Notes under the pieces: generated by a model
The model's database searches: none
What the model was told of the DNA's origin: nothing
The model's input: the letters and a program-made list of their open reading frames with translations, nothing else
NCBI GenBank assembly: GCA_026419785.1
Contig: JAODTK010000688.1
Coordinates: forward strand, 248,001 to 312,000
DNA from: Sclerodactyla briareus
Lineage: Eukaryota > Echinodermata > Holothuroidea > Dendrochirotida > Sclerodactylidae
Direction: 5' to 3'
DNA: 64,000 nucleotides
Program-made: the position numbers and the translations under genes
In this document: positions 1 to 64,000 of the stretch, one piece after another
How the letters are laid out: each line of letters opens with the position of its first letter
Numbering within the stretch: position 1 is the stretch's first letter

Positions 1-3000
1 TGTAAGTCATTTCGATTTATTTGCACGGCATAATGATTATATGACCCAACATGTTGCTGTCCGGGGCGGCGCCAGTTAGTGGGTGGGGGGGGGGGGCAGA
101 AATTGAATGAATTAAACCAAGAGGGTATTTCTAGGAGTTGCGGGATCTAATCAGCATCCCTGAAAATCTGAAACTATTCAGTCATTCAACTTCCAGTTGC
201 AAATAGTTAAAAATCTAAATATGGATGAATTCAACGGTCCCCCTTCAAAATCCAAGAATGTAGTAATTTCGGTATGATTGCTGAGAAGACTCTCTGCTTC
301 GATACTTTTTAACTTGCTTTAAAGTTTAAATAAAGGAGACATTAAAAAAAAATCCAATTTTACCTCCTATCAAAATCTGGAATCATTCAGCCAATTGCAT
401 CAGCCGATGTCTTGGAGGATAGTGGGAAATTGGTAAAGACGAAACATTGCTCTAAAGTATGTCACTTCTGATTTAATAAATAATAATAAAAAAGTTTGTC
501 TTGTGACTATTTAGGCTTGTGTAAAATATTGACCATTCATTTTCGGCCACTCGGAAACATGGGATAATTGTGAAAAAAGCCAAGAGGCTTAGTGATTACT
601 TGTCTGATCCTGCATGACTTTATTAGGCTAAGCAGGGTGGACTGAACATGTTCACAAGGTTTCCCACACTTTGACCTCACACCTGACCGCAAAACATAGT
701 TCATTACACATATTTGAACCACATACCAAGTATGAGCTTATCCATCCAGGTGGGGTCGAGGTATCGTGTTTCCAAACCAATTGGCCAAAATATTTCACTT
801 TTTTCCCCTTTTTTCACCAAAAAATTACTCATGGTTTACACCAGAAAAAAATGGCATTATTGTACTCTCCGTAAAAAAAGAAGCTGCAAACAAAATTTTA
901 CGTTGCTAGTACTATCGTGTTTAAATGGTTTTCAGACTTTAACCTCAGATGGCCTTTGAACTGATCCCACAGCAACAGGGATCACATTATGAGAAACCAC
1001 ATACTAGGTGTCGCTTGATCCATCCAGGTGGGTTCGAGTTATCGTGGTTACAAGATGCCTGGTGTCCACATACACACATACATACAAATGCACATACACA
1101 CACACACACGCACACACACTCACGCGCGCGCACACACAACACACACACACAAACACGTACATCAGATGACAGAGAGAAAAAGATGAAAAGATGGAGATGA
1201 AAAAAATCTCTCTCGGCCTAGCCGATTCTGGTAAGCTAATACTCTGTGATTCAGAAACTGAGCTTCGGGAAATCCGACGAAATGTCAAAATCGAAATCGG
1301 ACTCGGTCACTTTTCTGACCTATTGATTTAAGCCACATTAAAATATGTTGAGTATCGTCCACCATATGATATTCTTACACTGTTCGGTTTGAGCTACAAA
1401 ACCATCGTGTGTGTGTGTCTTTTGTCCCTGTATAGGTAACCACCACCTTAGCCCCATTTTGACGCACGAATGTCGTAACTAGAGGCGACTTCTTCCTCCC
1501 AGCGCCTGCAGAATTTTCAGCGACGGTGTTGTTAGCAACCCCTCCTATAAGAAGATACAAACCCGCCTACCATGCATATAGGGGGAAAGCGTTCATATAG
1601 GCTAGTCGGAAGTAACATCAGCTCGCTTTGCTCTATGTGAATTCACTTTTCCGTGACGCGCGGTCGTCCATGATTGTATGAAGACTATAAATCAAGTGCG
1701 CTGTGCTTTACTCCAGCGAGTTTCTTGTCTGGTTGTGGCCCTACATAGACTTCACATTTTAGCCCAGGTTGGTACAACCGCTACTCTATTCTGTATATTT
1801 GTAACACAACCTTGGAGTATCTTATTCAAAAAGGATTATATTCCCCTGGTATTGGGTCAAAGTTCCCCTGCCCAATATAGTCAGAGTCATTTCAGGTAGC
1901 ATAGAAAACTAAGTTAGGGCAAACCCATCATTACAGGCATCAAAGGCAGTGGATAATCAAGTTGAGATCGGAACTCGAGTAGCGCAAGTGCCAATAGTTT
2001 CCGTCCATTAATGCTCCCTAAATGTGAAAAAATGGTGGTTTCATTCAACAGTTCAATAGATCTGTACATGAACTTCAATGAAATTCAGGCAACTTTTGGA
2101 GATTTGGGTAATTTTATTACCGCGCACTGGAAGAAATTCTGGCTACGCTACTGGATTCAGCTTTCACAGTACCGAAAGTACCGTTTCCGGCACTCTGAGT
2201 TACCTATATTCCTCTCGAATTTTCCTCAACGGTCTGTTCCAAGCGATGGTGACGTTCCGTTTCGATAACCGGAAAAAATCATCCCCCACATTTCACAACG
2301 GTGTGTACATTAACACACAGATTGTTCACGTTGCCGGTCAGATATTAATGGCTGAAATAAAGGGGGTTGGGTTGCTAGCTAGCTCCACCTGTTCACCAAA
2401 TTGTTGACTTGCAGTGAGTTATTGGTTTTATTTGGCCTGTAATCACTTGCTGACATATTCTTTCACAAATATTAAGAGGCTCTACTCGGATGCGTGACAT
2501 CTTCTCAACATCCAGACGTTTGCATCAGCCCACGCAAGTTGACATTTCGGCGAATCTGAGGAGGTATAAAAATCCAAAATCTCCCTCGATACGATACGCG
2601 GGCGCGCCAAAATCCCAGTTCACCTCGTCCACCACCTTCCCCCACCCACTTTTCGAAACGGTCGCGCCCACTGCCTTGGTGCTTCTAAGTATTCGAGAAA
2701 CGCATTATCTCTGATTCGGAGATATGTTTCAGTAATGTGGTCATGGCTTGGGACCAGTGTTAGGTTGCATTCCGGAGGTAATAGGACATTATGTTTCACC
2801 GTCCGGTTTAATAGGTAAACTTCCAGAACATGTCGGTTTTTTTTTTTTCAAGGCGCAACTGCTTCAGAAGGAATAAAATCATTCGATTGGTTCTCTGCCG
2901 AGGATCGTATGTCATCTTGCGAAATACAGAAAGAGCCCGGGAAATACGTCGTCGTGCTTCCCTCTGTATTGATTTAACCCACTTAAAGGCTGTCCATGAT

Positions 3001-5960
3001 CAATAATCTGCACGAATTTGGTATCCCGGTTTTCGATCAGCTGGCCCCGGCTGCGTAAGTATTTAATGTACTAGAGCAACTGAATGGAAGATATTTCAAT
3101 ATAACCCCAAATGAAATTGATTATTTGGATGATCGATCTGATAGTAGTGGGAAGATCCCTTTGAGTTTTCTTATATTGTTTTATAAATCTTTCAGCATGG
3201 GAGCTACTGTGCAAATTAGCGGCGCAGCTGCATGCTTGAGGTGAGACACGCACCACATTTCGTAAACAAAAAATCGATGACTTTAAAAAATGAAATGAAG
3301 GTATATCAGATTTTTTTCAATTTCGTTTAATATTTGGCTCGAAGTTCACTCTAAATACGCTTCAGAACATCTCTATAAATTGATTTCTGGAGGCGTCAGT
3401 ATTAGCCTCAATTCCCGAGAAGAAGAAACTGCTCGATTGCGCACTATTTTTGACGTTCGTATCGCCGAGAAATCAGAACCTCGTGGTAATTCCGAGTAAA
3501 TATAAACCATTCAGTGTGTGGTTAGTGGGTTCCCCTATATGGCTCTGGCTTACAGGTGTCAACTAAAGTCCACGTTATCGGTAACCTGTGTTTCCTTCAG
3601 ATCATTCATCCATGAACCACCTTTAAAGGCGGTTGTCGTCTTATTTCGATCGCGGTCGCTTGCATGACGTCACAAGTTCTGGGTTGGGTGCCGGTTTTCT
3701 CCCAAGGTCAAAATGAACGTGAATAAGATCGTGCGACCATTTGTTGAGAAATATACCGAGGCCTAGTCTGAAAGGGTCCTGCCTCCCTTCGAGGGAATCT
3801 TCGTCGACTCAAGGTGGTGTTCCTGAGTGCCGATGCGGGTACGGTACATTTATAAAAAGGCTGAATTCACGGAGCATTGTCAGTGAAGTGTTTCTCATGT
3901 CTGTGTATCTGATACCCTCAGATGGGGGGGGGGGTAGCTTCCATAGGGGTATCAATTATCCCGATAGAATGAACGAGAACGGTGAGGCCAAAGTTACCAC
4001 TCGCACCAATGCGGCGTTGATGCCGCTTCGATGCAAATGGCTTATATGGAATACTTCCTCGTGCGTGCCACTCAAAGCCCGTATCATGAGCTGCTTCTTT
4101 GACAGTTTATTTTTTTTATTTTTGGGGGGGGGGGCATTATTATACCGTTTCGTCGTGTTCGAGTTAATATTCGCTTCTCTATCAACGTAACATTCCGGGG
4201 TTGGTTTTTTTGGCATTCATCCGCACTAACCCCATCGGGAATGTCCTCAAATTAATGCCCGTCGTATAATCTATTTCCCGGCAGTTATGTTTTATGAACG
4301 GCACTGATCGCGAGGATTACACTGCTTGTACGCAAATGTATACCTAGTTTCAAATCTAATATGTCGATATGTTTTTTCTTTCTCACTTGACAGAAAGAAG
4401 TCGTACGATATATCACCCACCGTACGGACTGGAACAAATTTCGAGGAAGTCGAGTGTCCCTCGACAATCGCACATAATGTGTTCAACCAACTTCAAAATT
4501 CCGTGAACGATATCCCGCATACTATCGGGAAAAAAAATATTTCGACTCCAATTCCATCAAGGGCTCGTATACTCAATGTAGAACCACTACGAGTGGCGGC
4601 TGGCCATGGGGCAAGGGGAGGGATAATTGCCACCCAAACTGTCCCAAATAAAATTTTTCGAATGAAGGATTTGTATGGAATAAGGCCCATACACTGATCC
4701 ATTTCCCGGGCTGATTCATTTGGTCCCGATTTCATATTCCCATCTAATCGAAATCTTGAGGTTTTCGGTCACTGAACACGTCAATTACTTCGATTAGACG
4801 GGATTTAACGCCCTTAACTATTAACCAAAGTTTATGCCTCGTGGATAACCCTTCCGAGTGCCCCGAAAAAGCACATTTGTGGAAAGTGTCCCGAGGCTAA
4901 TTAGTAACCTTCATTTTTTTAGTGTACAGTTAAGAACATAACTAATTAAATTTTTGGTAAAAATTTGTACCAGCAAATTTGGTGGAGTACACAAATGTAT
5001 GCTTCTGACGCAGAGGACTACTATAGAGTTGAACAATTCTTCTCCTGTGGTCACACGGTCTGAACACCATATAGAAGAACGGTTTTCAGAGAACGACCTC
5101 TCTATCGCGTCAATGACTTTTGAATGTGTGTTTCCAGCAGCTATGGGTATCCGGAGACCACTTGGGATACAGAAGATGCCTTGAGGAACGCGTTGTGATC
5201 GGTCTGACGACTGCTGACCATTAACCCGCAGATCAAGAAAACACCTTTTTCCATAGGCAATCTACTGACCCACATGACTAGAACAAAAAGCACTACCAAA
5301 GCCGAAAGAATCCTCTAACAATGAGGCAAATAACTGAACAATTCCGATTTGAAACGAATGCGAGATATGTTCCTACCATGTGTACATCCTTACGGATTTA
5401 TTGGACACTTCCTATATCTATATCTTCCGATCTTCCGCTACCGCAGAATCTGCCGCTCGTTTTTCTGTGTTAGAAGACTGAAACCCTACCTGAGAAATGC
5501 CATGGGTCAGAACTCGACTCTCGTCCTTAGCTTTGATGGCGATGGAGAAAGATTTTTCATAGTGGCATTCTAGTATCTCATGCTAAATTCAGCAGCAAGT
5601 GCGATCGGCAGTCCTCAAGGAAACTGACTAGTTTCCGGGTCGAGAGTGTAACAGGTGTATGTATAGTTGGTGTTCAGTTGATTCTGATAATTAAAACAAG
5701 GCTTACAATTGTGCTTTGAATTGAAATTGATGATCCAGCTGCCCGTTTTATAATTCACGTTTTATTGGGTAATATTTGAACATTAGTCCCACCCCTCATT
5801 GTATTCGTTAAGCATTATCACGGATTTACAGAAGTTTTCGAAGACGGGTATTATGAATAATTTTGCGAACGGGCTGGCCCTTTGTGGCGTGCATGAGGAT
5901 TTGGAAATACTGTTAGAGCAACACCATTTTGCATCTGCTCCAAAGTATTCTTGAAAAAAA
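1..5960. other. No gene recognised; low-copy repeat fragments
   Basis: No open frame here resembles a known protein or has a splice context I can defend. About 670-790 and 990-1070 carry two degraded copies of the repeat whose better copies lie at 19.0-20.1 kb and 54.9-55.4 kb (CACATACCAAGTATGAGC followed by a GGTCGAG/ATCGTG box). A CA tract follows. Short G or C runs occur at 85-97, 3925-3934 and 4123-4133. The 149-codon open frame at 3741-4190 has biased composition and no family features. Confidence 0.5.
1094..1158. repeat. (CA)n microsatellite, interrupted
   Basis: Mostly CA dinucleotides with CG and AACAC interruptions, directly following the repeat copy at 990-1070. The same order, repeat head or body next to a GT/CA tract, is seen at 19.0 kb and 54.95 kb. 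Confidence 0.85.
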
Positions 5961-5969
5961 ATGCAAAGG

Positions 5970-8900
5970 GGCATGACCCCCTCCCCCATATAATCACCAT
6001 GACATTTCCCCCCCCCCCCACCCCCCCCAACAAAAATCCCTACAGACATCTGCCCTGCATAAACGTTTTTCCAGCCTGCCTGGACTAAAACATATTCTTT
6101 GGTAGTCTCCCAAATGGCAGGGGAACGCATCTGAATCACTTAATCTTCCCATAAGTTCCCCGGGTGAGGTGGAGTTGAAGGTTCATGTCAGGGTAAATAT
6201 TATGGCTTTTGGTACTTTTCTATTTCCTACCTTGTGACAGTCGAGCCTCATACCGGATTCCAGTCGTTCCGGTGTACCGATAAGGTACAATTCAACTATA
6301 TTGAAAAATTATCCTTGTGACATCACGTGGTGAACTGCAGGAGCCCTATAAAACAAGTCATGTCAAATCAATTCAGCATTACATTAGGTGTAGGGTCTAT
6401 GGGGCGCCTCGCCTTTCCCTCTTTGATGTCATATAGATTCCTCAAATTCCTCAAAGTAAATTGTGAATATCTTCCCGTGGTAACAGCTAGAATCTCAAAA
6501 GTTGGGGTGTCGGGTTTTCACAAGGTCCTTTTTCTAACCTGTGCTAGGTTAAGCAACTCTGTTACGTGGCATTGGTCTTTAAAATACTATTGTGGCCATA
6601 TACTTACAGGTATTAAATACTATACTAAGTTTGACGAAGAATCCATTACTGTTCCAGGAATACAAAAATTGACGGACGTGCCTCTTTAGAATCCGGTAAA
6701 TAAAACAAAACTTGTTTGAAGAAATGTGCATCAACACCATTGCCACCCCCCACCCGGTTCATTTTATACCCGGCGGGCCATGCCGTTAATATCCATCTCT
6801 ATCGTAATACAAGTTATATAGGCAGAAGTTTACAAGCTGTTGTCGCTTGTGTGGGCATATGAATGACAATGGACATGGAACTGTTTTGGGGGTCCCATTT
6901 TGGCAATTTGGTCAGTTTTGTACTTTCAGACAACTATCTAGTTTTCCAGTGACGTCAGCTATAGTCCTGATGACTGGCAACCTGGGTTTACTTTAATTCT
7001 ATTGCACTTCACGTCACGAGGGCCGAGGCTACCTGAACCTTATTTTTATTCCAACCCATAGTTAATGTTGCTGTTTTTAAAAGGCATGTTTTTCAGTTTA
7101 CTTTGTATCAAGAGAGTCCGGCGCAGCAGTCTACCTCTTCTCTGCTATAGTGACGGTCACATGGGGTATTTTGCAATGAACCCGCGATGAACCCGCCTTG
7201 TGCCTAATTCGGTCCTGCCGGTCTGATTTCGTATAAATCTAAGAAGCACCAAAATCAACTTATACGGCGTGGGTCACTGATGCTACCTACGAGTGGCCTC
7301 ACATACAGGTCAGTACACGGACTCGAGTTGGGTTGATATATCACATCGCATTGAAGGTAGATTCCAATTTGTTCTGTGTTATAGGATCTATCCGGAAATC
7401 CTACAAGGCAACATTTGGAATAACGACTCGATCAATTCAGCGTAATATCGCTGAGATAGGATCACACATTCCTCCGGTTGTAATAAGCCAGCTTGATCGT
7501 GACTGAGCCCACATAGCGCAAGAATGTAGATTTATATCATGAAGGACCTTTGCAAGCAAATATTCCGGGGTCGAAATCCAGCAGCAGTCCATCAGTGGCG
7601 TACCCACGGGGGGGGGGGGGGGGGTTCAAACCCCCCCATAACCCAAGTGATCAATAAAAAAAAATTTTTTTTTTTATACACAAAAACTGATTTTTATTTT
7701 AGCAAATCTCGCGCAGCTACACGTGTCTAGGGGCCCAAAATAGTAACTTTATTTGCCAATAGGGATGGCGAGGCCAAAACATGAGGCCCCCCCCTCCCCC
7801 ATAATAAGTCAACAATCACAGCACAACATGACATTTGACCCCCCCCCCTCTAACAAAAATCCCTACAGCTGCCCCTGCACTACTAGTTTTTCCACCGCCT
7901 GACTAAAACATATCGTGGTACGTCTCCAAATGGCATGGGAACGCAATGGAATCACTTAATCTTCAATATTTCCCCGGGGGAGGTGGAGTTGAAGGTTAAT
8001 GGTCATGTAAATATTATAGGGCTTTTGGTAACTTTCTATTTTCCTACATTTGTGACAGTCGAAGGCCTCATAACCGATTCCCTTCCAGTCGATTCGAGTG
8101 TACCGCTTAAGGTACAGTCAAACTATTTGCAAACATTAATCCTTTGACATCCACGGTAACTGCAGAATCCCCTATAATACAAGTCAATGTAAGTCCAATT
8201 CATCAGCATTAACCATTTAGTGTGTAGGTCCTATTGGCGGGGCCTTCGCCCTTTCCCTCTTGTGATGTCCATATAGATTCCTCAATTTCTCGAAATAAAG
8301 TGGAATATCTCAACGGGGTAACAATCTGAACTCTCAAATTTGGGGTGGTCGGTTTTCACAGGTCCTTTTTCTACCTGTGCTATAGTTTAAAGCAAATCTT
8401 TCCGTGGCTATGTCTTTAAAATACTATTGTGCCATTTATACGTACGAATTTAATATACTATCCGGGAGTTGACGAAGAAGTCACAGTAGCTGTTCCAGTA
8501 TACAAAATGTGACCTACGTTGCCTCTTTAAATCCGGTAAATAAAACAAAACTTGGTGAAGAAATGTTACATCAACACCATTGCCACCCCCACACCCGGTC
8601 ATTTATACCCGGCGGGCCCGGCGTTAAGTTACCCCTCTCTATCGGTATACCAGTTATATAGGCAATGAAAGTTTACAAGCTGTTTGTTGTCGCTTGTGGG
8701 GTGGGCATAGAATGACAATGACAATTGGGACTGTTTTGGGATCCCATTTTGGCATTTGTCAGTTTGTACTTTCATACACTTCTAGTTTCCAAGTGCCGTC
8801 AGCGATAGTCCCGTCCCGTGATGACTGGCAACCTGGGGTTACTTTAATTTCTATTGCCGCAACGTCACGAGGGCCGAGGCTACCTGAACCTATTTTTATT

Positions 8901-9640
8901 CCAACCATATTAAATTGTTGCTGTTTTAAAAAGGCATGTTTGTTCTTTACTTTGTATCAAGAGGCCGCGCCGCAGTCCTACCTCTTTCCTCTGCTTATGT
9001 GACGTCACATTGGGTATTTTGCAATGTAAACCGCCTTGTGCCTAAATCGGTCCGCCGGTCTGATTCCCGGATATAGTCAAATACGAAAGCACTCAAAAGT
9101 TCAACTTATAACGGTCAGTGTCACTGATGCTACCAACACCTAACGAGTGGCCTCACATACAGGTCAGTACACTAACTCGCGTTGGGTTGATATATCACAA
9201 TCGCATTTGAAGTTAGATTCCAATGTGGGCTGTGTATAGGAGTACTATCATCATCGGCAATCCTAACAAGGCAACATTTGAAGACGCTAGATCACTTCGC
9301 GTATATCGCTGAGATAGATCAACACGATTTCCTCCGTTTGTAACATAAGCTACAGCTGGAGCGTGACTGCAGCCACAAGCGAAGAATGGTAGAGTGATTA
9401 TCATTGAAGTACACTTTGCAAACAAATATTCCGGGGTCGAAAATCCCAGCAGCATCATCCTGATCCCGTGGCGTACCCACGGGGGGGTGGGGGGGGTTCA
9501 GAACCCACCCTACCACAGTGATCATAAATGTATAACACAAAAACTGATTTTTTATTTAGCACATTCTCGCAGGCAGCCGCATGTGTCTAGGGCCCAGAAT
9601 ATACTATTTGCCATAGGGAGGGCGAGGCCAAAACATGAGG
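5970..9640. repeat. Tandem duplication, two ~1.8-kb copies (about 5970-7780 and 7780-9640)
   Basis: Landmarks recur in the same order: the C-rich tract with AACAAAAATCCCTACAG (6029 and 7853), GAGGTGGAGTTGAAGGTT (6166 and 7980), CCTATAAAACAAGTCA or close (6343 and 8170), ACACCATTGCCACCCCC (6733 and 8574), TATATAGGCA (6816 and 8656), GGTCAGTACACGGACTCG or close (7309 and 9162) and GTGGCGTACCCACGGGGG (7595 and 9469). The copies differ chiefly by one-base insertions and deletions spread evenly along the unit, with few substitutions. No protein is encoded in either. Part of the unit (about 6360-6640) also occurs, diverged, at 35990-36200. Confidence 0.85.
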
Positions 9641-9724
9641 GCGCACTTTTCCCACTTGGGTTCCTACCTCAACCCCCCCCCCCCCCCTCCCCCCCCAAGA
9701 TCAAATCTCTCGGTACGCGCCTGC
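9468..9724. mobile_element. Short non-autonomous DNA element with hAT-like ends
   Basis: The left end GTGGCGTACCCACGGGGGGG and the reverse complement of the right end, CAGGCGCGTACCGAGAG, share a CAG/CGTG-GCGTACC core; inside are long G and C runs. Ends of the type CAGTGGCGTA next to G/C runs are typical of hAT-related short elements. A second left end with a full CAGTGGCGTACCCACGG is at 7592, in the other copy of the duplication, without its right end. I did not find an 8-bp target duplication, so the assignment is tentative. Confidence 0.45.
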
Positions 9725-12700
9725 AGTCATTCGTTGTCTGTTTTCACTTCATGGTTCCGCTGTAATTCCGCCTGGTTTTATGGGGTTACTGGGTTTTTTC
9801 AGGATATTTGCATTAAGTTCCGTCAGTCGGCTGTGATCAGCCACGATGAACTTGAACTTCAGCTCCCCATGTTCCGAAAATTGGTCGGATTTCCCGGAGT
9901 TCTCTTATGCCAGTGGCTCAATCCAGTTTCATTTCTGCCAGGATTCCTCGGTGGGCCTTAATTGTCTTCCTGACCCGTAGCATTCGAAATGATGATGATA
10001 GCAAAAAAAATCACAGCGCGGAACTGGATAATGTCATGACGCGGACTAGATAAGTCAGAGGAAATGGAGGATGGGAACATTCCACAAGTTAAATATGAAC
10101 GATATGGAAGCATTGTTACGGGGATTTCAAATTCCTACAGATTCCCTATTGTTTGTTTAGCTGCGGCTACAGCTCACAAGGTCATCGTGGTCTCCCCGTC
10201 CGTTCGTTCGTTCGTTCGTTCGTTAGTTCGTTCCCTTCTGTTCGTCACTTTCATTCATTACGTCTAAACATACATTCGATCAGGTTGAAACTTGGTGGGT
10301 GGATGGAGCTTGCTACTGGCTAGCCTTCGCTACATTTATGTTCGCTTAGTGTTAATTAGATTTTAAATTAAATATTTTAATTACCCTCCCCAATTCCAAC
10401 TTTATTTTGAGCTCTCTAACTGCCAGACAAGTTTGTTTACTTATTCCATCCTCCTGCTGAGCAGTGTTCCACACTTATCTGTCAGAAGTTCCAGTTCTGC
10501 AGAATCGTTTGACAATAAAACTCATTGTCCAGGGTAAGATGATTTGTCTTTCATCAACATCTCGCCCTAGTTTACATTATCCCTGCCTCCACGAGAATTT
10601 TTGCTGTCCGCAGCTACCAACCAAGACTTGCACTTGTTATTTTCTACACAAAATGGCACTTGGTCTCTAACAGAAAACGATATTAGTGTCTAAGCTATAT
10701 AAGCTATATAGTCACCACAGTGGATTTTTTGTTTTTGTTTTCACAAGGTTTTTATACTTTCCATTTGATGAACCCAAAATAGGGTTCATCGCACCGAGTA
10801 ATGAGCTTCATCCAGTCAGACTAGTTCGAGGTAATAGTTACCTATGTCGTACAAAAGTGACTTTCCGACGATCAAATTCCACAGACGTCCCCAAATGAGA
10901 CTCTGCAATCCCTTATTGAATTTAGTTGTATTCATACAGGAAGACGTTTTCGAATGACGAATGCAGGCAATTGCTTTAAATTAATCGAGTAAGATCTTAT
11001 CTCTATGATCGCCTATATTGCCACATCCTTCTTTTAACGCCGATAAGTGCAATGCTATTATGGAAAATAAAATGTATATATTCAATTCCAATTCAAGTTA
11101 TTATCATTCCAGAACAAATATACCATGTAATTTAGCGAAATAGCAATATATCGTCCAAACGCTATATATGAAATACTGGACAACTGTCAAAAAAGGCCTG
11201 TAAAGACAGCATATTCACACCGCCCGGCCAAACCCAAAGCATTGGATGTTTGGTTTTTTATCTCAGCTAGCAGATCGCTCGTTTCGACTTGAGATCGCGA
11301 AACAGGTGAAATAGCGGTCCGTGAACCTCTGTTGGGGGAAAGTCCGGTTCTATAGGTTGTACTGAGCGTTAGAACATTTTGGGTCTGACAACCAACCCAG
11401 ATCATGAAATGCACTCGCTGGGCAAAAAGATTCTGTGCTCGTGGAAGGCGGATGACCTATTAGCCCACCTGTCCAAGTTGCGGAATTGGATATCACTGCC
11501 ATCACAAGGACACATGGGTGGCTCTATTTATGTAAGTTCAGCGACAAACGTGAATACCAACCGCGCCTATAAAACCGCTTTCATAACAATACTCCTGCAT
11601 TTACCTAATTTCTTGTTATAATGCGATGCTAGCCAACAGGTGGGGCATTCGTTACTGAAAAGACTGCAATGGACCCGTGTATTTGGATGTTCTGACCTGT
11701 TCAACGTTATTTTTTCTCTGTTGGCTCGAAGTCCAATAACGCAGTGGCTTCTCCAAGGGGGGGGGGGGATGGGCACGTCCCCCTCAAAACCTTGTACCCC
11801 CCGTGTGCCCCCCCCCCCCAACTTAGATTTGTGATTTTCAAAGAATACTCTGTAAGGTCTGTATCCAGAACTCCAGTTTTGAATGAAATTGAGTAAAACA
11901 AAAAATCACAAGGAAGGCAGTAATTGTGCCAAACTCGCCTCGAATGCATTAAACGTGAAAAAATTCGTGCTTCGCGCGAAACAGTGTGGGATTTCGGTCC
12001 CGTCGTTGCTCTCACTTTCTTCCCCCGCAACACCCACACCACACACCACAAGTTGAAGGTGGTGGGTGTGCTTCTCATTGGCCCCGAACTTATACATATC
12101 ATTGAGGGAAATATACAACAACATTCTCATTGACTTTGAACACTACAATCATCCTCGGTTTATTGTCTCGCCCTAATATTCAGGATGAGACTTAGTGGTC
12201 ATTTTGGCGTGTGTGTATTGTGTGTAGGTGCGGGTGTGTGTGTTTGTCACACTCCTCGTTAGCAGGATTTCTCGCAAACCGTGAAGCCGATTATAACAAA
12301 ATTTTGTGTGTAAGCACCGGGGTGTGGGTGTACACCATCTGATAGATTTTGGGGGGGCATCCGAGTCATTATTAAGTTGGGTAATTATTCATTTTATGTA
12401 ATTTATTGTTTTAACTCGTTAGCAAGATTACGCAAGAACCGTAGTGTCTACAGTGATGTAGTTGGCATTAGGACCTGGATGACAGTCATTCCTTATTAAT
12501 AGTTTTGGAGCCAAAATATTCTAATTAAGTGGTCCAATTAGCTGATTTAGCGAATTTTTAAGTGTCGGATTTTCACGAGCTTGTGGATGTGGTCTACCAT
12601 GGTTCCCGAGAAATTGAAACCCCCCGTAAGTCGGGGTCACTGGATGTCATTCATGTGTCTAATTTGCAAAAATTAAGCAATTTTAAAGTTTGTTGGATTT

Positions 12701-13960
12701 CCAAAACGTTGTAGATGTGATCCACCTTTGATCCTGATCAATTTCAAGGTACAGCTGGGTCGGTAGAGGTCATTGTATGTGCCTTATTTGCATAATTTAT
12801 TCAATTTCCCATTGGTGAGAATTGCGTCAACTCCGTAAGTATGGTTTGTTAACATTTTTGGATCTGATGTTTAGATGTTCATGAATTTCATCGAATTCAT
12901 CAATAATAGCTCCTTTAGAATAAAGCCTGAGTAACGAGTAAACCAGAGGCTCCTGTGACAATTTTACGGCTGTTCTAGGCTGCCCACAGCAAACCTCTCG
13001 TACCCGACAATTTGTAGGTTGATTAACCTCAAAAATACTGTACACTTTTTCGCTCCTCCCTTCTTACTATGGACGTGTGTATTGTATATGTGAAAATATT
13101 GATGTCGTTGACATGACGATGGTCTGCATGACCTAGTTGGTTGTGTGTGTATTGAATAATACAACCACTGATCGCTCACCAGGCGAGACACTTTTGGCGT
13201 ATCGCCTTGTTACTAATTAGCCTCCGGTCCGTTCCTCCTCCCTCGACATGCCGATTTGGAACTGCAGTAATTAGGCTATCAGACTGCTTGGATTTTCAAC
13301 TCATGTTTTCTTTTTTTTAACTGCTACCGAAGTTCCCGGTTCTCTCGGGATGAAGTCAAATCATGGTTGGGACCGTAGAGCTAAAGCTCGCTAAATGTCC
13401 CAAATTATTTGGTGAGATTCTGTTATTCAAGATTGCCGGAAAACAATTGCGGCTTGGTGAATCAGTAATATGGATGAACAAATGGTTTGAACACCTGGCC
13501 AAAACGTTAAGTCTGGGCAGTCGATAAACCGAGGTCTGACAAATGTTCAATTTTCCACCGATTAGCAAAATTTGTGATCACAAAATGCCCAACGCCCGGG
13601 AGATGTCATTCCTGGCCATCTGGGGTGCTTGCGCGAACCAATTTTTTTTCTTTGTTTTTTCTCCGCATCAACCTATGGTGGCGCAGCGGGCGCTCCCGCT
13701 AATATATTCTTGTCAAGTCCCCCGGAAAATGGCTGTGCCCCTCAGTATGAAAAGTTTGGTGACGCCACTAAAATAACTTAATAAATAACTTCCCTCTCAT
13801 AGGCCGCGGGGTTCTCCTTGTCAAAACTGCCTATCATTTAGGGCTTGCTTACCGCTGCTCCTAATTTAAAATGCAAAGCTTTGATGGATAACAATATTGT
13901 CGATCTGACAGTACCTGTTATTCATTAATTGTCCATGTCAATACTGACAATAGCGCTTCT
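9725..13960. other. No gene recognised; scattered repeats
   Basis: Contents: a (GTTC)n-like tract at 10200-10232; a following segment with GTTGAAACTTGGTGGGTGG (10283), a phrase shared by many copies of one dispersed repeat (31660, 35075); G and C runs at 11757-11769 and 11810-11820; and a GT-rich start at 12209 followed by degraded phrases of the same family (TCTCGCAAACCG at 12271, CGCAAGAACCG at 12430) up to about 12800. No coding region can be supported. Confidence 0.5.
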
Positions 13961-13961
13961 A

Positions 13962-14285
13962 TCAATGGTGTATGCCTTGGGAGGTGGGTTTGGCAAAACA
14001 CCCTCTCATACTATGTTTCCATGCAATATAATTAGCGCTTCCATTAAATTGTGTTATCTGTAGCTCTACTTCTTGATTACTTCTTTCGACTACTTCTTTG
14101 TTACCACTAATAGGAGTCATTGCCTCACGCTTCGTGGCAAACGTTGCAGGACTCAGTAGCGTAACTGGGAAACGGGAGAGGGAGGGCAGGAGGCGTCGCC
14201 CCCACTTTTCAACTCCAGACGGTCTGTCGGTACTTTGGTTGATCTGTCGAGTACCTCCTGCGAGTCGGGGGATGTTTCCCGACAA
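13962..14285 (-). pseudogene. Possible Copia-type gag fragment
   Basis: The minus-strand open frame contains VELQITQFNGSANYIAWKHS and then MRGCF. The pattern F-(N/D)-G-x-N-Y-x-x-W-K-x-x-M near the start of a polypeptide is typical of Copia-type gag proteins (UBN2/DUF4219 class). Nothing else of a retrotransposon (zinc knuckle, protease, integrase, RT, LTRs) was seen nearby, and the frame start has low-complexity, repeat-derived sequence. The call rests on about 15 residues and may be chance. Confidence 0.25.
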
Positions 14286-14344
14286 GAGTGGGGGCCAGCG
14301 GGGGCAGGGGGGGGAGCCCCCCCCCTCGGGGAAGCCTCCCTACG

Positions 14345-14760
14345 ACCAAAAACGTTTTAAAAAACATTTTTAACATGTTTAGCTAATTGTTTCGAAAACG
14401 TTTTTTGTGAGTCAGAAGGTTATGATAATGTTTTAGAACGTTTCACAAAACGTTTTGAAGAAACGTTTGACAACATTTCCAACAATTTCTGAAAGTGTTT
14501 TTTTAAAAGGTTTTGAATGGCAAAAGATTTGCGTCAAACCGGATTTAAGTTATTTTGTGTTGTCGGTAGTATTTTTTTCCTAGGTTTGCTTTAACTCTTA
14601 AATTTGAAGTAAATTGGAAATGTTTTTTTCTAGAATATTTCCCCCAAACATTTTGGAATGTGTGATGGAAACGTTCCGTAAGCTCCTGTTACTCAACATA
14701 ACACGTTTTCAAGACATAACAGGAAACATGTTTCGAAAACGTTTCGTGTCGCTGGCTGGG
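14345..14760. repeat. Field of degenerate AACGTTTT / AACATTTT motifs
   Basis: The segment is built from closely spaced AAACGTTTT, AACATTTTT, GAACGTTTC, AAACGTTTG and related words, many self-complementary around ACGT, with spacers of about 8-25 bases. Open frames crossing it are by-products of the motif. It directly follows a G/C-rich block at 14160-14340 that looks like the edge of a transposon. Confidence 0.6.
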
Positions 14761-17700
14761 CTCCGTCGGGAATTTTCCAGCGCTCGTTGTGAGCCCGATG
14801 GCTACGCTGACATAAACACCCCCGACGAGGGCCGATTGCCCTCGGCAGCATAAGTATTCCCAACCTTTTTAAACAAAAATTTCCCCCATATTGCAGCCTC
14901 AAATTTTCGGTGCGCTTCGCGCGCATGATATCTTTTTACTATTGCCGAGTTCCCCTCCCTCAGTTAAGATCAGCATATCCATCCTTCTCCTAATCTTCCA
15001 GCCAGCCGACTATACGATAGTGGCATTAATTAGATAGGATACATAAGCCTTATGGTCTCTTCGAAATGTCCCTGGGGGCAAAGAGATTATATGTTACAAC
15101 AACTTGTTGGGGAGAAGATCGTTCTTTCTTTTCTCTGCCGTCTCAACTGTTTTGCCATTTGTGTTAATGGTGTGCTCTCACGACGCAAATATCCGACCCT
15201 ATTCCCAAGAGCGCCTTATTGAGTGGGCTGCTCCTGAGAGTAAAACAGATCCCTCCACAATGTGTATTGTTTTTTTTTTTTCGTTTTCATTTATTGTTCT
15301 TTGAAAAAAAGTTCAAGAAATGAAAACATAAAAAAAATGCAGGTTCCTGACCTAGGGAAGGTGAGGCTCGTCGGGAACATGGACCCCCCCTCGTCGGGAA
15401 ACCGTGGGACCCCCGTCGGGGGGGGGGGTATCCTGGGCGCCACACTTGTTTCCCGATTGCAGGGTACGCTAGAATTTACACATCCCGCGAGGGCCTAGCT
15501 GTTTACTGTTTCCTGACAGTACAACTATTTCCTACCCGTCATGAACATTCCCTATATTTTACTGCTCCTTCCTATAGTGATGTTCATCAAAGGACAAACG
15601 CAAGTCTTGAAAACAACAGAGGTCATTTTCGTGGAGAATCGTTCTTCAGAGTTTGGTATTATGCTGATAACTCGGGGAGAATCCAAAGTGCGCAATAACG
15701 CATGACGGTACACACATGACAACCCGGGAAGTTTAGTTTAGTTTCCTTTAGTTTCGTTTATTTGACTAAGTCGCATATAGCAGGAGTTCTTGTTTGTCTT
15801 TCCTCTTTTCTCACCGAAGTAACCATCACACATACAACCCTAACAGCATCCTCTCCCAGAGCATAGACAAATGCTTTTCGAAGTGAAAATAATGTGTGAT
15901 TTCCATGAAAAACAAAGATTGTTTGCAGGCTTTTGCAAGTTGATAATTTATTACTGCCTGATGTTATGCTGTTCGCTCTGCGCATACCCATGCACAAACG
16001 TCAAAGAAGTCACAGTCCTGTAAACTTCTCCGTAACGGAAAGTCGTATAAACGTCGGGTCTGACTGACGCATTCCGTTTTTTTTTCTCCACTAATCTATA
16101 ATTAAGCCTCTATATAGGCCTAATCATCCTGCAGTTGTCCATTGGCCACAAGCAGCGTTCACTGTGTGCCCAGGCTGTAGTGACTTTTCGTTCATTTGCA
16201 TGCCCCCGTGTTCCGCGGTCACGCTGCGCCTAGCCTCGGTGTCATTTTCATTTGAGTCGTAGGTGTGGCGGCTGCGGGACATTCATACATATTCCACTAT
16301 TATTATTGGGCTTGTTACTACAAGACGCGAGTCACACTTGGTCTCAAACAAGTTGTAGGCTATCCTCTGCCGTCTTTCTGAACTGCAATCCTGATCAAAA
16401 TACTTCGATATACCGCGCAATTGTTCCGATCCCAGGCCCCGGCCGCCCCCTGCCGTTATTGTTATTGTGATAGCGCCCATGTTATTGTCCTGTTCTCGTC
16501 CTAGAATAAAAATCGAATCGACAGTGTTTGTGCTGGCGCGCGCATCTCGCAGTCATTTACATTGCGAATGATATTTCCTTGTTTCTGGGAAAAAACAGCG
16601 GATCGGACAACACGGTGAAAACCTCATCGTACCATCTTCAGCTTGTCAGGAAGCATCCGCTTTTGCACGTTTCTGGGAACGAGATATCAAGCTGTGACGA
16701 CCCTCTTGAGTTAAATTGAAGTGGTGGACGATTAAACTATGACCCGTTCCGCGGAAGTCCGTGTCTCCGGATTTCGGAAGAATGGTTAAAGCTCTACCTC
16801 CTGGGGGCCTCCAGTGTAAAGTCCACACAAACCGCGGCCGAATATGAAGCTCCCGGATTTCCGTAGAACCTAACGTTATTTACTTGTCTACCAAGTATGC
16901 CTTTTCCGAAGATAATCAAAGTCTCGAGTGGGCCTGGTCGTTCAGAAGTCCAAAGAGGAAACTTTCCCTTGTTAAAAAGCTCCCTGCAATAGTAGTATCC
17001 ATGCCTAGCCTAACTACAAACAATATAAACTGGTGTTACGACTGCAATGCCACATTTCTGAGAATATACGACCTCGCCTGCATGGTACTTGGAACTGGAA
17101 GGCAATCCTTGCCACTGCACTTGTGTTGTGTGTAATTTACGAAGATTCTGAGGGGAAATTTCACCAACCTTCATAGACCACACTCTCGGCTGTGTGACTC
17201 ACTTTGCCAATGATTTTTGTGACTACTTATATAGAAGATAGTGAAGATTTCTGGCTTTAAATCGAACTTAGTGCTTTTAGTTGCTGCCAGAGTGGGGAGT
17301 TCGTAGGACGAATTGAAATGTTGGTAAGATGGGAATGCTGTTTTGGTCTTCTGATCTGTTGTCCTTTATTCTCGTAGTGAACAGTCAACCGAATCCCGGT
17401 CACCATGATCACGTTGATATGATAGACCACCAAGAGTGACAGGCCAAATCAAAGAAGGTAATGTTTATTTATTCATTTATTTTTTATTCATTCCATTTTG
17501 ATTTAATCACCAAGTATGAACAATGTGAAAGGAAGTCCCTCAAACAGCAAACAAGGGAGACAACAATTTGGGAGACTCTTTGGAAAAAGTGATAGAAAGA
17601 AGATAAACCATACAATATTGTAACTGCGTTATTTATTTATTCTTCTTAATTATATCTCGCATCATAATATATGCGTGTGGATTAATCCATGAAGAATAGA

Positions 17701-18608
17701 GCAGTCAGTGTGCTGAGCTAGGATAAGGTCCTTCTTCTTCCGAACAATCTAACTAATGGTTTGAATTTAACTGTATGTATATATATATATACCATCTATG
17801 GAGTTCCAAACTTTTACAGTACGTTTTCTACGGCTCATCACACCAATTCTACAGCATATATACTGCATGTGACGAAAATCTTGTATCGTGACCATGCAAG
17901 TTGTTTTCATTTATTGGAATTTTCTGAATCGAATAGCCTACTGTAGGTATATAATATTCCATTCTGTGCTTGTAGCAGATGTGGCGACACTGACTATATT
18001 AAATCTGTAATTTTAACAAATTCAGTTTCCTTGCAAAGCAGGGTGGTGTGATCACGCAGACCAGTGCCGGACAGCCTTTTTTTCTTTCTGGCAGCATGTA
18101 GGTTAGTGGTTGCGTTGAAATCATACATCATGCCTGACCAGTATAAGGCATGGCAGCACCAGAATTGATGGAGGATGTGAAGAACATGCTTTGGAACAAA
18201 GTGTTTCAGTTTTTTAAAGGATCCCCACTATCTTGCAATTCTCTTGCTAACGTCTGAAATGTGGTCACACTGGTTACCTAATTCTCATCTTGCGAACCCC
18301 AAGAAACTTGGTACTATTCATTCGCTTGAGAGCTGAGTATCGTGAAGTTCAGATTAAAAGTAGATATATAGGCCTACTGGTGTCATTGGCAAAAAGGGTA
18401 AAATTTGCTTTGTCAGATATATCATGCATGACAAATATTGTTAACATAAATTATAAGTAACAATGGACCTAGGATAGATCCTTGTGAAACACCACAACAG
18501 GATCCACCCCAAGCCTCAGAACACATTCTTATAGGACATATCGGTCCATGATAGCTCTATCTCTAAAGGACGTTCTTCAAATGCCATAGTCTACTTTATA
18601 TAAATCTC

Positions 18609-18690
18609 TCTTCCTATCTGTCTATCTATCTATCCTATCTATCTATCTATCTGTCATCAATCTCTGTCTATGTCTGTCTGTCGGTCAATT
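18609..18690. repeat. (CTAT)n/(CTGT)n microsatellite
   Basis: CTAT repeats with CTGT and CCTAT interruptions, followed by unique sequence containing GTTGACCAAACTTGGGCG, a phrase of the dispersed repeat that usually follows CTGT tracts here. Confidence 0.85.
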
Positions 18691-19006
18691 CCTTTTGGCC
18701 TCCAACAGTCATTCTGTGATGGATGTTGACCAAACTTGGGCGCAATTTTTGATCAAACTCCATTGGACCAAGGTCAAGGTCATTAAAGGGGCAATAAAAG
18801 CCATTATAATGTGTAAATTTTCAAAATTTCACCTTAAAACTGTCATAGACGTTTCTTGGGTTCTCAGCCATCCAGGCCCCTCCAGAAGTTTCCTGAAAAT
18901 TGCCATACACAACACGCGGTGAAGCGAAATCCCACTCATTCCCAACAATTTGCAATTCAATGTACCATAACTTGAGATTTTGCACTAGTAGCAGATTTAT
19001 TTTGTT

Positions 19007-20110
19007 TTGATTCCTTGACGAAGTCAGAGGAATCATGCAGTCACGTTGTGTGTGTGTGGGTGGCGTGTGTGTTGTGTGTTGTGGTGTTTGTTGGTGTGGG
19101 GTGTGTGTGTGTTGTTGTGTTGTGTGTGCTTGACGCCCTAGCTTGGTACACGATAACTTATCCGGTCTGAGTAGGTCAGGCTCATTACTTTGGTATGTTG
19201 TCCCCATGATGAGTACATAACCCTATTTTTTTGGTTCGGTCATAGGTCATCTGAGGTCCACCAGAGGTCAAAGTCTGAAAACTTGTATTCACGATAAGTC
19301 CAGAATGGTTGGTCTGATCAAATTGCAATTAGGTGTATAGCCTTTCTTATGGGGAGTACAGGAACTTGTTGTTTTTGTTTCGGTGGGAGTGAATTTTGGT
19401 CGAAAATAGAAAATTTGTAACATTTGATATTTTGGCCATTTTGGCTTGTAAACACGATAACTCGACTACACCCGGATGATAAAGCTTCATACTTTGTATG
19501 TGTGGTTCCCATGATAGTTCAATAAACGACCTATTGTTTATTGGTCAGGTCAGAGGTCATTGAGGTCACCAGTGGTCAAAGTCTGGAAAACCTTTGTAAA
19601 CAGATAAGTCAAGAAGGTTGGCTCTGATCAAGTTGAAATCAGGTGTTAGCGTTTATGGGGGAGTACAGGAACCCTAGGGTTTCTGGTCTGCACAGGTTGG
19701 GGTGAATTTTGGTTCGAAAATAGAAAAAGTGTGAAAATGGATAATTTGGCCAATGCTGGATCCTGTTGTGAACCCGATAACTGGACCCCACCCGGTGATG
19801 AACTCATCACTTGGTATGTGTTGTTCCCCATGATGAATCATGAACCCTATTGTTTGGGGTCAGGTCAGAGAACGTCTGAGGTCACCAGAGGTCAAGTATG
19901 AAACCTTGTAAAACGATGAGTCCAGAACGGTTGGGTCTGATCAGGTTTGAAATTGGGTGTGTTCTTGCTTATGGGGAGTACATGAACCCTATTGTTTGGG
20001 GTCAGGTGGGAGGTCATCTCAGGTTTACCAGAGTTCAAAGTCTGAAAACCTTGAAATTTAGTGTGTAGCTTTCTTACCAGGAACGACCCTATTAGTTGGT
20101 TGGTTAAGAT
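19007..20110. repeat. Hairpin-headed tandem repeat, period about 310 bp, roughly 3.5 units
   Basis: It begins with a short hairpin (GATTCC at 19009 and its complement GGAATC at 19029), then a GT-rich tract, then units with the phrases GATAACT(C/G)GAC near 19455 and 19776, CCCATGATGA near 19203 and 19829, GGTCA(G)AG(G)TCAT and AGTCCAGAA(T/C)GGTTGG. The units differ by many one-base indels. Single, better-kept copies lie at 36890-37150 and 54937-55390. Function unknown; no coding content. Confidence 0.75.
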
Positions 20111-23100
20111 AGGAAACTTTGTACAGACGTTATGTGGCCCATAATCAGCGGTACTATCTCCCATTTTTCCGTGTGTCTGGCTATGGGTTGACAGAAAGAG
20201 TCAATGATTCACTGAGCCTTTTGGCTTTCGGTTAGATGGTATTCCCACTCATTTTCCGACAGACTCGCAACTAGAGCCTATTTAGTCAATGAATTTTAAA
20301 ACGGGCTGAGAGTGGACCAATTCCCATGGAATGGATGTAAGTACTTAAAAAAAAATCCCCTCTCAGATAAAGTTGAAAGTGATCTGCATTCCCCCACAAA
20401 GCCGGCAGATGTTCCGCCACGTTCCCTAAAAAAAATTATATTATTATGATAATTCCAAGGATAATTTTTTGACGATTAATCTTCAAGCTAAATAACGCAA
20501 CTAACCAAAAACTTTCTCTGTGGATGAACGTGGAATAGTGGAGCTCACTTTTTCCCCATATCGTAAAGTTTATAGATAAATGCAGGGAATGAAATGAGCA
20601 TTTGGGAATTTGTAACCAGGTGGGTGTGCACAGACTTGCGGCATGTGAGGGGTTGCATGAGCCTGCAAAGTCAGTTACTGTGGTGAAAGTCCAGAGGGAG
20701 CAAGTATGGTAAAATAATAATAATATATCTTGTCCTATATAGCACTTTTCACGTCGGGACATCTCAAAGCGCTTTCCCGATACCCCATCCCCACCCATGC
20801 TCTATACCATGAAGTCAATTATGTCATTCACAGGGGTGATGCAATATTTTATAGGACACAGCGTGGGGACGGATTTTGGGTAACTACATTTCTAAATTCC
20901 TGGAAATTTTCGAATTGTTGAACCCAAGGTTTGTCCATCTCATTGTTGGTAGATACATGGCACATGGGAGTATTTAGGCCTATTCCCGTTTGCTTCTTGT
21001 TGGATCTCTTCAATATTTATGATTCTATAAGCATTTCTTTGAATGCAATCTTAGAAACCGATGTCCGATTTTTGTTTCAATTTGTCCTAATTAATAGTAG
21101 GAAGTTGGGCCACGATGGCCTTGTCCAATGATAAAAGGTAGCCTATGTATCGCATCAATAATATCCCAAGGGTGTTTCACTTAGGTAGGTAGTCTACACA
21201 AATTCCAAGACTGGGTGATATTTGTACTTGGGAGATTTTATAAATTTTGACGCACTTTTAGAGCTTTCATTCAACCAAGTCATTAAGTGTGGAAGATTTG
21301 ACACGATACTAACCCTAACCTTGTTAACATGAGACTTTTGATAACTGGTCCACAATTGTTGGATAAAAACCTGCTTTGTTTGTTCAGCAGAGTTGAAGGA
21401 CAACTGTAACGCTGGATCACAGAGGTTATATCGTAGAGAATGAAAACTGGTCCAAACCCCATTTAATATGTTCCTATGTGGAGTTATTGGGCCTTCAAAG
21501 TTTGGTCCATTATCAGAGAAATTGGGGAGAATCCCAATTGTCAAATACCATGACGTACACATGGACACCGGTACGTTATGTCCAGTGTATTTCATTGTTT
21601 CCGTTTGTTGGATAAGTCAACATTTAGCTGAAGTTCTGTTGTCTTTCTCTCACAATAACCATTAACACCTACCAATTAAAACTACAGCCATCTTCTCCCA
21701 TAGACCTAAATTCTTTTCAGAGGGTGGAAAATAATGTGTGAAATTTCAAAGGATGGAAGATAATTTGCCTGCCGGGGCCGGTCGCTGTGCAAGTTACATC
21801 ATTTATTGTTGCATTGATGGGATGCTTCTCGATCTTGTGCGATACATCATGAAAACTTTCCAAAAGACTGTAACTCCATAATGGAAAGTCATACCACCTT
21901 GGGTTTGGAACTGATGACGTAATCCGGTTCTCTTCCAGCTAATATATTAGCCTCTTTGAAATTCACCCTGCAGTTGTGCTTCAAGGGTTATTTCTAATAT
22001 GAACAATATTCACTTGTGGTGAATATTTACAATTTTGCACATTGTAGTTTGTAAAACATAAACATGTAAGCAATAAGGTGGGATCAGCCAATCAGGCAAT
22101 GACTAGGGTCATCTGTGCCAGTACGAGGTTTTTCTAATCCTTTGGCTTTCTATTATTCTATTCCAATGACACACAGACAAATATCTCTAGTCCTACCCAG
22201 GTCGTTGTATCAGCCTGTCATCGGAGGGTCGTCTGGCATCTCGTTGTTTGACATGAAGGGGCCGGTCGAAGTCACGAATTCAATGACTGTCGGGGAGGAG
22301 AGGTCACAACTGAATACGTCCATGGGAGTGCTCCTATGGCCTCCTCTAACTATCATTGAGTATCCACACAATAAACTCAGAGTGACAGGGAATCAAAATA
22401 TAAGGGATCAGAGTCCAGGGGTTACTTAAAAAAGAGAGCCCCGCTCCATGGATCTGGCATGGGACCGGGGTTCTTTGGTAGATCGGGGCTTCAATCCACT
22501 TTCTAACTTCTGCATTCAGGATGACCACATCTGCTTCACATAGAAAATCAACCACACAGGCTATTAAACAGAGCTCACATGCATCACTACGTACACTGAA
22601 GTGTCATTCTGCCACAAAACATTGAAAAGTGCTTGCTGCATTTTATTGTCAGGCCTCCCTAATGTGACCGAATGAAGTTCCCCCAACCCAGTGGCTATTT
22701 GCCCCCCCCCCCCAAAAAAAAATTGGAATGGGGGGGAGGGGGGTTTAATAGGTGGCCAGGCATTATGGTTTCACCATGGGGTGGAGGAGAAACTAGTTTG
22801 CTGTGGTTAACCGTATCTGTTTAGCATAGGTGATGAGGGATGATAATATGAGGTATTGATGAAAAGCAATAACTCCGGGACCTTTGGATGTATGAAACAA
22901 TGTCACAAAGTCCGGAACTAACTTCAGCAGCCTTTCCCCTGTCACAATCTCTCTCTTACCCATCGGGGGGGGGGGGGGGAATATCCCGAAGGCAGGAGAT
23001 TAGGAGGGCGGGAGGTTAGGGTAGCATGCAGATTACAACACTAAGTCCACACAGGAGCTGACCCTAACACACTGGTTGCACTAACATGCTTATGTGTGTG

Positions 23101-23813
23101 TTAGGAATAAGCATTTCACACAGCAGCTTAGGTAAGGGGAGGGTCTCACCCAAGGACTGAGGTTGGGTGTTGGGGGGTGGCTGGGAGGCCATTGAATATT
23201 ATTAAATAATCCCAACCCATGCACCAGACTGACTCCACAAAGAAATGCGACACACATTATTTTCAACTAATAATGAGGCATAGATTGCTACTTGATGTCC
23301 CACCTTAATTCTCTTTGGCAACGTGAACACAGCATATGGATGACATCAAGCAGTATGGCCATGATGTCATTGTGCATGATCCTGATACTACACTTGCCTG
23401 TTCGGGTTCCTGTGGTCATGGAAACCTGAGACGTCATTGAATTTCATCATGAAAATCAGGCCTGAGAAGTTTTAATTCAGTGAAAAGTTATTGAGTCATG
23501 GAAAAGTCATGGAAATTTTTCATGAAGCAAGGTTGTTACATATACATGAAGTCATGGGAATTGATTGCCCAGAATCTACAGTGAGGATCTTGCTGGTGAC
23601 GCATGAGTGTTTTATGGTACTTCACATTTTGATTGTCCCTATGGGGAAGAATATTGAGCTTAGTTGTATTTTGTTAGTCAGCACATTGGTTCCTCCATGT
23701 GCTCATTGCCCACTAATTATGTATTGTCAATATTTGGATTGGGACTGGGTGTTGTCAAAATTGGCCTCTTATCGTGCGCTACTGTAAGCAAACTTTTTTC
23801 ATGTTTTTTTCAG

Positions 23814-23992
23814 ATTCCAGAGATTGATGTCCCCAGCCAGGAAGCAGCACTTGTTTTCTTGCCGGAACTCTGGCGTTTCTGGAAACTCTGGCGTTTCTGG
23901 ATGGACAGGTGCCCAGCCCATCATGGTCGAGATGCAACGACTGGAAACATTCATAGATCCTGACAAACCTCTTTACAAACCTGGTCAAACTG
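23814..23992 (+). CDS. CD109/A2M-like exon 1 in window: end of MG1 and start of MG2
   Basis: The acceptor is a T-rich tract ending in CAG at 23811-23813; the donor GTATGC starts at 23993. In the frame set by the 3' half the exon ends IMVEMQRLETFIDPDKPLYK followed by PGQT, the hallmark of the MG1/MG2 junction (family consensus FIQTDKPIYKPGQ). It ends in phase 1 (a lone G). The 5' half is uncertain. The same frame gives a poor sequence there, while the frame starting exactly at the acceptor reads PEIDVPSQEAALVFLP, which looks more like an MG1 strand. The switch falls near an 18-bp tandem duplication at about 23869-23905 that encodes NSGVSG twice. A frameshift there, or a wrong base count, is likely. 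Exons for the signal peptide and most of MG1 were not found upstream. Confidence 0.82.
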
Positions 23993-26900
23993 GTATGCTA
24001 GATGCTAATCTCCAAAATAATTCTTTTTTTGTGTGGGCCAATTTCATCACATTGAGTTGCATGTACCATCTGTGGGCATTTTCAGATGCTATTGAATGTG
24101 GAGACTCGTCTGAAAGAAGTTCAGGGAGAGAGAACCTTAGCATCACTTTATATATGTGTGTGTGTGACCCCGTGTCATGTAACATGTAGTTTGTAACTCA
24201 GGTCCTGTTAGGGAGAGCTCCTCCAAAACAATAAGACATATTTTTGGGGACACAAAAAGTAATTGAGAAATGGGGTCCATATCCGTCTATTTTATGTGAT
24301 CCTTTTCAAGCTTGTTTCCCCGCAAATTAGGGCACCGAGAGAAGCTATGTAGGTAATGCATACATAACTTGATGAAGCAATTGCGCGCGCAAATATGTTA
24401 AGTATAATAAGTGGTCTAATTGCAATTGTTGGTTCATTTTCAAGTTTGTCAGATTTTCATGAAACTTTGTGTGTATAGTTTAACTTAATCCCAAGAACAC
24501 AGGGATTCACTGGAGGTTTTCTATGTGTCTAATTGCAACAAACACCAAAACAAAAAATTCTCACTCATTCTTTATTAAAGTGCATCATATGCAACTATTC
24601 TTTGTTTCCACTGGATAAATGTTTTCCATGTGACCATAATCAGAATTGAAAATGAGCAACTTTACAATTAAACTTTTATATGAAAACTGGAGATTATTTA
24701 CTCTCAGCAATGCAATGCCTTTTAGTATGATAATCCCTCCCTCTTTTACACCTTGTTTCCACAGGGAATTCGGGTCCCTCACCCTAGACCAGAATCTGAG
24801 GACTGTGACATCACCGGTATGTGAAAAAACTTGATTGCTTTATTCATCTTCTGAACTTTTTCCTGCGGATTACAGTAACTCTGTGCACTTTCTGAAGAAG
24901 TACATCGCTGATTACTATCCAGCCCTTCCCCACCCCCTCTGCATCTAATGCGATACCTGTTTTCTGTGAGGTCCCCCATGTATGCACTTACATCAGAAAG
25001 GAACTACGTGCAAATAGGGAGTTGATCCATCCTTTACAGAATTGCAAACTTCAAATTTGTTCAGATCGTAAGTCTAAGAGCCTGCCTGCTGATAATCCAA
25101 TGAATGTATTGATTTGTCCTCAAGAGGTCCCCCTTTATTGAATCGGCAATTCTGCAGGTTCAATTTTTCTTCTCTTTATACCACCTGGTATTATGGGTGC
25201 TTAAAAAGAAAAACCAGAGGAAAGTGTCTGTTGAATGAAGTTTCATCGGGCCTTATTTCATGCCCTCCTTTCCAGCCTCGAAGCTACCCATACTATGGTA
25301 ATATAATGGGTTTGATTGATATAAAAAGTGCAATTGAAAATTTTGAAAATTTGCGGACTGATCACCATTTCCTCATACTAGAAAATGGTTTGTGAGTGCT
25401 TAATTTTTGCCATGACGTTCTCTTCTCATAGGTGAGGTATCGATCGATGGCACTGATTTTCAATATCATTGGTGCTTATTTTCTCACACTTTAAGATATA
25501 GGCCCACCTCGTGTATCATGTCTATTTAGGTTTTCAGCTCCATCTGTGATGTTTTATACACAGGTAAACTTGGTTTGCTGGTAACTTTAGCCTAATCATT
25601 TGACAGTCTGCTTGGCTTTTTTTCTGTTAGTGTTCCACACCTACAGAATACCATATTTAGAATGAATCTATTTCTATTTTTGGACCATGCACCCCACCCC
25701 GTGGCATTGACATTTTGCAGTAACAGAACAGTCCAGGTTTGTCCACCACCACCCCCTCCTCATTTTGCCAGACGTTTCTAGTTTTCTAGTTTTGTGTACT
25801 GCCAGATGTTCAATGGCATGGGGGTGGGGTGCATAGTCCAATATGGGGTAAGAAATTCATACTTCACCGGTTCACAAACCAGTGAAGTTTTGTTAAATAT
25901 GACATATTGTCCAAACACTTGTTCTTTTCTACCCAGCCATCTGAGCTGGAATGAAAGACAGAGATTATAATCTTATATGATCTTGTCATTCATTAATGAC
26001 GGTGGAACAAGATTTGGGTGGAACCCCCAGTGGTGTTCGTGTTGCCCAGTGGTTGGACGTTGAGGGAGAGCAGGGTCTGGTCAGTCTGGAGCTACCAATG
26101 ACCTCTGATCCCATGATGGGTGAATGGAAGATCAGAGTCGTGTGCCACGATGTGCCAACAGAGTCATCGTTCGTTGTGGATGAATATGGTAGGTGACATC
26201 TATTCAGGCGAGATGCGCTGTGACCGCTGAAATATTCGCCAGGGAGAATTAGTACTCCCCATTCATAAATATCACGTGACCTATGTATGTAGAATTAGCA
26301 TGTAAAAGTGAATTATAACCGGTTATTATTCTGGTACTAAACACCGGCTCCGACCAAATAACGATAAGGCTTAAGCACGCGACAGGCACTGCCTTGGTTT
26401 TACGCATCGGCTCACAAAGTCAAACGCGCGCAAGCAATTGCGTTGAGTTTTAGCCGTCGCAAACACGATATGCGATGTACAAGTGCACGCATGCGTGTAG
26501 CTTGCCCAGTTAATCGAACACTCCTCGAACGTTTCAATGCCAATTTTAAACATTAATCCCACACTTTTCGTATAAACAACGAGTAGAGTAACTGGGTATA
26601 TATGAATGGGAATTATAAACAGATACTTGTTTTCGAATTGACACCGGTTTGAGGTCATAATAGTCTGACCTCCTATTATGACGTCATCCTGGTTTTCCCT
26701 AAATCTCTAAATAATAGTAATCTCCTCCTGAGTACTTGTGAGTACACCTCCTGATTCAGCCCTCACTACATTGAATATGTCCATGCCAGCCAAGTCTTCT
26801 TACCCGTGGGCTAGGCTCTGTGCTGGGTATATTCAATTTTCGGTAAGGGCTGTGAATCCTCTTTGTCCTCTGGTTCTGGGCCACATGACAAAAAAGTAAA

Positions 26901-29900
26901 AGGGACAAGCTGTATTGAATCAAAAGGGGGCGTGGATGATGGATGCTGGCAATTCAAAATATTTGAACAATTCAATTGAAACCCTACTGGATGAAGAACA
27001 ACATTTGTTTTGATGTGGAGTAGGAGCAGGTGGTCGTGTTCCATAATGGCTCATCATAGTTAACAATTCAGGTTGGGGTAATTTGATTGATAGTTTGAAC
27101 ACCGACTCCATTCCAGATTTTTAAAATTTTATTTCATCTAGTCTTACGAAGGCCTTTGGGGCCCAAGCACTGTGTTCATCGGTGACTGTGGGCCCAATTC
27201 GGCTGTGTAAAATCAGTAGTTTATAGGCGGAGTGTGTTATGTAGCATTGTGATATCCATGACCACATTGGCCAGGTGTAGCATATTTAAGTTGACTAAAT
27301 AAAACTTTTTATGCCCGCATTGTTATTACACAAACACAATTAAGGCATCATAAACTGCCCTGGGTCAAACTGAATGAGCATATGGCACACAGGACCGGCA
27401 ATTTAACCATATATCAATATCATGAACTGTGTATTTTGGGTGTGAATGGGAAACCATTGAAAACTCTAAAAAAAATAAAAAAGTAAATGCACTTCACGGG
27501 TGAAATGCTGCAATCAAGCATGCTCAAAGTTGTTTTTCCCAACAGAATGGTGACCTGGCTGGCACACCTGGGTAAGAAGACCCAAAGGCGGGGGTATGGG
27601 TTCCCAGGGAAGCAGGATATGCGATGATTTCCTGTAATTGAGTGCATCTCGTTGGTCGTTGGCCAGAACATCCTGTCTTCAGATTAACAACTTTAAAGGA
27701 ATATGGCACTCTTCATGAAGCTCAGTTTGAGTAAAATGCAACAAATTTGACCAAAGCAGACTGTACCAGTCATCTGCCCGACGTTTATGCACATGCTTGC
27801 CCACTAAGTTTTGATTTATGTTAAAACTGATTGGTCTCCCAAGAGCACTGATTTCTTTAATATGAATATAAGGAGACATGACCCCTTTCGCTGAAAAGTT
27901 ATGGGTAAATAAATCTGGGTCAGTTGGCAATGGGGGCGGCAAACCCCAGTCTCCATTATGTCATTGTTCCACTTCCTCTCAGGCTGGGGTTGCTCTATCT
28001 TCTTCCGTCGAGTTCCTGAAGTTCATCATACCACCAAGGTGTGTTGAATGTGTACACGTGTGAAATAGGTATTAACAAAACTACAAATTGATGCAAAACA
28101 TTTTTGCACATCTCTGCCCAAATTGATCATTTTTTAGCTGACATTTTGTTCATTTTCTGCTGCCAAGGTGCCCAAAGCATTCCCTCCAAGAGAAGTGGGG
28201 GGGGGGGTTGTGTGTATTACCTGTCTCTTTCCCACTGCTCTTGAGGTCAGTGTATCTTTGTAGACGATTTTAGTTCTCTGTTATCCAAAAATCTCAGAGC
28301 ATCAGCCCTTCCACATCCTTGTGCTAATTGTCTGTAATTGGAGGACTAGGCGAAATACATATGTAATCATTTGATGACATTTTGAATCCATGTTACCATG
28401 ATTACAACCATGAAGAAATTCGCCCAGCAGCATATCATGTTTTACCTCTATTTAGGGAGGAAATTTATTTTGAGATTTGGCTGAAGTGGCAGTAACCATC
28501 CCCTTGGGGTAAAATGTGTTTCAAAGGTCTCCAGATGGGCAAAATGCAGCAAAAACAGAAGGAGCAAGAAGAAAAGCTCATTGTTGCAAAAATGGACAGA
28601 GAAAAGGCACAGATTCATGACATTTACTGTGTGGAGTGGCCTCACTACCCAGTTTTTCTGCTTTGTTTCTCTTCTTTCCTTCCCTCCCCCCCCCCCCCTC
28701 ACATGGCATGATATGCTCTAATTGTACTTCCTTATTCCTGGAGTGCCATCTCCCCTGGAGCTGTCACAGATGGAGGTATTGTCACCTCCATGGGTTCAGG
28801 TCCTTTGGCTCCATTGGGCATTAGGGACTTTGTAGATTGGGCGCACTCAGTTCAGCATGGTCAAAATCTCTCAGCATACCACCGTTCAGAATGCTGGGAG
28901 GTTCTATCATTCCAAATTTCACTGCAGATATGGGCTGACCAGAGCCATCACGGAAGGTGAAGACATTGAAAAGCCTGGAATTCCAGTCGAAATTTCCAGT
29001 ATCTCAGTCTAGCACATTTTTCAACTAAGCTTGTGTTGTTTTTGGTATTTTCGAACTAGGTCGAGTAAAAAAAAAAAAAAGGAAAAAAAAAACACCTAAA
29101 AAAAGAAGAAAACCCAACATTTTTGGTATGTTATGCGCCAACTATAGTCCCGCTCCCCTCAAATATGCTTACTCTGGCGTAAATAATGGACACATTCATG
29201 TAGCTTGAGTATTCCAGAAATGTTGAACCTTAAACCCAGAGCTGCTATGCCCCCTGTGAATGACATCTCCATTCTCTCAGCCATGGTGGCTGTTTTCCTG
29301 TTTTTAGGCCCAGTTAGGGCCATTTCCAGGCATCAGGGGGTACCAAAAACCAAAACAAGTTTCTTTAAACGTTCTGCATCACCTCAAGTGTTGCTCTGCT
29401 GTTATTGTCTCACTGCTGCACACACACCTGTGGGTCGAGTGTCACCAATGGTGTGAGGAGGAGCGTTGGTCTGTCAAAGTTTGACCCAGGTGCCGTGCCC
29501 AAATGGTCCACCATTTTTTGTGATGGTACTTCATTCGATATGAATGTTCCCCACATCCAGTAGATGACTCACCCCCGGGGGGGAGGGGGGAAGGGGCTCA
29601 GCCTTGTGGGGGAAATGGGCTCAGCCTTGTGGGGGAAATGGGGAGGGGGGCTAAGCGTGCTTCCTGCAATTGACAACCGGCGTTATGGACTGTGTATGGC
29701 ACATTCTATTCATTCCATTTGCTTATCATGAGGCTAGCCAACACATGAATGTTTTTAGGCCCAGTTAGGGCCATTTCCAGGCATCAGGGGGTACCATAAC
29801 CCAAAACAAGTATCCTTAAAAATTCTGCATCGCCTATAGTGGTGATCCGCTGTCATAGTCTCGGTGCTGCGGACTACAAGCCTGGATACACACCTGGGGC

Positions 29901-31256
29901 AGCAGGATGAAAGTAGGATTCCCTAAGTATGGATGCGCTTCGCTTTATGGTTGTAATAATTGAATTGTTAGGTTGATACAGAAGCGAATAAAATCATATA
30001 AACTGTATTAGGATACCAAGAGAACCATCAATATACGACAGCAGCTCCTGCTACAGACAGAACGTTCCATTGGCTCAATGAGGAGATATCCCATTCATGG
30101 TATGGGCATTTGTACTAGTGCTAATTCCCCCCCCTGGGGGCCTTGCAGGGTGCTCGTTCGTTTTTTTGGGATTATTCTTTCTTCTTTCTGCCCCCATGGA
30201 ACCAATCTATATTTCTGCAATTGATACAGCACATGAAACACTTTCGCCAACCATGCTCACATGAAATTGGTATGGCAGCACGGCCACTCAGTCAAAAAAA
30301 AATCTGTTCAGTCAGAATTTGTGGGACATTGACACCTGCCAACACATAGGACTGACTTCCTTTTTTTATTTTTTTATACATATGTCCTTCATGGTAAGTA
30401 CTGCCCAAGGTAGTTGGTAGGTGAGGTAAGGGGACGGCTCCTTCTTGCCTCATTCAAAGGCCCTTTGTTAATCGTAATTATTAGTATTGTCTCTGCTATG
30501 TGCGTTGAAGCAATATAAAATTCCCTTTAAATAAACAGTGAAATTGCCTTGACATTCGTGATGACCTCTTCGATCCGAACATTCGGGATTTTTCCAAGAC
30601 TCCCCCCAGGGTCTAACGGAAATATCCCTGAAGTTGTTTCACAATTGAGACCAGTTATTGCCTCCTATGTTCGTTTACTGGGAATGTCCTACTAAAAAAT
30701 CATAGTTTTGGAGTGTGTCCAAACTCTTGCTTGGTTCTGGTTGTTCTTGCCCACCTTCAAGCAATGGTCCTGTAAATAATACTGGTACTTTCTATTCATA
30801 ACTGATGACACTGAACCCAGATAAAATTTCAGCCAATTCGAGTGGACCGATAAGGCAAAATCACCAAAACAGAACAGGTTTTGGGAATCTGTGAGTTTAT
30901 GAATTCTTACCCCACATAGGACCTATGCACCCCCCCAATCCACATCAGCTTCTGCAGTTACACAATCGGTTGGCCACCCCATCGCCCTTCCCTCTTTGCC
31001 ATGCTAGTTGCGGAAATTGCCCTGTGACATCCGGGGGATTCAACAAGACTCAAAAATTAAAAGTCAATGTAGAACTTGTACTTGTACCAAACAAACTATG
31101 GATGGAATCCTGATAAACCCCTATAACTTGTTCACAAGATTTTAGAGAATAATTTCTTTATTGTAATGACATACCTTTTTGTCTCGTCTGAATTTGTCAA
31201 GGAAGAAGACATAGTGGTCACTTGGTGGTGGTGTGTGTCTGTCTGTCTGTCTGTCC

Positions 31257-31326
<70 letters not shown>

Positions 31327-34300
31327 CTGTCTGTATGTGCGGTTAGAGATCTCCTGAACCGTGGAAGCCACCATGCTGGGACCTTTTTTGTGGAGGTGCG
31401 CGGTGAAGATTTGCCTATGTGCACAACGTTTTTCTCCCGAAGACCATGGCCTCATTTGCATAATTTGCATATTTATGAAAATTGGCCGGAAGTTGTGTAA
31501 AGATAATCTTTGCTCGGTAGATGCATTGGTGATGCCGTTTGGGGTATATAACAACTATGAAGAGTACACACTAATCATGGATTCCTGGCATGACTATGCT
31601 AATTAAGTAGATCTATTTGCCATCATTTCTTGCGATATTTTTTAGTTTTGTTGGATTTTGACGAAACTTGGTGGAGATGGTTTATCTATAGTCCCAATGA
31701 ATTTTACAGTAGGGGACGAGTGCCCCACAGGTCATTTATCTTTACTAATCTGTCATTCAGGTCACGTAGGGGTCACCTGTTTCGGTCCATAATCGGAGAA
31801 TTGAATGTCTGTGAGGCTGGAAGATCATCATTGTGATATAAATTTTGACCTGCATGTTGTGTGACCTCTGACCTTAATTTGACTTCTGTCGGGTGGTCAT
31901 GTGGTTTTCAAAGTTTGAGTCTTGAATAAATGCTGCTTATTTAAGGAGGTACAGGCACAAAAAATAGAACTGGTTTGTTTGATATGTGATAGACCTTTGT
32001 GTTGCTTTTAAGGGAGAATCCACTCCCCTTCGTCGGACGCATACTTGGTAGTTACAATGGGTCAAAGTTTAATTATAGCTTTTTCTCAATAACATGGGCG
32101 TGTTCAATTGAATGCAATATGCTTCTAAGTGGATGCGCAGCATGGAGAGTAAATTTTTATAAAACCGCCATTCATTGAAGGTCATCAAAGGTACTTAGGG
32201 TTCAAAACTGAATTTTTCGTACTTTTTGGCAATAGACTGGGCCTGTTCATCAGAATGCAAAATGCTCCTAGTAGTGGAGTAGCACATGGAGAGTTACATT
32301 TTCTAAAAACTGCCAGCTGAAAGTCATTCAAGGTCAACTTAAGGGTCAAAACTGTTTTTGGCCATATCGGAGAATTGAATTTTTGGGAAGGCTTGGCAGA
32401 TTCAACTATTTGTCATAATAATTGGTTTGACCTGCATGTGTTGGACCTCGACCTCAATTTGACCTCTTCGGGTGGTCATGTGGTTAAGGTTGAGTCTTGA
32501 ATAATTTGCTTGGTTTAGGAGTTCCGGGCAAAGATAATAACTGGTATTTTGGATCGTGCTAGACCTTGTTGTGCTTCATGGTAGGAAACCACCCCGCTTC
32601 GATCGACGCATACTTTGGTATTTACAAGGGGTCAAAGTTTAATTTATAGCTTTGTTTGCAATAACATTGGGCTTTTTCATTGCATGCAAGATGCTTCTAG
32701 GAGTGGATGCATCACATGGGGAAGTAAACAATTTTTAATAAAACACCGCCATGTCGATGAAGGTCATCAAGGTCAACTTATGGGTCAAAAACTGAATTTA
32801 GCACTTTTTGGCATAGCACTGGGCCTGTTTCATCAGAATGCAAAATGCTCCTAGGAGTGGATGATCACATGGAGAGGTACAATTTTCAAAAAAAATGCCA
32901 TGTCATAAAGGTAGTCAAGGTCACTTAAGGGTCGAACCTGTTTTTTTGGCCAAGCGGAGAAATTGAAATGGTGAAGGCTGAAGGTTCACTATTGTCATAT
33001 AATTGTGACCTGCATGTGGTGTGACCTCTGACCTCAATTTGACTCTGTCGGGGGTCAGTGGTTAAAGGTTGAGGCTTGAATAATAAATGCTGCTTATTTA
33101 AGGAGTTAGGGAAAAAAAAATATGAAAGAAACTGGTATTTGGATATGTGATAGACTTTGTGTGCTTCATGGAGGAACCAACTCCCGCTCCGATCGGACGC
33201 CATTACTTGGAGTTACAAGGGGTCAAAGTTTGATATATTTAATGCTTTCGCAATAACATAGGCGTGTTCATTGGAATGCAATATGCGACTAGGAGTGGAT
33301 GCATCACCAATGGAGAGTAACAATTTTTATAAAAAAAAAAACCGCCATGTCAGTGAAGTCCTCAAAGGTCACTTAGGGGTCCAAACTGGGCATTTAGTAC
33401 TTTTTGGAAGTAGCACTGGGCATGTTCATCAGAATGCGAAATGCTCCTAGGAGTTGATGTAGAACACATTGATATTACAATTTTCATAAAAACTGCATGT
33501 CATTAAAGTCAGTCAAGGTCACTAGGTCAAACACTGTTTTCTGCCCATAATCTGATAATGGAATATTTGTTAGGCGGAAGGTTTCACTATTGTCATATAG
33601 GGTTGACCGCTGTGGGTGACCTCGGAGCTCAATTTGACCTCTGTCGGGTGTCATGTGGTAAAGGTTGAGTCTTGAATCAATGTGCTTATTTAGGAGTTAC
33701 GGGCAAACAAATAGAACTGGTTATTTTTGTGTAAATTATATAAAAAAAAAACCGCGGTTTTTTTTTTAAAAAAAAACCAACTCCCGCTTCGAGCGGACGC
33801 ATACTTTAGTATTTACAAGGGGTCAAAGTTTAATTTAATAGCTTTTTCCGCAATAACATTAGGCGTGTTCATTGGAATGCAATATGCTTCTAGGAGTGGA
33901 TGTATCACATGGAGAGTTACAATTTTCATAAAAACTGCCATGTCATTAAGGTCATTCAAGGTCACTTAGGGGTCAAAAACTGAATTTAGTACTTTTTGGC
34001 AATAGCACTGGGCATTTTTCATCAGGATGTAAAATGCTTCTAGGAGTGGATGTATCACATGGAGAGTTACAATTTTCATAAAAACTGCCATGTCATTAAG
34101 GTCATTCAAGGTCACTTAGGGGTCAAAAACTGTTTTCTGGCCATAATCGGAGAATTGAATATCTGTGAAGGCTGGAAGGTTTCACCATTGTGATCGAATT
34201 GTTGACCTGCATGTGTGTGACCTCGGATCTCAATTTGACCTCTGTCGGGTGGTCATGTGGTTAAAGGTTGAGTCTTGAATAATGTGCTTATTTAAGGAGT

Positions 34301-37300
34301 TACGGGCAAAAAAAATAGAAACTGGTTATTTAAGGTATGTGATAGACCTTTGTGTGCTTCATGGAGGAAACCAACTCCCGCTTCGATCGGACGCATACTT
34401 TGGTAGTTACAAGGGGTCAAAGTTTAATTTAATAGCTTTTTCCGCAATAACATTAGGCGTGTTCATTGGAATGCAATATGCTTCTAGGAGTGGATGTATC
34501 ACATGGAGAGTTACAATTTTCATAAAAACTGCCATGTCATTAAGGTCATTCAAGGTCACTTAGGGGTCAAAAACTGAATTTAGTACTTTTTGGCAATAGC
34601 ACTGGGCATTTTTCATCAGGATGTAAAATGCTTCTAGGAGTGGATGTATCACATGGAGAGTTACAATTTTCATAAAAACTGCCATGTCATTAAGGTCATT
34701 CAAGGTCACTTAGGGGTCAAAAACTGTTTTCTGGCCATAATCGGAGAATTGAATATCTGTGAAGGCTGGAAGGTCACCATTGTGATAGAATTGTTGACCT
34801 GCATGTGTGTGACCTCGGATCTCAATTTGACCTCTGTCGGGTGGTCATGTGGTTAAAGTTGAGTCTTGAATAAATGTGCTTATTTTAGGAGTTACAGGCC
34901 AAAGAATAAAAACTGTCAATTTTTGGATATGTGATAGACCTTTGTGTGCTTCATGGAGGAAACCAACTCCCGCTTCGATCGGACGCATACTTTGGTAGTT
35001 CCAGATTTCGAAGTTTAATTTAATAGCTTTTTCCGCAATAACATTAGGCTGTTCATTGTGAACCTCATGAAACTTGGTGGAGATGGTTACACCTTTGATC
35101 CTGATTTAACAACAGTGTAAAGGTCACTTAAGGTCATTTAAAGTGAATATTTGCATAAATTACACAATTTTTCGAATTTTGTTAAATGGCCAGTAACAAT
35201 TGGAATGAATGCAGCTAGGGTGCTGGTAGAATTGTCATGATGGTAATTTTTGGTTCAGTAATCACACAACATCTATATACAAGGTCAAGGTCAAGGTCAA
35301 GTTTTAAGAAAATGTGCTTATTTTAGGAGTTACAGGCCAAAGAATAAAAACTGTCAATTTTTGGATATGTGATAGTTCTATATCTTCTACATAGACGAAA
35401 CCACCTCCCCCCGCTGCAATCTGACACCGGTCTTAAAGTTACCAGGGGCTAAAAGTTGATTTTAAGACCTTTTGGGCGATAGCATAGGGTGGGTGTACCT
35501 GATGACATAATGCTTTTGGGGCTTGGTGCATCACATTGCGGCAAGCATTTTTCAATAAAAACCGTCATGTCATCAAAGTCATTCGAGGTCAAGAAACTGC
35601 CAAATATTACCATTTTCTGCAATCATTTTTAGTGACTGTGTGTTATATAACTGAAATTTCGGGACATGCTGCATATGATCAAGGGTAACATTTTTCATAA
35701 AAACCGTTATGTCATCAACGGTCATCAAGGTCACTTATTGGGACCAACACTGACAAATACTAACATTTACTGCAACAGCTCCAAGACTGTAACGCTACCA
35801 CCTTTTAAGAATGGTTAGTCTTGATGCACCCTATCTGACCGCAGCATGATGCGTGAAATCACTTTATTATATCTCTATCATAACAAAATGTTACTCATTT
35901 CAACCCCTCAGAGGCATGTTTAGTTCCATTCATCCTAACTAGTATTCCCCTCTGTGGATCATGGTGCAATAATGCAGTATTCACAATTTACTATGTAGGG
36001 TCCATGGGCAGCTCTGCATTGTTCCCCCATGATGTCAAAGATTTCTCAAATTTCTCAAAGGTATATTGAATATCCGAAAAAGGCAACATTCTAGAACCTC
36101 CAAATTTTTGGGTGTGGAGTTTGATATGTCCTTTTTTTCACCTGTGCTAGTTGTAGCAAATCTGTCACATGACTATTGGACTTTAACAGCAATGAGGACA
36201 GGTCCATCAGATCACACCTTATTAGGTTCACTCTGTTTGTTCTGTATTCAGCACTGAGGAAGAGGTGCATCATAAGCCATGACATGTCAAGTGTCACCAT
36301 TGGTGCACGGGAGCTTTGGTCTGTCAGAGTTTGACCCGGGTGCTGTGTCAAATGGTCCCTCAATTGTTAGGATGGTACTTCATTTTGATAAAATGTTCCC
36401 CACACCCATTAGATGTTGACACACCCCTCTGTGGGGAGGGGGGGGGGGAGTGGAGGGGGATCGCCTCTGGGAAATGGGAGAGGGGCTAAGCGTGCATCTT
36501 GCAGTTGACAAGTACGTTAAGTCCTATGTATGACACACACATGTAGGTGTACTGCGAAGCATGACTATTCATTCCATTTGCTTATCATGAGGTAAGCCAC
36601 ACATGAATTTTGAACATTTAGCTTTCCTATGGGGTAGTTCAAGAGCCCATTTGAAGGCTATTTTCAGTAACAAAATTAGGCATTGATATTTTGCATAATT
36701 TAGCTTGTATAAAACATCATTTAGACAGGACTGGATGGATAAAAAGTTGAGTGAATGTCATTTAACATGTAGTTGGTTCATTGGCAGCACTGGAGAATAA
36801 TTGTTTTTGGTGAAGACCGGGTATCAAGTTTTGGTAGAAAAAAGTATGTTAAGTATATAATTAACCCTGTTGCTGGTCAGTGGACATCAATTGCTCCCCA
36901 TGATGAGTACACAATCCCTATTGTTTCGGGGTCAAGGACAAAGGTCATTTGAGGTCACCTAAAGTCAAAGCCTGAAATCCTTGTGATTACAGTTAGTCCA
37001 GAATGCTTGGTCAAATAGAGCTGAAATTTGGTGTGTGATTAAATTGGGGTCATCTGGGAGGAAAAAGATATTTTGAGAATCAATAGTTTGGTCAATTTTG
37101 GCTTGTATCATGTTACCCCGACCAGGTCCGGGTGTACTTGGTATATATATTTCCTATGACGGGTACATGAATCAAAGGCTGTCAAAGTCGAGGCTGTATT
37201 TTTGTCAAGATAGTGTACTTTTTTTGTGTGTGAAAAAGCATGTTGGCCACAATGGTACAATTTCCCATTCGTTCTTATGCATGGACATCCATTAGAAAAC

Positions 37301-40300
37301 TTATGGTAGTTGTATCTCCCATTCAACCATCTATCGTCAACCACTTCGTAGCAGGTAAAACTTGTTGTGATGTTTTATTATCTGATAATTAAAAAAACAA
37401 CAACAACATAGGAATAGCCACAGGGAATTAATTTGGTAGCTAGCTCTGGATGTCAATAAAACATTTGTAGTTGTAGCTCGCTCTCATGAATCAATCACCT
37501 GTAGCTGATTACAGCAAACTTGTTGGGATGTGTTTAGTAATTAGTCCAGCTCTGGGAAACTAAAAACCTAATAATAGCCAAAGCTTGTGTAGCAAGCTCG
37601 TATACAACTACTGGCAGCAAGATATGTAGCTGTAGCTAGCTACTCAGATACAGCTACTGGCAACAAAATATGTAGCTTTTAATAGCCAGCTATCCTGGAT
37701 AGCTATTGCCAGTAAAATATGTAGCTGTATCTAGCTATCCTAGATACAGCTATTGACAGTGAAATGTGTAGCTATAGCTAGTTATCTTAGATGCAGCTAC
37801 TGGCAGCAAAATATGTAGCTGTAGCTAGCTATCCTGGATACAGCTATTGGCAGCAAAATATGTAGCTGTAGCTAGCTATCCTAGATACAGCTATTAGCAG
37901 TACAATATGTAGCTGTAGCTAGCTATCGCCTACACCCAGTTGTTGCTGGCTATAGCAACACTTGTGATGTGATGTATTCTATTCTTGGCACTGAAAATGT
38001 GTCTTGATTGAACAGTCCACTGGATGACTGGATCATTTCAAGATTAGGGAGAAAAAAAATGTTGAAAGATAGATTGAAACAAAACCTTTCATTCATTCCT
38101 CCTTGACCCATTTCCTTGACTGACAACCTTTGTAGCAGATAAATCACAGTAGATCTGAGAGATTGGCCTACGCATCCTGTTCGTACTTATCACCAGGTTC
38201 CAGTCTGGTGAGGATTGCCATGGCTGTAAGGAAGCCCCAGGCACCCTTCATAAACAGTGAAGTAGGGGAAACTAGTGGGTGGACCATAAATCCAACCCCT
38301 CCAAAGTTTCCTGTCTTGATTCCTGTAACTTTGACTCTGGCTGCACTGATATCATCTAGACCCTCAACTATATTGGTACTATCAATGCTCAAGACGAAGG
38401 ATTAGGACAAAGACTCTGTTGTTGTAATGTCAGAGTACTGGTTGCGCTCATTTGATTATTGTTTCGGTGGTTCCCCTTCATTTGGCAAAGAATAGTGCTA
38501 GGTTCCGCCTTGAATCCAAGTGTGTTTGTGGTACTCAAATTATGGTCAGTTCTGACATAACTGTTTGCTTTATAATCATGATGCCTCCCTTCAGGTCCTG
38601 GGTTCTCAATTTCTCCTCTATCCATGGTCCCTTGTGATGATCGGAAAGGTTTTGAATGATCCACAGACAGTCTTACTGACTCGGAGGAGGGGAGTCCCCA
38701 TCCTGTATGTTTTTCATTGTTTTTGAGGGTGCATAGATGGAATATGGCGCACTTATTATATTATTGCACCATTTGTCACAGTCCTTGTCAGTGCATCTCC
38801 AACATTCAGTTTGTGGGTGGGAGGACTTTAATTTCTCAGGGGTGACTGGGGAAACTGCCCTCCAGAAAAGTCTAATAATTCAGAGCTGCAGATTCAACAG
38901 GGTGTACGTTTTTTTTGTTTTTTTTCAGTAAGACTATTGAAAGAAAACAGAAATGTGAGAAAATCCACATTCATGTTGCACCTCACATTTCATTATCCTG
39001 ATGAAAACCTGGGGGCACAGAAATATTGTGCCCCACCACCCTCCCCTCCCCCTCTTGGCCGTGCCACTGGCCCATGTCATGATGGGAAACTTGTGCCATC
39101 TCTGCCCTTGGGGTATGCTATATACATGTAACATGTTTTCATGGTCAATGGTGTTTCCTACAATCTTCATTGGATCATTATTAGTGCACAGCCTATCAGT
39201 CTCGTACTGATTTCAAATCCCTTTGATATTTTTCCACAGTTCTTCCTAAGTTCGAGGTCACAATAGATGGACCGTCCTATGTGCTGATCAACGAAACGTC
39301 CATCATTTACACAATTTGTGGAAGGTATGTCACTTTACATTTTGAGCTATTGTGATCCTCATATCACTTCCTATCTGTCTATCTTCTTCACCTATGAATC
39401 TATCCATCTCACTTGATTCCTTTTCTCACTCTCAAATGTTCGGTCCATGATGGGTGTTGACTGAAGTTGAATACCTTGTTCATTGGATTCGGAAAGCCTC
39501 AATTTCAAAAAAGTCAATGTGATCATTATATCGCCCCTAAAGGGCAAGTCCAGCCAAAAATATTCAAATTAAATGTCATATGATGGTGTATTGAAAATCA
39601 TGCCAATCAAACTTTGTTTCATGTTAGTAGCATGTTTGGTTACAAAAGTTACAAATTTTTAAAGATTATAATTACATCACGGCTAAGTTGGCAATTTAGC
39701 AAATTGGTAACATTCGATGATGTCATATCTTCCAATTTTAAAGAAGAAATATGTCTTAACTTTTCCCTTATAAAAATATGTCTTAACTTTTCCCTTATAA
39801 AAATATGTCTTAACTTTTTCCTTATAAAAATATGTATTAACTTTTCCCTTATGATTGGTACATATGACATCATATAAAGGTTGCCAATTTGTCCAAATCA
39901 CCCTATTTCTGAAATTTGAGGGAGCCATATCTTCCCAACCGAACATGCTATAACCTGGAACAAAGTGATATTTGAATGATTTTTTCATTCTCTTTAACAT
40001 TATGACACCAAAAAGATTATTCATTGGGCTGGACTTTGCCTTTCATGAGCCATTATGTGTAATGAATTAAAATGCATTTCCTGCTATGAAGAGCCTATTT
40101 TCTTGAAACAGACGTTCATGTATATTGACTCTTATTTTTACTGAACTTCATATTAAGTATAACTCAATTTACTTTATTGTTTCAAACACATTACATAAAA
40201 AAGACTATGTGAATATGTTGATTCGGAAATTTGGAGCCCGTCATCCCCAAGAGCCCGGTTCTCCTCTGATCCTGATTGACCAGGCTCTACTTTTGGGACC

Positions 40301-43300
40301 ACATAGAGCCCGGTCCAAGAGACCTCATTTTTGTCCCTGATAAGAGGTGTAGAGAAACTCTCCAAGAAGAAGTCTAGACTATTCTCTGTTCCAACAGTTA
40401 CTTTACTCTGTGAGGTTGTGAGTTTGTTTGTTCCCCATGCTCTGAGGTTGTGGGTTTGTCTGTACTCCTTTCGCTGTGAGATTGTGGGTTTGTTTGTGCC
40501 CCTTGCTCTGTGAGTTGTGGGTTAGATTTCCCCCTTTCTCTGTGAGGTTGTGAGTTTGTCTGCACCCCATGCTCTATGAATATGTTGTTTTGTTTGTACC
40601 CCTTGCTCTGTGTGGTTGTGGGTTTGTTCATACCCCTTGCTCTGTGAGGTTGGTGGGTTAGATTTCCCCCTTTCTCTGTGAGGTTGTGGTTTGTCTGCAC
40701 CCCATGCTCTATGAATATGTTGTTTTGTTGTACCCCTTGCTCTGTGTGGTTGTGGGTTTGTTCGTACCCCTTGCTCTGTGAGGTTGTGGGTTAGATTTCC
40801 CCCTTTCTCTGTGAGGTTGTGGGTTTGTCTGCACCCCATGCTCTATGAATATGTTGTTTTGTTTGTACCCCTTGCTCTGTGTGGTTGTGGGTTTGTTCGT
40901 ACCCCTTGCTCTGTGAGGTTGTGGGTTAGATTTCCCCCTTGCTCTGTGAGGTTGTGAGTTTGTCTGCACCCCATGCTCTATGAATATGTTGTTTTGTTTG
41001 TACCCCTTGCTCTGTGAGTTTGTGGGTTTGTTCGTACCCCTTGCTCTGTGAGGTTGTGGGTTAGATTTCCCCCTTGCTCTGTGAGGTTGTGGGTTTGTCT
41101 GCACCCCATGCTCTATGAATATGTTGTTTTGTTGTACCCCTTGCTCTGTGAGTTGTGGGTTAGATTGCCCCATTGCTCTGAGGTTGTGGTTTCGTCTGCA
41201 ACCTTCGTCCTGTGAATATGTGGGTTTGTTTGTACCTCTTGCCTTGTGTGGTTGTGGGTTCATTTGCTCCCCTTGCGCTGTGAGGTTGTGGGTTTGTTTG
41301 TACCCCTTGCTCTGTGAGGTTGTGGGTTTGTTTGTACCCCTTGCTCTGTGAGGTTGTGGGTTTGTTTGTACCTCTTGATCTGTGTGGCTGTAGGTTTGCT
41401 TGTACCTCTTGCCCTGTGTGGTTGTGGGTTCGTTTGTGCCCCGTGCTCTGTGAGTTTGTGGGTTCGTTTGTACCCCTTGCTCGTGAGGTTGTGGGTTTGT
41501 TGTACCTCTTGCCCTGTGTGGCTGTAGGTTTGCTTGTACCTCTTGCCCTGTGTGGTTGTGGGATTGTTTGTGCCCCGTGCTCTGTGTGGTTGTGGGGCTT
41601 TTTTTGTATGGGGAGCAGACAATGGAGCCATACGGCTTTTTAGTAGTACTGCAAATTTGAAGGAATGCAGATCAGCTGAGTTAAGTCAAGTGTGCTTGAT
41701 TGTTCCAGCTATGCTGCCTAACACATTTGGAGAATGCTCCAATTGACTTTCCCATTTTCACAGAGGATGGTTAGGGGCATTCATGTCATGCCTATGAACT
41801 TGAGCCTGAGCCTCGACCCAGAGCTGATCACACTGGGATCTCTATGGGTTCAGGAAGCCTCATGAGGCTCATCAAGGAACCCTGGCTGTATCGATCGTGA
41901 TATGCAGAGGCAATATAATTTGCCTTCTCTTTCCGACTAATGCTCGGATGATATCAAGGCATGGGTGCCACTAATCCCGACCTGCTTTCGGGAATCCCAT
42001 TCCACTATCCCATCCGAAAGGATGATCAGTGAACTCCAGCAACCGACCGCTGCATTGGAACCTGGTGGAGCGAAAGATTCATGACCATCTTGACTGTTCA
42101 CAGCTGACTGGCGAGACTTATGGCAATTATCCTGGAACGAACTCCAGAAAACCCAAAGGTCCACTGCATTAGAGTGTGGAACAATGAGGTGAAGACCAAG
42201 CTCATGCCTGCCTAACGCAACAGCAAGTTAGGGGTGACCAAGAGAAAAATGCTGTGAAGGAGTCAGCAGAATATTACCAATATGACTTTGGGTGCCCATA
42301 CCGAGACAATTAAAGGTTGCATTGTACTGTTATGTCAGTCTTCTGGTTTTGAAAGTTGTTGGGTACAGAAATAGGCATGCACTGCCGAACAGTGGGCAGA
42401 ATAAAAAAAAGAAGAAACTCCTCTTGTGTCAATTACTCATCTACCACCATAAAACTTTGTGAGCATCCCCCCCCCCCCCCCCACCACACTTAAGCACGAT
42501 AACATAGTGGAGAGTGGGATAATTTGGATCTTTTTACAAGAGCGGTTAAAGTTGGATTGTGAGCCGGAACAATAGCGCAATGGGGAAATTTTGTCTGAAC
42601 CTGACTACATAGAACATGTAGGCCATACAGAATTATGTGAGGCATTTTTACTTTTGGGCTGCAGCGCCATAGTCCTTGTTCTTCGAGACGTTACAAAGGT
42701 TATGTACACGCTATATTAATTTTCCACTCTGTCTCCCAGGTACACCTACGGCCAACCTGTGCAGGGCTCCGTCGTGGCCCAACTCACCCCAGAGTTAATG
42801 TACACCAGGAATGAAGTCTCCCCAATCACCTTCACAGCCAGTGTGAGTGTATCGTTTGCTTAATATTCACCGCATGCCTATGCTTTATTTTTTAAGATTA
42901 GTCCAGTGGGGAAAGAAGCACAACTGGCAACTCCATCCACTCGGACACCTAATTCATATTCCCACCCCTCTTCCATCAGGACTCAACTTGAATATCTTTT
43001 TTTTTCTTACCATCAGTGGACTGTAGCCTATGTTAGTGTCCGGTCAAAGGGAGGAACTGAATGGGGAAAAAGGGAAAATATCATTAATAGAACATTTGTG
43101 GACTAAACCTGTGCTGTATGATGGGTGATGTTGTTAATGGCTGTCACGAGTCACCATTGTTAATGGCTGTCAAGAGTCACCATTGTTAATGGCTGTCAAG
43201 AGTCACCATTGTTAATGGCTGTCAAGAGTCCCATTGTTAATGGCTGTCAGAGTCTGTGCTGTATGGCTGTCAAGAACCTGTGCGATATTGTTAATGGCTG

Positions 43301-46300
43301 TCAGAGTCACCATTGTTAATGGCTTGTCAAGAGTCACCATTGTTATGGCTGTCAAGAGTCTGTGCTGTATGGCTGTCAAGAACCTGTGCGATATTGTTAA
43401 TGGCTGTCAAGAGTCACCATTGTTAATGGCTGTCAAGAGTCATTATTGTTAATGGCTGTCAAGAGTCTGTGCTGTATGTCTGTCAAGAACCTGTGCGATA
43501 TTGTTAACCCTCTATGTACAATGTGCGGTGTACACCGCACATTTGACTCCTCAACTTCCAAAAATAAAATAAAGAACTTCCCAACCTCCCATAACCTTCA
43601 AAATACCCTTAATTTAAAGAGGAACGATAGATCTTCCGAATAAGCATAAAACATAAGGGGGTCTATGTGGAGCAAATTAAAAAAAAATCATCGAAATGTT
43701 TGTTTATGTTTTAATGTTTAATGTTTTATTCAAAAAGTTGGTTGAAATTGGCCCCTGGATGACCTACTTTCGAAAAATAAAAAAGAATAGAAAAAGAAAA
43801 CACCCAAGTGTGTCCTACCTTTTCAAACCTTATAACTGAATAATGAAGCCATTCCAGGAGGCACTCAGCCTATATCCTTATGGTTACGAAGCTACGATCA
43901 AAAAGAGACCAAAATCCAACCTTTTTTGGCCTCAAAAACATCAATTTTTAGGGGGGTCTCTTTCATTTCATCAACATTCCGCCATAGCTCCAAACAGGCC
44001 CGTTGACCATCAATTGTGCAGTGCACATACTTACGGGTTTATAGGGCTGTATAGTGATATAGCGCCACCGGTTCTGGAATTATTGGCTGAAAACTCGCTG
44101 CAATCGGCTGAAGAAAAAAGTTCACATTTTCGCGCAATCGGTCCCCACACTATCCAATGGCATCGCGAACTGTCAGATGAAAAAGCGCTGGCTGCCTACT
44201 GGGAGATTGTGGAATAGGAGGAGAGGGGCGTAGACCTATCTCTCTTCGGATAGCAGTGATTCAAGCAACTGTGATGAGGTGGGCTCAAGGGGTTGGAAGA
44301 ACCATGCTAACACCAAGGCTTATTAATACCAGGCCTGAGTTAGGCCTAGCTTATGTTTACATTGCGTTACTGTAGTGTAGGCTAGCGTACATTGCAGCTG
44401 CAGGTAATCATGCCAAATTATGTCCAAATAATACATGGAAACACAATTTCAAGAATGATTTGCGATGGCTATCCAGTGTAAACAGACTATTCTTAGAAAA
44501 ATTGCACCAAACTTGTAATTCGGTGAAATGTCACATGATTATATTTTGCATATTTCATTTGGGAATATGTCAACATATTGCATCCGGTAGCCATTTTGTT
44601 TATATTTTTGGGTTCGTCTCTTTATACTCTTTCCATAGATATGGGGGTTTCTATTGACAGCTATGCCCCTAAATTGAGCAAAAATTGAAGTTTACAAATC
44701 CAATACACCATAGTACAACTGCACACAACAACTGGTACATAAAGGGTTAATGGCTGTCAAGAGTCGCCATTGTTAATGGCTGTCAAGAGTCACCATTGTT
44801 AATGGCTGTCAAGAGTCTGTGCTGTATGGCTGTCAAGAACCTGTGCGATATTGTTAATGGCTGTCAAGAGTCATCATTGGAGTGCCGTCTAATTTGATCC
44901 ATGTTCGCTACATTCGTATATGTTCGAGTAACACACATATTGCAGACAGGTGGTTTCTTTATCAGTGTGATATATGTATTTTCTTTGTACTATGGCGAAT
45001 CGACTTTGTCAAGTCTGGTGACTTATTGAGATTGAGAAAAAGATTTGGGTTTATAGTGTTGTATCAAGGCAGCGCCTCTTCACACGGCTAGCGACTTGAT
45101 CGGCTGGTCATTGGTAACCTGATAAAGACCTTGGCCTGCACCACCCAGGATGCACGTTCGCTCACAGCCTACTGCAACTCCTGGCAGCCAACGCAATGGC
45201 GCCTACTTTCGTATTTTTGCAATAATTTGAGGAAAGGTTGATTGCACAAGTAACGTTAACTTTTTTATTTGTCAGAGAAATCATAGCCATCTCGGTAATC
45301 AAATAATCATAGTTTATTAGTATGATGGCTATAGTGTAATTCAGTGAAGGATGTGAGGAGCCTCCAACAGGAGTCAAATAAAGTTCACGTCATCAATATT
45401 TGCCGATTCTCCCAAACCTTAAATTACTTACTGAAAAAAATGGTAGCAGGAAAAAAAAACTATTGCTGCTCATCAAAATACTTTTTACTGGTGTGGAGAG
45501 GTATATTACTCAGCAGGTTTGCAAAGATTTCAAGAGAAAGGAGAAGAATTTATAATAAAAAGTAAATTCACAAGGATATGCAGAGAATTGTGACGTGATG
45601 TGTAAATTGCTGATGACATCACTGATATGCACACTTGAAATTTGTTTGTGAAGATCAGAGCAGAACAAATCCAATCATTCAGGACTAAATCATTATATGA
45701 GGTTAATCCCAGTGCAATCTGAATTAGTTGAAGACTTTGCCTCATTGACACCTACTTGTCAACATTAATAGAAAAAAATAGGTCAATTGGCCTTCCACTA
45801 GAGATTAACTGGCAACTGGCTCTGATATCTCTATCAAAGCCAGCAAGCATTGGCTATCCTACACCTTGGGATCAGACATTTTCTTTTTCTTGTTGGGGTT
45901 CTCATCATAATTTTATCATTTCCAGTCATTTATATTTTTCATCATGTCCAGTCGTTCACTTTTTTTACATTGTATTCTTATTAATCTTTTTTTTTCATAT
46001 ACGGTTTTATTTTTGTTTAGGTGTATTCTACCATTTATGGTTTGTGAAGCCCCTAGAGGCCTCTTGGTATTTGACACTATATCAAGAACTTACTTATTAT
46101 TATTATCATTATTATTATTTTTATTATAATAATAATAAATTAGGAGTTTTAAATAGATTGAGTTTTATTATTTTAATATTATATCATTATTATTATTATT
46201 ATTATATACTTGTGTTATTCTCATACAGAGGACCAGGCCCAATGGGTGCGTCAATGCTCGCTTTGACCTCCGTGAGTGGTCCCTGACTGATAACTACTAC

Positions 46301-46967
46301 TCCTTGCACAGCTAAACTGAGACTCTCGGCAAACTTCACTGAGACTGCGACAGGTGAGTTCTGATACTGCTACAATTTATATTACTGCTATCATTATTAT
46401 CATCATCATTACTATTAACACAACTGTTGTCGTGTCGTCGTTCCCATTTTGCCACGACATGTTCTAGTATGGAGTAAGAATTTATGGTTTGCAGACACTA
46501 GAACAATTTTGTATCAAAAAATCGAATGGCATAATGATAGTGCTTCTTCATATACATGAATGTTTATGCATATGACTGTTAGGGTTCTAAATGAAAAATT
46601 ATAGATGGAAAGATTTTCACATGTTTAATATATGTTTGGCCATCCACCATCCTTTGCCAGACAGAGTACCTGCTCTTGAGCACTTGGCTTCAACAAATAA
46701 CTTCAAAATCATGGATCCAGTTTGGTTGTTAGCTGGGAGAACAGGGACCATGATGTCAGCATCGCATGGACAATTTCTTTTCATCTGATAATCCGCTCAA
46801 ACTCTTGTTCCTGCTTTCCAGGTGTTGAAATCAGTGAGGAGGACAACAATGCAGGCTTACCAATGAGGTGTATGAGTTGGAGTTCATTGGGGATAAGAAG
46901 TTCAAAAGGGACTCGGCCTGTCCTTGTCCACGTTTAGCATCACTTATACAGCTATCTACTATCTATC

Positions 46968-47032
<65 letters not shown>

Positions 47033-47043
47033 CTATCTATCTA

Positions 47044-47080
<37 letters not shown>

Positions 47081-50000
47081 AGGTCTGTCTGTAGGTCTGT
47101 CTGTAGGTCTGTCTGTAGGTCTGTACGTCTGTCTGTATGTCTGTCTGTCCGTCTGTCTGTCGACTTTAGGTTTTTGGGCAACAAAATGTTCATGCTTCGA
47201 TGAATCTCTACCAGACTTGTCCAATGTTAATTGACTGATGGGTCATCGTTGACCACTCTGTTACGAATGAAATTAGGTGATTTTAGCTTGTGAATAACAA
47301 TACCTTGATCTGGCTGAAGGGGAATGCAGATCAAGTCCTGTCAGAAATAATTGTAAACATGGTTAGCCTGATCTAGTTCAAGTTCATTGTGTACTTTTTT
47401 TTTATGATGAGCTCTACATGATTTTGGTGGGGACCAGGGTCATTGTTAGTGAAAAATTGGAACTTGCTGTACTTGGGTTGGGTCAAAGGTTGTCTGAGTT
47501 CAACCAAGGTCAAAAGCAGTCAAGGAATCGGTAATGTACTTTTTGGTTCCTTTCCTAGTCAATCCATTCAGATTATCTTCTCCATAATATCCTGTTGTGA
47601 GTCATATCCTATTTTTCACCATAACACACTGCCAATAGCACACAAAGAGACAACTGCATACACTTTTTAACCATGTCCTATTTCCTTTTCAATGTTAACA
47701 GGTGAAGGTCACAACCCCAGACGGTATCCCTGCTCCCAATGTGATAGTGGACCTCGACATGACGACGGGAGACGTGTAACGTCACAGCATCTCCTCTGGC
47801 AGCAATGGTTTAGCTATTTCGAAATTGACTCAGTCGATACTAAATTTTATTTCACTTCAGGTAAATATCACCCAGGTTTATATTCGTAAAAACCCTTTCC
47901 GCCTCCAATTAACAACAGATGATGATATTGGAAAGGAAACCAAAAACATTCTATTTTAGTAATCCTCTGCCTTCCTATAGCCAACGGCTGGCACAGGCCT
48001 GTCGAATAGTTCTGGTACCCACGGCTGTGACCCACCCTCTAACTCGCTCTACCAATCAATCAATGCCATTTTCAAAATCTACTTCTCTATTTGCACCCCC
48101 ACAGCAGTCACTTGAAGAGGCTACTATTGCTGCGTTCCTTTACCTTGTGCTGAATCTCCATTAAAAAAGTTTGTGAAAATTGGAATCCCAAATGGCAAGC
48201 TTACATGAGCAGAATTGAAACACCCTGTATTGTTTAATCATCGAAATAAAGAAGATCTATTATTTGTGTCTTCATTTGTCCCAGAATATTAATTAATATC
48301 AAAAGGAAAATATTGTGATTTGAGCATTTATAGCAACTGTAAATGTTGCTGCACCGGTTATGGCAATCGGTTGCGGGAGAAGCACCCAATCGCCAATGTT
48401 TGGTAAACAGCCTTTTGGTCCAGAATTTTGCAGTGATTGTTCTTAGAATGTTCTCATATTGAAGATTATTGAACTGAATTATCCATTGATGCATGGGATG
48501 TTTTTTTTTTGGCTCCAGTTTTTAGCTCACCCCAGCATGTGCTGGGTGAGCTATTGTGATCCTGCATGTCTATCTGTCTGTCGGTCTTGTCTGTCTGTCA
48601 ATCAATCGATCGATCAACAATTGATTCAAATTGCTATCCTCCTACATGTTTTGATGGAATATCTTGTGATACTTGGTCAAAATGATGGCCAAGTGGAGGG
48701 GCATCTGGGGTGCTCAGGAATTTTGGGCCCAAGCCCATTGTGGGCCCTATGGCCCATAATGTGAAATCATGCAAAATGCTTCTCCTCCTACAATTTTGAT
48801 GCACAGTGCTGATGTTCAGTCATAAGATGGTCAATGCCGTACCTTTGGGGTGTTCAGGAAATTTTGGTCCAAGGTCCCACTTGGGCCCTAGGGCCATCAT
48901 TGGAAATCATGCAAAATGCTTCTCCTCCTACAAATTCTGATGCACAGTGCTAATATTCGGTCATAATGATGGTCTAATAGCCGTACCTTTGGGGTGTTCA
49001 GGAAATTTTGGTCCAAGGTCCCACTTGGGCCCTAGGGCCATCATTGGAAATCATGCAAAATGCTTCTCCTCCTACAAATTCTGATGCACAGTGCTAATAT
49101 TCGGTCATAATGATGGTCTAATAGCCGTACCTTTGGGGTGTTCAGGAAATTTGGGTCAAAGGTCCCACGTGGCCCAAAAAAAAAAAGAAAAAAAGGGGCC
49201 CATTTTAAAATACCACACTGGTGCTGGAACTGGATCTCCTCTTACAAGCTTCAATTGATTTCCTTTAAAGTTACATTTAATGGTCCTTTGGTAGTAGGCC
49301 ATCGGGGGTGGTTCGGGAATTTTTGGCTGAAGGCCCTGTGTGGGCCCAAGGCCCATCATGTGAAATCACGCAAATACTCCTCCTCCTACAAATTTTGATG
49401 CCGTGCTGCTGTTCGTCATAATGATGTTTAATAATAGCCGTACTGAGTGTGGACTCTAGGGTTTTTATATGCAATCATGCAAAATGTAATCTTTTTCTGC
49501 AGTGTTGTTGCATAGTGTTGATAGTGGGTTATAAAAATTCCTGGATAGTCACTATTGGAACTAGCCCACTACATTAACTTTGCTCATTTGTTATAACATG
49601 TACATGTATCATCTACACATTTCAATCATTCATCACATTTATTCCTGATAGAAAATGCCAGTAGGCCTACTGATATACAATACGGTGAGCTACTGTGCCA
49701 TTCGCACTCTTGTTCAACTCAGTGCTGTCGTCTTGAATGTCGCCCTCAGCCTCTCGGATTACTCGTGAGATTCGAGGCAGATTTTTTTACTCCCCGTTCA
49801 CGACTGGTAATTACCAGTTATGTGCAAATGGAATGCTATTTCCCAGTTGTGATAACGGTTATCACAGTACATGGAAACACGGCATAACTCCTGGTTCCTC
49901 CACCGGCTATCCACAGCCTAACTATTGCCAAAATTGTTGCACAGTTCATTGTATATATATCAGCATTGTCACAGAAATGATCATGCAAATTATCATATGT

Positions 50001-52457
50001 ATAAACAGCCCAGGCTTCTCCATATTATGTGTATAACAAACAATGTACTATCTGCTCTTATATTGTGGTTAACACCGTGTTTATGCTAAGGTGTGGGATG
50101 CGCGATCTGCGCCCACAAACTAAAAATCCCGATAAAAATATTTTATGCAGAAATTCCGCACTGGTTTCCACACAGGCATAGCAAATTTTGCACTGTTGTC
50201 AACCCTCCACGACTTGGTACGTCGGGTATGCATGGTACCAAGGATTCGCTGATCTATCTTTGAGACCCCCCCCCCCTCCAGATTTCAAAATCCCCCTTTG
50301 AAAAATTGTGAGGGGGGTGATTTCCCCCCCACATTTGAAACCTAGCGTAAACACTGGAATAACACGCAATGTGCAAAGAAAATCCATACATTGATACATC
50401 TCCATAACACCACCTTAACCCTAACACTGATCCTAACATAACCTAACCTAACACTCACTTTGTTCATAATGCCCAATATAGCAGTATTTGTACATTGTGT
50501 AATATACACAATATACGGTTTGTGAGGACGGGTTGGTACAATTGCACATACTATGGAAAGCAGTGATTGATTGAAAGCATTGATAAACTTGAACGTAGGC
50601 TTACCCTCTGCTTCATCCATGCAATTGATGCGATTGGTGGAATTCACCTCTCCCAACTACAGGCCTATGTATCCGAGAGAACCGTACCACGGGTCCCACA
50701 GCCTTCACGCAAGTACGTCATACGAGGGGGGACAGCACAGGCCGGCTTCAAGTCTACTTCTCGCCCAGTGACACCTTCCTCCAGATCACTCCAATAGCCT
50801 ATGAGTTCGCAGTGGACAGCCAGGCCACCGTCGATATATCGTACGTCGGCAGTGGAAGGCTTCAAGCTAGAGATCTCAAAGCCTTGGTAAGTTTACTAGG
50901 CTTCAAAGGACAACTGCAGGATCCGTTATGAAGAAGCTGATATAATAACTGAAGAAAAAAAAAATTAGCTGTCAGAAATTTTTAGGCTAAGAAATTGTTT
51001 AGCATTGAATGTGTCAGTTAAATCCTGATTTCGTGCAATTCCCTGTTAAGTTTAGTTAGTGAAAAAGGGTCAGGATAGACAACATTCGCATGAAGACACA
51101 AAGCCATAACATCCCGGAAGAGAAGAACCCAAAAGAATTCGCCCACAATTGTTGAAAAATAAATCAGGACTGTTCTTGAATGCTTCACACTCTTAGACAG
51201 GACAACTCTAGAGGGTTATTTCCACTCCCCCCAAAAATTAATAATTCTCTGCGAGGAGAAATATTTCTGAATGTCCAATCTACAACATTTACCACAAAAC
51301 TTGGGGCAATGACCCCTATTGGTGGTATTTCTGGAAAACTTAAAAACAGTGGGAGGAAAGGCCCTCGAATCTGAAACAGTTTTGAAAAACCTGAATCAAA
51401 TCACCACAAATTCCGAGATGCCTTAATCTTTCCTCGTAATGTAGACAGTGAATTAACTCTGTTATGCAATTAGAGGCATTTGGATGTAAGTATTGCACAA
51501 GATTGAGAAGCATTCCATCATGCAATGAAAAAATTATATCATACTTGAACAACCGTGCAAGTATTCCTTGTCTTCAAGTTAATTCCACTCCAAGAGTATT
51601 AGTCTGTGGGAGGGGGTTGTCGTATTGGTTTGATTACTTCTGTGAGAGAAATACAATGGAACTCGTGCTGAATGTGAGCTAATCTATAGCGCTGACTGTA
51701 CCTACCCTTTCTAACTACCCTTAGCAGTGTTCTAGTCTATTGTGCCTTCAAATTCGGCATTATAGAACTGCCAAGCTAGCCACATCTGGGCTAGAGGCAC
51801 AATAGGCTGATGTAGTTATAAAACGTAAAGGTACATCGCTAATAAATTATCATATCAATAACTCACATAGGACCATCATATTGTAAAGAGGTTTTCAGTT
51901 ACACTCGCCTCTGTGACCAAACGAATCCATTCAGCTTTCTGCTCTGAGGAGAAAGATCTGTTTACCTACTTCAGGGTGGGTCCTTCTCCATGTGTTTTCA
52001 CAGCGACTTTCAAGGACAGCGGGCCTTTTGGATCATTTCACCGTACCATGGATTACCTGGTTGGAACAGTACATATTCATTCCACACAATCGAGTTGATT
52101 GAAGATGGCCAGATTAAATTTGACTTTGTCATTAGCAAAAGCTGTCTGGTTTACATGTGGTGATGAAGGAATTATAGGTGGACATTATTCACTCTAGGGT
52201 CCATTCCTGCTGGCTGGCATCCAACCTCTTGCTTCTTATTTTCTGTTTTGCAGTTTATGGCTAAGGGAGACTTGGTCCGACCAGAGAGTAGGTTCTCTGT
52301 CAGCAGACGAATCTCCGGAGGTGATTTACCTATATATTTTATGTATTCTCACACTGGACATCATTCATGCATATTCATGCATATAACCATATTCAACCCA
52401 CAGGTAGCATGCTTGTCACCTGTGTGTTGAACATTTACTGTATCCCGCCTGTCATGA

Positions 52458-52490
<33 letters not shown>

Positions 52491-55400
52491 TACATTTATA
52501 AAGGCGCCGGTATCTGTCCAAAGGTGATCATTGCGCCCTGCAAGAACAACCAACCTAGTGAAACCATATCTGAAAAAGGCAAACAAGAAACGACTTCTCA
52601 CCCCAACGACTTCTAGCCACATGAACACGGAGAAGGCCCCCGTGATGACAAAAAGGAGAATTTGTACTTAGAGCCTAAACTCAAATAATAGCCTCAAGTA
52701 CACAAGGGTGCTATTGTTAACCGCCTCGGTAAATTTAGGGGCAGGCTTCATCTTGACCAGCATTTCGTCCTGTGGGATCAGTCAGGATGTCATAAAACAA
52801 AACACTGCCCTCATTTTCAATCTGAGGTAAGGATGCGATTTGAAGGTACCTGATTATTAAACGTACCGTTACGAAATGTAGAGGGTGATAAACAGTACAA
52901 GAGGTCACTGCTTGCATAAAAGCGTTCGTCTCTGAAATATGGTCTCAAAGCATTTTACCCATATTACCACTGGACCTTCGTAGCCTATTTCAGCGAATAG
53001 GAGGGGGCTGTCATCAGGCTTCCTGAGGAGTCCAGCACCAGACAAGCTGGCATCAGCACTATGCCTGCAAAGGTATTCTAGTCCACCTGTACATGTAGGA
53101 AGGTCTGGTGAACTTTTTTCTTCCTATCCCCATTATTTATTCAAAGATATAAAAGACAAGACAAAGGATCTGGACAAGCAAAGAGAAACCTCATTCCTAT
53201 GACCCAAAGGTATGCCTGCCCTAGAACGACACGATACAATCAAATTATAAAATGCAATGAATACCTGGGGAGAGGAACCATCTATTGCACGGTCTCGGAT
53301 AAATTACGGTAATGATTCTTTATGGCAAGTAGGAATGACTGCGAGGAGTCACAGAGTAGTTCATCCCCATAAATTTGACCGAAGACTGGAGAATACATCT
53401 ATGGGGCGAGTCCTGGGAAACTCAGTGCACGGAAAAACAGCATCGTTGTGTCGGGCATTAACAGCAGTAATATATAAAAGGTCACCTGTGGGAACTTCAG
53501 CTTGCCATACAGACATTCAGCAATAAAAGATGGTAAGTTGATGTTGAACTGACTGGCAATAGTATACCAGTTCAGAGGTGAAACTCTCCGAGGATGACTT
53601 AACTCATCACTGTGCCACACCCCCGGGATGAAGTGTATGGTTTGTTTCTTCACCTGGCTCTTGTTCTGTGGTCCCCGATAATAAAGAGATGATAGGGTAC
53701 TAACAGACCCTTCAACATTTCACTGTTCTCAGAGAATGATCCGTATAAGCCCTCCTGAACCTATTTTTTTTTTTTTGGCAGATGGTAGACGCTCTGCCTT
53801 TAGAGTGCAGCTGACCTTCACAGTCACAAGGGAGATGGTCCCGATCACCAACTGCTGGTATACTTTGTCCACAATGATGAAGTCATTGCAGACTCCATCG
53901 TTTTCAATGTCCAGAAGTCCTTGGAGAACCAAGTAAGTGACGCTCATGAGACTTGATGCTTCAAGCCCAAACTGAAATGGCCTTTAAGCATCCATTGCGA
54001 TGTTCAACTATGGATGTAAACGTGACTTGACTCTGATACTCTCTATCTTTAACATTACCCTCAGGTTTAATATCCTCCCGTTACAAGTGGAAAAAAAAAA
54101 CACATTCTCTAATTGCGAAGTTCCCCTTGTGATGTCACCACACCATGGTTAAACCTCTGTAATAGGGAAAGCCACTGCAAAAACATATTCCTGAAAACCC
54201 TGTGACAAGTGAACTATGGTTGCAATCTAAATAAAACTAATAAAATCATTCACTGTGAATGAGATGTCTGATTCACTTCTTCGTAATAACGCATTTTAAA
54301 ATATCTGTAATTGTGAAACATTGGAGTAACTCGGCAAGGCAACATGCTACATTCTCCAATTTGGGGTGTGATTCGTCCTCCTCACTCATGTCTAGTACAA
54401 AGTTACTTGACCATTCTAATTTATCGAGATAGATTTTTGCTACGAACCAAGTGCAAAATACCTGTCAAAATACCCGCACCAACTTAAAAATTGCAAAAAA
54501 AAATCTCCCACAGGATATGCCATCCATCTGATTATGCACGGGGAGATAGCCGCAATGTTCAACTAACTGGAATAATATCTTTTGAGCTTGAATATGTGCA
54601 ATTGTGCGACTGTGTCATCAATCCCAAGGTTCGAATCATCCCTCAAACATCAAAACATCTGTGATTCACGCTTTAGTATTTATCGCACACCAGATGTACA
54701 TGGGTTCTGGACATGTTTTTTTTAGCTCACCCCAGCATGTGCTCCTGCCTGTCTGTCCATCTCTCCCCAGTTGATTTGAATTTTTACTTCTCCCACAGTG
54801 TTGGATAGTGAGTAAACATGGATTTACGTCTCGAGGTCGGAGGTCATCCGGGGGTCATTTTTGCCAAATAGTTATTTTGGAGAGCATGCTTCTTCTCGAG
54901 GCTTGGCAAGGGTGCAGATCTGGCTACTGCACATTTTTTGATTCCTTGACGAAGTCGGAGGAATCTATGCAGTCATGACAGTGTGTGTGTGTGTGCACGT
55001 GTGTGTGTGACGCCTAGCCTTGTTAACACAATAGCTCGACCCCACTTTGATGTATCAAGTTCATACTTATGTTCGTACAAGTTATATGGGTTCCCCCTAG
55101 TGAGTACATAATCCCTAATGGTCTAAGGTCAGATCTGAAGTAATCTGAGGTCAAGAGAGGTCAAAGTCTGAAAATGTTGTGAACACGGTAAGTCCAGAAT
55201 GCCTAACCCGATCAGGTTGGAATTTAGTATGCAGCATTTTATGGAAAAAACAAGAACAATATACGTTTGGTTTGTGACTGGAGCCACTTTGGGAGGAAGT
55301 GGGGATATTGTGAAAAATCAATATTTTGGCTAATCATAGCTTGTAAACAAGACCTTGTCTGCATAGTTCCCTATTATGAGTACTACAATGATCCTTATTG

Positions 55401-58400
55401 TCAATCTTGACAATGCTTAGCTTGATCAAGTCAGGATCAGTCAAAACAGGCTTTTTCTGGTTGTTAGCTGCGTACCCTCCACCAGGTACATGGAATAAGT
55501 CAATGCCCCTCTGACAGTGCTCCAACGTGGAGGTTTAGGTAATCTCACGCAGATGGGAACTTGCGAATTGCTTACCCCTCATTTGTCCTCGCTTCAATCC
55601 TACATGTGCTGAATGCCCTGCGAAGAGGCGACAGGTGCCATTTTCAAAGCCTGGTAGGACCCGACCGGGATCGAACTCTGATCTCCCGGGTGGAAGGCCG
55701 AAGCCCTACCAACTGTGCCAACACCACTCATGGTGGTGTTCATGTCAGCACATTTATGTTTTCAACTATAGCATGAATGTGTACCTTTTTTGCACACAGG
55801 CCAAGTGAAAGGTATGTTTTCTTACAGTTCTGAAACTGTTATGACATGTTTCAAAATATGATTTTTTGCTACACTCCTCAGGTTGAGATCGCTTTCACCT
55901 CGGATGAGCGGAAACCAGGGGAGGAAACTTGGATAGACATCAGCGCAGCACCCGAGTCCATCTGCGGGTTGGGCGTCGTCGATAAGAGTGTCTATCTCTT
56001 GGGAGGTGGCCAGAATAACATCCAGGAGAGAGAGGTGAGATCTGCTAGATTTAGATACAGATAACATTTTGTGCCTCAGTATCCTAGAATAAAAATTCTC
56101 CAATTCGGTTGTTTGCCTTCCTGATATGGATTGGCTCATTCAGCAGACATTTGATTCAGCAGAAATTGGAATCTGCCAGATTTGATTTCGATTCTGATAG
56201 ACTAATCAGCTCTTCTTCTTCGTTCCTGCGCTAGTTGAAATAAGAACTAATGTCGGAAAACTAGCTCAGCACTGCCATTCACCCAGTATGGAATAGGCTA
56301 CAATTTCAGTTTTCATTGTCATTCTATGATTCAAGTTGAGCCAGGCTTAGTATCGTAATGTAGGCACTGGCAGAGAAAAAAAAAAAAATAGATTGTAGGT
56401 GTACCACTGGTAGCCAGAAAGAGGGAGAAGAAGTGTGTGTCTCTGTGCAGCAGACTAATTACGAGTGTATTGTATACTCCAGTGTAGTGGTCACCTGATA
56501 TAGTTCATCTGCTTTTACCTCACCTCCACCTCACCGGAGTCTTAGGGACCGTAGGGGTGCCACAGATGACCTTGCAACCACCTCGCTCCACGTTTTTCTG
56601 TTCTCGGCCTTCCTCGGGGCACCAGGCAGGGCTGGGACCTCCATTTCTGAGATGTTCTTTCTCTGTCTGCCTCTTCTTCTTCCTCTTGGTACCGTGCCGC
56701 TCAATTATCTTGATTTAACGTTTCAGCCTTTTTATTCATTCAGCCTTTATGTCATGTTCTCTTTCCAGTCACAAATCTACCCATACAGTAGTAATCTATT
56801 GTATTGACTGATACAAGAATTACAATTGAAAAAAAATCTGTTGAAGCGGGTGTATTAGGTCTGAATTCAAAATTTTGTGGAATAAGTCCCCGGGGCAAAA
56901 CATATATACATTTGCTGTGGCCGGCTGTCTTTTTTGGAAATTTGCAAACTGATCACCATTTTCTCCAAGAATAGAAATGATTGGAGTGCTGTAATTCTGA
57001 CTGAAGTTCTTCTTGTGGATGAGGTATCGAACAATGGCATTCATTTTCAATGTCCTTGATGCTATTTTCTCGAATATTTCAAAGGCTGGACGGAACTTTG
57101 ACTTGGTAGGCATTTTGTGCCCCCATCTGACATACATGAGTCAATGTTTTGACCTGCAGCCACTTTCCTGCTAGTGTGTGTTGAAGAAAGTCGATATATT
57201 CCGGATTTTCTGCTGCTTCATCCGGCATTACATTTTGCACTGCCCACAATTATCTTCTATAGCAATGGCTTGTTCAAAAATTGTAGAGATTTTTTTAAAG
57301 ATACTATTTCCAGCCATGTTTAAATAACTGTCGAATTGCTAAATGGTAGATTCTCGAGTCACTTATTGTAACACGCTGTTATGGTCGAACCATTCATCAA
57401 ACAATCTGAATATTCCAGCGGGGGTATAGTTGGCTGTTTCCAATAATTGGAAGAGAAATTACAATTTAGGACAAGGACGTTGAGCAGAGTAGACAGACTA
57501 CAGAAATGATGGCGCACTGCAGAAATGTAATGATGGCTCTACTTGCGGGATAAAAGCCAGCGGGAAATCAGGAATATATAAACGTCTTAGCACAAGACTA
57601 CTTCCCTGCTTGTGAAACGAGTGAAGGAAGCAATGTCAATGAATTGGGGCAGATTTCCAACCGCAAGGAATCACAAAACCATTTGGCTTTTGGTTGCAAT
57701 AAAGTGTGTGAACTAGATGATCAGGATCAGTGATTTTTTTTAAAATTTCCCCTGCCCCTGGTCCCCCCCTCTTCTCCCCTCCCTCACAAGGTGTGGAAGT
57801 ACCTGGAGGCCAGTCAGCTGGGGGCTGAGAGCGGGATTAGCAGTTCCAGGTGCCAGACTGGGGACTCACCCTGGCATCTCCGCATGAGGCCACAGCCTGC
57901 CGAGGTGGATGCTTCTGCAGCGTTCAATGTAAGTGGGATTCAGTTGTTGCACGTTTTTTTGTCTTAATTGTCGTCCAAACGCAGTATTGGAAGGAATTCT
58001 CTGATCACTTTGGTTTCTTATCCATGTTGCTGTGTGGGGCATGAAAAGTCCCTGCAAGAATAAGCGACTTTGCCACCCGGAATGATCACCTGCCATTTTT
58101 CTGCACATTCTCCTGATCTCACTTGGGTTTTATCTTACTGATGGCACTATATAACACAATATTTTTGTTCTGGCTAACAAAACAAAAAATCTATTTACCT
58201 TTTTCGTAATATCAAAATCTATCATCCCACCCCCCCCCCCCCCCCCCCCGACTTAATTTGCTCTTATAGCTGCTAGCTTCAAATAAGACATCAGCACGAA
58301 AGTCATCAAAAATGTTTGTGTACCTTGTCAATTGTATACCTCTATCCTTCTCAATAACCGGGACATCCCCAATACTTCCATATGTCGGTTTGCCCCAGCT

Positions 58401-60904
58401 TGTACTGGGTAGTGAGAGGGGGGGGGGGGAGGAAGGGGAGTTTTAATTGACCAGTGCATCAGCATCCGAGTAGGAATCGTCTATGTGGGGGTTGTCTAGC
58501 CCTGTGGTCTCCCCCCCCCCCCTCCCATTCCCATAATAGACCTTTTTGCTGATATATTTGGTTGCACGTGGGATTAGTTTTGATTTTGATGCATGCTGGG
58601 ATACTTAAGGGGGGGCAGTGTTGTGTTAGCATGTATTGGGGAAAACTTGTAAATTCAAATTATCTCACTCATTGTCTGAGCATAGTCTCTCAAAGTTCAG
58701 TATGATGTCCCCGATAAGTTTTTTAAAATATCTTCATTGTGACAAATCTGGACGATGTGCTATTTTCGCGAGAAAAAAACAATTTTATCTGATTGAAATT
58801 TCTATTGGCCTCCCATAGATTGCCCACTTGTCCCCTGAGCTGGACCACAATGCATTGCGAGAGGCTATTGCTAAAAGGCTAATGATGATGGTTTTCTGCT
58901 TTGTGTTGCTCATCTTCTATTCTCTGCTTTATCGTTCTTTTCGCGGAGGCGGGCCTCCAGTATTTGACAAACCCTTGTGGATAGAGTCTGCTCCCTGTCC
59001 CAGCTATCGTAGTGAGTGTGGTCTTCATGTAAGGAATCCTCGAAGGAAACTGCAGGCTTGATACAACTAAGGTTATATCGTGGAGAATGGAAAACTGTAT
59101 CTATAGGTCCAAACCCCATCCCATACAATGTTCCTATGTGGAGTTATTGGCTCTCAAAAGTTTGGTCCATTAGCAGAGAAATTGGGGAGAATCTAATACA
59201 AAATAATGCATGACATCACACTTGGACAACCGGGAAGTTATGTCATTAATTTTATTGTTCATTTTGTGATAGTGTTCAACATTCGCAGAAGTACTGTTGA
59301 ATTTCTCTCAATAAAGTAACCATTAACACCTACGAACTTCGGGTTTGGACTGGCGCATCCAGTTTTTCTCAAGCTAATGATATTGGCCCTCTACCATAAT
59401 TCAACCTGCAGTTGTCCTTGCAATACACACTCTTGCGACAGAATTCCTTTAAAATGGCACAGGTGGAAGGAGAGGTTATCAAAATCCCACATCACAAATT
59501 GTCAGGTTCGCGCATGGTGGTTCGTTGAGTTACTTTGAGTTTATGACATCACGAAAGGGATGTTGTGAGGGGGGGGGAGGGAGGCAATGCGACGGGCTGG
59601 TTCCAAGGACCTCTTAAACAGGACGACAGGAAGAGGTATTCACATATAGAGGTAAATGAGATTATTCTGAAATATCATGTGAACAATCTAAGTTTTAGCA
59701 AAAGCTTGCTGTGGATTGTTCAAGCCATGACTGTATTGTTATTTAGGCGCCCTCTGGAGGAATTCACTGCAGCAATTATTGAAGAGAGTTGGACCTCTGC
59801 AGCAAAAAGGATACTTCTTTTAGTCCAGCTACTTTGCAGTTCACGATATGTGGATGCTTGTCGATATATTTGCCATCACAAGACTGAATTTCTCAACCCG
59901 TCAAAAATGGCCGCTAGGCTTGTGGCCAGTTGCATGCTTGAAACTGTTTGGTGGCTACAGTCAGGCAGTTATAGCCTCACACCTTGCGATCAGGCATGCA
60001 GAGGGGAGGCTGCGAGGCTCGCACTCAGCAAATCCCGTACAGTGTTGTAAGGCAGGCCTAAGGGTTGTCCATGACAAAAACTGTATCGCTCTTTGAACAA
60101 AATTCAACATGAGATACACTGTGGCATTTATATCACACAATAATTCATGCTGCAATGAAACAATAAATTATTTTCAACCCTGGTCGTAGGTTATCTTCGT
60201 GAGATATTCGCGCCAACCAATGGTAGCGTTTCACCTAGAGCCTATAGATTACCTGTCCCGTCTGGTGATTACTAATTGGGGATGGCGTAGGTTGGCTTTG
60301 CTGAACACTATAAAGGACGAGAGAAGGGCCATAGAATTGAGAGCTAATAACAGAATACTTTGGTTAAAGCCTGAAAAATACATTTCCCAAGTAATGTGAA
60401 TCCTCCAACCCTCCACGCTCTCCTCCCCATCACGTCCCACACAGGCGTTCGAAAACCCAAAGTTCGTGGTGGGCCTAGACCCATCCCCATGGCCATGGAA
60501 GTGGATTTTCTGGACGACGATTCTGGCGATAAGTCAGCCGGGGGTGCGTGACCAAGGGTCCCAGCGAGCATCCCAGTTCTAAGGTCCGATTTCCCAGAAA
60601 CTTGGCTGTGGGACCTTGTCCCGTTGACAGGTATGTTTCTCCAGCTGTAACAAGCGAATGAGCAAAGTTTTCCTTTTTGTCCCTTTTTAACAGGTGAAGG
60701 GCCCATGGCGAGGGCAGGTGACATTGACTTCTATTTTTTGAGAGCCGCCGAGCAAATTCTAATTTTTGATGCGTTCTGCGGATGGGCTTTTGATATTCAG
60801 GGTAGTGGGATGGCTGGGGAACCTGTGGGCAGGCCCTCATGAGCCTCTCGTCTCCGGTCATACTTCCCAGAAACTTGGCTGTGGGACCTCATTCCCATAA
60901 ACAG
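23814..60904 (+). CDS. CD109/alpha-2-macroglobulin-like thioester protein gene, partial (overview of about 14 exons plus an alternative last exon)
   Basis: This is the span of one interrupted gene; the exons are listed separately. Joined in order, they give the family signatures DKPLYKPGQ (MG2 start), VAQWLDV and GEWKIRV (MG2), LPKFEV and YTYGQPV (MG3), FIGDKKFK and VKVTTPDG (MG4), MAKGDLV and DEVIADS (MG5), GVVDKSVYLL (MG6) and FPETWLWDL (after the bait-like insertion). Family members are large secreted or GPI-anchored proteins. They trap proteases or opsonise targets through a bait region and, usually, an internal thioester. The signal peptide, CUB, thioester and MG8 parts are not in the window, so A2M, CD109 and TEP subtypes cannot be separated firmly; VDKSV and the short bait-like insertion lean towards CD109/TEP. 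Splice phases chain as 1,0,1,2,0,1,0,1,0,1,0,0 and then 0 or 1. Several exons need one-base corrections. A pseudogene is possible but less likely than sequence error. Confidence 0.88.
23993..26011 (+). other. Introns 1 and 2 of the CD109/A2M-like gene (around exon 2)
   Basis: Apart from exon 2 nothing coding is seen. About 25250-25500 is a dispersed repeat that recurs, diverged, at 56740-57070 (CTACCCATAC, CTGATCACCATTT, GATGAGGTATCGA and similar phrases in the same order). Around 24430-24530 is a fragment of the repeat with GATTTTCATGAAACTTTGTG. Confidence 0.6.
24765..24816 (+). CDS. CD109/A2M-like exon 2: MG2, 52-bp micro-exon
   Basis: A strong acceptor (pyrimidine tract, CCACAG) and a consensus donor GTATGT at 24817 flank a 52-bp exon. 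Its good frame reads SLTLDQNLRTVTSP, the expected MG2 segment after KPGQT (family pattern: V-x-F-R-x-L followed by a TLDxxLRP-like stretch). It ends on a codon boundary, matching exon 3. Exon 1 leaves one base, so this exon should be 53 bp. With 52 bp the phase-correct reading meets a TAG after seven codons. One base seems to be missing near the start, in the GGGAATTCGGG stretch, where the family expects V-K-F-R. The flanking introns are 0.77 and 1.2 kb. Confidence 0.72.
26012..26188 (+). CDS. CD109/A2M-like exon 3: rest of MG2
   Basis: From about 26029 the frame reads SGVRVAQWLDVEGEQGLVSL and continues through DPMMGEWKIRVVCHD to VVDEY. This is the core of MG2 (family: DPxGxRIAQW, LGxWKI, VxEYVLPKFEV). 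It ends in phase 1 at donor GTAGGT (26189); the left-over G plus TT of exon 4 gives the V of YVLPKFEV. The best acceptor is the AG at 26010-26011. From there the frame starts IWVEP, exactly what the family has before the SG, but it is one base out of register with the rest. The offset falls in the C run at 26024-26028. Length 177 also misses the 178 required by the phases. An alternative acceptor at 26029-26030 avoids the shift but does not fit the phase of exon 2. Confidence 0.9.
31238..31335. repeat. (CTGT)n microsatellite
   Basis: CTGT units with CCGT interruptions. It precedes phrases such as GAGATCTCCTGAACCGTGG and GACGAAACTTGGTGGAGATGG, the usual body of a dispersed repeat. Frames on both strands stay open as repeated CLSV or TDRQ and are not genes. 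Confidence 0.9.
31780..35060. repeat. Higher-order tandem array, unit about 595 bp, five to six copies
   Basis: The landmark GGACGCATAC (or close) recurs at about 32036, 32603, 33196, 33795, 34389 and 34980, a spacing of 567-599 bases. Each unit contains an internal doublet about 150 bases apart (TAGGAGTGGATGTATCACAT at 33891 and 34041 in the fourth copy). The fourth and fifth units are nearly identical, whereas the first three differ by many one-base losses. Diverged pieces continue to about 35780. The repeated open frames at 33727 and 34282 come from the array. Confidence 0.88.
37575..37930. repeat. 47-bp tandem repeat with self-complementary units, about seven copies
   Basis: The unit reads approximately AAAATATGTAGCTGTAGCTA, GCTATCCTGGATACAGCTAT, TGGCAGC. 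Each unit holds TAGCTGTA and its complement TACAGCTA about 20 bases apart plus several TAGCTA words, so each single strand can form a hairpin. Copies differ mainly by substitutions rather than indels, unlike most arrays here. Confidence 0.85.
38165..38395 (-). pseudogene. Possible LINE endonuclease fragment
   Basis: The minus-strand frame contains TGIKTGNFGGVGFMVHPLVS followed by a hydrophobic stretch. The pattern G-N-F-G-G-V-G-F-x-V-x-P resembles the endonuclease domain of non-LTR retrotransposons, where a G-G-V-(G/A)-F-L-(I/V) strand precedes a variable part. No catalytic residues or RT domain are seen beside it. The neighbouring minus-strand frame at 38389-38664 may belong to the same relic in another register. 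Confidence 0.3.
39240..39324 (+). CDS. CD109/A2M-like exon 4: start of MG3
   Basis: The acceptor is TTTTTCCACAG; the donor GTATGT starts at 39325. Read in phase 1 it gives LPKFEVTIDGPSYVLINETS and then IIYTICG, with an open frame and no correction needed. The family consensus at the MG2/MG3 junction is YVLPKFEV followed by an I-x-x-P pattern and a xVxxxY strand. It ends in phase 2 (AG), which with the first G of exon 5 makes the R of RYTYGQPV. NET is a potential N-glycosylation site. The upstream intron is 13 kb, the largest here, and is filled with repeats. Confidence 0.93.
39538..40044. mobile_element. Foldback/MITE-like element, about 507 bp
   Basis: The left end AAAGGGCAAGTCCAGCC (39539-39555) is matched by the reverse complement of the right end, AAAGGCAAAGTCCAGCC (40027-40043). 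A second inverted pair lies inside (GATGTCATAT near 39720 and ATATGACATC near 39862). Short elements beginning with such a GGCAAGTCCA box are, from memory, frequent in echinoderm-type genomes. No transposase is encoded and no clear target-site duplication was found. A 27-bp tandem repeat fills the centre. Confidence 0.65.
39748..39855. repeat. 27-bp tandem repeat, four copies, inside the foldback element
   Basis: The unit is ATATGTCTTAACTTTTCCCT then TATAAAA. As 27 is a multiple of three, frames on both strands remain open and give nine-residue repeats (ICLNFSLIK on the plus strand). The copies are nearly identical. Confidence 0.9.
40407..41610. repeat. 33-bp minisatellite with a ~134-bp higher-order period
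   Basis: The basic unit is close to GTTTGTACCCCTTGCTCTGT followed by GAGGTTGTGGGTT. Between about 40570 and 41115 the landmark CTCTATGAATATGTTG recurs five times at 133-136-base spacing, i.e. four basic units per higher-order unit. Because 33 is a multiple of three, the minus strand stays open for long stretches (184 codons at 40709-41263) as an 11-residue repeat such as QPHRARGTNKP. Nothing suggests it is translated. Confidence 0.92.
42740..42842 (+). CDS. CD109/A2M-like exon 5: MG3
   Basis: The acceptor is GTCTCCCAG; the donor GTGAGT starts at 42843. The phase-2 reading gives YTYGQPVQGSVVAQLTPELM and then YTRNEVSPITFTAS. YTYGxPVxG is one of the best-conserved family motifs and marks the second half of MG3. 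The reading is open throughout and ends on a codon boundary. A second GT at 42841 would give a two-base-shorter exon in phase 1 and is less compatible with exon 6. No sequence correction is needed. Confidence 0.93.
43508..44746. mobile_element. piggyBac-like non-autonomous element, 1239 bp
   Basis: Both edges are TTAA (43504-43507 and 44747-44750). The left terminus CCCTCTATGTAC and the reverse complement of the right terminus, CCCTTTATGTAC, match at 11 of 12 positions. A TTAA target duplication with ends starting CCC is the signature of the piggyBac superfamily. Removal of the element with one TTAA restores GATATTGTTAATGGCTGTC, which is present uninterrupted in neighbouring minisatellite units, so the empty site is visible. 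No transposase is encoded; the 124-codon frame at 43843-44217 has no recognisable motif. Confidence 0.85.
43520..43543. repeat. Perfect 24-bp palindrome near the left end of the piggyBac-like element
   Basis: The half-site AATGTGCGGTGT is followed at once by its exact reverse complement. It starts 12 bases inside the left terminus. PiggyBac-type elements often have subterminal inverted repeats that bind transposase. A full copy was not found at the right end, where only related words (TTGTGTGCAG on the minus strand) occur. Confidence 0.85.
46229..46353 (+). CDS. CD109/A2M-like exon 6: MG3, probably one exon with a frameshift
   Basis: The acceptor CATACAG follows an AT-rich microsatellite; the donor GTGAGT starts at 46354. 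The first part reads TRPNGCVNARFDL and the last part KLRLSANFTETATG, both well placed for MG3 (family ending: A-x-VTE-x-x-TG). Two readings connect them. One is a 40-bp intron, 46272-46311, with GTGAGT and CAG ends, which would be unusually short. The other keeps those bases as coding: the frame continues REWSLTDNYYSLH, filling the spacing seen in CD109, and needs a one- or two-base correction near 46308-46313, where a TAA now sits. I prefer a single exon. NFT is a potential glycosylation site. Confidence 0.78.
46822..46931 (+). CDS. CD109/A2M-like exon 7: end of MG3 and start of MG4
   Basis: The acceptor is GCTTTCCAG. The phase-1 reading starts GVEISEEDNNAG. A second frame then gives NEVYELEFIGDKKFK, the classic MG3/MG4 link (family: Y-x-LEFIGxKxFKPGLPF), and the original frame returns with RPVLVH before the boundary. 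The two switches are near GGCTTACC (46853-46860, one base missing) and AAAAGGG (46905-46911, one base extra). They cancel, so the 110-bp length still fits phase 1 to phase 0. The donor at 46932 is GTTTAG, a weak site that may itself be misread. The first codons of exon 8, VKVTTPDG, continue the protein directly. A long CTAT/CTGT microsatellite starts 25 bp downstream. Confidence 0.85.
46955..47162. repeat. (CTAT)n then (CTGT)n microsatellite
   Basis: About 90 bases of CTAT units pass into about 115 bases of CTGT units with AGGT interruptions. It starts about 25 bases after the exon 7 donor. The body of a dispersed repeat (CGATGAATCTCTACCAGACTTG) follows. Confidence 0.93.
47702..47860 (+). CDS. 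CD109/A2M-like exon 8: MG4
   Basis: The acceptor is AATGTTAACAG; the donor GTAAAT starts at 47861. The phase-0 reading starts VKVTTPDGIPAPNVIVDLDM and then TTGDV, a textbook MG4 strand (family: VKVTxPDGxPAPNV). A TAA follows at once. Further on, the same frame gives ISSGSNGLAI and another frame gives FEIDSVDTKFYFTS, both plausible for MG4. One extra base at GTGTAACG, one missing base soon after it, and one missing T at GCTATTTCG would restore a continuous reading. The net change also turns 159 bp into the 160 bp required by phase 0 to phase 1. Confidence 0.85.
47861..50662 (+). other. Intron 8
   Basis: Apart from the hairpin-headed tandem repeat listed separately I see no gene. The remainder includes a C run at 50269-50277 and AT-rich unique sequence. 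Confidence 0.6.
48525..49450. repeat. Hairpin-headed repeat with ~143-bp tandem body
   Basis: The head is a hairpin: GCTCACCCCAGCA (48525-48537) and TGCTGGGTGAGC (48540-48551), a 12-bp stem with one bulged C. Then come TATTGTGATCCTGCATGTC, CTGT units and a body repeated at 140-144-base spacing (CTTCTCCTCCTACAAATTCT-type phrase at 48779, 48919 and 49063, a looser copy at 49376). The second and third units are virtually identical. A second head, without the right arm, is at 54724. Confidence 0.85.
50663..50886 (+). CDS. CD109/A2M-like exon 9: end of MG4 and start of MG5
   Basis: The acceptor is CAACTACAG; the donor GTAAGT starts at 50887. Read in phase 1 the 224-bp exon is open from end to end (74 codons) and ends on a codon boundary. 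It contains ENRTTGPTAFTQV, LQVYFSPSDTFLQI and EFAVDSQATVDISYVGSG. The middle matches the family's MG4/MG5 boundary, where a strand of the type SxSxxYLQI precedes a xxVGxxxxxxV-x-Y strand. NRT is a potential N-glycosylation site. The first four codons and the last few look less typical than the core, so small errors at the edges are possible. No ATG lies in this frame, so an ATG-based search misses it. Confidence 0.87.
50887..52253 (+). other. Intron 9
   Basis: I see no gene, array or recognisable element in this 1.37 kb. Confidence 0.6.
52254..52320 (+). CDS. CD109/A2M-like exon 10: MG5
   Basis: The acceptor is TCTGTTTTGCAG; GTGATT at 52321 is the donor. The phase-0 reading is FMAKGDLVRPESRFSVSRRI and then SG, ending in phase 1. 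The family has Y-x-V-x-SRGxIV here, so MAKGDLV is the local equivalent. The exon is 67 bp and needs no correction. It is followed by a 1.46-kb intron. Confidence 0.85.
52321..53781 (+). other. Intron 10
   Basis: It contains an (AAT)n tract at 52459-52489 and otherwise unremarkable sequence. The open stretch near 53010-53080 is not needed, because exons 10 and 11 join in phase and sequence. Confidence 0.6.
53782..53932 (+). CDS. CD109/A2M-like exon 11: end of MG5
   Basis: The acceptor is a long T run ending GGCAG; the donor GTAAGT starts at 53933. The phase-1 reading gives RSAFRVQLTFTVTREMVP. One base out of register, DHQLLVYFVHNDEVIADSIV and then FNVQKSLENQ follow. The second segment is the conserved end of MG5 (family: LLVYYV-x-x-DGEVVADSxxFxV). 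The shift falls in the CCC at 53839-53841; adding one base gives 152 bp, as phase 1 to phase 0 requires. The join to exon 12 (NQ then VEIAF) matches the family, where an NxVxLxFS strand opens MG6. Confidence 0.92.
54937..55390. repeat. Hairpin-headed repeat, GATTCC type, single copy
   Basis: The head has GATTCCT (54938) and AGGAATC (54957-54963) around a 12-base loop, then TATGCAGTCATGACAG, a GT tract, and a body with AGCTCGACCCCACTTTGATG, GAGTACATAATCCCTA and AGTCCAGAATGCC. The same order of head, tract and body is found at 19007-20110. Confidence 0.8.
55530..55735 (-). mobile_element. tRNA-derived SINE
   Basis: On the minus strand TGGCACAGTTGG (55709-55720) is a near-perfect A box and AGTTCGATCCC (55667-55677) a near-perfect B box, about 52 bases apart edge to edge, as in tRNA genes. 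Between them GGCCTTCCACCCGGGAGATC is of the usual anticodon-arm/variable-arm type. A non-tRNA body (GCATTCAGCACATGTAGG and beyond) extends to about 55530. The head does not fold as a clean tRNA, so it is a SINE rather than a tRNA gene. Confidence 0.75.
55882..56034 (+). CDS. CD109/A2M-like exon 12: first half of MG6
   Basis: The acceptor is ACTCCTCAG; the donor GTGAGA starts at 56035. The 153-bp exon is fully open in phase 0 and reads VEIAFTSDERKPGEETWIDI and then SAAPESICGLGVVDKSVYLL and GGGQNNIQERE. The pattern S-x-C-G-L-G-V-V-D-K-S-V is diagnostic for MG6 of the A2M/CD109/TEP family (AVDQSV or VDKSV in relatives); the cysteine is the one also conserved in A2M. It is the cleanest exon of the gene and needs no correction. 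Confidence 0.96.
56035..57790 (+). other. Intron 12
   Basis: It includes a LINE scrap (listed separately) and a dispersed repeat at 56740-57070 that matches 25250-25500. The rest, including 57150-57700, shows nothing recognisable. Confidence 0.6.
56548..56715 (-). pseudogene. C-terminal fragment of a LINE reverse-transcriptase ORF
   Basis: The minus-strand frame reads GTVPRGRRRGRQRKNISEME, a proline-rich stretch, then RKAENRKTWSEVVARSSVAP and a stop. Many non-LTR retrotransposons end their ORF2 with KGRQ-(R/K)K-x-W-x-DNI-x-EW, a spacer, then A-x-(N/D)R-x-x-W-x-x-(L/V)VA. The order and spacing match, although W-x-DNI is degraded. The RT core is absent. Confidence 0.55.
57791..57928 (+). CDS. 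CD109/A2M-like exon 13: MG6 linker leading into the bait-like region
   Basis: The acceptor is CCTCACAAG; the donor GTAAGT starts at 57929. In phase 0 the 138 bp are open: VWKYLEASQLGAESGISSSR, then CQTGDSPWHLRMRPQPAEVD and ASAAFN. The beginning fits the helix after VDKSVYLL (family: VFxxLExYxL) and DASAAFN resembles the family's DAxxAFexAG. In between, another frame gives CPDWGLTLASPHEATA, which could be the true middle. If so, two shifts are present. Exon 14 works best in phase 1, which would also require one more base here. Confidence 0.75.
57929..60444 (+). other. Intron 13
   Basis: It holds a C run at 58229-58249 and G or C runs at 58418-58429, 58510-58521 and 59571-59577, and a dispersed repeat at 59050-59440 that matches 21420-21960 (TTCCTATGTGGAGTTATTGG, AGAGAAATTGGGGAGAATC, ACCATTAACACCTAC in order). 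The 161-codon frame at 59565-60050 shows no family features. Confidence 0.55.
60445..60630 (+). CDS. CD109/A2M-like exon 14, copy a: bait-like segment plus FPETWLWDL
   Basis: The acceptor is CGTCCCACACAG; the donor GTATGT starts at 60631. In phase 1 the exon reads GVRKPKVRGGPRPIPMAMEV, then DFLDDDSGDKSAGGA, one TGA at 60549, then an open stretch ending VLRSDFPETWLWDLVPLT. FPETWLWDL is the conserved start of the second half of MG6, just after the bait (A2M) or bait-like (TEP, CD109) insertion. The acidic, proline- and glycine-rich stretch before it is poorly conserved, as expected for that region. The TGA disappears if one base is missing near GGTGCGTGACC and one extra near CGATTTCCC. The length (186) fits phase 1 in and out without net change. 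Confidence 0.88.
60694..60904 (+). CDS. CD109/A2M-like exon 14, copy b: paralogous alternative exon
   Basis: A 63-bp intron after copy a ends in a long pyrimidine tract and TTTTTAACAG. The phase-1 reading is open for 48 codons (GEGPMARAGDIDFYFLRAAE, then further to GSGMAGEPVGRPS), meets a TGA at 60840, then gives SRLRSYFPETWLWDLIPIN and a donor GTATAT at 60905. The 24 bases coding for CCAGAAACTTGGCTGTGGGA and its flanks are almost identical to copy a, whereas the upstream bait-like part is diverged and longer. One protein would not carry FPETWLWDL twice, so the two copies are probably alternatives. The exit phase is 2 rather than 1, perhaps from one extra A in AAACAG. It could instead be a dead duplicate. 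Confidence 0.75.
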
Positions 60905-60966
60905 GTATATCCATAGCATTTTGTGGTCAATGCATGGCAAAAAAAAATGCTGACTAACGCAGGGTA

Positions 60967-61030
60967 TATCAGAGGCTCAGTCCATAGAGCTCCGAACTCA
61001 AATCTACCAATTGTGTGTTTGAGTCCCATT
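60967..61030 (+). mobile_element. Degraded tRNA-derived SINE head
   Basis: AGAGGCTCAGTCCATAGAGC (60971-60990) resembles the A-box region TGGCTCAGT-x-GGTTAGAGC, and GTTTGAGTCCC (61017-61027) the B box GGTTCGAGTCCC; the spacing is tRNA-like. The intervening ACTCAAATCTACCAATTGTG is of the anticodon-arm type. It sits between exon 14b and the 37-bp minisatellite. Confidence 0.5.
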
Positions 61031-61059
61031 CATAAGCCTGTGAGGCCTTTTTTTGCATG

Positions 61060-62340
61060 AAGGAGTCTCTTAGATTGGTCCACACGATGAACCACGAGGC
61101 GTGTCTCCTAGGTTGTCCCGTGCTATATCCAGGAGGCGTGTCTCCTAGATTTCTCCCACGCTATATCCACGAGGCATATCTCCTAGATTGTCCCATGCTA
61201 TATCCACGAGGCATGCCTGGTAGATTGTCCATGCTATATCCACGAGGCGTGTCTCCTAGATTGTCCCATGCTATATCCACGAGGCGTGTCTCCTAGATTG
61301 TCCCATGCTATATCCACGAGGCATATCTCCTAGATTGTCCCACGCTTTATCCAGGGGGCTATCTCCTAGATTGTCCCATGCTATATCCACGAGGCATATC
61401 TCCTAGATTGTCCCATGCTATATCCACGAGGCGTGTCTCCTAGATTGTCCCATGCTATATCCACGAGGCGTGTCTCCTAGATTGTCCCATGCTATATCCA
61501 CGAGGCGTGTCTCCTAGATTGTCCCACGCTTTATCCAGGGGGCTATCTCCTAGATTGTCCCGCGCTATATCCAAGAGGTGTGTCTTCCAGATTGTTCCAA
61601 GCTATATCCACGAGGCATATCTCCTAGATTGTCCCATGCTATATCCACGAGGCGTGTCTCCTAGATTGTCCCATGCTATATCCACGAGGCGTGTCTCCTA
61701 GATTGTCCCAAGCTATATCCACGAGGCGTGTCTCCTAGATTGTCCCAAGCTATATCCACAAGGCGTGTCTCCTAGATTGTCCCAAGCTATATCCACAAGG
61801 CGTGTCTCCTAGATTGTCCCATGCTATATCCACAAGGCGTGTCTCCTAGATTGTCCCACGCTATATCTACAAGGCGTATCTCCAAGATTGTCCCACGCTT
61901 TATCCATGGGGCGTGTCTCCTAGATTGTCCCACGCTTTATCCAGGGGGCTATCTCCTAGATTGTCCCATGCTATATCCACGAGGCGTGTCTCCTAGATTG
62001 TCCCACGCTTTATCCAGGGGGCTATCTCCTAGATTGTCCCGCGCTATATCCAAGAGGTGTGTCTTCCAGATTGTTCCAAGCTATATCCAGGACGCGTATC
62101 TCCTAGATTGTCCCATGCTATATCCACGAGGCGTGTCTCCTAGATTGTCCCATGCTATATCCACGAGGCGTGTCTCCTAGATTGTCCCAAGCTATATCCA
62201 CAAGGCGTGTCTCCTAGATTGTCCCAAGCTATATCCACAAGGCGTCGTCTCCTAGATTGTCCCAAGCTATATCCACAAGGCGTGTCTCCGAGATTGTCTC
62301 ATGCTATTGACGAGGCGTTGCCTCCTAGATTTCGTCCCAT
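61060..62340. repeat. 37-bp minisatellite, about 34 copies
   Basis: The unit is TGTCCCATGCTATATCCACG then AGGCGTGTCTCCTAGAT. Variants (CACGCTTTATCCAGGGGGCT; CGCGCTATATCCAAGAGGTG) recur in the same order at about 61340 and 61500-61590 and again at 61930-62060, so blocks of units have been duplicated. Plus-strand frames stay open for 60-119 codons (MLYPRGVSPRLSHAIS type), a by-product of the unit. It starts about 155 bases after the exon 14b donor and is probably intronic. Confidence 0.93.
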
Positions 62341-62550
62341 GCGACAGGTGGATTGTCCACACTACTCATGTGTAAAAGTGGGTACTTGGAGGTGACTCGA
62401 GTGATTTAGGTGGCAGCCCTATTGAGATTTCCCCCAAGTTATGCAATGAAGTGACATACATCAGGTGTGTACTGAAATGTGCAGGTTTGATGAAAGACTA
62501 ACGTTCAGGCGTATTATGTGCAAGGTGATCGGAGGACCCCTCTTTCAGTG

Positions 62551-62987
62551 ATAGGTGCAATTAACAAAATGTATATTATATAAACTCTAAGGAGGCATGA
62601 GATGAACTATAATACTTGCTTGCAAAAAAATTATTGGTATTCTTTTCCTAACAGATACAACCTTCTCCTACTTATGTTTGTTGCCAAATGTTTGTTATAG
62701 GTGCAATTAACAAAAGTATATTATATCAACGCTAAGGGAGGCGTAAGATGAACTATAATACTTGCTTGCAAAAAAATTATTGGTATTCTTTTCCTAACAG
62801 ATACTACTTCTCCTTATTATGTTTGTTGCCAAATGTTTGTTATAGGTGCAATTAACAAAATGTATATTATATAAACTCTAAAGGAGGCATGAGATGAACT
62901 ATAATACTTGCTTGCAAAAAAATTATTGGTATTCTTTTCCTAACAGATACAACCTTCTCTTGATTATGTTTGTTGCCAAATGTTTAT
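62551..62987. repeat. ~146-bp tandem repeat, three copies
   Basis: ATAGGTGCAATTAACAAAA recurs at 62551, 62697 and 62842. Units contain ACTTGCTTGCAAAAAAATTA and TTTTCCTAACAGATAC. The first and third copies are closest; the middle one shows several one-base differences. Confidence 0.9.
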
Positions 62988-64000
62988 ATGCTGCTATTTC
63001 CTGCTATATTTAATCATATCACTATTAATACTTGCCGTAATGATGATCTTCTTTTCATCATCACCTTTTGCTAGGATGAATCCTCTCAAACTAATTTTAT
63101 TAACCGTATTCATTCCGTTAAGCGCCCATCTCCTGCAGTAAGCGCCCACCAACTTTTTCGCAATGCAGGTCGATTACCCCCAAAACATGGGCTGTAGAAA
63201 TTGCAACATTATTTTCTCGAAATTGGAACACTATGTACATAAATGGACATTCATAATATCGCACAGGTTGAAGCAAACAATGTATTGCATCTGCTGCCCC
63301 CCTCTGCAACCCACCCTCCCCAATATTATCATGAAAAAAAAATCGCTTAGCGGAAGAATACGTAATATCTTTCCCAGAGTGTGGGGTACCTTATCTCCTG
63401 ATGTTAGAGAGCTGTTTCTTTTCAGCTCTCTTCAGTCTTTCGAAGGCGTTAATAATAATTTTTTTATCATTATCGCATATTATTTGATTTGTTGTTTGTG
63501 CCTTCTGTCATGTCTAGTCTATTTAGGGTTACAGGCCTTCGAGTCATAGGAATTGAGTTTCCTTTTGTTCATCCTGATCTTTTTGTTTTATGTATCATTT
63601 GTATGTACTGGGTATCTGTATATTCCAGATCAAATATATTAGTGGTATGAAATGGAATGAATAAAGTCAATGCATGTTATGCCATATGCCAGATGTTCGA
63701 GATATTTACTTCCAGTTGAGGCTGTGCCTGGTATGTATAATCATGTAATAGAATATCAACATTCGAAGAAGAATCAAAGAGTTACTTAGCAAAAGACATT
63801 TTGATATGTAGTACTATTACTGTTTGTTCTATCAAGTAAGTTCAGTCCTAGTGACAAGTGTGGAAGAGTTGCTCTGTAAAGCAAATATACCATTTGGTAG
63901 GGTGGGGGGAATACCCTTCGATCATCCCCATGCCGGCCTCGGGCTCACTGGTTCCATGTGTAAATGGGTATCCATAGAACAGCTAATTAATGCTCCTGCC
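62988..64000. other. No gene recognised up to the window end
   Basis: The next expected exon (MG7 or the CUB start) was not found, so the intron after exon 14 probably runs past the window. The 128-codon plus frame at 63163-63549 is mixed with T-rich sequence and shows no family feature. Confidence 0.5.

Follow-up and report, generated by a model that had tools for sequence, protein, structure and literature searches.

The 64,000-nt window analyzed here, from the sea cucumber Sclerodactyla briareus, contains an A2M-type gene whose recognizable exons span the region between 23.9 kb and a point about 27 kb past the end of the window. On the + strand, matched stretches are equivalent to human A2M 120-143 (KPLYKPGQT; 23920..23991, E 0.22), MG2 (human A2M 170-224; 26026..26187, with a weak Pfam MG2 score of 18.3 bits against a cut-off of 32.8), 225-254 (VLPKFEV; 39239..39328, E 0.044), 452-484 (50758..50856, weak, E 0.37), and 526-568 (53811..53935). 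These are followed by an exon 5' of the bait (VEIAF...VVDKSVYLL; 55867..56034, its start being that of the matched stretch and its end a donor read by eye). Such stretches lie in the right order and on the same strand on either side of two head-to-tail exon-like segments, which we term exons 14a and 14b.

Exon 14a (60445..60630, + strand, 186 nt) runs as read from phase 1 to phase 1 and comprises an acidic bait-like segment, VRKPKVRGGPRPIPMAMEVDFLDDDSGDKSAGGA, an in-frame TGA (60549..60551), and the segment LRSDFPETWLWDLVPLT. A 63-nt intron with a long pyrimidine tract (60631..60693) separates it from exon 14b (60694..60904, + strand, 211 nt), which opens in phase 1, closes in phase 2, and has a longer bait-like segment, a TGA (60840..60842), and then LRSYFPETWLWDLIPIN. 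Each copy ends in FPETWLWDL, followed by a CAG/GTAT donor. The first-pass annotation had described tandem copies with their own acceptors and GTAT donors, a common phase-1 opening, the shared FPETWLWDL ending, and the 63-nt intron, all of which we saw again in the sequence; its statement that the bait parts are unrelated also holds, their similarity being at the level of shuffled sequences (328/1000 shuffles for DNA and 317/2000 for protein). It had listed stops at 60549 and 60840 only as possible refuters, and as assembled a TGA does close the frame in both copies.

Splice sites were scored along the + strand of a 124-kb stretch (8091 GT and 6808 AG dinucleotides) with a simple matrix. By this measure, the donors of 14a and 14b fall within the top 0.32% and 4.36% of GTs, and their acceptors within the top 1.59% and 0.13% of AGs, respectively. 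Candidate branch-point adenines in the 63-nt intron are located 20 and 23 nt past the donor of exon 14a; a third candidate, 3 nt from the acceptor, is too close to be usable. The next exon has its acceptor at extended coordinate 66211 (C684:314211) and opens in phase 2, so that 14b alone joins it in frame, 14a as read being out of frame.

Taking these features together, we consider it somewhat probable that 14a and 14b are alternative versions of one A2M-type exon, used one at a time as a two-member mutually exclusive pair. The exon would encode the protease bait and the conserved FPETW block after it, and the upstream exon would be spliced to either 14a or 14b, the chosen copy being joined in turn to the exon at 66211. 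Joining of 14a to 14b would be hindered within the short intron because the candidate branch points are so close to the donor of 14a. Were both copies to open in phase 1 and close in phase 2, the inclusion of both or of neither would break the frame. Either choice would leave the protein unchanged except for its bait, and hence alter the set of proteases able to spring the trap. In favor of such a pair are the closing phase of 14b, which is that required by the next exon, and the bait being the published site of alternative exons in the A2M family. Counted against it are the TGA in both copies, the 186-nt length of 14a, the failure to identify exon 13 directly upstream of the pair at this locus, and the C1916 paralogues, of which the one on the + strand has a single FPETW exon and the one on the - strand yielded none. 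Nor could similarity to the human bait be detected in the bait part of 14b (its score is reached by 484/2000 shuffles and 120/705 genomic windows). The VRKPK of 14a weakly resembles human A2M IRKPK, with a score reached by 90/2000 shuffles and 19/1021 genomic windows. The earlier proposal, two bait exons in tandem within an A2M-type gene with putative exclusivity through the short intron, is still the best explanation, with the qualification that both copies carry in-frame stops.

The two copies share an identical 26-nt core, TTCCCAGAAACTTGGCTGTGGGACCT (FPETWLWD plus CT; 60591..60616 in 14a and 60864..60889 in 14b). When 264 kb were compared on both strands with up to 8 substitutions allowed, the only other match was in the C1916 paralogue, with 5 substitutions. 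A degenerate FPETWxW codon pattern has four exact matches in the whole 319-Mb assembly (14a, 14b, one in a paralogue, and one elsewhere), versus 0 for the reversed control. Over the block's first 8 codons, 14a and 14b agree at all synonymous sites, a coincidence with a chance of about 0.0013 under uniform codon use. The acceptor, donor, and FPETWLWDL are retained in both copies, while the likeness of their intronic flanks is at chance level (566/1000 and 858/1000 shuffles reach the observed scores); this suggests that selection kept both blocks after the duplication, although gene conversion could be another source of the synonymous-site agreement. We regard it as unlikely that only one copy is used and the other is a duplicated-exon remnant, with splice sites kept by chance or through recent conversion of its FPETW block: the misfit of 14a with the next exon, the lack of recognizable bait similarity in 14b, and the identical 26 nt would agree with this, but good-scoring acceptors and donors persist in both copies alongside FPETWLWDL. 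An assembly duplicate, with one copy absent from the animal, is highly improbable; the assembly is error-prone, but a false copy would have common flanks, whereas here the likeness is confined to the 26-nt core and the bases close around it, the bait parts and introns being different.

The whole locus might instead be a decaying pseudogene and the pair an old duplication without present importance, a reading that we hold to be rather doubtful. Besides the TGA in each bait exon, the next exon has 3 frameshifts and two TAGs in 78 aligned codons, and the thioester stretch has 3 frameshifts and 1 stop in 129. Across 13 aligned stretches of the gene, a count that leaves out both bait exons and is inflated by exon edges, there are 15 frameshifts and 3 stops in 640 codons, versus 11 and 0 in 1146 codons for seven actin and alpha-tubulin stretches of the same assembly. 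However, the HSP70 loci carry more damage (54 frameshifts and 3 stops over 1169 codons), yet their protein is still close to human HSPA8; four A2M stretches (26026, 39239, 55867, and 91374) are unbroken and stop-free in one alignment run, two of them gaining a single shift at the upstream edge in another; and the FPETWLWDL blocks and splice sites are intact in both copies. Because the actin, alpha-tubulin, and HSP70 stretches are likewise broken by indels, the lesions in 14a, 14b, and the next exon are proof of neither decay nor function. The draft is too error-prone, and therefore the working state of both copies cannot be demonstrated from it.

The first-pass annotation had thought such an arrangement new for an apparent deuterostome; as a kind it is not new. 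Alternative bait exons or splice variants have been published for snail A2M, CD109, and TEP2, for scallop TEP, and for Drosophila Tep2, and papers citing the original work attribute them to shrimp and tick A2M as well. The 14a/14b pair would belong with these bait variants.

The two exon copies 14a (60445-60630) and 14b (60694-60904), which are separated by an intron of 63 nt, are a real tandem pair and most likely serve as alternative exons for the bait of a gene of the A2M type. All four of their splice sites score well against a generic matrix, with the 14b donor being the lowest. The first-pass annotation had described tandem homologous exons, each with its own acceptor and donor, and this description holds, with the homology lying in the FPETW block alone, i.e., the conserved end (FPETWLWDL) that follows the unlike bait-like parts. 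The copies share an identical core of 26 nt; a gapped alignment extends some 50 nt upstream of it, where the likeness is at chance level (250 of 1000 shuffles), and the remaining exon parts and the introns likewise lack above-chance similarity. A recent segmental duplication was ruled out, as the flanks are unrelated. Across the whole assembly (319 Mb, 3171 contigs), the FPETWxW pattern has four exact matches versus none in a reversed control, namely, 14a, 14b, a site inside an A2M paralogue (C1916:274365), and a site at C2909:161305, around which A2M context was absent in 240 bases. No extra FPETW copies, with up to three edits, were found from 61 to 66 kb. Contig C1916 bears two more A2M-type genes on opposite strands (230001-370000, stretches L011-L024); that on the + strand has one FPETW exon, and none was found in that on the - strand.

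The gene around the pair was traced in the window (C684:248001-312000) and the 60 kb past its right end, where extended coordinates above 64000 continue along contig C684. Stretches resembling human A2M, used as the query sequence, lie collinearly on the + strand at 23920, 26026, 39239, 50758, and 55867, at the FPETW pair itself, and at 66235, 78945, and 91374, with E values against this query from 0.37 to 1e-21, those at 50758 and 23920 being the poorest. A further A2M-like piece of the gene is found at 53811 and weaker ones at 42741, 47699, 75204, and 83084; the same search gave other, similarly weak pieces, which were not used. Pfam recognizes the bait-region domain (PF07703) at C684:303867-304001 (32.4 bits; cut-off, 22.7) and the A2M domain (PF00207) at C684:314232-314399 (36.1 bits; cut-off, 21), the latter with two TAG codons inside. 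The thioester motif, GCGEQN, which contains the expected GCGEQ, is present at 78945, and a C-terminal receptor-binding domain, FTLVQDVKVKNTKPSFATVYDYYKT, is suggested at 91374-91448 by similarity to human A2M only (56% over 25 residues). Taking the collinear stretches, the Pfam domains, and the GCGEQN motif together, we place the pair where the bait exon of an A2M gene is expected.

The thioester-domain stretch scores 4.3e-18 with A2M versus 6.8e-17 with CD109, and the MG2 stretch scores 7.3e-5 with an A2M fragment, 2.4e-4 with CD109, and only 1.6e-3 to 1.9e-3 with full-length human A2M; these values do not separate A2M from CD109. In 20-35 kb, a Pfam search of two + strand frames out of three gave a weak MG2 match and nothing else, the window had no Rfam match at the gathering score, and the assembly had no match to cytochrome oxidase I. 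Exon 13, expected just before the pair, was not found from 56.0 to 60.4 kb. In a PDB search with the stretch 55876-56037, Kelch-type proteins came out on top, none of them with an individually passing stretch, followed by A2M-like protein 1 (E of 0.00097) and A2M (0.0079), with one stretch each; hence, we dismissed a Kelch identity as composition noise. At extended coordinates 78887-79277 (stretch L003), the thioester part and the next stretch are uninterrupted, whereas in the + strand paralogue on C1916 some 1.8 kb lie between them, which constitutes an intron difference.

As read, 14a and 14b are not interchangeable in frame: they measure 186 versus 211 nt, and each carries an in-frame TGA 5' of the FPETW block, at 60549 in 14a and at 60840 in 14b, but assembly indels make this reading unreliable. 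Also as read, the closing phase is 1 for 14a and 2 for 14b, and the next exon of the gene opens in phase 2 at its acceptor (extended coordinate 66211, C684:314211). In a frameshift-tolerant alignment to human A2M, the TGA of 14b is bypassed by two shifts with a score of 88, and a shift-free alternative that treats it as an extra codon scores a nearly equal 87; for 14a no shift was selected, and the TGA remains. These alignments thus favor neither gene decay nor assembly noise as the origin of the TGA codons. Breaks are also found elsewhere in the gene, with two TAG codons and 3 frameshifts over the 78 aligned codons of the next exon and 1 stop and 3 frameshifts over 129 codons of the thioester stretch.

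One explanation for such breaks is decay of the gene and another is noise in the assembly; these were weighed by applying the same frameshift-tolerant alignment to conserved control proteins, in stretches hand-picked from family matches, and to the A2M stretches. Seven control stretches, six of actin (from 9 of 16 actin matches) and one of alpha-tubulin (from 2 of 7 tubulin matches), contain 11 frameshifts and no stops in 1146 codons. The HSP70 control, which omits the C11 locus as well as the final HSP70 exons on L036, contains 54 frameshifts and 3 stops in 1169 codons (16 stretches from four loci on C2424). The gene bearing the pair has 15 frameshifts and 3 stops in 640 codons (13 stretches, with 14a and 14b excluded) and the C1916 paralogues have 11 and 2, respectively, in 565 codons (11 stretches), these A2M counts being inflated by exon edges and divergent proteins. 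Because the control proteins differ little from their human counterparts (alpha-tubulin, for example, shares 344 of 360 residues), most control breaks were taken as indels of the assembly, in which uncorrected indels seem to be numerous. Contig C2424 (stretches L035, L036, and L037) harbors several partial, heavily frame-broken HSP70 loci whose protein is near human HSPA8, and true pseudogenes may be among them. At the actin/alpha-tubulin and HSP70 rates, at least one indel is expected in a 62-codon exon with a chance of 45% or 94%, respectively, and at least three in 78 codons with a chance of 4% or 70%. The break rate of the A2M gene lies between both controls, so decay and noise are inseparable by this measure. 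The stops were accordingly dismissed as proof of a pseudogene, since actin, alpha-tubulin, and HSP70 stretches are frame-broken too, and equally as proof of sequencing error, since the actin/tubulin stretches have 0 stops in 1146 codons.

Within the 63-nt intron, two adenines at distances of 20 and 23 nt from the donor of 14a are candidate branch points, and a long pyrimidine tract is present as well. A parallel is suggested by exons 4a/4b of OGDH, whose mutual exclusion is attributed in PMC7969005 to branch points that lie close to the 5' splice site; OGDH is an unrelated gene, and the branch point in the 14a/14b intron is only predicted. Branch points so close to the 14a donor would, as in OGDH, hinder the joining of 14a to 14b. 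Moreover, skipping or adding 14b (211 nt) would shift the frame, a property that 14a would share only if it were one nucleotide longer than read. Based on the predicted branch-point placement and this frame effect, an exclusive choice of 14a or 14b is structurally plausible.

Comparable arrangements are described in PMC7016707. There, alternative exons are reported for the bait region of Biomphalaria glabrata BgA2M and for BgCD109, and BgTEP2 is given 12 tandem mutually exclusive exons in which some C-terminal residues are extremely conserved and the rest variable, much as 14a and 14b are conserved at their C-terminal part and variable elsewhere. The 12 BgTEP2 exons span 30 kb, whereas 14a and 14b lie inside 460 nt; BgA2M has three variants, encoded by a single exon or by two (exons 17 and 18). 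The B. glabrata variants are transcript-backed, whereas 14a/14b are predicted from the genome. As related in PMC7016707, Chlamys farreri CfTEP also has mutually exclusive exons in its bait-like region, though with six exons, seven isoforms, and demonstrated expression; Drosophila Tep2 has a comparable alternatively spliced bait-region exon but five isoforms and is an insect TEP rather than an A2M; and Fenneropenaeus chinensis A2M-2 offers bait-region variants of A2M proper. Splice variants of a tick TEP are mentioned, and a paper on the tick A2M bait is cited, in a Daphnia paper (PMC2685406), and the title of the tick paper recurs in a 2026 review (PMC12939704); by this mention and title, Ornithodoros moubata has bait-region splice variants of A2M proper. 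In a fish, the Hilsa shad, 12 A2M isoforms are reported, only a few of them with the bait region, and the passages covered of PMC6650032 describe no choice among bait exons.

Alternative bait-region exons are thus already known in this protein group, and 14a/14b would be a further example. In searches of the open-access literature, judged mostly by the entries listed, no report of a bait-exon pair in a deuterostome was found. If the host is a deuterostome, the pair might represent a mutually exclusive A2M bait-exon switch of that lineage, with the synonymously identical FPETW block being an RNA-level signal that allows either exon to be used, a proposal we consider rather unlikely. The bait sets the range of proteases that an A2M molecule can trap. 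A switch of two exons would be the smallest possible form of the bait diversification of snails and scallops and would offer a simple system for linking exon choice to protease specificity; in a deuterostome host, it would also widen the known range of bait-exon switching.

Several repeats accompany the gene. Directly downstream of the pair, 61092-62342 is a minisatellite of about 34 copies of 37 bp with a higher-order period of 479 bp, and three repeats of a 146-bp unit occupy 62551-62985. The region 40174-41685 is likewise repetitive and yields long frames on the minus strand, the NPQPHRARGTNK type; it looks like a minisatellite rather than a gene.
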